This document shows positions 1-64,000 of a stretch of 64,000 bases of DNA, piece by piece (the first letter of the stretch is position 1; the number at the start of each line of letters is the position of its first letter). Source of the stretch: Coptis chinensis. Its lineage: Eukaryota; Streptophyta; Magnoliopsida; Ranunculales; Ranunculaceae. Both the position numbers and the translations under genes were made by a program. The notes under the pieces were generated by a model. The model made no database searches, was not told the origin of the DNA, and was given only the letters and a program-made list of their open reading frames with translations. The stretch spans positions 62,765,501-62,829,500 of the forward strand of contig CM027377.1 in NCBI GenBank assembly GCA_015680905.1, read 5' to 3'.

Positions 1-138
1 ACGTGTTAAGTGTTCAAGTTCTACTTTTATGTTTTATATTCTTTTTTAAATGTATGTCTTACATTTTGATTAATTAGTTATATTTGTCTACGTACAACAT
101 TTCAACATGTTTGGAAAAATTGTTTCGTAGTTACATAT

Positions 139-2045
139 TTGTCTAAGAGAAAAATAGTTAGGAAACCGGATATTGGTTGGTCTCATGGCATACCATTGGA
201 TAGCAACAAGGCGAAGTTTAGATGCAACAACTGTCAACTAGAATTTCATAGTAGTGGGGTCAGTCACGTAAAACAACACTTATCTGGGGTTGGTAACCAA
301 GTGACAAGGTGTAAGGAAGTCCCTGGACATGTAAGAATTGCAATGCGAGACCTACTACAGGATGACACAAATAAAACAATTAAAAGATGGTAGCGTGAAA
401 CTCAAGTCGAGGAGACATTGTGCACGAATTTGGACAATGATTCCAATGATTCTAACACAGAAGAAGAAGCAAGAGCATATGAAGGGAGGGGTCAGGAGTT
501 TCAGGGCACGTAACACATGCACGAAGAAACTCTGTAACTAGCCAATGGGAATAAAGACAGCTAGAAAGGGAAAGATAACAGGTAAGAAATTTTCGACATA
601 ATACTAGTTTTGAGCCAGGAAGTGGCTCTGGATCAAGCAAAAAAGGAAAGGGATTCATCGGTTTTCGGAGGTTCAAAACCATGAGACAATAAACAATTTA
701 TCCATACACTATTAGATAGTCAGGACACAACCAACTTAGTGTCAAAGACGTGGGTAAAATGAAGACATTGAGGCAGAAGTTGGGTAGACAGATCAGTGCA
801 TGGTTCAATTTTGCCAGAGTACCTCCACATGCATTAACGACAAACAATCTATACTACCAACTAAACTATTGATTTCATCATAACGTGTTCTATTGGAGTG
901 AAAGGACCAACTGCTGAAGAGGTACTGGGAAAATATTTAAAGATGGAAAATGATGATATTGACAAATTCGAAATGGAAGTGGCAGAGAAGTATCCAACTT
1001 ATGGATGCACCATCATGTATGATGGTTGGTCTGGGACAAGAAAGATGTCTCTCGATAACTTTATGGCCTATTGTGACGGGGAAACAATTTTCAAGAAGTC
1101 TTTCGATATCACCATTGAGCCAAAATATTGCAAAACTGTATTTAAGTTAATGAAAGAGGTTGTTGATAAGATAGGTGCACCAAATGTGGTGCAGATAGTA
1201 ACTGATCAAGGTTCTGCCTACAAAAAAGTTAGAAAATTGCTGATGAAGACACAAGGTTAATTTATTTTGGACACTGTGTGCTTGTCATTGCATAGACTTG
1301 TTGTTAAAAGATATGGCCAAGCATCAGCGGGTGGGCGGGTGTATCAACAAAGCTCATGCAATTACAAAGTTCATTTACAATGCATCCAAGGTCTTAACAC
1401 TAATGAGGGAGACATGTGGTGGTGAAATAGTTAGACTTGCAGCAACTAGATTTGACACAAACTACTTGTCTCTCTAAAGTCTCCAGCAAAAAAAGATATT
1501 GCTTAGGCAAATGTTCGTGGATAAAAGATCTCGACATCCCATCGGTTAATACTGTAGAGGGTATGATGGTTGTGGAGGAAATTGCTCAAGAGCATTTCTA
1601 GAATGATGTTAACTATGTTGTACAAATTCTTGAACCTTTGTACATATGCCTAAGGTTGTTGGATGGTGACAAGAAGCAAACAATGTCATATGTACAACAA
1701 GCCTTTGAAATAATGAGGGAGAAGATCTCTGAAATCCCTGGATGTGGTTGGGTCCTTGATGTTATCGACAAAAGATAGACAAAACAATTACTGCATGTGC
1801 TACACACAGCTGGTGAGTTTACTTGATTTAGTTTGAGTTAATTAAATTATTTCTATTTCAAATATTCCTAAAAGTTATGCTTATTTCTACTAGCAATCTA
1901 TCTGAACCCAGAGTACCAATACACATTCAAGCTCGGATTCTCCGATCCCCATAAACAAGCAGTTAGAGAAGTAGCAAAAGTGTTATTATTTAGTGTTATT
2001 TGGAGGAACTAGGTAAGGAACAAGAGATCGAATAACACATTATAA
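139..2045 (+). mobile_element. hAT transposase remnant (BED finger + DUF659)
   Basis: Decayed transposase gene of a plant hAT element. Around 142-393 is a BED-type zinc finger: W-S-H-G near the start, then C-x2-C (CNNC) and a downstream H in VKQHL. Around 898-1257 is a DUF659 block (MYDGWSGTRKMSLDNF, VVQIVTDQGSAYKK). A frame change near 1257 leads into FWTLCACHCIDLLLKDMAKH, the conserved C-x2-H stretch of hAT enzymes, then LAATRFDTNYLSL near 1430-1475. AIYLNPEYQY near 1890 matches the hAT core further on. No C-terminal dimerisation (hATC) domain is seen; the element is cut off by a Copia 3' end at about 2046. Stops and frame changes between blocks make it nonfunctional. Its 5' end may lie outside the window and no terminal repeat was found. 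Confidence 0.8.
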
Positions 2046-2848
2046 AGTGACAGTCAAAGTGCAATTCATCTTGTGAAGAACTCAGCGTTTCACTCAAGGA
2101 TGAGGCACATAGACCGGAGGTACCATTTCAGGATGGCGCTCTAAAACTTGAGAAGATTCAGGGGGTAAGAACCTAGCCGACATGTTGACTAAGACGGTCA
2201 CAATTGACAAACTGAAGATCGTGTAATGAGCGCACCAGGTTTCCAAGATTAAAGATGATTTGGTTTCAATCTCCAAGTGGCAGATTGATAGGTAAGTGTG
2301 GAGCGTGATTGATAAAGCCAATTGAAGCAGCAACTCAATTCAAAGTGAATGAGTGACCACCGCTAAAGCTTGTCAACAAAGGAGGTTGTCTGTAATTGAA
2401 AATCACAAAAACAAGGGAGACAACAAGCTTTAAAATCTGGATTGAAATTCAATATTCTCGGTTGATGATAGTTTATGACAGTATTTGCAACTATTGCAAC
2501 TATTGCAAAAGGTAAATCAGATGCCTATAAATGAGTGCTTTGTTCATTCTTTCAAATACACAATTCGGAGAAAAAAAAAAATAGTAGTCTGGAGTGATTT
2601 TGTGTTTTTGGTTTCATTAAGGAAACGAAAACTTAGAGAGTAAGAGACATAGAGCTTTGTAAGGGCTTATCATCTTTAATAAGAGAGAATTGGTGTGCTC
2701 TTGAGGACATAGGCAAATTGCCGAACCTCGTAAATTCTTGTTGTTGTCATAATTTTGTCGCATTCATTTAAATTCTCTTGTAACGTTCTTGTTACATTGC
2801 TTCCAAGATCCTATTTATTTTTGGGGTTGTGTCCTTTACACCCTAACA
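2046..2848 (+). mobile_element. Copia LTR retrotransposon 3' end (RNase H tail + LTR), fossil
   Basis: Broken 3' end of a Ty1/Copia element. Positions about 2046-2226 encode the last part of the Copia RNase H region (DSQSAIHLVKNSAFHSR, then LADMLTKTVTIDKLK in a nearby frame). A purine-rich tract (CTCCAAGTGGCAGAT) ends at 2285. The LTR then begins with TGATAGG at 2286 and ends in CTAACA at 2848, about 563 bp, with a TATA-like CCTATAAATG at about 2523. Only the 3' part is present. It is joined on the left to the hAT remnant and on the right directly to a LINE fragment, so it marks an old rearranged junction. Confidence 0.8.
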
Positions 2849-4620
2849 CTTGGAAGACTTCATTGCTATCAAAAGGTGGGCGATTGACATTAATAAACTC
2901 TGTCCTTTCGGCACTGCCAACACGTATCATCTCTTGTATCCAATTGCCGATGAATATTATTGAAGAAATGGATAAAATAAGAAGTAATTTTCTATGGGCG
3001 CAAGAACAGGGAGAAAGGAAACTGCACTACTTTTCGTGGGATCTAGCTTGCACACTAGTTCAATTCGGGGGCTTGGGAATTATGCAATCCCCAATCACTC
3101 TGGGCAACACAGAAGAATGATAAGTACTTCAAGAACCAAATATTTATGCATACTCATCTAGGCACAAATGAATCAAGAACCTGGAGAACTATGCACTGCT
3201 TGAGAAATATGCTGGTTCTAGGAAGGAGATGGAAGGTGGGTGATGGCATCTCAATTTGAGCATGGTGGGATAATTGGATTCATGATACTCCTATTAAACT
3301 GCCACTCATTGAAAAACCAAACGGCTGCATTATGGAACGAGTTTGCGACTTCATTGACCCAGTCACTAGACAATGGAACACGAGACTTATCAAGGAGTTG
3401 TGGCCGGAAGACTATGGGAAAAGAATCATGTCTATCCCAAATTCACAGCTAAAGAAGATACTACTTTCTGGTGGCCAAACAAATTTGGGGAATATGATGT
3501 TAAAAGTGCATATAACTTGATGCATAATTACTGCGTACCAAGTAGAGAGAAACTTCACCTTTTCACCAAAATATGGAAACTAAACCTTCCTCAAAAGATA
3601 AGATTCTTTATGTGGCAGTTTACACATCAATTGCTACCTACTGCTGATCTGTTATGCGATAGAGGTTTCCATGTTGATACTGTGTGTTCACTTTGTTTGG
3701 CTGCTGAAGAATCACCGCAACATATTTTTCTCCAGTGCCCTTTTGCTAGAGCAGTTTGGTTGGGACTTGGACTGTCGGTATCAATATCCTACTTTGACTT
3801 CATGAATATGAAAGATAGGTTACAGCAGATGCTGAAATGCTTAGGAAATGCAGATGCTGAAATGCTTAGGAAATGCTGATGACTCAAGGCAAGAAATGAT
3901 AAGAAGTTTAATGGTCAAAGACAGTATCCCCTAAGTTGTGTGATAAAAGCTAAAAAGATGGCAGCAAATTGATGGAGTCAACTCTCAAAACAATCATGAG
4001 ATGATGGAGGTTAATGTAAAATGGGACTGTCCTCCGATGGGTTAGTTTAAACTTAACACAGATGGGTCGTCGCATGGAAATCCTGGTGCTGCAGGTGCAG
4101 AATGTTTATTACGAGATGCATGAGAATGGCAAATTTATAATGGCCATTGCAGTTCCAATTGCTTATGGATCGGCGTTGATGGCAGAGACTATGACACTGA
4201 AGGTGGGAATCAATGTAGCGAAATACTTAAACCTCACAAATGTTTTGATGGAAACAGACTGTAGTATACTACACAAACTAGTGACTAAACAAGGCTTCTC
4301 GGGCCAGAACTAGTTAAAGACATCATCATGGAAATTCCAGAGACGATGAATGAAGGAAATTTTGTTATTAAATGGAATTATAGGGAAGCAAACCATGGTG
4401 CAAATGCTTTGGTAAACTTCACAGCTCAACATGCTCAAACTATGGATTGGGGACTCAGTACAGAGCAAATGGATCAAATACCGGAGAGTTGGAGACAATA
4501 GCTGCCAAAATTTGCTTATGTGTGGAATGTAATTCCTCCCCCATTCTTAGGTGGTTGGATTAATAATGATATGAGAAACATGTGTACTACATAATGAAAT
4601 ATCTTTAGCAAAAAAACAAA
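2849..4620 (+). mobile_element. L1-type LINE, 3' half (RT tail, zf-RVT, RNase H)
   Basis: The 3' half of a plant L1-type non-LTR retrotransposon. It starts inside ORF2 after the catalytic RT core: WKTSLLSKGGRLTLINSVLS (2849 on) is the usual stretch that follows it. About 3430-3860 is the zinc-binding RVT domain (FFMWQFTHQLLPTADLL, then VCSLCLAAEESPQHIFLQC). About 4045-4500 is an RNase H domain (FKLNTDGSSHGNPGAAGAE, LMETDCSILHKL, REANHGANALV). The A-rich tail lies near 4608-4622. Several stops and frame changes split the reading frame. The 5' border coincides with the end of the Copia LTR, so the fragment was cut by rearrangement or 5' truncation. Its tail lies only about 235 bp upstream of the SAYSvFN-gene start codon. 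Confidence 0.82.
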
Positions 4621-4855
4621 AAAGTTGGTTAAATAACGGAAAGTAAAAACCGTGTGCTGTGTGTATCACTGGCCATCTAGTCTGCCCGTCTACGTCTTTT
4701 CCGATATATGTCAATATGCCATATAATTCTCACAAAAACAACAGATATCTAACATTTCGTGATATATATCGGAATTTTGTTAGTTAACCGTTTCGAAATC
4801 GTATACGTGTGGTGGTTTAAATTAGACTTGGCCAAAAAAAGAAAAGAGGAAAGCA
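4621..4855 (+). promoter_or_regulatory. Upstream/5' UTR region of the SAYSvFN gene
   Basis: The 235 bp between the LINE A-tail and the start codon at 4856 must hold at least the 5' UTR and possibly the core promoter. The last 60 bp are purine-rich (GGCCAAAAAAAGAAAAGAGG), as plant leaders often are. No clear TATA box can be fixed. The promoter may extend into, or have been replaced by, the LINE. Inference from position only. Confidence 0.35.
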
Positions 4856-7800
4856 ATGGGAAAAGAAACGCAGAAGAAGAAAGAAGAAGAAGTGGAGATA
4901 ACAGTGAAAACAATAGGACCCACACGTCCTTGTTCTCTCAAAGTCCCTTCTCTTATCTCTGTAAGCATTTTCCTCAAGAAATTTTTATTTATTTTTGCTT
5001 AATTATGATATTTTAAGTGAGCCCATTATTCCGTAAATCTTACTGTTACAATGGTGTTGGTATATTAAGTGGGCAGTACAGAAAGTGTGTAACTGGTGTG
5101 GTAAAGTAAATATGGTAGGAATTATGTTTCGTTTGAGATGCCTTGGAGAAAGCTGCCGTCTTAGTCAGATATGATGATAGGGCTCGGTTTCAGCTACTTG
5201 CTAAGGTGATCGAAAGGCGCTAGGGTAATGTCTAGATCGTAACCCAATTTCTTGTAATTTAGATGTCCTTCAGGTAGCATCGGCAAGGAAGTATGATGCA
5301 AGTTGCGCCACTTCAAATTGTTCCAGCAAGAGACATCATATCTCCATATAAAGGAACAGCTAAAGCTACGATGACAGTGGTTATTACAAACAAGATCCCA
5401 ATGAGAGTTAACATAGGTATTTTACTGTAGATTAATCGAGTTTCGTTAGTGAAGACAAAAGTAAATCTCATACCTTTTGTCCAAATAGAGTAGCGAGATC
5501 AAAAGTGGAAGCGGAATCGTCGATGATCAAAGATACGTCTCTTGTTGTCATCACCACAATTACTAAAATAATGGCTATGTTTTCACACCTTAAAACCTTA
5601 TTGAAGTAACTAACAATGATGGTGATATTAGAAGAAAAGTTGAGTATAAGAGTTTTCAGCTACTTTGCAATGTGTTTGGTGGCTCCTGTATCCACAATCC
5701 AATTAGGATCACATGAATGAGCAACAAGCACCTCAGTGCAAACAAAACAATTAGAACACTTAAAAGAGTTTGAGTTTACCTTCTTCAACATAGTGCATTC
5801 ACGAGCGAAGTGTCCAAGGGTCCAAGTATACCACAGTTGTTACATGCCATTTTAGACTTGTCTTGCTTTTTACCAGCTCTATTACCTCTGCGGTGCTTAT
5901 TAATGTTTCTTTTAGGTGCAAGTGAGTTGTTTTTTAATTATTGTATATGAATGTAGTGTAACATGACTTCTAAGAACATTGTTGCTGACCTGAACAAGGG
6001 AGAGAAACTGGACGGTCTGAATTACGATATTTGGCACTATAAGATCTAGTACCTCCTAGAGGAGCAAAATGTCCTTGAAACTCTGACTAATGATATAGCG
6101 CAGCCTGAGGAAGCACTACTGCTCAGCACCGCCGTAGCTTGGTGGTGTACCAGAACTAGTACAAACAGAATCGTTATGCGCGCTTTACTATGTTAAGCAA
6201 CATGCACAATGATCTGATTGGAGAGTTCGAGAGTTACAAAACTTCTAAGGAAATGTGGAGTGCTTTGAATTTTACTTATGTAGGCACCACAGCTACTAGG
6301 TTGCGTGCGTTGACTCTGAAATTCGAAACCTATAAGAAGGCTTCGAATGACACAATGGTTGAACATCTTAAGAAGATGTCCCAGATAATACGTGGCCTAA
6401 AAGCTGCTGGAAATGCTCTTACTGATGAGTAGCAAGATGAGTAGCAAATTCTGGCTGTTTTGAGGTCCCTTTTTTATTCTTGGGAACAGATGAAACTCAT
6501 TATGACGCATAATGAGAATATTATCAACCTTTCTCAATTATCGCGACATTTGTAGTTAGAGGTAGAGCGGCAAGCTGCTAGGGCTAATAGCAGTGCTACA
6601 ACCGCTTGTTTTGCTGAACCAAGCAAGCGTGGGACAAGGTTCAAGTGCAAGCAAAATGATATAGCAGGTACAGGGGCTCAAAACAACTCACTTGCGCCTA
6701 AAAGGAACATTAATAGGCGCCGTAGAGGTAATAGAGCTCGTAAAAAGCAAGACAAGTTTAAGATGACATGTAACAACTGTGGTGTACTTGGACACTTTGC
6801 TCGTGAATGCACTAAGCCGAAGAAGGTAAACTCAAACTCTCTTAACTGTTCTGATTGCTTTGTTTGCACTGAGGTGTTTGTTGCTCATCATTCATGTTAT
6901 CCTAATTGAATTGTGGATATAGGAGCAGCCAAACACATCGGTGCAAACAAAATAATCAGAACAATTAAAAGAGTTTGAGTTTACCTTCTTCGGCTCAGTG
7001 CATTCATAGGTGAAGTGTCTAAGTACACCACAGTTGTTGCATGCTATCTTAGACTTGTCTTGCTTTTTACCAACTCTATTACCTCTGCGGCGGCGCTTAT
7101 TAATGTTCCTTTTAGGTACAAATGAGTTGTTTTGAGCCCCTGTACCTGCTTTACCATTTTGCTTGCGCTTGAACCTTGTCCCGCACTTACATGGTTCAGC
7201 AAAGCAAGTCGTGGCAGCACTACTATTAGTCCTAGTAGCTTGCCCCTCTGCCTCTAACTCCAAATGTCACGATAACTGAGAAAGATTGATAATATTCTCA
7301 TTATGCGTCATAAGGAGTTTCATCTGTTCCCAAGAATCAGGAAGGGACCTCAAAACAGCTAGAATTTGCTGCTCATTAATAAGAACATTTCCAGCAGCTT
7401 TTAGGTCACTTATCATCTGGGACATCTTCCTGAGATGTTAAACCATTGTGTCATTCGAAGCCTTCTTATAGGTTTCAAATTTCAGAATCAACGCTCGCAA
7501 CCTAATAGATGTGGTGCCTGCATAAGTCAATTTCAAAGCACTCCACATTTCCTTGGAAGTTTTGTAACCCTCGAACTCTCCAATCAGATCATCGTGCATG
7601 CTGCTTAACATAGTAAAGCGCACACAACGATCCTGTTTGTACCAGTTCTGGTACACCTCCAAGCTACGGCGGTGCTGAGCAATAGTGCCTTCCTCAGGCT
7701 GCTCCATATCATAAGTCAGAGTTTCAAGGACATTTTGCTCCTCTAGGAAGTACTGGATCTTACGGTGCCAAATATCGTAATTCAGACCGTCCAGTTTCTC

Positions 7801-10800
7801 TTCCTTGTTTAGGTCAGTAACAATGTTCTTAGAGGCCAATGTTACACTACATACATATACAATAATTAAATAAATTAATGATTTGCCTCAAAAAATAATT
7901 ACTCTATGCCACACATGTATAATTGTTTTATTATCAAAATTTCATCGATAAATAATATCACCATTAGCCTTTGATCGAATGCTAAGTAGACTTAGCAATC
8001 ATCTCAATTGCTTTTTGGTTCTACGATTACCAATAAATTTTACAATGGGAAAATTTCAATGAGTAATCATTTTTAACTTCCACTCATCTAAACACTCACA
8101 TGTATATCACAAAATATCGATCACCTCATCACGATAAATGATATGCATTGTAGTCTGACTTTCAAATAAAAAATTAAAATAAAGCAGCACATATTATTAT
8201 CAAGCCAGACCTTGCAGAGATGAATCCATATATACATATGATGTTAGTTTACACTAAATATCTCATGAGCATACATGCATGATATATTACCACATGAAAA
8301 ACAAATGACATAATGGTTTTATCACGTCATTATCAACATATATATGCTAATAAAACAAGGTAGATCATAGATAATGCTCGACGTACAACATCAACAACCA
8401 TTGTTAAAGTAACAGGTCATGATCCAGCATGAAAGGATAAAAAAAAATGTATACGTGTAATTATGTTATGAGTTCTACTAACGTGAATGCAAAAGAGACC
8501 TTACATTATTAATAATAATGTTGGTACCAGCCTTAGGTTGGAGAAGAAAACAGCAAGGATATGCATGTTCCAGTAATACCGAATGGAATAAAAGCTTGTC
8601 TTTTACAAAAGGAATCATCATAAAGTAGAACATAGCATATAGCATGCACAGATATTTTATTAAGGACACTAAACAAGAACTAATACACATCTACAGATGT
8701 ACTCACAAGTTCAGTGATCTCCTTCTCATATTCTAAACATATAAAACATACACCAATTACGGTACTTCCATATGCTTTGACCTTTGAACTATCATGATAA
8801 TCACGTTCAATGTTTGTAACTTTTAATCTAGTCTCATGTTCTCTCATAATAGATGATAACATGAACCAAACGAAACAGAAAACAAAGTTATCGATGGATT
8901 TTAGTATGTTCAGTGCATGCAATTACGCACATATCATACAATAAAAAAAACGATCTTTATCCTTACTTGCTCATGATACCAATGAAGACAAAAGTAAATC
9001 ACATACTTTTTGTCCAAATAGAGCAGTGAGATCAAAAGCGGAAGCGGAATCGTTGATGATCAAAGATACGTCTCTTGTTGTTGTCATCGCCACAATTACT
9101 AGAATAATGGCTATGTTTTCACACTTTAAACCTTATTGAAGTAACTAACAATGATAGTGATGTTAGAAGAAGAGTCGTGAGTATAAGAGTTTTCAGGGTC
9201 ATTCTATGTTGGTTTCACTCTACCTTTTTTATAGGGAGAGAGTGATATATACATATCGAAAGTGATATTTATCTCAATCTCAACAAGTAGAGTTTTGCTT
9301 TACTTGGAGACTTGAGTCTTGATCCAACTTGGACGTACGCACATAGCCCATGTCTTACAGTTAGCTAAAACAATAGGATTTACAACTAGAGAGTATTTTG
9401 TAGAAGGTATAAGTAGAACTGTGTAAGTTTACCAATTGCGCAAGGTACTTGCACATCTCTATTCACCTATAGTAAAAGACATGTGCAGCTTCTGCTTAGG
9501 ACCCTGTTTGTAGTGACCACAATCATTGTGGCTTTAGCTGTTCCATTCTTTGGAGATGCGATATCTCTTACTGGAGCGTTTTTAAGTGCGACAACTAGTT
9601 ATCCTACTTCCTTGCATCTGCTACCTAAGGCTAATCCAAACTTACTAGACATGGGGTTATGAGCTGGTCATTATTCTTGTTTTACTTTTGACCTAAATTT
9701 GTATTGAAAGTTTGTAGCCACCATCTACCGTGATGTTTGGTTGGTAACCAATTTCTTTCAGTCGTGTCTTTGTACAAATATATATCACCCTGGGAGATAC
9801 ATTTGATATGTCAAATTTCCATCACTTTCCAATGTCAATTGGTGCTGGTTGGACAAATTTTAGTGGACTGCTTTGGCCCCCAAGGAGCAGTTAATGAGAA
9901 TTGAGGGATTCTAGACGAGGCGCTTATAGACACGAAAGCAATGACTCGGGTTTTTTTTTTTTTTTTTTTTATCAAAGTGGTCTTAATCAGGTTTGACTTG
10001 GTGCATGATCATGTTCTTTGGAGTCTCTTAAGATATATCTTTAACAGGATGTGTTGCGATAAGGTGGTCAGAGTGCAACTTTATATTAGTTTCCTTGTTC
10101 TCTGTGGTTGTCGATGGAGCTGCCACCATGTTCCTTAGGACCTGGGAGTTCAAATTTGGAGACCTTTTAGAGCTTTTTCCATCCTTGTTCATCACATTTT
10201 AGTAGTATGGACATATGGTCCATCAAGTGGCAAGATGGCGTTGCCCAACGACTGGCACATTTAGAAGTTCATGTTAAGAAAGGCATTAAATTTCGGGCGA
10301 AAGAAAAAAAAAAGTGGGTTGGGGTGTCCACCAATTGTGTATATTTTGTCGATGTCAATCTTCGTCTGTGAAGAGTCATAATGCAAGTTCTTTTTGACAA
10401 GTTTTCTGTGGGTTTAGGTGCTGTTTGTTCTTTGTACTAATCTTGCAAAACATATTCAATCGGTATGGATCTGGTGGAGTTGGCTGCAATTATTAGATGT
10501 ATTTTGGGGAAACTTCCTACACGGTATCATCACTTAATGACGTGGAAGAGTGTCATTCTTTTATTTTGAATGTTATTGGATTGTAAATGCTATATGTATT
10601 AGCATCCTGTATGACTATGTAAAATCATTAGAAGTGCTTGACTCCACTTCTTTAGGTTTAGGAGATGACATAAAAAATAGACACGAAAAACTAGTTTGGA
10701 TCCGTTTTCAACAATATTGACTTCTCCTCTGAAACACCAATAGAGGGCCTTGCCAAGTATGCCACGGACAATGCTCTGTAGTCACACATAGGCTTCTTAC

Positions 10801-13800
10801 ATTAAGCTGCTGTGGTTTATAGCAATTAAGTGTCTCCTATCAAGTACACATTGAAGGTAACACTGGAAAGACATCCAATGCTTGCGTCTGCACTTACCCA
10901 ACTTGGTATTTTTGTGGGGATTAGTAAGTTATATTTTGTTAAGTTTTCTTTGATGGTTGTTTGATTTCCCCAATTTTTTTTTGTGTATTTATTCCCGACT
11001 GTTGCGGTAGTTGAGCTAAACCTTTTTAGTGTTAATTAAAACTTGATAGTTATTTGCCTGATTTTGATAAACTTGATGAACATCTCTTTGATTTCCTACT
11101 TTCATTGTTGGATAAAGATCATATAACATTTAAGAAGATTACAATGAGCATGTCTGTCATTAGCTTGTGTTTTAATGCCTATCCTTCCCTAAAGTTTGTA
11201 TGTATCCTTCAAATTTTGAATCATTCTCCTGTTGCGATTGTATGTAGAGCATAGTTAAATGTGGGAAATATCACCGAGTTTTGCAATATATACCAGAATT
11301 CCAAGTGTTCGATACACAAAATTGTGCATAATACTGGTTTTTCAGCCACTGTTGATTATTTTCCGAAATTTCAGTTTTTGAGGGTACTAGAACTTTGGCT
11401 CTAAACGGCATTTTTACTATGAGGTTGATTGTAGTTCACCGCAAGGACCAAAATATCGATATCGGTGAGTATATCGGTGTACCCAAAAACCGATATATAT
11501 CAGATATATCCATTTTTTTTGTGACCAGTCCAAACTATTTAAAATATTGGATATATCGAAAATATAATGTCGGAAATATATTAAAAAATGGTCAAAAAGT
11601 CAAATGATATATATCGTAAATATCGATTATATCGGCGATATAAAGTTTTATATCGGAAATTCCGATCTATATCGGAAAAAAAGGTTTAATATTCGGTGGA
11701 TATATATCGAAAATATCGATGTCGGTGTACCAAAAAAACGATATATATCGGCGATATATCGGATATATCGGTGATATTTTGGTCCTTGGTTCACCGTATA
11801 AAAATAGTGAACTGCTTAGGTGAAGCATGCTGTCCTTGATATCAACAGTATTTGTGTGATAATTCATAGCTTTCATTCCAAAGACGTTAACTCTTCTAGA
11901 TCTTGGAGACATATTTGCTGACCTATCATTAGTGTTAAAAAAAATAAAATTGAAACAAGTATATATCAACGGTGTGGGTTTTTGTTATGGCTTTTCACAA
12001 ATCCCTTTTTTTTTTTTGATCGGTAAAGTATAGTTTTATATATGTATCCAAAGTATAAAGATATAGGATGAGATATCCTATAGTACAAGTTACAAAGGAA
12101 AGAAAAAACACAAGACAAAAGACAAACACAACATTTCTCCCACCAGCTCATTATAGTCTCCCATCTGTAAATGAAAGTTTCGAAAGGAATGTGATGAAAC
12201 TGATCATGCACTTTTGACCAGAAAAACAAAAGCACTTTGATGGCATGCACTTTCTCCATAGACAATGACATGTCTTCAAAATGTCTGTTATTCCTCACCA
12301 ACCATATACCCCACAAAATCGCAAAAGGGAGCATACTCTAGAGGTAATGTCCCTTCAGAGAATGGATATTCAAGTTCCTTGAGGCTAAAAGTTTCTTCAC
12401 TGACCTAGGACAAACCCAATAAACCCTTAGAAAAAAGAAACACCAAATTCTCCAACAAAAAGTGCACAACAACAAAAGATGATTCACCGATTCCCCATCC
12501 CTTAAGCACAAAGGACAAAAGTTAACGATCATCTCTTTGACACATTTATTTTCTAAGATTATCTATTGTCAAGATTTTGTACAAAGGCACGCCAAACAAA
12601 GAAAGCAACTTTCAAAGGAACTCTAGAGCACTAAATAGTAGCACTAAATAGTTTGACTGAGAAAATTATGAAAGACTTTAAGACCACGATGAGGAATAAG
12701 AGAGTGGAGCTTAAAGTAAAAAGACCTAGTAGAAAACATCCATTTTTTGTCAACTAACCAAAGTGTTTTATCTTTGTCGGGTCTCACAGAAGGAATAGAA
12801 TCTAGTTTCATTGTGAGTGCAACCACATTCACTATATCCCTGTCAAATAGAGGATTATAAATCCCTAGGTCCCAAGCAATAGAACCATTATCTTCCCTCA
12901 TGAACCAACAAACATGCTTATTTTTTAAAGTGAGATAAGGCAAATAATTTAGGAAACATCTGTAATAAGGACCTCTCATCCAACCAAACATCCTCCCAAA
13001 AACGAATACTATTGCCATTGCCTAAAGCATATCCAATATTCTTGTGAAACAACTCCCTTGCTTTTTGAATGCCTTTCCAAACACTACACCCATAGGGAAT
13101 GGTAACGGGACAGCTCTCTCAGCCCAAACCCCGCTTGCCAAACCTAGAAACTATAACCTTCCTCTAAAGGCTATCATTTTCCTCCCCAAACCTCCAAAGC
13201 CATTTACCAAGCAACGCAAGATTAAACTCGTGCAAGGTCCTAATACCCAAACTACCCTCATGCCTCGACACGCATACCCTCTCCCAACTAACTAGATGAA
13301 ACCTATGTCTATCTTCCCTATCGTCCTGTGTTGCATGGGTACACATAAATTCCATGCGTGTCCCGTGTCGTGTCATACTGACACCGATACGATACAGATT
13401 CGTGGTTGGAGTCAGAGGGGAAAAAAAAAACCTTATTCGAAGAGATAGAGAGGAGAAATAGAGAGATGTAGGAATATTGACTGGTGGGTCTCCCTTGCGC
13501 AAATTTTCTTTTTTTTCTTTGGTCTCAATTTTTCTCTTTCTCTATCTTGCTTGGTTATGGCTGCTGTACAACCAGATCTAGGGTTTTGGAAAATAGAAGG
13601 AAGAACAAATGGGTGGAAATAACAAATGGGCCAGTCTTTAAACAAAAAATACAAGTTGGGCTTTTCTAGAATAGGTGTTTAAACCTCTAACTAGTAATAA
13701 CTGCTAATTGTTTCAAACTTTCAAAGCCCAATGGGCCTTGTCATGTGGATACAGCTAAATTTCTAGGTACAATTTCAAATATTATCATTATAGAATCCAA

Positions 13801-16800
13801 CTACCTTAAGCCCGTAACAGTGTGTTCTTCAAGATTCAATATTTTTAGAATTAAAATAATTTCTTTTCAGAAAAATTATAATATTAGTTGTGTCCCCGTG
13901 TCCTAATTTTCAGACCTTACCCGTGTCCAAACTCAACACTCGTACCCATACCCATGCAACAGAACTATTGTCCCAAAGAAAATCCTTAATTATCGATTCC
14001 TATCTATCAGCGACACTAATGGGCATATAGAAAAGGGACATGTAGTAGACAGGAAGGCTAGAAAAAATGGATTTAATAAGAATAACTCTATCACTTGTGG
14101 ACAAGAACTGACCTTTCCACCCAGCCAATCTACGGCTAAAACGCTCAACAACGGGATCCCAAATGGATATCGATCTATGAGACGTCCCCAAAGGGAGACC
14201 AAGGTATCTCGACGGGAGATTACCACAAACGCACCCAACTGAGGAGGCCAAACTATCAAAATCTTCCTCACCACTCACCTCAAAGATGGTGCTCTTGCCC
14301 ATATTAACTTTAAGACCTGATACTGCCTCGAAACAACAAAGAATACCTCTAAGATATCTTAATTGCTCAACATCATACCCCACAAAAACCACTATATCAT
14401 CAACAAATTGAAGATGGGATATCAAAACCTTGTTTTGACCTACTTTGAAACCATGTAATACCCCCAACCGATTAGCTCTCTCAACCATCTTACCAAAAAC
14501 CTTTACAATCACGAGGAAAAGGAGAGGGGATAAAGGATAGCCCTGCCTAATCCTTCTAGAACTCTTAAAAAAGCCAGCCGGTGAACTGTTAATGAGAATG
14601 GAAAAAGAGGCCGACGATACACATCTCCTAACTCACCCTCTCCACTTAATACCAAAGCCCATACGCATCTTAACATAATCTAAGAAATCCCAATGCACGT
14701 GATCATAAGCTTTCGCCAAATCAATCTTACACACGACACCTGGGTTACCATTTCTTTCTCTATCATCAATGGCCTCGTTCGCAATCAACACCCCATCTAA
14801 AATCGTCCATACACAAAAGTTCCTTGCTCCTGAGCAATTACTCTTGATAACACCTTTTTTAATCTCATGGGCAAGATCTTTGAAATGATTTTATATGCAC
14901 TGCCGATTAGGCTAATAGGATGAAATCGCTAATATCCTCCACACCTTGATTTTTAGGAATAGGCTTGATGAACGTACTATTAAGGCTATGAGCCAAAAAA
15001 CCCGAATCATGGAAATCGCGAACCATATCCATAAAGTCATCTTTCAACACCCCCCACACTTTCCTGAAAAATTCAATGGGGAAACCATCTGGGCCCGGAG
15101 ATTTATCATTTTTCAAACCCTTCATAGCTTCCAACACCTCCTCCTCCATAACCTTCTCTAGCTCGTCTCTTTCCTCCTCCGAAATGCTATCCAAAACAAG
15201 ATTATCAACCCAAGGACGAATGTGATTAGATTCCGTATACATCTTCGAGTAGTAGTTAACCACCTTATCTCTAATATTATCCTCCCCCTTCACTTCCTCG
15301 CCCTCTATCAATAATCTATCAAGATAATTCTCCCTATACCTATCTTTATACCTAGCTTTAGCACATTGGTGGAAATATTTAGTATTAGATTGCTCTTCCT
15401 TAAGCCACCGCCCTCCCGATTTATGCCTCCAAGAAGACTCCTCAAAGTTAACCACTTAACCATCTTCTCGAAATCAACTTTCAAGTCAAAGTGATAGACT
15501 CCACTCTTCCCTAGTGAGATGGCCTTCTTTCTCTTTCAAATCCAAAATCCTTATATCCCTCAATAATTGCCCCTTCTTCCTGTCCACCCTACCAAACACT
15601 GTTATATTCCATTCCTTTATTTTAGACTTCACAAACTATAATTTTTTGGCAAACTTGATGCCAGCTCTATCACCATCCTGATTCACCGCCCTCCACTCTC
15701 TAAGACTGTCCATGAAATTAGGATCCGAGAACCACATCATCTCAAAATGAAAAGGAGTAGGCCTACCCTTGCCCGTCTCATTCACTAAACTAATGGGATG
15801 ATGATCCGAAGCCGTACTAGGAACCACTGACTGGATCATAAAAGGCCAAATCTCCTCCCACTCGCTAGTAACCAAAAACCTGTCCAAAGTCGACAAAATA
15901 GGGTTTTCTTGCTTGTTAGACCAAGTAAACCTACCTCCGGTGAGAGGAAGATCAAGAACCTCGCATCTCCTCACCCACTCGTCAAAAACTCTCATTTAAG
16001 GAGAGATGCGGCATCCGCCTTTCTTCTCATGCGAAAATCTAATCACATTAAAATCACCTGCCGCACACCAAGAACCACCTTTGCTAAAGGTATAGGATCA
16101 TCCAATTCTCCCCAAAAAGACGAGGCACACTCATTTTTTGAGGGCCCATACACAGCTGTCACCAGTTTAGAACTATTTTTCCCACCAAATTTACAAACAA
16201 TAGAGACCGAATACGAACTGATAATATTCTCAGACACTTAGACCTTATATTTATCCCAGAGAATGCACACGCCACCTGTGGTATCTACTGCAGGAAGCTC
16301 GATCCATCAATGTTTCCGATACCCCAAATCTCATGAACAAGAAAAGGAGAGAAAACTTGAAGTTTAGTCTCCTCTAAAAGAACCACACTAGGTTTCTCTT
16401 TCCTAATAACCTCCTTTATACTCGGGCATTTCTTATCATTGCCCAACCCCCTCACCCCCTCACATTCCAATTTAGGATTTTATGATTCATAAAGATGCAT
16501 CTCTCCTCCCCCTTCTACAACTGCCCTCTTTAACTTCCTCTCCATAATTAATAGAACTGCCCTTTGAACTGACTTATGGAGAAGAACACAAGATCAATCC
16601 TCACAAGAGGAACAGAGAAGAACAAGGGATTTAGGGTTGGACCAAAGAATTGTTGTATCCTGTGAAGCAATCATTCCTTTTATTTTGTACTTCAGTTGTA
16701 GAGCTTAGGGTTTTCAGTCCAGTTGGATGCCCTTGAACTAGGGTTTCTTGTCTAGTTGTCTAACAATAGTTCCTAGGTCTGTGATTCTCTGAATGCGTAT

Positions 16801-19800
16801 TCAGATAAGAACCTTTGCAGATTGGATTCCATATCTGGAAGGATTCAGTTTGATCCTCATTTTGTTCTTCACTTGATAGACTCGGCATTCCATGCTGGTG
16901 TTTACAAGCTTACAATGATTTATCTTGAAATCTGGGATTTTTTTTTTGTATAAATTTCTTGAGAAATCATTTGTCTTGTTCGAATTGCTTCACTTCCACT
17001 TCTGTGCTGGTTGTATGACTTCAGTACAACGTCTATCACTTCAAGCTCTCCAGCAATTGTTTTTGAAATCTTCAAGGATACTAAGATTATCTCCTATGAG
17101 CATCCAATCATCAACACTTTAACAACCAATAAACCGCCACATTTCCACTCCCAGTAGTATAGAATGAGGACATTTAGGCGTGCTTGATTCATTACTTTGA
17201 GACGGCAATTAGATTTGAGTAAGTAGCTATTGCTGGGAAAGGGGCAACCGCTTGATACTAACAAGTAACAACGCTCTTTGGTAGCAGTCCAATGGTAACA
17301 CTCTTCAATGTTTTTCGTGTTTGAAACAAATTTGGCGAGTTTTTAAAAAGATAGGTTTCAGGTATATGACCATTGTACAAATTATAGTTCTGTTAGGAAT
17401 GCAAGTAAGTCGCTGCAATTTCTTCAGGTTAATTTTCACTGCAAGTTTTTTCATATTGTACTAAATTCATTTGTTTATTAATAAGGTGAGAGATTTGCGC
17501 AATTTGACTGCAGAGGTCAGTCATTTACCAGTTGAACATTTGAAGCTTATTTTACGAGGAGAAGTTTTGTATGACACAAACAATGGAGATGATGTGCATC
17601 TACAGCTTGAAGATAAAGGTACATATTTATCCAAATCACTAGCAATTATTCCAGTAAGATTGTTTTATTTGTTATTCTAGGTGTCATCAATATTGTAAGT
17701 GAATTGTATTTAGTATGAATTCACTCTCTAATTAGGTTAATGGTTGTTGTTGGGTTTTTTTCGCCTCTTAAGATTATTAAGTTTCATGAACCTGTGATCT
17801 GCCACTTTGTGGCTTGCTCTACCTCCAAGAAAAAGAATTCCTAAAATAATAGGTTTGCACTCTAAGAGAATAATTTTGTATTCATTTTCTAAACGTGATA
17901 GGCTGCGCTGTAAGAAAACCTTCTTACTTCCGGATTTTGTAATTTACATTAAATCTTTGAAAATCAATATGATCTGTCATTTTGGAATTTGTTGCATGAT
18001 TTATTGCTGCAGTTATCTGCTAGGATTGTTTTTAGATTCTTTTAGGACGTTGCTGCCTGTGATATGAAGTGAAGGCATAAATAGGTTTTCTGTTAGTATT
18101 ATAATGCTTCTTTTAAGTTAGTGAAGGTACAAATATCTCAAGGCCTTCTTTTATGTTCTGTACTAGTAGCTTTTAAATTGTCAGAACTTGCAGTTTGAGT
18201 GAAAGGTGTGTCTTTTGTATATATAGATTCCATCATAGTAGCCGTTAAACCAAAATCGCCTACTCAACTTACTCAAGATGGCTTTGATGACGACGAAGAT
18301 GATGAGCTGGTTTGAACTTTTTGATCTGAATCAGGTTTCCTTTGATGTTAAAGATTCTCTGAATTATTCGCTCATTTTTATTTTTATTTTTTTTCGTTGT
18401 GATTTCAGAAGTTTCAGATTCCACAATCTACAAGTCGGTGGAAAAGGAAGATTTTCTCTTTTCTCCATGACAAACTAAAGCTACCTTGTAAGAGTCTATT
18501 CAAATTCTGAGTGCACTAATGATTTTTAAGGGATGACATAACGTGTTTTTTCTGTTACTGTTGGTAGATATCCTGTTGACGGTAATTTTCTCTATCAGCC
18601 TGAGAGCGTGGGCTCTTATCATACTGTGGTTCATGCTGGCGCCTGTAGCATACAGATGCGATTTAGGACCTTTATACGTGAGTTGCTTTTTTATTCTAGT
18701 TTATGCTAGAATTGTTACCTCATTTATATACTGATTACCTAATATATTTAGCTTTCCACCTACTACAGGACATTGAGACGTAAGGTAACAAAATGAATAA
18801 CGTTTGGTTCGAGCTCAGAATTCTTTTAGGTTATATTTACGTAAAGTATCAAAACTGGCGATGAAATAATAATTATTTAGTTTTCTTAGCTGACACCAAT
18901 ATTTCTTGGTTGGTAAAATGTAAAAATGGAAGATAACGGAAATGGACGATGAAATAGTAATATTTTATTTTTGTAATCTGACACCAATATTCCTTGGTTG
19001 CTAAAATGTAAAAATGAAACGTAACAAAAATGGGCCAAGAATTGAGGATCTGTTTGTTATTTGTTTTAACCAACACAAATTGTTCTTTGCTGGTAAAATG
19101 TACCTCCACCCAGTTAATGCATAGTTGCATACCAGAAACTATGGGAGTTGATGTTACAAATTACAATGATATATTCTATTTGCTCCGTAGGATATCCTTT
19201 ACATATCCAGTTTTGGTTTCATTATTGATATGTTAAATTTATTTTGCAGATACTAGGGACAGGGTTCTGTATTATTCTCTTTAATCTTGGAAAGCGGGAA
19301 GATGGTGAGCTCAGGTATAATTACTGACATTTGGATGTGATATATAAGTGATTTCGGATTTCGTACTTTGAAGGTGGATCGTATTTTATTGGTACCATAG
19401 TACAAAATATGAGGATATGGGTGTTTATCGATACTCAATTTCTTGATATGTATCGTGGATATATCCCCTTTGGGGATATTTTACATTGTTTGATATGCAA
19501 ATATCGTGGATATATCTAAAATATCGACAAATATTGTGGATATTGTGGATATTTCTTAATATTTCTTAATATATCACGATATATCATTTATATTTATTTG
19601 AAATATAATGGTAAATATTAAATAAAATTGTTATCTAAACAAAATATTGCCAAATATCTCCAAATATCGCAATATATCCTAAAATATTGAAAATATCATA
19701 AATATTGTTGAAATATCACCGATATTTGCAGTTGTATATATCTCTAAACTTATCGCGATATATATGTATCTTTTGCTTAAATCTCGATATTTATTGCGAT

Positions 19801-22800
19801 ATTTCGTGATATATCGTGATATTTTGTACTATGATTAGTACATCTTCCTAGATTTCTTGTCTGATTTTAGTAGTACTCTATAATGGATTATCGCGGGATT
19901 TACTTCTTATATCTCAATTTGCTAGTCAAATAGAATTTGAGGTTAAAGTTAATAGCAATTTTGAGATGGTGATGGTAGCAAGGCACCTGATGGGGTGCTG
20001 GTGTTATGGTGGCGTAATGGCTTCGTCAATTGGCATTGTTTGGCTTTGTTGGTATGTGGTGACAGTGACAGTGAGGGTCGGTGGATTGTTGGCAGTCCTG
20101 GTTGTGGTGCAGGCTTTTTGGTAGTTGAGTCAGTGTAGTGGCTTATGTGGCGAGATGGATATTTGATTGGATATAAGAGTGATCATCGTGTCATCCCAAT
20201 AAAATATATACATATACAGCAGTGGTGAACGCTGGTTGCAGTCTGAGGTGGGGAAAGTTATGTTGTTGTATGTCGAGGGAAAGAGATTCTTCAGTTGTCA
20301 TCTTCATAATCCTCATAGTACCTGCTGCGCTCAGTAGCATCCCTCCTTCCCAGTCGTCACCGCTCAGTTTCTTCTATCACTGCCCTGATCTTTTCTATAC
20401 TCTTCTTTGTATTAATCCTAACCGTCTGCGCCCCGGTGGCAATCCTTTCTGTTTTTACAGCTCTTGCATCATCCTCCATAGTATGCTTCTTGGCGATCTT
20501 TTTCCCTTGTATCATCTATCTTGTGCTGGACATTTCTTACCTTTCCATGCACTGCTCCACTTTCCAACCACCGACAATACCTTCTTAAACTTCCTATACT
20601 CTATTTTGTTGGCCTTTTTCTGATAAACCTTCATAACCCTGCCTTGTTCGATTTTCTTCCCCTGTTGTTGCTTCTGCAATCTTTCCAAGCTTTCAGCTAT
20701 GAAGCACCGATACGTCCCTAAGGGTGAAGTATCCGTGTCCGACACGGATACGCCCCAATACGCGTCCGATGCGTGTATGATTCGCGATTTGGAGTATCTG
20801 ATTTTATAATTAATTTTTTAATTTCCAACACGCGGGGGATACGCGGGAGACAGTAATCTCACACATACAAATTTTTTTTTTGGAACTTCAACAAAAAAAA
20901 AACTAGTGAAATAAAATCCAAGTTAAGAAGAGATGCAAGAGAAGAAAGATGAAGTGAATCCAAATTATACATGTAAGTTGCTGCTTAATGTGTTTGGATT
21001 GGTCATTTTATGAAGTAGAATTACCATTTTAATTTGAATTTCGTGAAAAATGCTCATTTATATAATATTTATATATATATTATTCAAACGTGTCTATGAC
21101 GTATCCGTGTCCTATATTTTTGAAAAATGCCGTGTTCGCGTATCCGTGTCACGTATCGGTATCCATGCTTCCTAGGTTTTTAGTGGCCATGAAACTTTTC
21201 ATTCTCCCACTGTTAAGGACTAATTATTTTCACCCACTTTTTAGTCGGACTTACTTGTAACTCTGTTTGCTATTTTCACCCCTCAGTCTCAAACTCCATC
21301 AGCCTTAACCTTGCTTCTTGTTTGGGCCCCTTTCCTGTCTCTCCTTCAACCTCTTCAGTCTCCGATGCAGTCCTACTCAAGACGGTCCATCCTCCACATT
21401 TATTGGCCCAGATTCTGTTTGACATTGCTCCATCTTCGTATCATCAACACCGCCTGGATCAGACCTTGTAACCAGCCCACATCTTCCTCCAAGCTATGTT
21501 TCACCCTCCACATGATCCCTACCTTTTCCAGTATCCACACATACTAGGAGTTGGGCGAAGCTCATATTGAAAATTTGGCCTTTCAAGAAGTAACTGCTCA
21601 TCAGATCCCATCCTAGCCACATCAGCATCGTCTTCTCCCATTAATTGTCCTGTCAATCCACCCTCTGCAACCCCAATGCCAATCTCAGCATTCTTTTTAT
21701 TCTGTTCTCATCTCCTCCTTTGATGATTATATTCTCGTAATCAGTTCTTGGGCGGGTTACATATATCGCCAGTTTGACTGCTTCATGGCTGTCAAGACTC
21801 AAGAAGCAAGGTGGATTGGTTGATTTTTTTAACAGCCCCAAATTTACTCGCCATCTCTGTTATTAACCGATTTTCTCACATGTCGAAAGGTAAGCCCATA
21901 AATTATATTCATCTTTTACTTATATAAAACAGACCTTTCTTTAAAATATTCACCTCATAAGACCAAGCCAAAAACTCCAAACTTATTCCCTCATACTTCA
22001 TCAATCTATGCGGAGCATCGCTCCTGTGATAGATTAATCTAAAATGAAGATGACCGCTTTAGTGAATGCAAAAAGCTTCAATTTTGGTTCTACAGGAAAT
22101 GGTAATGCTCTGATGATGTGGGGGATCACCCACTTCCACCCTTGGACATTCAACCACAATACCTTTCTTCCACAAGTTGACTGTAACTGGTGTAGCCACT
22201 TCACCAATTCCATCACGCTCCCCATCTTACATCCCATGAAAGAGATTGATATTAAAACTGGAAATATGTTTTATAATGTTCTTGTAAACTCAATATATGG
22301 TATTTAACATCTCGTACGTCCTATGAAATAGCTTTCCAGTACATTGAGTTTTTGTTACACGCAGAAACATATTTTTCCTGTCTTGTATCACTTTTCAATT
22401 TTTCATGCATAGTTTTCCTCGAACTTAATGGACTTGTTAAGTATCTTTATTCACCAATGGTACAAGGTCAGATCACATGTATCCTAATGAAATTGAGCCA
22501 CCTTTTTTGGTGGTGAATCGTATTAGATGTGCTCGCTCAGTCTCATTCCTGTTGACTTTTACTATACCAATGCTGTTTTCCTAGTATCTTTTTTTTTTGG
22601 GATTTTTCAAGTTTTAGCGTCAATCAGAAATATTAAGTAGCTTAGCTGTACTGTACTTGGACTAAGTTTAAGACCTGTAGCACCAAAGAGGTCATCTTTG
22701 CATACGGGTAGAACTCGGGCGGGTTAGGTCGGGTTGAGACTTAATCCGAGTCCAACCCAAGTTTCAAATGCTTCAACCGGAGCCCGGGACCAAGCCCTAC

Positions 22801-23459
22801 TCGGTCCTTAAATTTTCAACCCAAGTCCTAGCCCGACCAAAATATGTCAACCCAAAGCCAACTTGGATTGGTCGGGTTGGGTTGGGTTGGGTTGGGTTTT
22901 TGGGTTTTTTTGAAATTAGGAGGTAGATAACACTGAAATTGCAATCTTCTAACGAAATCAAAGGGATTTGATTATTTGAAAGGGAAATTAACCTGATTGA
23001 TTCAATTATTCTCTCTAAAATAGATGTTTTCAATTTTATTTTTGACGAATGGAAGATACGCGTACAATACATTGGTGAAGATATGCACATGGGCTCAGGT
23101 TTTTAGGTTATTTGATATTCTAACCCGAGCCCAACCCAAAATCGAGTCGGGCTTTGATTTTACAAGACCAAGCTCAAACCACGGATTTGAAATGTTAGTC
23201 TAGGACTAACAAAAGTCGGGTTTTAGCCTATCGGGCTTAGGCTTCCAAAATTGTTTCCACATTTTGCACAAGAAAGCGAGCAACTCTCCCATCCCATTTT
23301 CTTTATTTTTCACTGTCTTTATGTTCATGAGCATTCTGAAAGTCCTTCAAATGTCTATGTAACAGTGCATATTCGGTCTTCAACGAAGATTTCAGGGAGC
23401 TCCCTGGAACACTGAATGCAGATCGGCTGGACAGGGACATACGGGCAGGTCAATTTTGA
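4856..23459 (+). CDS. Ubiquitin-like / SAYSvFN-domain membrane protein, 7 exons
   Basis: Host gene, read as join(4856-4960, 17486-17618, 18227-18309, 18409-18487, 18568-18677, 19250-19314, 23366-23459): 669 nt, 222 residues and a stop, with GT-AG at every intron and no internal stop. Residues about 13-88 form a ubiquitin-like fold (EITVKTIGPTRPCSLKVP, LKLILRGEVL, DDVHLQLED, DSIIVAVKPK). An acidic stretch (DDDEDDEL) and a basic segment (SRWKRKIF) follow. Then comes a strongly hydrophobic segment, about 134-165, probably membrane-inserted, and SAYSVFN at 192-198, ending in DIRAGQF. The SAYSvFN family includes animal SAYSD1, an ER membrane protein reported to act in quality control of stalled, UFMylated ribosomes at the translocon; the plant role is inferred only. 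The first ATG was chosen because it gives phase 0 into exon 2. Intron 1 is 12.5 kb and full of transposons. No defect is visible. Confidence 0.9.
5262..5412 (-). pseudogene. Amino-acid transporter (AVT/Aa_trans) exon fragment
   Basis: Read on the minus strand this gives ILFVITTVIVALAVPLYGD, then MMSLAGTI, a stop, SGATCIILPCRCYLKD. This matches the late membrane helices of vacuolar amino-acid transporters of the Aa_trans family, where VALxVPFFGD is a recognisable stretch. Only one exon-sized piece is present, with an in-frame stop, inside intron 1 of the SAYSvFN gene. A second copy in the opposite orientation lies at 9490-9660. Without the Copia insertion the two would be about 80 bp apart. 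Probably carried or copied fragments, not a working gene. Confidence 0.7.
5450..5661 (-). repeat. Left (3') LTR copy of the Copia element
   Basis: Same-orientation match to the right LTR from its TGAAGACAAAAGTAAATC border onward. Shorter than the 377-bp right LTR. The flanking GTTAG at 5445-5449 matches the base pairs beyond the right LTR. Confidence 0.8.
5663..5932 (-). pseudogene. Copia gag 3' part and protease start, minus-strand copy (fossil)
   Basis: Minus-strand reading gives WIVDTGATKHIAK, the active-site stretch of a Copia protease (DTGA), preceded by the cysteine-rich end of gag. It belongs to the same minus-strand element as the gag at 6940-7839; the inverted gag copy lies between them. 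Broken. Confidence 0.75.
5935..6869 (+). repeat. Inverted gag copy (left arm of palindrome), Copia fossil
   Basis: A plus-strand copy of leader end plus gag. It starts in the bases just before the gag start and reads VADLNKGEKLDGLNYDIWH, the UBN2-type gag N-terminus (about 5970). It runs to the zinc knuckle CNNCGVLGHFAREC (about 6770) and slightly beyond. It is nearly complementary to 6940-7871, with only about 70 bp between the arms. Broken. RNA from either strand across this region could fold into a stem of over 900 bp. Confidence 0.85.
6940..7871 (-). repeat. Minus-strand gag (right arm of palindrome), Copia fossil
   Basis: Minus-strand gag reading from 7839: ASKNIVTDLNKEEKLDGL, then LDGLNYDIWHRKIQYFLEE, the UBN2 region, ending in a zinc knuckle CNNCGVLRHFTYEC near 7040. 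The frame leads toward 6892. It is the element's own gag, about 1.1 kb downstream of the primer-binding site, and pairs with the inverted copy at 5935-6869. Broken. Confidence 0.85.
7872..8969 (-). other. Untranslated leader of the Copia element
   Basis: A+T-rich stretch between the gag start and the primer-binding site. No coding sequence recognised on either strand. Long for a Copia leader. Confidence 0.5.
8983..9359 (-). repeat. Right (5') LTR of the Copia element, 377 bp
   Basis: Minus-strand TG...CA ends, internal TATA-like CTATAAAAAAGG, primer-binding site (TGGTATCA) directly next to the inner end, and GTTAG target duplication at 9360-9364. Confidence 0.85.
9490..9660 (+). pseudogene. 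Amino-acid transporter (AVT/Aa_trans) exon fragment, second copy
   Basis: Plus-strand reading gives RTLFVVTTIIVALAVPFFGD at about 9498-9557, then AISLTGAFLSATTSYP and LLPKANPNLLDMG before a stop. It corresponds to the same part of an Aa_trans vacuolar amino-acid transporter as the minus-strand copy at 5262-5412, with many base differences between the two. No neighbouring exons are recognisable. Probably a gene fragment stranded in intron 1, not translated. Confidence 0.7.
9661..11433. other. Intron-1 sequence without recognised genes
   Basis: Holds a T-run at 9951-9970 and short open stretches with no recognised family. One reading near 10715-10790 gives NIDFSSETPIEGLAKYATDN, which looks like a host exon fragment but could not be assigned. 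Confidence 0.5.
11442..11788. mobile_element. hAT-type MITE, CGATAT-rich, 347 bp, with 8-bp target duplication
   Basis: Perfect 16-bp terminal inverted repeats, CAAGGACCAAAATATC at 11442 and its complement ending at 11788. They are flanked on both sides by GTTCACCG (11434-11441 and 11789-11796). An 8-bp duplication and CA-starting ends are typical of hAT elements. The interior is full of CGATAT/ATATCG words and has no coding capacity, so it is non-autonomous. Lies in intron 1 of the SAYSvFN gene. Confidence 0.9.
12005..16500 (-). mobile_element. L1-type LINE (EN + RT), minus strand, interrupted by a MITE
   Basis: Near-complete ORF2 region of a plant L1 LINE. The A-tail is the T-run at about 12004-12018. 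At the other end, about 16490-16455 gives ILNWNVRG, the usual start of the endonuclease. Endonuclease motifs follow (IKEVIRKEKPSVVLLEETK; LPLTGGRFTWSNKQENPI; STASDHHPISLV near 15800). RT parts: KSPGPDGFPIEFFRKVWG near 15075, then FVDDIVVFVG near 14390, where FADD is usual. Post-RT: RHRFHLVSWERV near 13300; zinc-binding CPLCLRDGESVNHLLLLC near 12500. No RNase H domain follows, unlike the other LINEs here. A hAT MITE sits at 13326-13964. Several stops and frame changes. No ORF1 and no target duplication found. Confidence 0.85.
13326..13964. mobile_element. hAT-type MITE inserted in the LINE ORF2, 639 bp
   Basis: Ends are CTGTGTTGCATGGGTAC at the left and the complement of TTCTGTTGCATGGGTA at the right. 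Flanks are CTATCGTC (13318-13325) and CTATTGTC (13965-13972), an 8-bp duplication with one difference. On the minus strand the LINE frame reads KDFLWDNS up to one flank and resumes at DREDRHRFHL after the other, confirming the insertion point. It inserted after the LINE did. No transposase coding. Confidence 0.85.
16501..17485. other. Intron-1 sequence before exon 2, nothing recognised
   Basis: No gene family, terminal repeat or tandem repeat recognised. The part next to the LINE may include remains of its leader. The branch/acceptor region of intron 1 lies at the right end (TTATTAATAAG before 17486). Confidence 0.4.
19396..19833. mobile_element. hAT-type MITE, ATATCG-rich, 438 bp, in intron 6
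   Basis: Terminal inverted repeats CATAGTACAAAATAT at both ends. Flanks are ATTGGTAC (19388-19395) and ATTAGTAC (19834-19841), an 8-bp duplication with one difference. The interior is dense in ATATCG/CGATAT words and noncoding. Its ends and content resemble the MITE at 11442-11788 (both have CAAAATAT close to the end), so they may be related families. It starts 81 bp after exon 6 of the SAYSvFN gene. Confidence 0.85.
20222..20710. other. Unidentified former coding sequence, intron 6
   Basis: Open for about 130 codons on the plus strand (20222-20623), rich in Ser, Pro, Leu and Cys, with no motif recognised. The reading on the other strand was also not recognised. The MITE-like repeat at 20711 interrupts whatever this was. 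No function assigned. Confidence 0.3.
20711..21172. mobile_element. MITE-like repeat with GAAGCACCGATACG ends
   Basis: Left end GAAGCACCGATACGTCC. The right end is the complement of GAAGCATGGATACCGATACG, giving imperfect inverted ends. The interior repeats GTATCCGTGTC/GACACGGATAC in both arms. This is a common kind of plant nonautonomous DNA element, probably hAT. No clean target duplication was found. Confidence 0.6.
21173..22320. other. Intron-6 stretch with short unassigned open frames
   Basis: Several short open stretches (21311-21547, 22044-22307 on plus) without recognised motifs. Possibly decayed retroelement coding; not assignable by eye. Confidence 0.3.
22695..23245. repeat. GGGTTGGGTT-rich dispersed repeat, intron 6
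   Basis: Repeated TCGGGTTGGG/CCCAACCC words in both orientations, with a (GGGTT)n run near 22875-22900. The style matches nonautonomous hAT-like repeats such as the one at 49393-50073. Borders are approximate and no target duplication was identified. It ends about 120 bp before exon 7. Confidence 0.5.
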
Positions 23460-23886
23460 GTCATCGAGGTGGTGCATACTGCATAGCATCTTCCATGTAT
23501 GATGTATCTTGAGGCCATGTGCGTATGGTTTGTGCCTGTATGGCTAGAATGTAATAGAAATTAGAAATTGAAAGTGATTTGCAATGATAAAATGCTGTGC
23601 CATGCTCCATATCTTTGTCCTTTCCATTCATGCTTTCTTTTGTACAGTCAATACCCTTATCTCTGTAGGCACCAGTTCATTAAGCTGCCTCTGATTCCAA
23701 TTCCAATCATATTGGATTTGGGACGGGTTCTTTGGACCTAGACCTGGAATCATAGATCTGTCTTTGTGGGCTCTTGGCCCATCTGAATAATTAGAAAGGT
23801 TTTATACAATACGCCATTCTTGTGTGTAGATAAATGAGCACCAAATATGAACATAAGATTAAGAAAAGGAAAGGAAAAAAAACTAG
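23460..23886 (+). other. 3' UTR and downstream flank of the SAYSvFN gene
   Basis: Follows the stop codon directly. AATGATAAAA near 23585 could serve as a poly(A) signal region. The MULE left end begins at 23887, so the 3' flank of the gene is only about 430 bp. Confidence 0.45.
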
Positions 23887-24870
23887 GGATTTTTGCATTT
23901 TGGACCTTGTGATAATAGTGATATTAGAGTTTGGTTCACAATTAATCGTTTATTGCACTTTGGTCCAAAATTGCCATTAGAGTGTGTTGACTGTGAGTTG
24001 ACCGAATGGCCCATTTCTATTCCGTCCATAAATTTTCTAAAACGGTTAGGCTATAGTGACACAGTTATAGTGTCACCTTTATCTCACTCCTCTCCTGGTC
24101 CCTTGGATCTCTTTTAGATTATCAGATCTAATTCACTCAAAAATCGCGAAATTTCAAAATTTTGAAGTATTTCAAAAACAAAAAAAGGGAAAAATGTGAA
24201 ATTGGGTTCTTCTTCTCCCAAAATTCATAACCCAAAATCAACAACAATAGCTATAATTCATAACCCAAAATTTTGAAACCCACGAATTGATTTTGAGTTT
24301 GATTCACATTTTGATTTCAAGTTTGATTCAAAAACTGATAAATTGGCTACGCACACCAAGGAGTTCATAAGGAAACAGCTGGAAAAGGAATTGTAAGTAC
24401 ATAATTTCGCGATGGTTTTTAATTGGTTTGGCAAAAATTGGTTTTCCAGTTGTCTACATATTCGTTTGAAGCCATAATTCATAGCTATACTTCATATACA
24501 AAAGCAGAAGCCATAAATATTGGCAAAATCAATTTGTTTAAAAACATAAGCTTGTTTTGACTTTTGAGTAATTACCTTGAATATGATATGCTCAAATATT
24601 GTTTAAACATTACTTAATATTGTTTGAATATATGACATACACAAATATTGTCTATAATATTGTTTTAACTAGCATATTCGGTGAATTCTGTCAGAGTTTT
24701 AACTAGCATTTTCGGTGAACTCTGTCAGAGTTTTGAACTAGCATATTCGGTGAACTCTGTCAAAGTTTTAACTAGCATTTTCGGTGAACTCTGTCAAAGT
24801 TTTGAACTAGTATATTTGGTGAACTTTGTCAGAGTTTTGAACTCTGTCAGAATTAATTGGGATTTTCTTC
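23887..24870 (+). repeat. Left terminal inverted repeat of the MULE
   Basis: About 984 bp. Its complement is recognisable at 36801-37570 and again at 38343-38382 and 38910-38946. It holds two copies of the (GG)ACC/TTTGGTCC-type end motif and a block of about 35-bp tandem repeats next to the interior (24662-24850). Being directly upstream of the GRF gene, it is the likely promoter for it. Confidence 0.82.
24662..24850 (+). repeat. ~35-bp tandem repeats at inner end of left TIR
   Basis: Five copies of a 34-35-bp unit with core TTTTAACTAGCATTTTCGG followed by TGAACTCTGTCAGAG, plus a partial sixth. Three copies of the same unit, inverted, lie at 36823-36928 in the right repeat. Confidence 0.88.
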
Positions 24871-25011
24871 TGTTTAACTTATGTTTGTTCATTTGTTTTT
24901 TTAATGTTATTGTTTTAAGGTTCCATAGTTATTACATATTCAGGTGATTTTACATTTGCATATTTTGATATTTTTTAATTTTTTTCTTATACAATGAAAT
25001 TCGATCTATAA

Positions 25012-25401
25012 ATGAGGTGCCCTATATGTGGAAGTTCAGTATTTAATAGAGTCTTGAGAACCAAAATGAATCGTGGACGCCCTTTCTGTGTTTGCGAAAA
25101 AAATGACAAACATTTGCCTGACAATAAGAAATGTAGGTATTTTAAGTGGGCGGATGAAGAAAATAATTGTGGAAGCTCGTCCTCGTTGAATATTACTGAT
25201 GAATTGAAATATAAAAATTCTTCTGTTCTAGCTCCAACATTTTCCCCAACTGAGAGTCAAGCTTCTATTTGCACAAGGATGATAACAACTGATTCGGAAA
25301 TTCACTCAATCGGAATGTTAATATTTAAGTTGTTGTTGGTCTGTCTTCTCTTAGCGGTTTTGTGTATTATCAAGTGGCTGGTTAAAGTGTTATTGTCTTA
25401 G
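25012..25401 (+). CDS. GRF-type zinc finger protein with C-terminal transmembrane helix
   Basis: Uninterrupted 129-codon gene starting 141 bp inside the left MULE repeat. Residues 1-50 form a GRF zinc finger: CPICGSS, then NRGRPFCVC, CRYFKWADEE, i.e. the C-x2-C ... GR-F-x2-C ... C-x2-F-W-x-DE pattern. A Ser/Thr-rich linker follows. The last 28 residues are a single hydrophobic helix (LIFKLLLVCLLLAVLCII) ending in a short basic tail. GRF fingers bind nucleic acid in other proteins (topoisomerase III, NEIL3, APE2). A small GRF-plus-membrane-anchor arrangement occurs in many plant proteins of unknown role. Here it takes the mudrB position, convergent to the transposase. It could be a second gene of the element or a captured host gene. 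No decay is visible, in contrast to the transposase. The start is the first ATG and begins the finger directly. Confidence 0.72.
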   Translation: MRCPICGSSVFNRVLRTKMNRGRPFCVCEKNDKHLPDNKKCRYFKWADEENNCGSSSSLNITDELKYKNSSVLAPTFSPTESQASICTRMITTDSEIHSIGMLIFKLLLVCLLLAVLCIIKWLVKVLLS

Positions 25402-26303
25402 ACTGGACATTAGATTTGAAGGTGTCAGATGTGTTATTACTTGATGGTAGATGGAATGAAACTATGTAATGATTATGGTGTATTGGGTGTGAAGGGAGGA
25501 GATTTTCACTATGTCGTGTGGCGTTGTCGATGATGAGTTATCCTAAGTTGAGGTTTTTGGTGGAAATTGTGGAGGAGTGCTCGACTTCAGTTGCTTTGGA
25601 TGTAGCTTATGCTTTGAATGATGTTGCTATGGAGGTAACCATCAGTTAGACTCGGGGCTTTGAACTCATCTTGAAATTCAGGTGTATTTGGTTAGTAGTT
25701 TGAATTTAGTATGTGTAAATCTTGGAAGAAGTATTATTTTGAGTAAAAGTTGGTATAATCTCTGTTTTATTTGGTATTTCATTTGTGTTATGTTCTATGA
25801 TTATTTATGTTTATTTTTACTTGTATGTGTTTGTTGCGTTTCATCGCACTTTTGAATGGATGTAGCTTTTTAGAGCTTTTTTCACAGGTTTCTGCACTCA
25901 GTTATTTTGTCTCTATTGTGACAATGAACTTTGAATGGATGTAACTCAGTTATTTCAGAGCTTCTTTCACAGGTTTCTGCACTCAGTTAAATCTAGTTTA
26001 GTAATTGGTTTGATTCAATGGCTACCACAAAGAATTTTTGCTTCAGTAGAGAGGATGGCATCACTGGTTTAGCAGCTTATTGCCCATTAAATCTTGTCCA
26101 TTACTTCTACAGAGTTCCAAGAATTCAAATGTAGCAGACATATTGAAGTCACTAAAAACAAGAGTAGAGTAGAGTAGACAAAAGAATGGCTGTAGATCTT
26201 GAGAAGATGGGCAACTTGTCAAATTTTGGCAACAGCATATAGCAAGAAGCAAAAAAGTAGAGATCCAATCTTCCTGGTAGAAAAATAGCTCAAAGTAAGA
26301 CTG

Positions 26304-26308
<5 letters not shown>
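25402..26308. other. MULE interior downstream of the GRF gene
   Basis: Likely 3' UTR/transcribed flank of the GRF gene, then unassigned sequence. A short near-repeat (AGCTTTTTTCACAGGTTTCTGCACTCAG and its variant) occurs twice at about 25876 and 25959; only its length and place are notable. Confidence 0.35.

Positions 26309-26352
<44 letters not shown>
26309..26352. repeat. (AT)n microsatellite
   Basis: About 22 uninterrupted AT units inside the MULE. Confidence 0.95.
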
Positions 26353-26354
<2 letters not shown>

Positions 26355-27290
26355 TTCGATGGTTGGAGTCTCACAAAACAAAACCATGCAGATATACATG
26401 TTAATCAAACAACTAAGATGCTCTTAAGAAAACAATACTTGAATGTCGCCAACTAGGCAACTAGCTATAAGAAAACAATACTTGATTAACATATAATCTT
26501 TTCACTGAAGTGTGGCCACCTGATGAACAGAGGTGTTTACATTACAACCTCACTTTATCTAAATTCCAGTCAGCTTACTCTGCTAGCCAGAGTGAAGACA
26601 AAATCCATAACCGGTTCTTCAGGAATAACCGTAGGTCATTTGTGAATAACATTATTCATCTGCTGATATGCTTGAATGGGTTGGGTATCTCCATTGAACA
26701 TCTGCCCAAGTGCTCTGTCCTTCAGTCACCTTCTTCCTAGTTTGCCAGCCAAAGGCATTTTCTCATTCCAGAAAGAAAATGACATGAGTTGTTTACTCTA
26801 TCCTTTTTTCAAAAAAATGAAAATATTCTATTGCCTTGCCTTTAGGCAGAGTCTAAGATATGAAATCCAGGTGGGAAGGGGAATTCAAAGGTTCATAGCC
26901 ATTAAGAAACCTATCAAAAAAAAAACGATGGAAGTACATTTCTTTGTATTGCTGTTTCACAGTTTCAAAACTCTGACAGGCAAAATGCAAAGCAAAGGCT
27001 CTTTCATGTGTCAGAGCAAAGGCAAACGCAGAGCAAAGGCAAGACGCAAAACAAAGCAAAGCAAAGCCTATACAACCATTTAAATACTTGATTATCAAAG
27101 TATGAATCCATGTGTCAGATGTCATGAGCTAACTTTAGAAATAACCATTATAGACCACATCGCCTAATATATAAAGCAAAATAAAATACAGTACCCTAGC
27201 AACTTCCTCACGGCAGAGACATTAGCAAAATAAAAAACATATTTGAGTGCACTCAGTTAAATTGAATCGACAATACCGAGTCATTGAATA
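26353..27290. other. MULE interior, unassigned
   Basis: No gene recognised. An AAAGC-rich simple stretch lies at about 26990-27065. A minus-strand reading near 26760 (KMPLAGKLGRR) looks like a gene scrap but could not be assigned. Confidence 0.35.
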
Positions 27291-27632
27291 CTAATAAGGA
27301 ACTTCTATGACTGCATGAAACAGTTCCTGTGCAGATAATGCAACAACATGAGAATTGAAATCAACTGAAGTCAGTGGAGAAAAAATCCCAATATTAGTGC
27401 TGTGGTATTCAGATTTAACTGTATCAATGAGGTGAAGAAGTATCCTTTCTAGCTCCTCTCCATCACTCCATTCATGAACACCTGCCTTGATAAGTGATGA
27501 ATTAGTGTGTATCAGATCCCCTAATGTGTAATCCTTTCTTGGCATAATATGGTCGTCTTCTTTCAGCTTCAAACATGAACAGTAGTCTCCCTTTCCATCA
27601 CCAATGTAGGTAATTCGATTATTTTCTTTTGT
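27291..27632 (-). pseudogene. HAD-family phosphatase (PHOSPHO/PS2-like) gene fragment
   Basis: Minus-strand reading gives NRITYIGDGKGDYCSCLKLK, then DHIMPRKDYTLGDLI and VHEWSDGEELERILLHL, ending at a stop at 27291. IGDGxGDYC is the last HAD motif of the plant pyrophosphatase/phosphocholine-phosphatase-like (PS2, thiamine-phosphate phosphatase) family, and HEWSDGEELE is near its C-terminus. Only the last exon-sized part is present; the catalytic N-terminal DxDxT part is missing. It lies inside the MULE and on the same strand as the PPR fragment and the transposase. Best read as a captured host-gene piece, although insertion of the MULE ends around old gene debris cannot be excluded. Confidence 0.75.
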
Positions 27633-27950
27633 GAAAGCAGAAGCTCTTATCTTCTATATTACTAGACCCTAAAGCAAACCAAAATAACTCAGAAGAGTGA
27701 TCCGATAGAAATTTATGATACATGAATTCTTTGGAAGAAAATTACACATCGATCATATAACTAAGGGCCTCAGCTGATGTCCCATGCTCATTTTGCAGGT
27801 ATACTCACCCCTACAAATCCAATAAAAGACTGGAATCAATATTCCATGTCTGACATAAGTTAATCAAGATAGCACTAAACGAAAGTATTCAACAATCACA
27901 GAGGGGAAATCAAGGGACACAGAACAACACTTGACCCATCATGAACACCT

Positions 27951-28340
27951 TTAACTTGGGACATCTTTATAGTTATAGCTAGTATACAAACTCAATATTG
28001 CATTGTTCACAAATATGCTATTTTCTCCACTCAAGTTTGTTAAATTGTAACCATGTACAACTTTTCCAAATTTAAGAGCTCTTAAGTTAGAACAAGCTGA
28101 TAAAACTGTAACAAGTGTTACCGAACTAGGCCTAACATCCATAGACATGAAAGTTACCAAGGCCGCCATATCTAAACCACTCTTAACAAGTCCAGACATC
28201 AATGAAGTCCATGACACAACATCTGGGACCAATATAGAATCAAATATTCGACGTGCAGATAAAATATCATTAGAACTAGTGAAGAAATGAATCAAAGAGT
28301 GAGGCGAGAGTGAGGAGACTTTATGAGTGATTTCTATCAA
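27951..28340 (-). pseudogene. PPR (pentatricopeptide repeat) protein gene fragment
   Basis: A 129-codon minus-strand frame with a plant PLS-type PPR pattern: SARRIFDSILVPDVVSWTSL, then MSGLVKSGLDMAALVTF, VRPSSVTLVTVLSACSNL, ALKFGKVVHGYNL, NAILSLYT. That covers about three and a half repeats of what is normally a protein of over 450 residues. PPR proteins bind organelle RNA. There is no targeting peptide and there are no further repeats, so this is a fragment. It sits inside the MULE next to the phosphatase fragment and is truncated at 28340 close to the LINE insertion. Probably captured host sequence. Confidence 0.8.
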
Positions 28341-28441
28341 GGGAAAAAGTGTAATCAGGTAACTTTTTTTTTACCCTTTTTAGCTATATTCTATTCTTTC
28401 ACGCAGATAGAATAAGGAAACGAAGCTAAAAGTTTCCCCTT

Positions 28442-28455
28442 GGGGGGGGGGGGGG
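28442..28455 (+). repeat. 14-G homopolymer in LINE leader
   Basis: Uninterrupted run of 14 G, 36 bp before the ORF1 ATG. Similar long G-runs occur at 43581, 43850 and 48745. Confidence 0.95.
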
Positions 28456-28490
28456 TTTCTTCCTGTCTGCTTGGAAACTCCATCTTTGCG

Positions 28491-30014
28491 ATGGACCTGT
28501 TGGAATTTGAGGGTCCTCCACTCCCTCGAGTGCGAGAAGCTGAAGTGAGAACCCTTTCTGACAAAAGGCCGGTAGGTTCTGCTCTAGTAGTTGCTGAGAC
28601 TCAACCACAACGTATGGTCTCCTTTGCTGACAAAGATAGAGGTGTGCAACCTCAGCATATTGATGTTGAGGACTTACCTGTACCAGAAATAAAAGGAAAC
28701 ATGCCATCAATTAAACTTCCCAAGAAAGCTGTGGAAAGGGGCTGCCTTTACTGCAAGTATTGCTTAGTGGGTCGTTTAGATATGCAGATAATCAAGCTGG
28801 ATGAAATTCGCTCTATATTAGCAGCTAAATGGTGCCCTTAAGGAAACTGGAAAATTATTCCGTTGGGGAAAGGATACTTCATGATTCGACTGACATGTGA
28901 GTCTGACTGGAGGAAAATATGGGGAGGGGGTCAATGGAAGTTCGGGGAACAAACTCTTCGACTCTCGAAATGGACACCGGACTTCGACCCTGCTGTTCAC
29001 ACCAAAACAAATGCCCTTCTATGGATTAAATTTCTGAAACTGAGCCAGCAATATTGGGACTATGAGATTCTAATGTCTATGGCCAAAACTTTAGGCTACC
29101 CTATTGGAGTGGACAAACACACTCTAGAGAGAGATTTTGGATTCTTCGCCAGTGTTCTGGCTGATGTGGATATCTCCAAATCCATACCAAATCAAATTTG
29201 GGTGGAAGAGGAAGAGGGAATCTCCTTTGTGCAGGACATTGTAGTAGTTAAAATGCCTAAGTATTGTAGACATTGCAAATCAATGGGCCACCTGGTATCC
29301 GAATGCAAGGTTCTACAGAAAACTACTAGAAGAGAAGAAACCACAAATGCACCTGCTCTTTTAGAGACAGCCCCTGAAGCAAGTAAGAAAAAAAAGAAGA
29401 AAAGAAACAAAACAAAGAACAAACAGTCTAATTGCACTAGTGGCACTAAAGATTCAGATGGAAACTACATCTCTACTCTGCCAGCAGCAGCCCCAACTGG
29501 AGCCACATCTGTGATTGATGTAGAGGTTGAAGCTATGCAGACTAGAGTTGAACCAGAAGAAAAAAATGATGAGGAACAGGGCTTCCAAGAGGCTCATGAC
29601 TCTTTCACTTCTGGGGAGAATGCAAGGGATAAGGAACAAATAATGGCAGAAGATGAGAATGAGCTTGGAGGTTTTGAAGCCTAGGAGAGGTCTGTTAATA
29701 CAGTTTCCTCCTCAGCACTAGTGGTTTTCAACCCTGTACATGAAAATGATGCTATCTAGGATGGTACCTCTGCGACCTCTGTGACCAGCCAACAAGATAG
29801 CGTAGCTGACCATGCTACGTCCCTTCCATCCCCTCCAAATCGGTCTCAGATTCTTGCTGAAGCCGACACTCTGTTGAAAGGAAACTGGGCTGATCAGGTC
29901 GATAACGATGGATGGCAAGTCAGCTCAAAGAAAGGATACAAGCCCAAGTGGAAGGTCCAGGATTTGCCTGCACCGAATACAAGGGCTAGGACTATTTCCT
30001 CCTCAAAGAAATGA
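28491..30014 (+). pseudogene. LINE ORF1 (DUF4283 / zinc-knuckle RNA-binding protein)
   Basis: One frame of 507 codons with three in-frame stops (ending near 28841, 29684 and 29759). Residues about 60-230 are the DUF4283-like region (GRLDMQIIKLDEIRSILAAK; FMIRLTCESDWRKIWGGGQW). A CCHC zinc knuckle (CRHCKSMGHLVSEC) lies near 29268-29309, then a Lys-rich stretch (KKKKKKRNKTKNKQ) and an acidic tail. ORF1 proteins of plant L1s coat the RNA and act as chaperones. The stop codon overlaps the ORF2 start as ATGA. Confidence 0.82.
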
Positions 30015-33000
30015 ATATATTGTACTGGAATGTGAGGGGAGTTAAAAGACAAGAACCTTGGTGTCACATTGAGGAGCTAGTCTCAACTCATAACCTTGAT
30101 CTTCTCTGTATAGCAGAACCTCTTATAAAGCCACCTACTATACTTCCCCCTGTATTAAGTAGGTATGGCTTCAGTGCAAACTTCTTGCATAATGACACCC
30201 TTTAAAGGGTCAGCAACCTTTGGATATTTTAGAAGAATGAAAGGGCCATTACTCTTGTCGGCCTATCTCATCAGCAGATCACAATAAGAGTAAATAAATT
30301 CCTCGTTTCTTTTGTGCACGCTAGCAGCTCCTATGGTATCCGCAAAGCACTATGGCATGATCTCTCTCAGTTTGGGTTAAATAATGAAACTTGGGCGGTT
30401 ATTGGAGACTTCAACATTGTCACTTCAGTAGCAGAAAGAAAAGGAGGTTGCTCTCCCTGTATCTCGGCTATGAATGACTTTAACAATTTCATACACTAGA
30501 ATGCTCTCCTTGACTCTACCTCTTTGGGCTTTAAGTACTCATGGTGCAACAGCAGATGGGGTAGTAAAAGAATGCTTCATAAGCTGGACAGAATGTTAGT
30601 TAATCAAGGATGGCAGGAGGGGAATGCTAGATGGAGGAGTAAAATTCTTGCTAGAAAGCTCTCAGATCACAGCCCTATTGTAGGTTGGAACACTCGAATT
30701 CCTAAACCATATAACATCCCCTTCCGATTTAGAAAGGCTTGGATATCTCATGAATCTCTTAAGGATGTGGTTGAAACAAGCTGGAATGAACCTCTTTATG
30801 ATGTGCCCATTAGAAAAGTGGTTAAAAAACTCAAAAGACACAAGCAGAAGCTGAAATCCTGGAGCTTTGATGTCTTTGGCAACCATGCCCAGCACCTCAA
30901 GCAGCTTGAAGAAGAAATGGTTCAGATTCTTAAGGACCAAGAAAATAACCCCACGGACTCCAATTTACAACAAATGGAATTTGACAAAGCTATGGAGTTG
31001 GAAGAAGTTGTTAAGGTCTCTATTGCCATGGCCAAAGAAAAAGCCAGATTGTCTGATGCATTCGAGGGAGAACATAATATTGCCTACTTCCATGCCACCA
31101 TCCAAATGCGTCTTGTAAAAGCACATATTATAGAAATAAAAAATAAGGAGGGCACTTTTTACTCAAGCACCAAGATCACATCAAGGAATACAGTGTTGAA
31201 GCCTACCAAGAAAAGTATAAGTTCCAGGCTGTGGAAATGGATGAAGCTCTCATGAACCTGATTCCAAATTTGGTTACAGAGGCAGATAACGCCACTTTAT
31301 CAACCATTCCTTCTAGAGAAGAGGTGAGAGCAGCAGTTTTTTCCATGGATGCAAATAGTGCCTCGGGACCAGATGGGTTTCAAGGCATCTTCTTTCATAC
31401 TTTCTGGAGTATCATTGGACTGGATGTAAGCTATGCAATTATATCCTTTTTTCGCGATAATGTTCTCCCAAAAGGCATAAATTCCAGCTTTCTTGTCCTA
31501 GTGCCTAAAGTAACAAATGCTATTGATGTAAACCAGTTTAGGCCTATATGCTTGAGTAATTTTATGTTCAAGATTATCACTAAGATTATTTCCCTGAGAA
31601 TTAACTCTATAGTGAGCAAAATCATTAGCGGCGAACAGCTGGCTTTCATACAAGGCAGAATGGGCACAGTGGGCATTGCTCTACCCTCGAAAATGATCAA
31701 TGAACTAGACACGAAGACCAGAGGAGGAAATGTAGGAATGAAGCTAGATATTTCTCAAGCATTTGACTCTCTCAGCTGGGAGTTCTTAATTGAGGTGTTC
31801 AAAAGGTTCGGGTTCTGTGAACAATGGTGCTCTTGGATCTCCACTCTTCTCCACAGTGCTAACATCTCAATAATGATTAATGGTGGACCATGTGGTTTTT
31901 TTGAGGCTAGTAGAGGCCTTAGACAGGGTGATCCTCTATCACCCATTCTCTTCGATCTAGCAGAAGATGTGCTAAGCAGGGGTGTTAATTGGCTTTTCCA
32001 CCATGGCAAGATTAAGCACATGACTGCAGCTGGAAAGTGCCCTAGTCCCACTCACATTTTATTTGCGGATGATGTTTTTATCTTTGTGAATGGGGATATT
32101 TGTGGACTTAGACATCTCAAAAAGCTTCTCACCTCCTATGAAAAGTCAGCATGCCAATATTTCAACTCATCTAAAAGCAAGTTGTTCTTAGGCGCCATGA
32201 ATAGAGGTAAGAAAGCAAGAGTAGCTGATCTCTTCGAATTCAGTGAAGGATCCCTTCCTGAGAAATACTTGGGTGCCCTGATCTTCAAAGGTAGGGTAAC
32301 AAGAGCTACCATTCAGGGATTGGTGGACAAAGTGAAAAGAAGAGCGAGTGGCTGGGCGGGTAGAATGCTCTCCTTTTAAAGAAGGGTGGTCATTGCTCAG
32401 TCAATTCTTAACAGTCTACCAATGTACAACATGTCAGTGTACAAACGGCCCTCAAAGTGCATCAAAGACTACGAAGCTGCCATTAGAAATTTTGTTTGGT
32501 TGGGCAATCCTGCGGTAAGAAAAGGCATCACCCTTAAATGGGAAAAGGTGTGTAAATCTCTGGAGGAAGGGGGGTTAGGCCTCAGGAAACTCAAGGAGCT
32601 TAATCTAGCTCTACTCATGAAACTTGCCTGGGTTTTTATCACAGGATTCATTGAATGGAGTCAATTTATGCAAGCAAAATTTAGAATGGCGTAAGGAGAT
32701 TGGTTAACCTACTTCAAAAAATCTTCTATCTGGCTGGGTATTCGATGGGCTATTAAGGAGATGATGCCTCACTTGGGCTGGTCTGTGGGACAAGGGAAGA
32801 ACATCAGATTGTGGAAAGACAACTGGACTGGTATTGATCTAGAGGATCTAATCCAAGGCATCAACTGGAAGCTTTTAAAATCCAAGGTCTCAGACATCAT
32901 TACTGAGGGCACATGGAATTTTCCAGTCCAAGTTCAACAAGTTTTCGCTAGAGCTGGTGTAGACATTAGCACTTTGCCACCGCCTTCTGGGGATGAAGCG

Positions 33001-34274
33001 GACTCTAGAATCTGGAAACCCACAATAGATGGTAGATTCACAGTTAAATCGGCCTATGACACCATCAGACACAGAGGTCAAGCAGTGAATTGGCATAAAT
33101 GGGTTTTGAACAATTACTTGCACCCGAGAACGGCAAGTATCACATGGAAACTCATTCACAAAGCAGTACCCATAGATGATAGAATCAGAAAGAAGGGCAT
33201 ACACCTGGCGTCAAGATGTAGACTCTGCAAAAAAGATGAGGAGTCGGTAGAACACATGCTCTGGGGCTGCGAGGCTACTTCAGAACTATGAGAATGACTA
33301 TCTTCTCTTCACAAGGTCCAGCCACCCACCAACTTTCAAGGTATCATCTCTGCTCCTAAACTTCATAGCCCCATCAGAAGAGAGCTATGGAATTCTGCCG
33401 CTGCTCACCTCATGGCTCAGATATGGAAGACAAGAAACCGAATCTACTTTGAGGACAAGAGAATGGCTATCTTCCTTCACAAGGTCCAGCCACCCACCAA
33501 CTTTCAAGGTTTCATCTCTGCTCCTAAACTTCATAGCCCCATTAGAAGAGAGCTATGGAATTCTGCCGCTGCTCACCTCATGGCTCAGATATGGAAGACA
33601 AGAAACCGAATCTACTTTGAGGACAAGAGATGGAGCAGTGCATTCATAAAAATGAAGTGATTAGGGGAAGTAAAGAATCGGGTAAAGTAGCCATAGGGTA
33701 CATGCATAACATTGTTGATGACCTGGCTATCTTGCATTCTCTGAACTTAAAGGGAAGAGCCAGACCAAACCGTATTCAGGAAGTCATGTGGTTTCCACCA
33801 GAGCCAGGAATAGTTAAAGCTAATACCGATGGCTCCTCCATTGGTAATCTAGGGATTGGTGGTGCTGGCATCATTTTCATGGACCACTTGAACCAAGTTA
33901 TGGGAGTTATAGCCCATGGGCTTGGAATCACCACAAATTTTGTTGCGGAATGCTCTGCCATAGTAATAGCAGCGGAATCAGCAGTATCAAAGGGATGGTT
34001 ACTCCTATGGATCAAAAGTGACTAAATAGCTGCTATCATGGCTCTTAGTAGGGACAGTTCTCCTTGGATACTCAAAGCAAGATGGCTTAGAGCAACCCAA
34101 AATCTTCTTTTTTGGAGATTGTCCCACACGTACCGAGAAGCCAATTTTGGTGCAGACTTAGCAGCAAAGAAGGGAGCAACTATGAACCAAGGAGAGAGGC
34201 TATGGAGTTTTACTAGACCAAGCTATATCACAAGACTAGAAACTCCAAGCATGCCTTACTCTCGTTTTAGCTAG
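30011..34274 (+). pseudogene. LINE ORF2 (endonuclease, reverse transcriptase, RNase H)
   Basis: Begins MNILYWNVRGVKRQEPW, the apurinic-type endonuclease start. VIGDFNIV and LSDHSPI follow near 30400-30670. A frame change near 31200 leads to RT: NSASGPDGFQGIFFHTFW, FRPICLSNFMFKIITKI, LDISQAFDSLSWEF, SRGLRQGDPLSPILFDLAED, and the catalytic FADDVFIFV near 32064. A zinc-binding CRLCKKDEESVEHMLWGC sits near 33220. RNase H is NTDGSSIGNLGIGGAGI, FVAECSAIVIAAE, REANFGADLAAKKG up to 34274. In-frame stops and two frame changes are present. A 168-bp tandem duplication falls between the zinc domain and RNase H. It overlaps ORF1 by four bases. Confidence 0.85.
33304..33640 (+). repeat. 168-bp tandem duplication inside LINE ORF2
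   Basis: Two copies of a 168-bp unit (56 codons) starting near 33304 and 33472. The protein word MAQIWKTRNRIYFEDKR occurs twice, exactly 56 residues apart. It is in frame with itself, with few differences, so it is recent relative to the LINE. Confidence 0.9.
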
Positions 34275-34408
34275 ACTTAGATTTGTCATGTTGTAAGCTC
34301 TCCTCTTGTGATGTAACATTCTTTATTATTTTAATACAATATCCCTACTTGTGTGCAAAAAAAAAGAATAAAAGAGTTTTGAATAAAGCTATACTTACAT
34401 TTCACATA

Positions 34409-36714
34409 TTACATATTATTTTTCTCCAGACAATTTCTTGAGTCATAGTTAGCAATCTGTCCACATCTGTGACACTTTCTTCCTGAATTGTTTAAGGCTA
34501 TCTCTCTGGGGGATTTCCATCTATCCGTTTTCTTCTTCCCCCTCCCTTTTGTTTGAGAAATGTTGGGATTCAAAATCAATAGCTGAAATAAAGATTTGAA
34601 AGTCAAAATAAACTGCAAATTAAAATAAATATTTATATCAAATTAAACACCGAATTAAACACTAAATTTATATCAAATTAAACATTCAAATAAAAAAAAC
34701 CTGTGATGTATTAACCGAAGGTATCGAAAGCTCTGCAACTAGAGGCTCTTCATCATCTGCGTCTCCTTCGTAGGAAGTTTCATTAAACTTTGAAATTCCA
34801 ATAGCCATTTCACCAATCTTTTTAATAAAATATGAATAACCCTCAAAAGTATGCGACGCATCGTAAGCCACTTGAGAAGCAACCTTGATACAATGAGCCA
34901 CTCTCAAAGGTTCATTTGAGACATTCCCGACCACAAATCCAGTATCAAACTCCGCTCTATAAGTGTTAGCCTTTTGCATCCACTGCGTCAATCTAAAATG
35001 GCTTGGAATCTCTTCAATGTCGTAACAAATAAAAATCTTCAAGATGTGACCACAAAGTATCCCCATAAACTGAAAATAATTGCATTCGTAGTCTGCCTCT
35101 AAGGTTCTGCTATCGAAATTCACTTTCCAAATGGACTTCTTCTACGGGTCTTTGAACTTCAGCATGAAGCTTCCGGATCCATTGGTGTCCAACTGTTGCC
35201 CATCAATTTTGTACTCCATCTTTGCCTTTTCTAGTTGCTCCTTAAATTTATTGAATATTGAGATCGTATAGACCTTCGCAGAATGCATAAGGAGGAAAGC
35301 ATCGTTAGGCATAATCCGTGAACTATGCTCGGTGTGGTAATCAGAATCTCTTTCTTTCCTAGCAAGCAAAGCCAAAGACTTCTCATTACCATATACAAAC
35401 TGCGTAAGCGTAGTCGTCGAATTGACAAACTGGTCATAATGAGCATTCATCGATTCACTTCGACCAGTCGTGTGCATACTAGCTAAAAAGGTGTCACTGA
35501 GATAACAAGGAACCCATTTCTCCCGCATTGAATATATCTCTGTCAACTAAGGATTTTCAGACAACTCATACTTCTCAATGATTGTACACCATCTTCTCTC
35601 AAAATCAGCAATCCTATACAGAAAAGAAATAGTGTTCTTCAACTCAGTTACCAATGTCTCAAATTTGGTAAAAGACATCTTCTCTTGGAATTTTTGCATA
35701 ATATGCCAAAGACAGTAACGATGACGAGTATTAGGGAACACTTTGGCCCATCGCTCTATCCTAGTCAGTGATGATTATAGTTGGCGCACGACCACCCATG
35801 GCTGCAAGCTAGGCTTTAAATAGCCATAAGAATGTATCTTCTGTCTCATCAAGCAACAATGCGCAACCAAACTGAATCGACTGATAATGATGGTTGACTC
35901 CAGTAAAAGGGGCAAAAGGCATGGAATATACATTGGTACAATATGTGGTATCAAAAGACACAACATCCCCGAAATAGTCATAACGGCATCAAGACCTCCC
36001 ATCAACCCAGAAAAAGTTCACCGCAGTCCCATTTTCATCTAAATTAATAGCGTAGTAGAACTGGGGATCCTCGGCACTCTTCTGCATAAAATATTTCAGC
36101 ACGACAGTTGCATCACCTTCTTTAGGCATCTTTCTGGTCAAACCATAATGATGGTTCCAACAATCCTTCTGTGTAAACCCAACTTCCTCTCCATGGAAAA
36201 CAGATGCCACTTTCCCAATAGGTAAACTGTTATCACTAAACATCTCGGTCAAGCACTTCGCTGCTTCAGGAATATGTTTGTTAGTTTTCATGCAAATTCT
36301 CTTCGATGGGGTCACCAGACCGTGACTATGGTCATTCTGAGCAACGCTGACCTCGTATATCTCTTCATGTATTCTTTTCTTAATGCGAATTCTAGCTTGG
36401 CAACCACATCGGATAGTTGATGTACTTCTTAATCCGACTTGATCTCTCTTGTTAGAAACCCCTTCACGTGAGCAAACCAGTAAACAACCACTAACCAAAT
36501 CCACATGATTTTGTTTCTTATACGTCGTCCGAGCACGAGTCTCAAATCCCTCTTGTTGACCATACTCTTTGTAGTAAGTCTTTGCTTCGTCAACAGTTGT
36601 AAAAATCATTCCTATATAAGGAGTAGCTAATGTTTGCGTGCATTGAACAGGGGATTTAGTAGACAAAGACCCAACTACGCCTTCTTCGATATTGATTGAT
36701 GTCTCTGTCTCCAT
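34409..36714 (-). pseudogene. FAR1/FHY3-type MULE transposase (mudrA-like)
   Basis: Starts at 36714, 87 bp inside the right MULE repeat, and reads leftward. The N-terminal FAR1 DNA-binding domain reads MIFTTVDEAKTYYKEYGQQE ... CGCQARIRIKK (36600-36360). It ends FFWVDGRS, typical just before the MULE catalytic core. The core follows in other frames: [15 protein letters not shown] (first Asp), GGRAPTIIITD (second Asp), VFPNTRHRYCLWHIMQKFQE. A SWIM finger (CNYFQFMGILCGHILKIF) lies near 35050-35110. A terminal zinc knuckle-like CHRCGQIANYDSRNC lies near 34450, with Tyr where His is usual. Frame changes near 36000 and 35100 and stops near 35820, 35756 and 35546 make it nonfunctional. In MULEs this enzyme cuts and moves the element; FAR1 and FHY3 are host transcription factors derived from it. 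Confidence 0.88.
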
Positions 36715-36822
36715 TTCTATAAATAAAAAAAATTAAAAATATAAATAACTTAAACAGATAAAAATCCCAAAGTACATAAACAGTGTAAATAACTTAAAAA
36801 GAAGAAAATCCCAATTAATGCT

Positions 36823-36928
36823 AGTTAAAACTCTGACAGGAGTAAACCGAAAATGCTAGTTAAAACTCTGACAGAGTTCACCGAAAATGTTAGTTAAAAC
36901 TCTGACAGAGTTCACCGAATATGCTAGT
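36823..36928 (-). repeat. ~35-bp tandem repeats at inner end of right TIR
   Basis: Three copies of the same unit as at 24662-24850, inverted (core CTAGTTAAAACTCTGACAG). The copy number differs between arms (five plus a partial versus three), so the arms have diverged since their last equalisation. Confidence 0.85.
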
Positions 36929-37570
36929 TAAAACAATATTATAGACAATATTTGTGCATGTCTTATATTCAAACAATATTAAGTAATGTTTAAACAATAT
37001 TTGAGCATATCATATTCAAGGTAATTACTCAAAACAAGCTTATGTTTTTAAACAAATTGATTTTGCCAATATTTATGGCTTCTGCTTTTGTATATGAATT
37101 ATAGCTATGAATTATGGCTTCAAACGAATATGTGGACAACTGAAAAACCAATTTTTGCCAAACCAGTTAAAAATCATCGCGAAATTATGTACTTACAGTT
37201 CCTTTTCCAGCTGTTTCCTGATGAACTCCTTGGTGTGCGCAGCCACTTTATTAGGTTTTGAATCAAACTTGAAATCAAAATGTGAATCAAACTCAAAATC
37301 AATTTGTGAATCAATTCGTGGGTTTCGAAATTTTGGGTTATGAATTATAGCTATTGTTGTTGATTTTAGGTTATGAATTTTCGGAGAAGAAGAATCCAAT
37401 TTCGCGTTTTTCCCTTTTTTCGTTTTTGAAATACTTTGAAATTTTGAAATTTTGCGATTTTTGAGTGAATTAGATCTGATGATCTAGAGAAGAGATCCAA
37501 GGGACCAGGAGGGGAGTGAGATAAGGGTGGCACTATAACTGTGTCACTATAGCCAAACCGTTTCTAAAAT

Positions 37571-38342
37571 GCCCATAATACCTTGCACATGTTGTACACA
37601 TGACTTACTTGAGGACCAAACTGTAAATATTGCTATTAAAAGTGGGACTAATTATTAAAAACTACACATGACATCATCTCATTCATTCAATCCAAGACAA
37701 TTAATATTTTTTTTCTTTAACACCGCTCCATCACCACCTCCACCTTCAGTAACAATCTGAATTGTCACCACCACCACTATCTAAAAGCAATGGTCGCCAT
37801 TAACACAATCAACTACCAATCAAAAACTCATTTTTTACATTTTCACTTTACGATTATATTTTCAAGTTTGTCAGCGATCTTTGAACATTCAAGTTTGTTG
37901 TTGACTTTGATACTCAATTGTTTTTGGATTTCGGGTTAAGATAAGGGTTGTTAAGATTTTTGTCTCATTTATTAGGGAGTTTAAGTTGAAATTTCAAATA
38001 CATAATCTTATTCTTTTTTAAAATTCAAAATTAATTTTTGTAGTCCTATAGTGTTTTAAGTTCAATAGAACAAATGATTTTGATTTTTGTATAAAGTTGA
38101 GAAAGCTAGATGACGGTGATTGTGCAATGGTGATGAATGAGGTGATAATTGAGTGGTGGAGGAAAAAGTGGTGGTGGTTGTGGCGGTAAGATATGAAGAA
38201 TATAAAATGTAAGTTTGGGACTCAGTTAGTTAAGATACATATGGTGTAAGACGAGTCGTTGATTAAAATCAAATGATTAAATGATGCATAATAATTTTAA
38301 GGGTAAATATGGTATTATGAAATTTTAGATAGACTGACGAGG
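37571..38342. other. Unmatched segment within the right MULE repeat
   Basis: Has no counterpart in the left repeat. It contains GGACCAAACTGTAAAT and short CACCACC/GGTGGTGG stretches at opposite ends (about 37730-37790 and 38150-38190) that could pair, suggesting a further inserted foldback sequence. No coding seen. Confidence 0.4.
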
Positions 38343-38382
38343 CCAAAATGCAATAAACGATTAATTGTGGACCAAACTTTAA

Positions 38383-38906
38383 GAGCATCATCAACGTGTT
38401 GTTAAAACAAATTGTCACACATTAGCTTTTTTCGTCGATCAAAATGGCTATTTTTGTGTCAAGTACCAACGCATTTTCGACAAATTTTGGGTTTCTATTT
38501 CAGATGGGAATAGTTGTCCCGTCCAACATCTTGGGCCCAAAAAAATATATCCCGTTTTAATTTGTTAATTTTAATTTTTTATTAAAAAAAATTGAAAAAG
38601 TTATGGACGACAAAACTTATCCTGTCCAATATCTTGGGACCCACATGCAAAATCGAGATGCTTTAATTTTTTATTAAAAAAAAAAGAAAAAAATGTTGGA
38701 CGGCAAAACTTGTTCCGTCCCACTCTTGGATGGGACAACTTGTCCCGTGCTAGTCATTTCTATATTTCTGACTAATTTGGTTTCGGATTTGACAATTGTT
38801 AAAATAAAAATAGTGATTTGCATTGACAGAGCGTTGGGGACGAAAATTGCCAAATTGTTTGTCAACTGTCACATTAGAAATGAATTATAACAATGCGTTG
38901 ATGCTA
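38383..38906. mobile_element. PIF/Harbinger-type MITE, 524 bp
   Basis: Left end GAGCATCATCAACGTGTTG; right end complement of TAGCATCAACGCATTG. TAA lies on both sides (38380-38382 and 38907-38909), the 3-bp A/T target duplication of PIF/Harbinger elements. Removing it rejoins the MULE terminal repeat to match the left arm. Noncoding. Confidence 0.7.
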
Positions 38907-38946
38907 TAATATCACTATTATCACTAGGACCAAACTGCAAAATACC

Positions 38947-39112
38947 AGTTAAGTGATGGCCGTTGATTAGTTTCACGTGCAGTGTTAGGGTAATTTGGAT
39001 ATTAAGAAAGTATAGACGGACCTCTGTTAATTTGAGACCAAAGTGCAATAAATGATTAATTGTGGACCAAACCCTAAATTTGCTATTAATAGTAGGACCA
39101 AAATGCAAAAAA
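38947..39112 (-). repeat. Second, outer copy of the MULE terminal motif
   Basis: Ends with a sequence whose complement is GGTTTTTTGCATTTTGGTCC at 39112-39093. Inside it is another ACAATTAATCATTTATTGCA block like that of the true termini. It is either a tandem duplication of the terminus or the end of a second family member. Confidence 0.65.
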
Positions 39113-39299
39113 CCTAGAAAACTAATATCGGGCAAAGGTTGAATATCCTAGACTCCTTGGGTTGAGTAAAGGTCGTGCTGAGTAGAAGCCTAGAAGGCAA
39201 AATAATGCATAGCAGAATATCCAATAAGGGCATATGAAGACTGTGTTGAGGTGGGTGTGAATGTATTAAATGCTGGGTATCAAGTAGGCAATTCACTAT

Positions 39300-39716
39300 G
39301 GATAAACTACTGTTTTAACCCTTGTACTCTTGGTCAACTAACATTCTTCCTCTTGTACAAATTTAACAGCTTAAAACACATTGTACTCTTGGTCAACTAA
39401 CATTCTCTCCCTTGTACAAATTTAACAATTTAAAACACATTGTATTCTTGGCCAACTAACATTCTCACCCTTGTACACGTGGGCATAACCCGATTACTAG
39501 GATATTTAGCGTTAAAATAAAATAAAATAAAAACAAACAGTACAAGGGTGAGAATGTTAGTTGACTAAGAGTACAATGCGTTTTAAGCTGTTAAATTTGT
39601 ACAAGGGGGAGAATGTTAGTTGACCAAGAGTACAATGCGTTTTAAGTTGTTAAATTTGTACAAAGGAGAGAATGTTAGTTGACCAAAAGTACAAGAGTTA
39701 AAACAGTAGTTTATCC
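39300..39716. mobile_element. Foldback (Mutator-type) element, 417 bp, 9-bp target duplication
   Basis: Nearly the whole element is two inverted arms joined by a short loop (about 39480-39535). The ends are GGATAAACTACTGTTTTAAC and its complement. Each arm has three copies of a roughly 60-bp unit (core TTGGTCAACTAACATTCT then TTGTACAAATTTAACA). The flanks ATTCACTAT (39291-39299) and ATTCAGTAT (39717-39725) form a 9-bp duplication with one difference, which points to Mutator-superfamily transposase. Noncoding. Confidence 0.88.
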
Positions 39717-39725
39717 ATTCAGTAT

Positions 39726-40681
39726 TTACTGTTTAATGCTTATATATCACCAATTTTTACGTCATTCACGTTTAAAATGCAATTCCTGTATGTATCAGGT
39801 ATTGGTCGACAAGAAGGTTCCATTCCGACTCTTTTAAGGGACACTTTAAAATGCCTCCCTGGCTGGATACCATCGTTTTGCATTGAAGTACACACATAAA
39901 TGTATCTTGATACAAATCAATAATGGCAAGTAACTAAGGGAGTCTCTTTATGGAGTTTGAAGAGAATTTTTGCTGTTGGCAATGTATTATCAAATATCAA
40001 TGCTGAAAAGCAAATTTTAGTAAGTTTAAAATTTCGCAGGTTGGCTACTTGATTCTCTGCTTGTAAGCATTGTCCCAACTAATCCCCTTCACATACTACA
40101 TGTGGATATAAGTAACCAGAAGTGTCTGCAGACAAAAGCACTGCAAGAGTACAGAGGTTTTTCGTTTTTATTTTCCATTTCTTTGTTCCCTGCTATGCTA
40201 TGCAATTGTTCCAATATGCCAAGCAGGACAAAGTTTCAGCTATGTAACTATGCATTATGCAAGCAGACCCATATTTCATCTATCTAATATTTATATTTCA
40301 TATTTTCTAAACCAGTCCATGTACCAAATGATGAGACATCAATGATCCAGCCTGTTCTATGATTCTATCTTGCAGTTTATATTTCGAAAAATATAGAAGA
40401 TAAAACAATAGTGATACGGAAATTTGATAGTATTACTACAGTCACTTGCAAATAATTGATGGTTGACATTGTCAGATACTAGTATGTAACAAGCTTTCTT
40501 TGTAATTTGGACTGTGATGTGTCGTAGGCTCGTAGCACTGTAGCAGGGCCTATGATAGTGATATTACTTTGTACTTAGTGTTTGCTGCTACTAGCACTTA
40601 CATGCAGATAGGCCCATCTTCTTTCTCGTTTTTTAGTTCATCATCTATATAAAATTGGTTTGGTTTTTAAGGTTTTGATCC
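39726..40681. other. Intergenic, no recognised gene
   Basis: Two short stretches preceded by AG (near 39800 and 40040, the latter reading WLLDSLLVSIVPTNPLHIL) resemble exon scraps but could not be assigned to a family. Confidence 0.35.
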
Positions 40682-41204
40682 TAGGGGTGCCAACCGGTCG
40701 GTTTTGGATTAGCGGTTTCGATTTCAGTTTGGGTTTTACCATTTGTGGTTCTATCGGTTTCGGTTTTCAATGGTTTTAGTATGAGAATTATAGAATCCAA
40801 CTCAAAACCATCAAAACCCACGTTTTTTTTTATTGGTTTCGGTTATAATTCAGGACATTATTATTTATTATGATTATTAAACAATTTCAATCATTTAAAC
40901 ACTAAAACTTGTTTTTATTTTTATTTTTATTTTTTTCTTTTCCTACATGATAATATTTTATGTATAATTAGTGATGTATCAACAATCATATTTACATCAA
41001 TCAATTAACATATATCAATCATACACGTTAAAACATTTACTATTCATGTGATAATTTCAAGCTTTGATATAGAAATTAAAATAATTAAATATCTAACCCC
41101 AAAAAATTGATTTTTTTTACGTGCATACATATATATTTATTTCCTTGTATTAACTCGACCGTGTACATGGGCAATCACATATATTTGTTATATTGATATA
41201 TTTG

Positions 41205-41205
<1 letters not shown>

Positions 41206-41262
<57 letters not shown>
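41206..41262. repeat. (AT)n microsatellite
   Basis: About 28 AT units within the TAGGGGTG element. Confidence 0.95.
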
Positions 41263-41266
<4 letters not shown>

Positions 41267-41554
41267 ACACGTGTATTAACTCACATTTTAAATCGAACAT
41301 GCGAGTACATACGTCTTACAATTACATCTCATCACTAATTTTTAACATGAACACCACATATTGGTTTATAATAAGTGCATATACCACAATATATCAAACA
41401 TGTGTATCCGATTTAAATATACACGTACATAAGTTAATAAATATAAAATGTATTAGTTAATTCATAATAACCACGTTGACATTATTATTAACATCTATGA
41501 TACACTTGTTTAACGTATTGTTATAAAATATACATTTAACAACATACATTCACT

Positions 41555-41998
41555 ATTAACCAGTTTTGATGCGGAGTGTTTTGCAATTGTCTTAGCAGCG
41601 GAAGTAGCAATTGGCAAAGGATGGCTACACTTATGGATTGAGAGCGATTCAGCAGCAACGATTAAGGCGTTCAGTGGAGGCAACATGCCATGGTTTCTTA
41701 AAGCTCGTTGGGTTAGAGCAACACAAAAGTTTGTGCACTGGCGCCTGTCCCATACCTTCCGGGAGGCCAACTTTGGCGCTGATGCTGTTGCAAAGAGAGG
41801 ATCTTCTTTGATCCAGGATGAGACTCTTTGGAGCTCGATCAGACCGAGTTGCATCAAGGCCATTGAAAGCCCATATAGGCCTTATTACCGGTTTAATTAG
41901 GCTGGATGCATTAACTTAGCATCTCTCTAGCTGTATTCCTTCTCTCGATGTAACATTCTTTTTATAAGTAATAAAATATCCCTACTTGCATGAAAAAA
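41555..41998 (+). mobile_element. 5'-truncated LINE tail (RNase H end + A-tail)
   Basis: Reads FDAECFAIVLAAEVAIGKGW, WLHLWIESDSAATIKAF, then RLSHTFREANFGADAVAKRG, ending in YYRFN and a stop at 41899, with an A-rich tail near 41990. It is the same family as the LINE at 28420-34367, whose ORF2 ends MPYSRFS; both share GATGTAACATTCTTT in the 3' UTR. The reading changes frame near 41685. A short dead-on-arrival copy. Confidence 0.85.
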
Positions 41999-42282
41999 GA
42001 AAACACATAAAAAATATATTTTATATTATAATGTATGAGTTTGATTATCTTAAATGTAATATAATACTAAATTTTATATATCGAAATCATAATAATCGGT
42101 TTCGGTTTCAATTCGGGTACCCACGAGTTTTTTACTATTCGGTTCTACGGTTTCGGTTATTTATCGGTTTGGTTCTTAATGACCCGTTTTAAATGGGTCT
42201 AACTTTTTAAGACACAGAACCGAAACATTTAGTTTTGGTTCCAGTTCGGTTCCGGGTAATCGGGTACCCATTGACACCCCTA

Positions 42283-43320
42283 ATCCCTTAGCATCGGGTC
42301 CAGTTGAGATTATTAACTCTTTTTTTGGTGAAGAGTTGAGATTATTAACTTTCTTGTCGATGTTAGCCTGTTGCTCATACATCCTACATATAAACATTTC
42401 TATAGGATACATACTTTTAGGATAAAATTATCAATTGAATATGTGGAGATCTCGAGCGTCAATATTTTGACGATGTCAATTGCATTGAGTTTGCTATAAC
42501 TCAAAATCTCGGATGGGGCTAAAACCAAAGTTCCAAGAGTAGTATCGGAATTCGGATACAATTCACTTAATCAATTGTAAAGCATAACTTGTAGGGGTAC
42601 TTGGAAATTCTGAAATGTTTCTTAAAAATGTTTCATGGTCCATCAAGATTAGGACAATCCTCTTTTCACTTCAATGTTTGGCAACAGTCATATAATTTTT
42701 AACTTTATATATTTTACCTGCTCCCTAAGCACTATAAACTTGAATTTTCGCTTCTAATGATGACAGACAACTAGTTCAACTCAATTATAATACACATCCA
42801 AGAAATTGGGGTCACTATGGTCTTTCCAAACGACTCACCTAATCAAACTACTCATCATAGAATACAGTTGTGCGTCACCACTCGCCATGGTCATCGATGA
42901 TGTCCTTTGCAAAGTCTGGTAAAGCTAATACAACATTTTATACTTCGGTGAATTGGTGGGCTAAGTTTGTGTCTCTGTCAACTCCACATTTTCTGAAAGA
43001 GTACTCTTTCTGAAATAACTTGAAGATGGAATAACGTTTAGTACTTAATATTCAAGTTGTATATGTTTTATATATGTTAGCTTAACATCTTTGTATAATT
43101 TATATTAGGTACTATTTTGGATATGCTTTGTATGTGCTTCTGTAAAATACAAGAGTATTGTGATCATAACAAATATTTGTTTATAGCGAATGCGGCATAT
43201 TCATTATCAAACAGATTCGATTTGGAAGTCATGAAATACACAAAGATTTAAGTATCGATTTGTCGCTCAATTTGGTACTTGATTGTTTTTAATTTATTGA
43301 TGGGTTGTTCTGTTAAACTA
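42283..43320. other. Intergenic, nothing recognised
   Basis: A+T-rich; no gene, terminal repeat or tandem repeat seen. Confidence 0.45.
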
Positions 43321-44106
43321 ATGGCTGATTGAATTAGGGTAACTAACAATAGATAAATGAAAACGAAACTTTGACATGAAGAGTCAAGCAGACTACGACA
43401 AACATCAAATAAACAATTTCGATACGTATATAATATGTTTGAATGCCATGGTTGTATATTTGGTCAAAGTTGTTATGTAAAGTGTGAACCATTAAACCTA
43501 TTGTTTTAATTTATGAAAATTAAGCTTCATTTGTTAATTTATAACACATTTGTTTACATATGCCATGCAGGGGTGGATCTGGGGGGGGGGATGGCTGATT
43601 GAATTAGGATAACTAACAATAGATAAATGAAAGAGAAACTTTGACATGAAGAGTGAAGCAGACTACGACAAACATCAAAAAAACAATTTCGGTACGTATA
43701 TAATATGTTTGAATGACACGGTTGTATATTTTGTCAAAGTTGTTGTGTAAAGTGTAAACCATTAAACCTATTGTTTTAATTTATGAAAATTAAGCTTCAT
43801 TTGTTTATTTATAACACATTTGTTTACATATGCCATGCAGTGGTGCATCGGGGGGGGGGGGGGGGCGGAGGGGGAGGAATGGCTGATTGAATTAGGGTAA
43901 CTAACAATAGATAAATGAAAGCGAAACTTTGACATGAAGAGTCAAGCAGACTACGACAAACATAAAAAAAAAAAAACAATTTCGGTACGTATATAATATG
44001 TTTGAATGACACGGTTGTATATTTTTTCAAAGTTGTTGTGTAAAGTGTAAACCATTAAACCTATTGTTTTAATTTATGAAAATTAAGCTTCATTTGTTTA
44101 TTTATG
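43321..44106 (+). repeat. Tandem array of 270-288-bp units with terminal G-runs
   Basis: Three units, each starting ATGGCTGATTGAATTAGG at 43321, 43591 and 43879 (270, 288 and about 226 bp). Units 1 and 2 end CATATGCCATGCAG plus a G-rich block holding 10 G (43581-43590) and 16 G (43850-43865). Unit 3 is cut before that block at a 22-nt match to the Ulp1-like gene. Few differences between units, so recent. No long frame. Confidence 0.9.
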
Positions 44107-44419
44107 GGGTGGAGGCTGAAAAGGCTGAGATCACACAATCCATGGCATTTGGTTGCTGCGAGATTCCATATCCCACGGAAGGTGGTTGTTGTGGGTTTTT
44201 TAATTTTTTTTTAATAGCCACCGTAAAAAAAGTTAGTTTCCGCGAGATGATTTTGTTTACTAAAATGGAGTCTTTGCAAATTTCAAACATACATAAATCC
44301 AAACCAAACAAATTTTACCAATGCAGACATCAAATTCAAGAAAATTGAATTAAAAACAAAATTATCATAACCACATCGAATTTGGTCAGTTCCAAATGAT
44401 TCAGCCACATCAAATTTGA

Positions 44420-45545
44420 GAACAATTTGGACTTAATCAATAACATGTACTATTAGTATTTCAGACCCATCATTAGTGTGCTCGTCTGCCAATACTAGAC
44501 AGGGAATGTTCAATGTTGTAAATTGCGCTTGTCTAACTTGTAATGCAGTATCCCAACTATCTCTGCAATTAAGTGTCGAGATGTACGCCATCTGCGCATC
44601 GGTTTTGGAACCAGATGGATTGACCAAATGAAAATTCTAACCACATGAACATTATTTAAATGAACTTGGTCGATAACATGTACTATTTGTATTTCAGACC
44701 CATCATTAGTGCGCCCATCTGCCATTACTAAACTGGAAATGTTCAATGCTATAAATTGTGCTTGTCTTGCTTGTAATGCAGTATCACAACTATATATAAT
44801 TAAGTGTCGAGTTGTACGCCATCTGCACATCGGTTTTGGATCCAGATGGATTGACCAAATGAAAATTCTAACCACATGAAGATTAATTAAATGGACTTGG
44901 TCGATAACATGTACTTTGGTATTTTTGACCTATCATTAGTGTGTTCGTCTGCCAATACTAGACTGGAAATGTTCAATGCTATAAATTGCACTTGTCTTGC
45001 TTGTAATGCAGTATCGCAACTATCTGCAATTAAGAGTCGAGCTGTACGCCATATGTGCATCGGTTTTGGACCCAGATGGATTGACCAAATGAAAATTTTA
45101 ATCACATGAACATTAATTAAATGGACTTGGTTGATAACATGTACTATTGGTATTTCAAACCCATCATTAGTTTCCTCATTTGCCAATACTAGATTGGGAA
45201 TGTTCAATGCTATAAATTGTGCTTGTCTTACTTGTAATGCAGTATCCCAACTATCTGGAATTAAGTGTCCAGTTGTACGCCATCTGTGCATCGGTTTTGG
45301 AACCAGATGGATTGACCAAATGAAAATTCTAACCACATGAACATTAATTAAATGGACTTGGTCGATAACATGTACTATTGGCATTTCGGACCCATCATTA
45401 GTTTGCTCATTTGCCAATACTAGACTAGGAATGTTCAATGCTATAAATTGCGCTTGTCTTGCTTGTAATGCAGTATCCCAACTATCTGGAATTAAGTGTC
45501 GAGTTGTACGCCATCTGCGTATTGGTTTTGGAACCAGATGGATTG
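44420..45545 (-). repeat. 231-bp tandem array, open for 77 codons per unit on minus strand
   Basis: Nearly five units. The word TGTTCAATG recurs at about 44507, 44740, 44970, 45201 and 45432, with spacings of 230-233 bp, mostly 231. As 231 is 3x77, minus-strand frames continue through units. One runs 44887-45588 for 233 codons, with repeated words WDTALQARQAQFIALNIP, THLIPDS-like and VRIFIWSIHLVPKPM. The shorter frames 44433-44627 and 44510-44875 are further units. No protein family was recognised. It could be a satellite in which openness is chance plus recent copying, or a decayed repeat protein. Confidence 0.8.
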
Positions 45546-46277
45546 CATTCCATTTGGCATACATTCCGACTGTTGTGACGAGACCCACTATTCATTGGTC
45601 AATGGCAAACTAGTAATATGTCATTTGTTATTGGATACTTAATTATATATTATATATAATGGTTTAATAATAGTATGATATATCTAGTGGGTACAATACT
45701 CTAGAAAAATTCAATGTTGACAAGTTTTGTAGTGAGGATGGGCAGGTGTTTTTCCACATGACAGATATTTGATGTAAGGGAAAGAGATGTGCAACTAAAC
45801 AATGTAGAGTATTTGTGTTGTTTGAAGCAGTTGTGGCTAATCTTCTCAGAAGATTTAGCGATTGTTGTAATAGTTAGAGCAATTGTTACAACGGTCTTTA
45901 TTTTGGCTTCATGAATCTGAGAGATATTATGATTTTGTTTATTACAGTTTAGGAAGAAGTTCACTGATGTTGGAACTTGTCAGTGCATGAGTCTTTTGAA
46001 ATAATTAAAGTTCTGCATATGACACTTTATGTGGTATAATTTGGAAGGGATGCCAATTTGGAATATGATACTCCATATGACATATGGCAATGTGTTAACT
46101 ATTATGAAAGTGGTTCTTAGTATGATAATTTATGTGGCATATCTCAGTGTGTTAAAGTAGAGTTTGGACCTAAAGCCCACAATTCGAATGTTCTTTTCTC
46201 GTTCTTTCTTCGTTCTTCTTTCTTTCTTCTCTATCAACAGTAAATAGAGTAAACTCCAAACTTCCGACAATAGTTAA
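45546..46277. other. Spacer between tandem array and Ulp1-like gene
   Basis: No gene recognised. TATGACACTTTATGTG-type words near 46015-46150 recur at 49185-49315, downstream of the Ulp1-like gene. This suggests both belong to one element or that they are short flanking repeats. Confidence 0.4.
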
Positions 46278-49049
46278 ATGGCAGAACCAACTCCAAACTT
46301 CCAACAACCTAAAATGACACATACACCTTGCAAATCCACTACAGAAGATGAAGAAGAAAACAACCAACAGTAAAAAAAACCAGTAAGGACTAAAGCAACA
46401 CCTATGAAAGCAGTGGAAAGAGTGAAGAAGAGAAAAAATGAGGAAAATGTGCATTTCAAGTCAATGGGGAGGGGGAGCAAAAAGCAATGCCTGGGAAAGA
46501 AGATCAAAGACAATTTTTAAGTTTGTTGTTAATTTATGGATTTTTAAGCTTGGGCATTTGAGATTTTTGAGTATTTATGGATTTTGATGAATGCTTAGTT
46601 CTTGCTTTTAAATTAATAAAGAAAAATTATGTCACGTGATATGTGTTTACATATGACTTTTATGTAGTATGTAATTTTTCTTTGTCATGGTTTACTTAGA
46701 GGTTGGATTATTTAGAGGAATGTAATGTTATTAAATAATCAAATCAGAATAAATTGGTTTCTTATACTTATTTCCATGCATAATCTATAGGAAATACAAT
46801 TAGTAGCTAAGAAGAGGGAAGGGAAGGAAGTGGTACGTCAGAGAGTGGATAAAGATAACAAGAAAAAGAAGGAAGAGAAGGTAGTAGATGAAGATAAGAA
46901 AGAAACAAAATCTTATCCTTTTCTCTCAAGCTTGTTACCAACAGAAGAGGTCTTAAGGGGAAGGTGTATTAAGTTGGAAGAAGAAAATCAAAGCCTGCGG
47001 GCAGAGAATGAAGCCTTGAAGGCCAAATTAATAGAAAAAGAAGAAGAAATTGAAAGTTGTTGGTGTAGAAGCTCTCAATTTATAAGTACCAAGAAGGACG
47101 AGGAGGAGGCTAAGAAGGAGAGCGAGGAGGATGCTAAAGAGGAGTCCAAGAAGGAGTATGGGGTGGAGGCTGAAAAGGAGATGTCACCTTAGAGATAATG
47201 ATATGCAAGCACTACCATTGACACCGTCTGTTCCAGTGGATATGATGCTAACAAATGAAGCCAACCAAGAATGGCTACAACCAGAGTTGCGATCAATGGT
47301 TGTAAATCAAAAGAAAAGGACGAGAAAGCCTACACAAAAAATGAAGAAGAAGAATGAGAGAGAGGAAAAACAGAAACTGGTTACGATAATATGTGTTGAC
47401 GACTGTCCGACTACAGCAAATCTTGGTGAAAAGCTACTTTTAGTAGAATCTTCAGCAGTGTTTCAATGTGTTAATTCTCAAAAGTAGATAGTGGTTGGGA
47501 GGTTTTTCAAGTCTGAACATGTAAAGTATGTAAAATCTAAGTCAATCTGAAAACCTTTTATGATGCCAAGTTCATTTGACTGTAAAGAATGCATAGTCGT
47601 ATGTATTTGCAATGACAATTGAATTTTCCATCATCGAGATGTATATGTTATTGTATTAACTGGTGTACATAATGTATGTGTTTCATTGCAGCACTGTTTC
47701 TTGGGATGGAGACACAATTCAAGTACACGGTAAACAATTGGAATAATTGATGCTTAACAGATTTGTTAATGGCCAGGTAAGCCAAACACACATTTTGTTC
47801 TCAACTTCTCATATATCATCGATGAAAATTGACTTACTTCTGGGATGCACTATCCAGGTATTAAATTGGTATCCTCGAGAGATAGAGAAGAAAATTTATC
47901 TTAGTCGTAACCCTCAGAACATAACACTTAGCCATTACTTTGAAACTATGACTTTAGTATGTTCGAAACCTAGGGTTATATAATAATACACAGTGTTGCA
48001 TACTATTGGTATATCTTATTAGTTATCTCATCATACTTATTATTAATACTTTTTGACAGACTGCTGTGATTTGCGCAAAACACCTTGAGAAGGTTTTATT
48101 GATTGATCTACTTCATCAACTTCACAAAGATGTTCAAAATCTATTCTTTCCTATAAATAGTGGCAAAACAGTCAATGAAAATGGGGGATACCATTGGACG
48201 CTCTTACATTATAACATGATGGATAACGTATGGACACACTTTGATTCCATGAACACAAGATATCCCCTCACATCCGTTCTCTACAGGAATGCCACGAAAA
48301 TAGTGAGTTACTAAACTTGAGTTTGTGCACTTGTATGTGAAACTGTTTTTTTGTTGATTTTAATTTGTAGGTTTTGTTAGAGTATTTATGACTGATGATA
48401 TTTGTAATATCTTCTATCAATTTGAAATGGCAACACAGATGGAACGTGTCTATACAATTTTAATTGAACACAATGCGCAGAAGAAGAGCATGAAGCCCCT
48501 TGTAAAGGCTACATTTTTGGAAATTGGAAAGTGCCCTCAACAATGACCAGATTCGTAAGTACTTCTAGCCTAGTTCTTTAGTGATAATGTTTGTCTAACA
48601 CTAGAAATGTGATGTGAGATTTAATACTTATTTTGTTTGAGCTTTGGGTGGACTGCAGACTATTTGTGTGCAAATTCATGGAGTGGAAGGCACGTTCCAT
48701 TGATCACTTCCCAAAATTACACCAAAACATGATGACTGCTTTCAGGGGGGGGGGGGGGAGTTAGTGTACAAATTACTAACCGATGAACCATACTGCTGGA
48801 AAGCATAATAGAAGTAACACCCTCGAAATGCTAACAAATGTTGATGAGATTAACGAGGGGCTTACAACTAAGAATGCTATGGATTTGACTGTGGATGCTT
48901 GGGTTTTTCAGGAGGTTGGAATGAAGTATCCGGATTTTGTTAGATTTAGGGCTCGAGTTGGTCTTGTTTTAGTTATGTTAGCTAAGTATTGTAGTTGTAT
49001 TTGCATGGGTTGCTTGTTTGAGGAATGGACTAGTTGTATTATCTTATGA
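46278..49049 (+). pseudogene. Ulp1-type (C48) cysteine protease-like gene, transposon-associated, decayed
   Basis: A multi-exon remnant. 46278-46517 is a basic N-terminal segment (MAEPTPNFQQPK ... MKAVERVKKRKNEE) with one in-frame stop. After an AG at about 46790 comes a charged exon with a leucine-rich coiled coil (RGRCIKLEEENQSLRAENEA, 46950-47040). Near 47190 the frame changes. About 48062-48303 is the protease core: GGYHWTLLHYNMMDNVW gives the catalytic His and THFDSMN the Asp, ending at a GT. About 48440-48553 reads KATFLEIGKCPQQ then a stop and PDS, just before where DCGV with the catalytic Cys should be; it is not seen. LFVCKFMEWK follows near 48660, then a 14-G run. Such C48 genes are common inside plant MULEs and other elements. 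Dead. Confidence 0.72.
48745..48758 (+). repeat. 14-G homopolymer in the Ulp1-like gene
   Basis: Uninterrupted run of 14 G in what was the last exon; length changes here would shift the frame. Confidence 0.95.
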
Positions 49050-49392
49050 GCTGTTTTATAAAATCAAATACTTTGCATGTTTCATTTTTCTTTTTAAATT
49101 GCGTCTGTTAATTTGACTTCATTTTATTTTTGGAATGCCGATATGATGGTTGAAAGCAATTATGAGAATATCATACTTTATGTCTATAATTTGCAATATG
49201 ACACTCTACGTTACATATTAATTAGGTGTGTTCAATACTATGAAAGCAGTTATGAATATGACACTTTATGTACTCTAATTTACAATATGACACTCTATAT
49301 GACATATTAAGGTGTGTTCATTGGAATTTGTTTTGTTTAATGTCGCCTAAATCAATTTGGACAATGAAGAAAAAAAAAAAGTTCAGTCCCTA

Positions 49393-50073
49393 AAGGGGTG
49401 GTAATGGGTTGTGTTGGGTTGGGTTGGGTTCGTGTCGTGTCATATTCAAGTCATATGGTAGGAGAGCAAACCGAAACCTAACTCAATTACTAATCGTGTT
49501 GAGTTTGTCAAACCCAAACCCAACCCGCCTATATAACGGGTTACCTAACAGGTGACCCGCTAAGCTAGCGGGTCAATTTCGGATTGGATTCATAGATAAC
49601 ATGTATGTAAAAAAATACACCATAAAATAAGGCAAATAATATTGAGCAATAATATTTAGTATCCCCTTGATATATTCCGTATCAAAAACCATCCATAATT
49701 CCACTATATATCAATGAAAATTGAATAACGAAACATATCTTTATTGAATGAATCTGTCGGCTAATCCTTCTCATTTTAGTCGTTTAGTTTAGGTAGTTGG
49801 GATGATGATATCTTAAAAAATAGGAAAAGTTATCTTAAAACATGTCATATTGGTCACGGGTTGATGACCCGACCCATTAGACCTGAGAACAAATTGGGTC
49901 TACTAACGGGTTACTTGGGTTAACATATGTGCCCATAGCCGAACCCATTTATTTGACGGGTTCGGCGGGTCAACCCTTAAATGACACAAAAACCTTTTTT
50001 CCCAACCCGAACCAGCTAAATTTGTGTTGGATTCGTGTCAGGTTAGCGGGTCGTGTACAAAACTATCACCCCT
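49393..50073. mobile_element. hAT-type MITE, 681 bp, GGGTTGGGTT-rich, 8-bp target duplication
   Basis: Perfect 8-bp flanks AGTCCCTA at 49385-49392 and 50074-50081. Ends AAGGGGTGGTAATGGG and the complement ending CTATCACCCCT give a short inverted repeat (AGGGGTG). The interior has GGGTTGGGTTGGGTT, CGGGTTACC and CAACCC words. Noncoding. Confidence 0.88.
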
Positions 50074-50504
50074 AGTCCCTATTGAGTCAGTAGATTGCGA
50101 ATCACTACTGAATTGAAAGAAAATAAACTTGCAAGTACACTCACCCTCCTCCTACTTCAATAGTTGGTTATATCAATTACTATTTATGTATTTTGGATTG
50201 TAATAACTAACGTGTACATTTTTATTGGTAACAAGCAGGGTTAGAGATCAGTTCCGGAAAGTTACAACTATAAAGCCATAATATATTCCATTGGAAACAA
50301 GGGTTTGGAAAGAGATACAAACATTCATAGATCCTCAAAACGGAGAAAATTAGAGTATTGAATAAGGTTAAGAAGACGAGTATAATTTGAGGAGAGGATA
50401 ATAGATTTTTGGAAGATATAACCACTAACGAGTACATTTTTCTATCATATGTCGTTGACTAGTGCTAATGTAATAATAACAAAAAATAAGATCTAGAGTT
50501 AGAG

Positions 50505-50660
50505 TTGGGTTCCGAATCACAGGTTGAAGGAGCAAACCCAAACCTAAACCCAGTTGATAAACATGTCAAGATTATCCAACCCCTACCTCAAAACCGCTAC
50601 AAAAGAGTCGGATTCGTGTTGGGTTCGCAGGTCCTGTACTAAACTGTGACCCCTATTTTG
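50505..50660. repeat. Fragment related to the GGGTTGGG/ACCCCTA MITE
   Basis: Ends GTACTAAACTGTGACCCCTA, close to the right end of the MITE at 49393-50073 (GTACAAAACTATCACCCCTA), and holds CAAACCCAAACCTAAACCC. Its left end is not recognisable. Confidence 0.6.
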
Positions 50661-50979
50661 TGTAAAAACTTAGCACGTAACAATTACTTCATACTATTCC
50701 ATGATGTAATGAATGATATTTATCAATGATATTTCTCAATGTATATTTATTTGGACACATATCCCCCCGACCTTTTTATTTTCTTTTTAATTGCCTTTTT
50801 TTATGAATTGCCTTTTTTTTTTTTTTTTTTGACCTAACTTTTGTATTTAGAAAGAAGAGGCTTTAGAACCCCAGTAAATAATGACCTAACAAAAGGGGGG
50901 AGGGGTATATATATCGATGACATCAGTTTTGTTTATATAGATGTATCATGAAATGTCGATAATTTAACGATATTTCACC

Positions 50980-51257
50980 TCCATCTCTGGTTTTCTGAGT
51001 TGAGGGCTTTGACCTTTGACTTTGACTATTGACTTTGACTTTTTTTTAACACTTTTTCATAGCAGCTTCTGGTCTTTATAATAATCGTGATTAAGGCTCC
51101 TTTAGGTGCTAAGACACAACTTTTATGATAAGTGGCCTGAAATTCTCCGTAACCTGAAAAAGATAATAAAAGCTATCAGTTATCTTTTCATTAAACGTAA
51201 GATGGGCTGTAATACAGTAATATAAGGGTAATAAAATGCACATTTGGGAGCTGATCA
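50980..51257 (-). repeat. 3' LTR sequence of the Athila-like element
   Basis: Starts on the minus strand with TGATCAGCTCCCAAATGTGC at 51257 and follows the 5' LTR (from 60363) closely, including TTTGACCTTTGACTTTGAC near 51010-51030. About 280 bp are present, against 824 bp in the other LTR. Confidence 0.8.
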
Positions 51258-52249
51258 CCATCATATTCCTAATCAAGCTAGAGGTATTTTATTAAAAGTT
51301 ACGGGGATAGGGAGATGGTTTAGAAAGAAAAAGGAAGGGAAAAATAAAATTTGATAAGTAGAGACACTTGGTTTTCAAGATACGTGTAACTAGAGAAGGA
51401 CCTCATTTTGTTCATTGGCTTTCGAATTGTGATACATTTCTTTAGCCATATGGCTTTGTGACTCCATATGATTTTGGATTTTTGGGAGTTCTAACTTTGC
51501 TTTTGTTTCTTTTTGTTTATGATATCGTCTCCTTTTGATTTTGAATTTTGGGAGATTTGATTTTTGACTCCTTTGATTTTTTTTTTTGGAGTTTTGGTTT
51601 TTTTGATGGGTTTTAACTTTCCTTATCTTTTTTTTGGATGAATTTTTTTTGTAGAATAAAAAACTTGGCTTTTTTTATTGAAAATGGTGAAGAATAAAAA
51701 GGCTTTTAGAAAATGGTGAAGGCTCGAGAAAAAACTATATTTTTGGGGTTTTAGCATTTATTTGGCTCTATCGATTTAAAAAGGGCCTAAATTCTCTCTT
51801 AGGATATGGCGTTGTGATCAAGCAAGTGGACGTGTAGTCTTTCTATCTGGGCATCCTTTGTGTTATCACTCAATAATCATTCAGGTGAGGCTTTTGGCTA
51901 GATTTTCACAGGATATGGAACTTAATTGTTCAAATCTTGGCTTCGGAAACTCACTTCTATATACAAACAAATGCTGATGCATTCCATTCATGAACAGATT
52001 CAGAAACTATTGTACGTATACTAGCTTAAGTACGAAGAACGAATATTTACTCTATTGCTATAATGAGACTTCTAAACTTTTTATTCATCTTAGAAAAAGG
52101 AAACAAGACTTTTTAATACTAAACAGAAAAATATTTTTGGTATTTTTCGAAATTTTTTTAGAAAGGAAGAAATATACTATTATATCTACTATATAGAAAA
52201 TACCTAGTTTTTGCAAAATGTTACTATACCACCCCCAAATAGAACTATG

Positions 52250-52910
52250 CTTTGTCCTCAAAGTATGAAGAGATAACAGAAGAGATTACCATAGAAACAT
52301 GAGCAAAAATGGCAATACACCTTTATTTTGTTTATTATACTAAGGATATTATTCTTTTATGAAATCTTTTTGGGTTTTTGTATTTTTAAAAACATATATG
52401 AAATGCATGAAAGAAAAAATGGAAAATTTTAGCATGATGTATCTGTTTTACCTTCTACTCATATACCAAATTCCACAAGAAAACAAAAAAGAAGCATAAA
52501 ATATTAAGAATATAATTAAACTTATACTAACATCATACACGTAAGAAAGAATTACCATATAAACATAAGCAAAAACGATGATGCACCTGTATTCTGTTCT
52601 TCATGATGAAAATATGTCACCCCCAAATAAGTTTGGGGCGTGGGTTGCTTGATACAGAACGATAAATACATGGTTTATTATACTAGTGATAATTATTCTA
52701 CTATGAAATCTTTTTGGGTTTTTGTATTTTTGAAAAAATATATAAAATGCATGAAAGAAAAATGGAAAATTTTGGCATGATATATTTATTTTACCTTCTA
52801 CTCATATACCAAATTCCACAAGAAAACAAATAAAACAACAATATATAATGTTAAACATATAATTAAACTTATACTAAACGACATACATGTAAGAAAGAAA
52901 GATAAAAATA
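52250..52910. repeat. Duplicated ~330-bp block in the 3' noncoding part of the Athila-like element
   Basis: Two direct copies, about 52260-52555 and 52590-52910. Each has GAAATCTTTTTGGGTTTTTG, TTTTACCTTCTACTCATA and AAATTCCACAAGAAAACA in order. Each begins near a CACCCCCAAAT word. Confidence 0.82.
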
Positions 52911-53169
52911 AATATATCCAACTATACGAACACTAGGAATATGCCTAGTCAGAATCCATGCGTGACTCGTCACGACGTCGAGAAGATCTTTCTGCTTGAT
53001 GACGTCGGGTCCTAACATGTCTATCACTATATGGGAGCGCGTCTTTAATGCTTTTTAGTGTTCTAGTGACACTGTGCTGAAAACGTCGCTGCTCCTGCTG
53101 GAAGGACTGCTGCTCCTCTATGATGGTCCGTTGTTCCTCTATAATGTTTCCCTGAGCTGGTGGAGAGAC

Positions 53170-54005
53170 GCATGTAGAATCCTCTAGCTTCCATGGAGGA
53201 AGTGAATTCCGTCCATGGGCTGAGGGAATTGTCGAGCGGCATCTTCAGCGAAGTAATCCACTTTCTCAGTCGGGCGTGCTTGCTCGACAGCTCTGGCGGT
53301 AGGTGGATACCAACACTTATGGACGCAGTGGGTATAGATAGGACCTGTGGTAGCGTCCCTGACCTCCACTAGGGCGTTTGTAGCATCGAACCCCCAATGT
53401 TGCATGATCTTTGTGACCAACACTAGTAGAGGGGCGGTTGACTTCTTTGGCTTGCAGAGTTGCTAAAAAATAAAGGAGACGATGCAGAAGGTATTCTTTT
53501 GTTCTTGAAGAATCCATAATATTTAAAGCATCACCATACCTATATCAGAAGGCTTGGATGAGCCTAGTAGGTTGTAAGTCATCCATTGAGATATCTTGCC
53601 ACCGGGTTCTTTCAGTAGCTTAACTCAAACGCCGTGAGTGAGATCGACATTTTTCACCCCCTTGAGAAGTGTCTCTACCATCATCAAGTCGATGGTCTTG
53701 CCATTTGGGGACTGTTCCATCTGAACATAAGCCTTCAGAGGAATCCCCAGAACTCTACTCACCACCTCCTTAGTGAGCTCAAGCGAGCGGCCAGCCTTGA
53801 CAACCATGATGCTTTCATCCTCCCCTCTAAGCATACCATTGTAGAACGAAAAAGTGAGAGAGGGAGAATAAGCCGCACCTTCCAACATAACCAAAGCTTC
53901 CCATCCTCTTCTCCTAATCTCAGCCTTGAAGTACACTTCAAACAGATTGGAATTGAAGATGGGTTCAAAATTTTTCTCAGGCACGATTTTAAGAACTCGA
54001 GCCAT
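53170..54005 (-). pseudogene. Plant transposon-protein (Transposase_32-like) reading frame, fossil part
   Basis: Opens MARVLKIVPEKNFEPIFNSN and continues KAEIRRRGWEALVMLEGAAY, VVKAGRSLELTKEVVSRVLG. This is the pattern of the 'putative plant transposon protein' domain found near many Ty3/gypsy elements (RGWE, then a V-R/K-G-hydrophobic stretch, then I-x-x-x-L). Function unknown. It lies where Athila-type elements carry an extra ORF between pol and the 3' LTR. Broken. The name is from memory of the family pattern; confidence moderate. Confidence 0.6.
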
Positions 54006-54205
54006 TTGGAGTAGGAATTGATAAAATTGGGGTTTCTTGTTGGAATGGGGCTTGAAAATGGAGGGGACTGTAAATTTTTTGGAGTGGTGGTGTTTTGGGG
54101 TGAGGTCGCGGTCGCAAGTTGAACTGGGGCAATCGTGAGCTGAATTGAGTGGCTAGGGTTTCGAAAAATTTGGGGACGATGATGAGGTTGGGTGGTCACG
54201 AGTTA

Positions 54206-56604
54206 TATATACGAGATGATGGAACGTGCGAGGCACATGCCTTTTTAAGTTATTTCAAAATTTTGGCCCAAGCCCAAATAAAATTAAATAATTCCAATCA
54301 TGTCCTTAGTGCCTTGCCAAATTCAAAAGCCGATCCGTGCTTCATTACTCGTCCGATCTTGACCCGTGAGGTACCAAAATGATCATCATAAAAAATGGAA
54401 TGCAACGATATAGGGTACACTCACATCCAATGATGGATGAAAAACAAATGATGGAAAGAAACGAAAATGAACTGTAAGGAAATATGTACAGATAATAGAA
54501 AGAAAATTTAATTAATTTTTTTTTTGGTTTTGACTAAGTTTGGCTGAAATTTTAAAAGGTGGGTCGTTTTAAGTCAGATCCCTAAGACTTGAAAATTTTG
54601 AAAACTTGAGTCAATCCCAACCAGATGGTTGGATTACTTTCTTCAGCTATGCTCGATGAGCAGGTGGTTGGCACATGAAAACCTTAAAAACTGAATTTTC
54701 ACTATGAGGTTGAAGACTAGGGCAAGTTGATGTTTGACAATTCAAGCACCAGCCTTCTCTCATAGTTCGTCTCTCACATGCGTATGAACTCGTACATAAA
54801 CCAGGAATGATTTTCGGTATATGTGTCCATATATTCAGCTGCAGTTCTCTAGGAAGTGTTTGCACACGATCATTGAAACTTATCTATCTAGTCTTGCTAG
54901 GTGGAGGGGTTTTATTTGCTACAGAAGACATTTTTGAAAGATATTTTTTAGAAAAGAGAGAGATTGAGAAGGGGAAAAGATTTAAACGAAAGGGAAAAGA
55001 TTTTTAAGAAAGGAAAATTTTGAAAATTTTATACAAGTTTGAGTCTTTTAACGTCAGATTCTTGAGACAAAATAGAGAGGTGGAGGCAAAATATAGAATT
55101 AAATAGAGAATATTATCACTTTGGGTTACTCTATTTGTTTAATTCTCATTTGGAGACACCTCGTTTTTTTTTTTTTTTTTTAAGATTGTTGGTTTTCTCA
55201 AGCAACTATATCTCTAACCATATAGAGGTTTTGACAAGAAGATAAAATTATACGTGAATCCGGTATCATTTTGGTTACTCCAGGGCATATAATTTTCATT
55301 TTTATATCCTATAGTTTTGAAAACTATGGGGAGATGTTTTAAGAAACTCGTACTTCAAAAGCTGTGACTTTAGACTCTAGTATTTCTTTTGGACAACAAA
55401 TAATAAAAGATGTTCTTAGGCAACTTTCGTGTCGGCTCTGTGGCGAACACAATCTAGACAAACAGAGCTTCAACTACTCGAGTTAGGGGATTCACTGTGC
55501 AAAACATGAAATGTCCTGACTTGGTCGAATAGCTCGATGATATAGGCGACCCTTAGTAAGCAAAGCTGATCTCAAACCGCCCCTAGATTGCATTCTTCTA
55601 GGGGTTGGTCTGTGTAAAATCCATTGCCCATTTTGTTCTTGAAAAATCACTTAACTATTGATGTATCAAGAATCATCTATTATAAGCGCGGTGAAAACAA
55701 CAATTTTATTAAAGAAAGAAAAATTTGTTTTTTGGCTTTTTGGTTTTTATGTTCCTAATTACTATGACAAAAAATATAAACTATAAAACTACTAAGAAAA
55801 ATCACTATGACGAAAGTGATCCTCCCAATAGAAGGTGCTTAAAATTAAGTGATTCTAATTGAGAACCTGCGTGGGGTTTGGCTTGCCCTAGATTGTACAC
55901 TTCCTTGTTTTGCAAGAAAGCGAATCTAATGAAAAGGACTACCTCTATTGCTAGATAATCTAATATCTCCTCTCCTAATCTCTAGTTAGCCTTATTTTGT
56001 AGCTATTCCAACCAGAGAGAAAGATGAAGCTCGAAACAATTAGAAATCACCCATAGAAGGAAAAAGTTTTCAAAATCAAGGGCTCCAACTGCTAACCATC
56101 CCACGGTATGGTTTGCCTATGGAAGACGAGACATGTTAAACAACCATGAGAGACAACCATAAGACACCCTCACTCAATCCCCATCACCTTCTGCTTTGTT
56201 TCATATCTCTTCTTTGTAGAGGAAAGACCACTCAACGTCAAAGGTGAAGACTGAAAGAAAAATGTTTATGTAAAGATAGAAACGTAAAACAGAAAATAGG
56301 TAAATGAAAATAAAGACATGAATTGTAAATGACAGGAATAGAAACTATTCTAAAAAGAAGTGTAAAATAAAGAAAAAAATTTGTATACTTGCTCCATAGG
56401 GGTATACTACTCAAACGACGAGTAAAAGTGTAAATGTGGAATGTGCAAGATATACTATGGACTAAAGGCTCTAGCACTTACAACCACACCCTCTAAGTGG
56501 AGAGGTCCGTTACCTTATTGATGTATTCCCTTAAAGCAAAAGATGAAATGGAATGGGAAAGGAATACATCAGAAAAAAAGATTTAATCCTCGTAGATGGG
56601 ATGA
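54206..56604. other. Internal part of the Athila-like element, no domain recognised
   Basis: Where protease, RT and integrase would be expected, no motif could be read on either strand. Contains a T-run at 55167-55184. Confidence 0.4.
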
Positions 56605-57973
56605 TTAAGAAAGAGTTTTTAGCGTTCCAGCTTTGTTCATGACACTTGTTGCTTCGAAGGCTGTGTTTGTTGGTTTAGAATTTGGAATAGATTGTCCTGG
56701 GAACACACCTTTATGTGTTTTCTCTTGGGCTAACAAGTTCAGAGATTGTTGCATGGATGCTAGGATTTGGGTTTGTTGTTGCATGACAGATAACATTATT
56801 TCGGTGGGCTTATCTGTTTGGACACTAGTTGATGGTGTAATGGGAACTTGGTCTCTTTGGTTATTGATAGGTGGATTTTGGTAATTTTGGTTAAACTAGG
56901 TTAGAACCAATGCTCTGTTCTGATTGTTATAGGTACCTTGTCCTTGTCTTTGTCTGAATGCATTTGGTGGTTTGTTGAAACTTGGAGGTGGTTAGTTTTG
57001 TGGAATGTTGGTCCATGTGAAGTTTGTGTGTTGTCTCCATGGTGCATTTGGTACATTAAAAACACACACTTCTTATGGCTGAAGTGATGATAGGTTTGTG
57101 ATCAAGGGACAAGTGCCATCTATATGATTTAGGCTTAGACAGAAATTGCATGGTGAGGTATTTATGTTCATGATAGGATGAGGGGTTTGGTCTTTTTGTT
57201 TGGTTGTGAGGGCATCTATCTTTCTTGTGAGGGTTTCGATTAAGGTTTTGATTTCTGGATCTGATTTCACCTAAAAAATACCACTAGCCTTAGACGTACT
57301 GGGTTGGGCTGTTATGGAATTGTTTATGTCGCCCCAATGGGTACTCTTTTCAGCTTGGTTTCCAAGAAAGGTTAAGGCTTCGGTTGCACCTCTATCCAAA
57401 AAATTACCATTACTCATGATGTCAATGGTTACTTTGTGTTCTGGGAGAAGGCCTTTGAAGAAACATTAGACAAGAGTGGATTTTCTAGTTTATGGCGAGG
57501 ACATGAATGGAGTAGGTCAGAGAATCTATCCCATACTTCGGAAAATGTCTCACTTGGACTTTGTTTGAAGAACTATATCTTGCTTCTTATCTCTTCTATT
57601 TTCTTCGGCGGAAAATACTTCTTCATGAAGGAGAACACAATATTTTCCTATGTATCGAAAGAATCGATCTTCTGTGAAAGAAGCCAATCGTGACTCTTAC
57701 CAGCTAGACTGAAAGGGAACACTCGTAGCTTAACCTGATCGTCGATGACGCCCGGATGGTGAAAAGTTTACATACTTTATGTATCTGGCGTAGAAGCTCG
57801 TATGGTAACTCGTGTTCTAACCCATGGAAGATGGGTAGAAGATTGAACACGTTCAACGGAATGCGAAATTCGCTTGTGAGCAGTGTGAGTCGTATACAAG
57901 ATGGAGGCCCATCTTGCAACGGTGTGTAGAAGTTGGAGAGAGGCTCTTCAACTTGTACTACTTCGTCGGCCAT
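56605..57973 (-). pseudogene. Athila-like gag, fossil part
   Basis: Starts MADEVVQVEEPLSNFYTPLQ (57973) and contains the gypsy gag core words FPFSLAGKSHDWLL (about 57710) and SETFSEVWDRFSDLL (about 57530). It has one CCHC zinc knuckle, CNFCLSLNHIDGTC, near 57140-57100, and a Gln-rich tail (MQQQTQILASMQQSLNLLAQ). This is the capsid/nucleocapsid precursor of the element. Broken. Confidence 0.8.
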
Positions 57974-59520
57974 CTTAGTAGATGGAGGACTAGAAATAGG
58001 AGATTGTCTAGGAGGACGTGCTATCCTATGTAAGTAAGTTTTATTCTTGTTAATACTTGTAGTGCCTGAACACAGTATCATGCACTTTTTGCAAGACCCT
58101 AAAACTATCCTAACATGCACAAACGGTGCAGTGTATGCTCAAGAAATTGAAATTCGTTTTTGCAAGTATGGAGTTTTGAAAACTTTGCTTTGGTCTATAA
58201 TTTAATATGCCCTATTCAAAGGAACACGTAGGCGTGAGACTAGGATGGCTCTACTACACATCTTAGAAGAGTAGGCAGTCACTTCACCAGGTGGTGTGCT
58301 ACCAAGAATCTCACTCAGGATGAATCTAGGGGAGGGGAGTGAGGAAGGTAGTTGGTCCATCGGAATCTGGTAATTGAATACTTTAAATCCTCGTGGCTAT
58401 ATTTTTGTCATTTTCTAGAGGAGTGTGGCTACTTTGGGTTCTATTTGATTGATTTTAATTCATTTTTTTGGTCTAGGGCTTCAAGAATCAAGAAACGTCT
58501 AATTTACCTATATTGGGGAATGACTTCCCAATGGTTGTTATGTGGCTCGGGTTTAGCTTTATGCGTGAATGGAAATTGTAGTGTGAAAATTAAATTTCAA
58601 ACAATCACGTAAGCAAGATTGAACGCACACGGTATCTTCTTACCTGGGCTTCGAGGAGGCTTAAAATTTACCTCTTAAGTCATGCTTACATGCTGCTTGA
58701 GGCAAAGGCGACGTTGGTTGACGCGTGATTTGAGAATCAGGCCCAACCTTTCGAGCTTTACCCTGTTTTAAGTTACAATAAAGGTCCACTTAAAAAGCTC
58801 ACAAGTTGGGTTTTTGATAATTTATACAACTTTGCCTTCAAGGGCCCAAAACTTAAAACTAAACTAATATTATACTAATCTAATATATTAACTAGTTTAG
58901 ATTGATAATCTAGATTAACTAGAGTTAATTAGTCTTAGAGTGTTGATTACCAAGTTTATTCAAAGTGTTTGAGCTATGATTCACAACTCGCCTCACACAC
59001 TTGAACTTCCCAAGGTAATGAAAAATCTAATCGCTTGGTAAGTATACAACTTCAACCAAGTTCAACTCATGTTCATCCACAAAAATCAATCAAAACCCAT
59101 ATTTCCTATTTTTTTTTTGTTTTTCTTTTTATCTCTAACAATTACAAACAAGTTCAACTGGGTTCATGTCGTCCTACTTTATTACAAAATCCAGGCTCTT
59201 AGATCAACTGAACATCAAAAAACATTTGGATATGGAAAAAATTAGACTCCGGTGTGCTGAGGTGGCGGTGCGTTCGCACACAATGCTTAGCGCGGTCGCC
59301 CCCTGGCTTCGGCCAAGTTGCGTCGTCTTCCGGCAGCAACTTCCGCTCCTCCCCATATTTTGATTCCTGTACCTGGTATTGAAAAAAAGTAAGTCAGTAG
59401 AGAAAAATAACACAATAAAACAATGAAAATGAAAAAAAAAACAAGGAAAACAAGAAGTGAAAAGATGAGAAGGATGCTTCCCTCCTTAGATGCTCAATCA
59501 AACATTTTCTCTCCTTCAAT
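57974..59520 (-). other. Leader of the Athila-like element
   Basis: Between primer-binding site and gag; noncoding. A long leader is usual for this family. A C+G-rich island lies at 59250-59350. Confidence 0.45.
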
Positions 59521-59537
59521 CCATGACGGCGGCGCCA
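59521..59537 (-). other. Primer-binding site of the Athila-like element
   Basis: Minus strand TGGCGCCGCCGTCATGG, three bases from the LTR end. TGGCGCCG is the usual start of the site in Athila/Tat elements. Confidence 0.65.
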
Positions 59538-59539
59538 TT

Positions 59540-60363
59540 TGAAGCTGTAGTTCAGGGTAGTAACTTCAAAATATTGTAAGAAGTGAGGTTCATCATAGAT
59601 TGTTTAGAGATTGAATGGTTGGGAGTTGAAGAAAGGAACGTAGGATCTTAGTTAGGACAAGTTTTTGGTTCTAAGCCATGAAGAACATTGAAAACTAAAG
59701 TTGTTGAAGATTGAAAAGACATAAACTTGAAAGCAAATAAAAGGAAATGATTGATTGAAGAAATAACACAAAGAAATAGATTGATTGATTGATTTAAAAG
59801 GTAAAAACAAGAACAAGCTTGAATTGAAAACAAGAAAGTAAATGACTTAATTGAAAAACTAGACAAGAAATTAAACCCTACATGACACTAGATTAAGTCT
59901 AGGTGCCTTTCTTTCTCCCTAACTTTTAGATTATATACCCATACTTTTAACTTTTACTGATTTAGTCTTCTCCATTATAATTGAGATACCTCACACTTCA
60001 CTTTTTGCTTTTGCTTTTGCTTTTGCTTTTTGATTTCTTTTTGACCAAGGTAGGTTTTGGAGAATGCCATATTTTGAGATAAGGGCCTCCATCTCTGGTC
60101 TTCTGAGTTGAGGTCTTTGACCTTTGACTTTAACCATTGACTTTGACTTTTTCAGCACTTTTTCATAGCAGCTTCTGGTCTTCATAATAAGCATGATTAA
60201 GGCTCTGTTTGGTGCTAAGACGCAACTTTTATGATAAGTGGTCTGAAATTCTATGTAACCTAAAAAAAGCAATAAAAGCCATGAGTTGTCTTTTCATTAA
60301 GTGAAAGAAGGGTTGTAATGCAGTAATATACGGATAATAAAACGCACATTTGGGAGCTTATCA
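59540..60363 (-). repeat. 5' LTR of the Athila-like element, 824 bp
   Basis: Minus strand TGATAAGCTCCC ... GCTTCA. Same length and order of blocks as the LTR at 62456-63276, with many differences, so the two insertions are separate and old. Confidence 0.78.
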
Positions 60364-60527
60364 TGAGTCAACCATGTGTTTATTGATTGACTGGTAGCAT
60401 TATATAAGCTTGCAACTTTTTTGAATGATGTGAATTCATTGGATTCTTATTATAAGGTTTTCATATTCACAATTTCAAAACTGTTCTTGGTAATTTATGC
60501 ATAGAAAACTTGGTTGATGTCCATGTC

Positions 60528-60686
60528 TACCTCATGCAGACAAAGGCGAATTTTGATAAGGGTTGCTAAATTTGTACATGGCCATTCACAGTGTTCAGGT
60601 GGAGACCAAGTAGCGATGCAAGGTACAAAAAAACATATTTTTGTCAGACGTGCTGTAAGCTTAAAAATGTGTGCCAAGTTTGCCTC
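60528..60686 (+). pseudogene. RBM22/ECM2-type splicing factor exon fragment
   Basis: Reads YLMQTKANFDKGC, a stop, then [20 protein letters not shown] and [16 protein letters not shown]. This is the zinc-binding N-terminal part of RBM22/ECM2 (plant CCCH-and-RRM splicing proteins), where [20 protein letters not shown] and [20 protein letters not shown] are near-invariant. These proteins contact U6 snRNA in the active spliceosome. Only one exon-sized piece remains, with one in-frame stop in place of Lys and loss of match after VCL. No flanking exons recognised, so a stranded fragment. Confidence 0.85.
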
Positions 60687-60794
60687 ATTCGGTATTGACA
60701 CTATATTGAAACTTCAAAGGACAACACCATATCCTCATTCGGTAAAGCGCTCCCAAATGACACTATATTGAAACTTCAAAGGACAACACCATAT
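60683..60794 (+). repeat. Short tandem duplication (50/62 bp)
   Basis: CCTCATTCGGTA starts both copies (60683, 60733) and both end AAAGGACAACACCATAT; the second copy has 12 extra bases. It begins in the last codons of the RBM22-like fragment. Confidence 0.85.
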
Positions 60795-62455
60795 TACAAA
60801 AGAAATAGGTGCAAGCGGATCATTAGCTTTTGGTAGGGGACGGTGGTGTAAACATAACATGAGGAGTTGATTTATATGGAATACAACATTTCTCCCTTGA
60901 ACACTCATTCATGTTCTCTTATCTGGATTTCTTTATTTTCATTTATAACTAGTGCCTAAATTGTTTAATACTTATATTTATAAGTAGGACCTTAGGGCTT
61001 TGTTTGGATTTTTTTTATGATTTTGTGTTGCTTTCATCTTTATAATGTGTGATTGATTCTAGAATTTGTTAGTCCGTACTTAGAGTGATTTGTTAGTCTA
61101 CCTAGTTGCCACTACTGAATTTCATATTGTTAGCCTTTATATTCAAGGATACTTTTGTGTTAAGTGGAGCTCTTGTTGGTTCATGTGGCACCTAATTACA
61201 CAATTTAGTACTAGGTTTTGTTAATTGGACTAGTATGCTAAGTGACTTAGAGCTCTTCCTTCCACTAAATCTTGTATTAAGGAGATCTAACTTAAATATA
61301 TGTCTTTATTTAAGCTCTTGGGTGAAATTATAAACATGTACTAGGTTTTGGTTGTTTTAAATAAGCTCTTATTGACCGTCTTGTTTTTATCATTTTGTAG
61401 GTACTAAGGAACTCAAAATGGAGATGGCAAGACCTTTTGTAAAGTGAAGATAGGCATTGTGATGAGACTGCGAGTGGTGCGACTGCGAGTGCTGCTCAAG
61501 AGGGCTCCAATGACCTGAGTAGTGAGTCTGATCTTTTTTTGGCACCAACTTATGAAAGTGAAGAAAGTTCTAATGACATAAAAGTCAATGAACAAGGTCA
61601 ACCAATCAATGAGACTGCTATGTTGGATAGAGTTGTAGGTAATTTGGGACTGCAACAACCAAGTAGCTTAGTTTTCTGATGGAAACTTTTCATTTCTTTA
61701 TATGTTACTTTCGACATGTCAATTGTAATGTTGTAGGTTGGATATCATGTATTAGTTTTTAGATGGAGTATGCTATTTAGTATCCAGAACATGTGTGTTA
61801 CACAAACCAATTGGAGGGTTATGATGTAAAAGTACCATCAAGCGGGTTAAAGTCCCTAGGTATTATCTTTGGACCTCTTTTGTTTCTCTTTTAGAAAGTT
61901 TTATAGTAAGTACCATTTGTTAATGATGTAAAACTTTTGATAGCTATCGGACTCATAAGTATATATTTAATTTGTGTTTTTGATAATGACTTTGTACGAG
62001 GTGCTTGGATGATCTGCAATTAGTCGAGACATTCAAGTTCTTTAGCGTACTAAGTCCTATAGTTGCAGTGATCTTATTTTGGTAAACCAATTATTTAATT
62101 GCTCTGGCATTCGTCGAAATGGTTAAGTAGTTGGGTTAATGAATGAGAAGTATATTGTTTTAATTTGCAGGTTATGACAGGTTTTAAATTTATGAAATGT
62201 TGAAAATACTGAGGAGACTCTATCAAAATTTTTTCCAGAAAAGTCACGTATCTTAGGTATAAAATTGTTTGAGATTTGGGGCGTGTTGTGTTTTTATTTT
62301 TGAAATGTTGATTTTGACTGCCACAGTAACCAAAGCACACATCAAACTACTCAATATGGACATTCCTCTAAATAATCCAACCTCTAAGTAAACCGTGAGA
62401 AATAAAAATTACATACTACGTGGAAAATCCATAAATATTAAGAGCAAGAGGTGGG
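60795..62455. other. Region between two Athila-like elements, nothing firmly recognised
   Basis: About 61401-61678 reads as a Ser/Glu-rich segment (NDLSSESDLFLAPTYESEES) after a TAG acceptor-like site, with stops near its start. It could be the C-terminal end of an unidentified gene or element. Confidence 0.35.
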
Positions 62456-63276
62456 TAAAGTTGTATTCAGTGGTGGTAACTTCAAAAGAGTTTGTTTAGA
62501 AGTGAGGTTCATCCTAAATTGTTTAGAGTTTGAGTGTGGGACATCTGAAGAAGAAAGGTAGACTCTTGGTATAGATTAGATTGGTTCTAAGCTAATGAAA
62601 ACGTGAAGCTTTAGTTGATGTATTAAAATGACTTGAAAACATTGCAAGAAAGATTGGTTGAAGATTGAAATAAGAACAAGTAAAACAAGATTGAAGATTA
62701 AAATAATAACAAGTAAAATAACAAGTTTTGATTGAAAGGAAATAAAAAAAACAATAAAGTAAAAACTTGAATTGAAAAACTAGACAAGAAATTAAACAAA
62801 CCAAATGGTTTGAATTCTAAGACAATAAATGCTTTCTCTCTCCCTTACTTTTAGATTATATACCCATACTTTTGCCTTTTACATATTTGCCCTTCTCCAT
62901 TACAAATGAGACACCTCACACTTCACTTTTGCTTTTGCTTTTTGGTTTCTTCTTGACCAAGGTAGGTTTTGGGAGAATATCATATTTTGAGATAAGGGTT
63001 TCCATCTATGGTCTTCTGATTTGAAGGCTTTGACCTTTGACCTTGACCTTTGACTTTGACTTTTTTAGCACTTTTCTATAGTAGCTTCTGGTCTTCATAA
63101 TAAGTGTGATTAAGGCTCCTTTCGATATTAAGACACAACTTTTATGATAAGTGGTCTGAAATACTCCATAACTTGAAAAAGGAAATAAAAGCTATGATTT
63201 GCCTTTTCGTGAAGCGTAAGAAAGGCTGTAATGCAGCAATATACGGGTAATAAAGTGCACATTTGGGAGCTGATCA
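62456..63276 (-). repeat. 3' LTR of a second Athila-like element
   Basis: Minus strand TGATCAGCTCCCAAATGTGC at 63276 down to about 62456 (821 bp). Immediately before it on the minus strand is TTTAGGGGTGG, a purine tract placed as a second-strand primer site, so this is the 3' LTR. Confidence 0.8.
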
Positions 63277-64000
63277 CCACCCCTAAATAGCATCTTGCTT
63301 GTCCTCAAGTAAGGATGAGAGAAAAAATTAAGATCATAAATGAGTGATTTATTATAAGTTATACTAATATCGTTACGCAGTGTGCGATTGCATTGACCAT
63401 ATGCAAGAAGGCCCTAAACCATTAGGAATTTTCTAGTGGACGAGCTTAAGCATTGTGAGAGTTTTCCAGTGAAGGTACTCACAAACTTCTTCTATTTAGT
63501 ACAAAGTCTTGGTTCCTTACTTATTCTCAGAGGTTCATACATCTCATTAGCGTGAATAAGGACAAGATCCTTTGAACTTAGAATAACATATATACAGTAA
63601 TTTAATCATATAAAGATAAATGCACAAAACATGAGCAATAAAATGCAATAGTAGAGTTGTTTCCGAGGCTTTTAGAGAACGTCCTTAAGGTGGGTTCTCA
63701 CAGGAGTGTGTTGCAATCACAACTCTTTGATAAATTCACTCAAGGTTCGTTCTCTCAAGTGCAGTGGGCACTTATATTCCTCGCATACTCAAATGATGTC
63801 CAAAGAATTGAAACTGGGGTCGATTGATCACGCTTGCCACTTACTATCACACCATCTTATTCCTAATCGAGCTAGAGGTCTTTTATTAGGAGTTACGGGG
63901 CAAGGGTGATGGTTTAGAAAGAAAAAGGAAGGGAAAAATAAAATCTGATATGTCGAGAAATTGGGTCTTTATAATACTTATAACAAGAGAATAACCTCGT
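63277..64000 (-). mobile_element. Internal 3' end of the second Athila-like element (continues off window)
   Basis: Noncoding part next to the 3' LTR, with CTTGAGGACAAGCAAGATGC near 63290-63310. The portion from about 63850 on matches 51262-51420, the same place in the first element. Fossil; the rest is outside the window. Confidence 0.75.

Follow-up and report, generated by a model that had tools for sequence, protein, structure and literature searches.

A recurrent GRF zinc-finger gene facing the transposase gene in a probable two-gene lineage of Mutator-like elements of Coptis chinensis

The analysed window, a stretch of 64,000 nucleotides of the Coptis chinensis genome (contig CM027377.1 of assembly GCA_015680905.1), contains a Mutator-like element (MULE) with inverted repeats, confirmed here as a real observation. 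The element occupies positions 24043-37560 (13,518 bp), and the 9 bp on its two sides, TTTCTAAAA at both 24034-24042 and 37561-37569, form an exact duplication. In a chance control with loose limits, an exact 9-mer occurred in 16 of 20,000 random site pairs. The terminal inverted repeats (TIRs) are about 740 bp long: 24043-24779 and 36817-37560 agree in 695 of 729 ungapped columns, and weaker homology extends inward to about 24882 in the left repeat (24043-24882, plus strand) and 36789 in the right one (36789-37560, minus strand). Inside the TIRs there are tandem units of 34-35 bp, 5.3 copies on the left (24662-24843) and 3.4 on the right (36817-36934). Long TIRs, a target duplication within the 8-11 bp range and a MULE-type DDE transposase all place the element among MULEs. 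The first-pass annotation had described inverted repeats with inner tandem units, which the identity and unit lengths given above bear out. A TIR-bounded element also stands, but its limits, formerly 23887-38946, are corrected to 24043-37560, since position 23887 is the edge of another inverted repeat. That separate repeat surrounds the element at 23887-23972 and 39029-39114 (83%).

From the left TIR, a gene on the plus strand (25012-25401) is read inward. It is intact and encodes a putative GRF zinc-finger protein of 129 amino acids, whose GRF domain scores above the Pfam cut-off (Zn_ribbon_GRF, PF06839; E = 1.3e-7, 32 bits versus 25.9). The cysteines C3, C6, C28 and C41, which we take to be the zinc ligands, are retained. 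In the C-terminal part, hydrophobicity over a window of 19 residues averages 3.15 at residue 102, and a structure model predicts a helix at residues 94-128; the alignment-free fold has a mean pLDDT of 54.9. The closest solved structure is the GRF domain of NEIL3 (E = 3.3e-4 by sequence; fold probability 0.98, E = 0.095). Directly upstream lies a five-codon in-frame ORF (24994-25011, plus strand), the stop codon of which abuts the GRF start codon. When the GRF protein by itself served as query, a protein search retained 0 of 6 candidates, and an Rfam search at gathering thresholds gave no match. The length of the GRF ORF was dropped as evidence, as the same stretch contains another ORF, of 135 codons, and an ORF of 129 codons or more arose in 8 of 1000 Markov sequences. 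Its intactness was likewise dropped as a sign of selection, because a single C-to-T or G-to-A change would create a stop codon at few of its positions (five, versus 44 left in the transposase gene).

The transposase gene (34686-36714, minus strand) is read inward from the right TIR. Pfam assigns it MULE (1.5e-13) and FAR1 (2.6e-13, above the cut-off) domains, and a SWIM match falls just under the cut-off (18.1 versus 19.6 bits, E = 0.002). A putative 3′ exon at 34404-34612 on the same strand, delineated from reading frames, carries a degenerate CCHC-like motif recognised by eye. The reading frame is broken by five in-frame stops and one frameshift and, judged from sequence, this copy could not encode a whole transposase. 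With the transposase N-terminus as the protein query, one Trifolium protein was obtained among 88 candidates; scans of viral contigs and a pattern search of genome contigs revealed no relative. The ORF starts at 25012 and 36714 fit the positions reported for the two genes in the first-pass annotation, 141 bp inside the left repeat for the GRF gene and 87 bp inside the right repeat for a minus-strand FAR1-type transposase.

Much of the interior has other origins. About 5.95 kb of it is taken up by a nested, broken LINE on the plus strand (28416-34366, limits approximate) with DUF4283, a reverse transcriptase and a weak CCHC match. Two gene fragments lie on the minus strand: the C-terminal part of a phosphatase gene (27291-27653; Pfam Put_Phosphatase, 5.8e-21), which had no match in 20 other loci, and a PPR-like fragment (27951-28370; Pfam PPR_2, 9e-6, 26.1 bits, under the cut-off of 30), which is common to 7 of 21 loci. 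Pack-MULEs hold captured pieces of host genes and lack a transposase of their own; the window copy contains the phosphatase and PPR-like fragments as well as a broken transposase gene.

The source genome was searched with the GRF protein and for transposases, and positions were compared among the matches listed. The GRF protein gave 152 matches, excluding that the gene is confined to this copy. Pairing by position covered 126 listed GRF genes and 150 listed transposases, those scored out of 2356 candidates. Among these, 20 GRF-transposase pairs lie no more than 5 kb apart, every one of them in convergent order (with a chance of one in four for each pair and pairs treated as independent, binomial p = 9e-13). 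Within 12 kb, 23 listed pairs are convergent and three are arranged otherwise. A convergent GRF gene within 12 kb thus accompanies 23 of the 150 listed transposases, the random expectation being 0.175. The pair at locus L049, evident by sequence, is absent from the pairs listed by position.

The GRF genes might instead belong to an ordinary dispersed host family, close to transposases by chance or through a common regional preference. Such a family would account for the 103 of 126 listed GRF genes that lack a convergent partner among the listed transposases within 12 kb (150 of 2356 candidates scored), and the missing L049 pair could be counted in its favour. The uniform convergence of the close pairs and their excess over 0.175 speak strongly against it, as do the TIR and orientation data for the loci examined at the sequence level: in 13 of 21 loci picked by their GRF gene, the GRF gene lies between two mapped TIR ends. 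We consider a dispersed host family exceedingly improbable.

All 21 loci of the sequence-level sample, the window included, were picked by their GRF gene. In 18 of them a TIR tandem array lies within 900 bp upstream of the GRF gene, and eight (the window and seven fetched loci) have a full convergent transposase. With these eight of 21 and the 23 of 150 listed by position, the check proposed earlier, a count of family members with GRF at one end and a convergent transposase at the other, came out in favour of a two-gene element. Four two-gene copies are 6.8-8.2 kb long. None of the eight transposases examined at two-gene loci is free of stops over its whole length, so no copy with both genes and an open transposase was seen among them. 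The window and the seven fetched loci, which were picked by GRF score, all have a full-length GRF ORF. The contrast between open GRF genes and broken transposases was set aside as evidence, because this selection biases it. Chance or artefact as the origin of the structure is rejected by the target-site duplication, the TIRs, the recurrence and the orientation.

Copies lacking the GRF gene had been named as grounds for rejecting a two-gene element, and many appear to exist: 127 of the 150 listed transposases, and 29 of 35 among the first rows, have no listed convergent GRF gene within 12 kb, next to the 23 that have one. Therefore, some family members have the GRF gene and others do not, and it is either dispensable or frequently lost.

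Of the mapped element ends, 20 of 31 lie beside at least four TA units, compared with 96 of 4000 random positions. Many family copies thus sit in (TA)n repeats, as MuTAnT does; the window copy itself lies outside (TA)n. In copies within (TA)n the target duplication is not resolvable, and an exact-match scan for it at loci L032 and L034 found none.

The pairs fall into two subfamilies, in which GRF and transposase have diverged together. By identity to the window's proteins, eight of 23 pairs are high for both, 13 low for both and two mixed (Spearman 0.62-0.63). For GRF, the main groups have median dN/dS values of 0.34, 0.56 and 0.71, and comparison with a distant copy gives 0.50; the medians are 0.56-0.72 for transposase segments and 1.06 for the PPR-like passenger. 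The value of 0.98 at L026 was counted against constraint on GRF. Pooled pN/pS amounts to 0.59-0.68 in transposase segments, 0.82 in GRF and 0.91 in the PPR-like passenger; when all 402 pairs are taken, GRF has a median of 0.78. Signs of constraint on the GRF protein are therefore indicated but mixed.

These values bear on a Pack-MULE-type capture, in which GRF would be a host gene picked up and spread by the MULE, a passenger without a role. The PPR-like fragment in 7 of 21 loci and the window's phosphatase fragment show that the same elements do carry such cargo, similar GRF genes occur commonly among dicots, many transposases have no listed GRF neighbour, and the pooled pN/pS of GRF is close to that of the passenger. 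Against capture stand the complete GRF ORF in the window and seven fetched two-gene loci (picked by GRF score), the position of GRF next to the TIR array, the joint divergence of the two genes in two subfamilies, and a median dN/dS below that of the passenger in most groups. On balance, we regard a passenger gene as very improbable. Since convergent pairs recur over two subfamilies, GRF is a recurrent second gene rather than a one-off capture, and the same facing pair at many places in the genome makes this gene look like a part of the transposon. The two-gene interpretation of the first-pass annotation is supported: the window element very probably belongs to a MULE lineage in which some members carry two genes, transposase and GRF.

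In maize MuDR, each gene starts just inside a TIR. Here, too, there are two convergent genes, one per TIR; since transposase and GRF are each read inward from their own TIR, they converge as in MuDR. The TIRs, 9-bp target duplication and two oppositely transcribed genes of MuDR (PMC9168764, in part) all have counterparts here. The MuDR-like layout proposed earlier is thus borne out in the window and in the convergent pairs, the resemblance being one of layout. In place of mudrA and mudrB, there is a transposase with an N-terminal FAR1 domain and a second gene with a GRF finger and a C-terminal hydrophobic helix. Jittery-type MULEs of the dicot/monocot subgroup have an N-terminal FAR1 and a C-terminal SWIM or CCHC domain, a single ORF and TIRs of 39-292 bp (PMC6446971 and its table, in part). 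The family resembles them in its FAR1 N-terminus and, more loosely, in its C-terminus, with a SWIM match below the cut-off and a CCHC-like motif seen by eye. It differs in its TIRs, which in the window copy measure about 740 bp, and in the second gene that some of its members have: GRF accompanies the transposase at eight loci picked by GRF, the window and seven others, and 127 of 150 listed transposases have no listed partner.

MuTAnT/AutoMuTAnT of Medicago truncatula has a Jittery-like transposase, inserts into (TA)n microsatellites and makes 9-nt duplications elsewhere; AutoMuTAnT has one ORF, and MuTAnT copies of 200-300 bp make up 90% of the total (PMC4486113, in part). By description, it shares (TA)n insertion with the window's family, in which two-gene copies reach the lengths given above. 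In barley and other plants, MULEs of the Abermu type carry an additional ORF that runs against the direction of the transposase gene; this ORFR has no known function and is missing from the rice element (PMC9168764, in part). Both are thus MULEs with a second ORF oriented oppositely to the transposase; the term 'GRF' was not found in the main text of that paper.

The protein type itself is not new, because GRF proteins with a predicted C-terminal helix are common in dicots. Among small plant GRF-type proteins, 43 of 79 matches have a C-terminal hydrophobic 19-mer; most are named uncharacterised or hypothetical and one At1g43920-like. Open-licence PMC papers gave nothing useful on At4g04775 and At1g43920. 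No MULE with a GRF gene was found in the titles and abstract beginnings of the open-licence PMC papers retrieved or in passages of PMC6293580. The earlier claim of a new accessory gene of a plant MULE lineage therefore holds for a recurrent second gene, unprinted for MULEs in the portions of the literature searched, and not for the protein, whose type is common in dicots.

In the two-gene members, the transposase gene, with FAR1, MULE DDE, SWIM-like and CCHC-like parts, runs inward from one TIR, and the gene for the small GRF zinc-finger protein, which ends in a hydrophobic helix, runs inward from the opposite TIR. From these features we infer how the element may work. Each TIR, with its tandem units, would serve the adjoining gene as a promoter and transposase-binding site. 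More speculatively, the GRF finger might bind single-stranded or branched DNA, the tail helix might anchor the protein to a membrane (the nuclear envelope or the ER), and the anchored protein might aid the transposition complex or protect the element, in trans. Within the same two-gene reading, the GRF protein could instead counteract silencing or bind the TIRs, as VANC does in VANDAL elements, and not be an integration helper. An accessory anti-silencing protein has been reported for Hiun (PMC6446971, in part) and the tandem units in both TIRs could serve as sites, but a C-terminal hydrophobic helix is ill-suited to a freely diffusing chromatin factor; we consider this role unlikely.

A broader and tentative proposal, which we think could well be wrong, is that the small GRF proteins of dicots that end in a helix are for the most part encoded by second genes of a widespread FAR1-type MULE clade. 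They would bind nucleic acid and act in trans with the transposase while anchored to a membrane, the nuclear envelope being one candidate, and might aid landing in easily melted (TA)n.

The function of mudrB has been called not well defined (PMC4486113, in part). A recognisable zinc finger with a membrane-type helix, kept facing the transposase through two subfamilies, offers a testable handle on such second genes, and the link to (TA)n targeting poses a second testable question. The finding could help to explain the high number of GRF-type proteins in dicot gene sets, and could warn annotators that some GRF-type proteins are transposon genes.

The Mutator-like element (MULE) spans positions 24043-37560 of the window (13,518 bp) and is bounded by terminal inverted repeats (TIRs; 24043-24779 and 36817-37560) that are identical at 695 of 729 ungapped columns, differing by 24 transitions and 10 transversions. 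The 9 bp on either side of the element, TTTCTAAAA, are an exact duplication, and the inner end of each TIR is a tandem array of 34-35-bp units. The left limit at 23887, proposed in the first-pass annotation, lies outside the MULE and belongs to a separate inverted repeat (23887-23972 and 39029-39114; 83%). This repeat encloses the MULE, has no clean target duplication and probably represents an earlier element that received the MULE insertion. Also outside the MULE are a foldback structure with 59-bp tandem units in inverted orientation (39279-39737) and a copia gag region overlain by nested inverted repeats (5717-7838).

The GRF zinc-finger gene (25012-25401, 129 aa) is read from the left TIR, and the transposase from the right one (36714 down to 34686, plus a putative further exon). 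In the transposase, FAR1 and MULE domains exceed the Pfam cut-offs and a SWIM match narrowly misses its own; the gene is broken by five stops and one frameshift. The GRF protein contains a GRF zinc finger (Pfam, E = 1.3e-7) and a strongly hydrophobic C-terminal stretch. Where at least 70% of homologs agree (21 columns), it matches 14 columns, including C3, C6, C28 and C41, and departs from seven (residues 14, 15, 16, 21, 24, 27 and 72). In a structural model made with 24 relatives, ten-residue blocks reach pLDDT 76-88 over residues 1-50, the middle is poorly predicted, and pLDDT is at least 96 from residue 101, with a helix at 94-128. Among solved structures, the human NEIL3 GRF domain is closest (sequence E = 3.3e-4; fold probability 0.98, E = 0.095). 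Directly upstream, a five-codon in-frame ORF (24994-25011), whose stop abuts the GRF start codon, may be the remnant of an earlier N-terminus or serve to control translation.

The interior of the element also harbors a nested LINE (~28416-34366) whose domains are DUF4283 and reverse transcriptase, together with a CCHC match that falls short of the cut-off; within the LINE is a 168-bp tandem duplication (97%; 33290-33630). A fragment of a phosphatase gene (C-terminal part, 27291-27653) was matched in none of the other 20 loci.

We searched the source genome (935.6 Mb, 116 contigs, the window's own included) with both proteins. The GRF protein gave at least 152 matches (150 of 221 candidates scored) and the transposase N-terminus at least 150 (150 of 2356 candidates scored); the 150 GRF rows listed collapse into 126 genes. 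Among the matches listed, at least 20 GRF-transposase pairs lie within 5 kb, all 20 convergent, and within 12 kb at least 23 are convergent versus 3 in other orientations. With shuffled GRF positions, the expected number of transposases with a convergent GRF no farther than 12 kb away is only 0.175. Because both counts are among matches listed, there are at least this many pairs; one seen by sequence, at L049, is absent from the list. For 127 of the 150 transposases listed, no convergent GRF appears in the list at a distance of 12 kb or less (29 of 35 among the first rows). Since a nearby GRF of the closest transposases would probably be among the matches, many copies seem to be without GRF, or to have it displaced or decayed.

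We then examined the 20 GRF loci ranked 2-21 by GRF score (L031-L050, ~10 kb each) together with the window. Of these 21 loci, 18 have a TIR array no more than 900 bp upstream of GRF, and 13 could be mapped at both TIR ends. Eight contain a full convergent transposase, with all five segments found (the window, L032, L035, L036, L043, L046, L049 and L050), and one has a single segment (L031). Seven have no transposase between two mapped TIR ends (L034, L037, L038, L039, L040, L045 and L047), and five allow no call inside the ~10-kb stretch (L033, L041, L042, L044 and L048). Several family members with GRF opposite a transposase, named in the first-pass annotation as support for a two-gene element, are found both among GRF-chosen loci and by position. 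In L035 the TIR searches found none, though both genes are present. Element lengths calculated from estimated ends are 6,827, 8,191, 7,063 and 6,988 bp for the four fetched loci that carry both genes and have both ends mapped. At either end of L034 lies a whole or partial GRF gene, the two facing each other (5174-5359 and 8031-8417); a transposase was searched for there and not found. In the seven fetched two-gene loci every transposase contains stops (longest stop-free stretch 286-427 aa) and every GRF frame is open, a result biased by the choice of loci by GRF score.

The two genes diverge jointly. By identity to the window proteins (GRF/transposase), 8 of 23 pairs are high/high, 13 low/low and 2 mixed, with a Spearman correlation of 0.62-0.63 (p ~0.001), or 0.57-0.58 without the window pair; the ranges cover either row choice for three GRF genes with two rows. 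A PPR-like gene fragment, probably an old captured passenger, is carried within the element at 7 of the 21 loci (the window, 27951-28370, minus strand; L031, L032, L034, L036, L049 and L050) and served for comparison. Keeping in mind that pairs are non-independent and copies decay after insertion, median pairwise GRF dN/dS is 0.34 in group A (10 pairs), 0.56 in group B (60) and 0.71 between them (60), the two groups comprising 17 of 30 GRF rows; it is 0.50 against a distant copy and 0.98 for L026, a further GRF row (17 pairs each). Split by protein region, pN/pS between A and B comes to 0.69 (finger), 0.95 (linker) and 0.55 (tail). Median dN/dS is 0.56, 0.72 and 0.72 for transposase segments, 1.06 for the PPR-like fragment (20 pairs, 7 copies) and 0.78 for all 30 GRF rows (402 pairs). 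By medians, GRF is nearer the transposase than the passenger; by pooled pN/pS (GRF 0.82, transposase segments 0.59-0.68, PPR-like fragment 0.91) it falls between them, closer to the passenger. Constraint on the GRF protein is indicated, not proven.

A GRF profile, consisting of the window protein and four generic GRF rows entered by hand, matched 79 of 138 candidate proteins at E ≤ 0.01. All organism-named matches are from plants, namely dicots, and 43 of the 79 have a hydrophobic C-terminal 19-mer; therefore, this protein type is common in dicots.

At least four TA units occur within 60 nt outside 20 of 31 mapped element ends, compared with 96 of 4000 random positions; the window copy, with its ordinary 9-bp duplication, is an exception. 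The preference for (TA)n resembles that of MuTAnT from Medicago, whose putative autonomous copy has one ORF, encoding a Jittery-like transposase (PMC4486113).

Structure, recurrence, orientation and joint divergence of both genes are direct observations, and very probably this MULE lineage consists in part of elements pairing a transposase with a convergent GRF gene in a MuDR-like layout; any particular GRF function is far less certain. The TIRs may act as promoters of both genes. NEIL3-type GRF domains are nucleic-acid binders, and by this analogy, together with the sequence and fold matches, the GRF finger may bind nucleic acid. The tail helix would be a membrane anchor, and the protein might help or protect in trans. 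Known extra ORFs in MULEs include mudrB of MuDR, the PMD ORFs (often antisense; several plant groups), vanB/vanC of Hiun and mutB of Mutyl (PMC6446971), and ORFR of Abermu (PMC9168764). The term GRF is absent from the main texts of both papers, and among the open-licence papers found on GRF zinc-finger and MULE/transposase topics none is listed as dealing with a MULE that has a GRF gene. MULEs with extra ORFs being known, what appears new here is GRF as the second gene.
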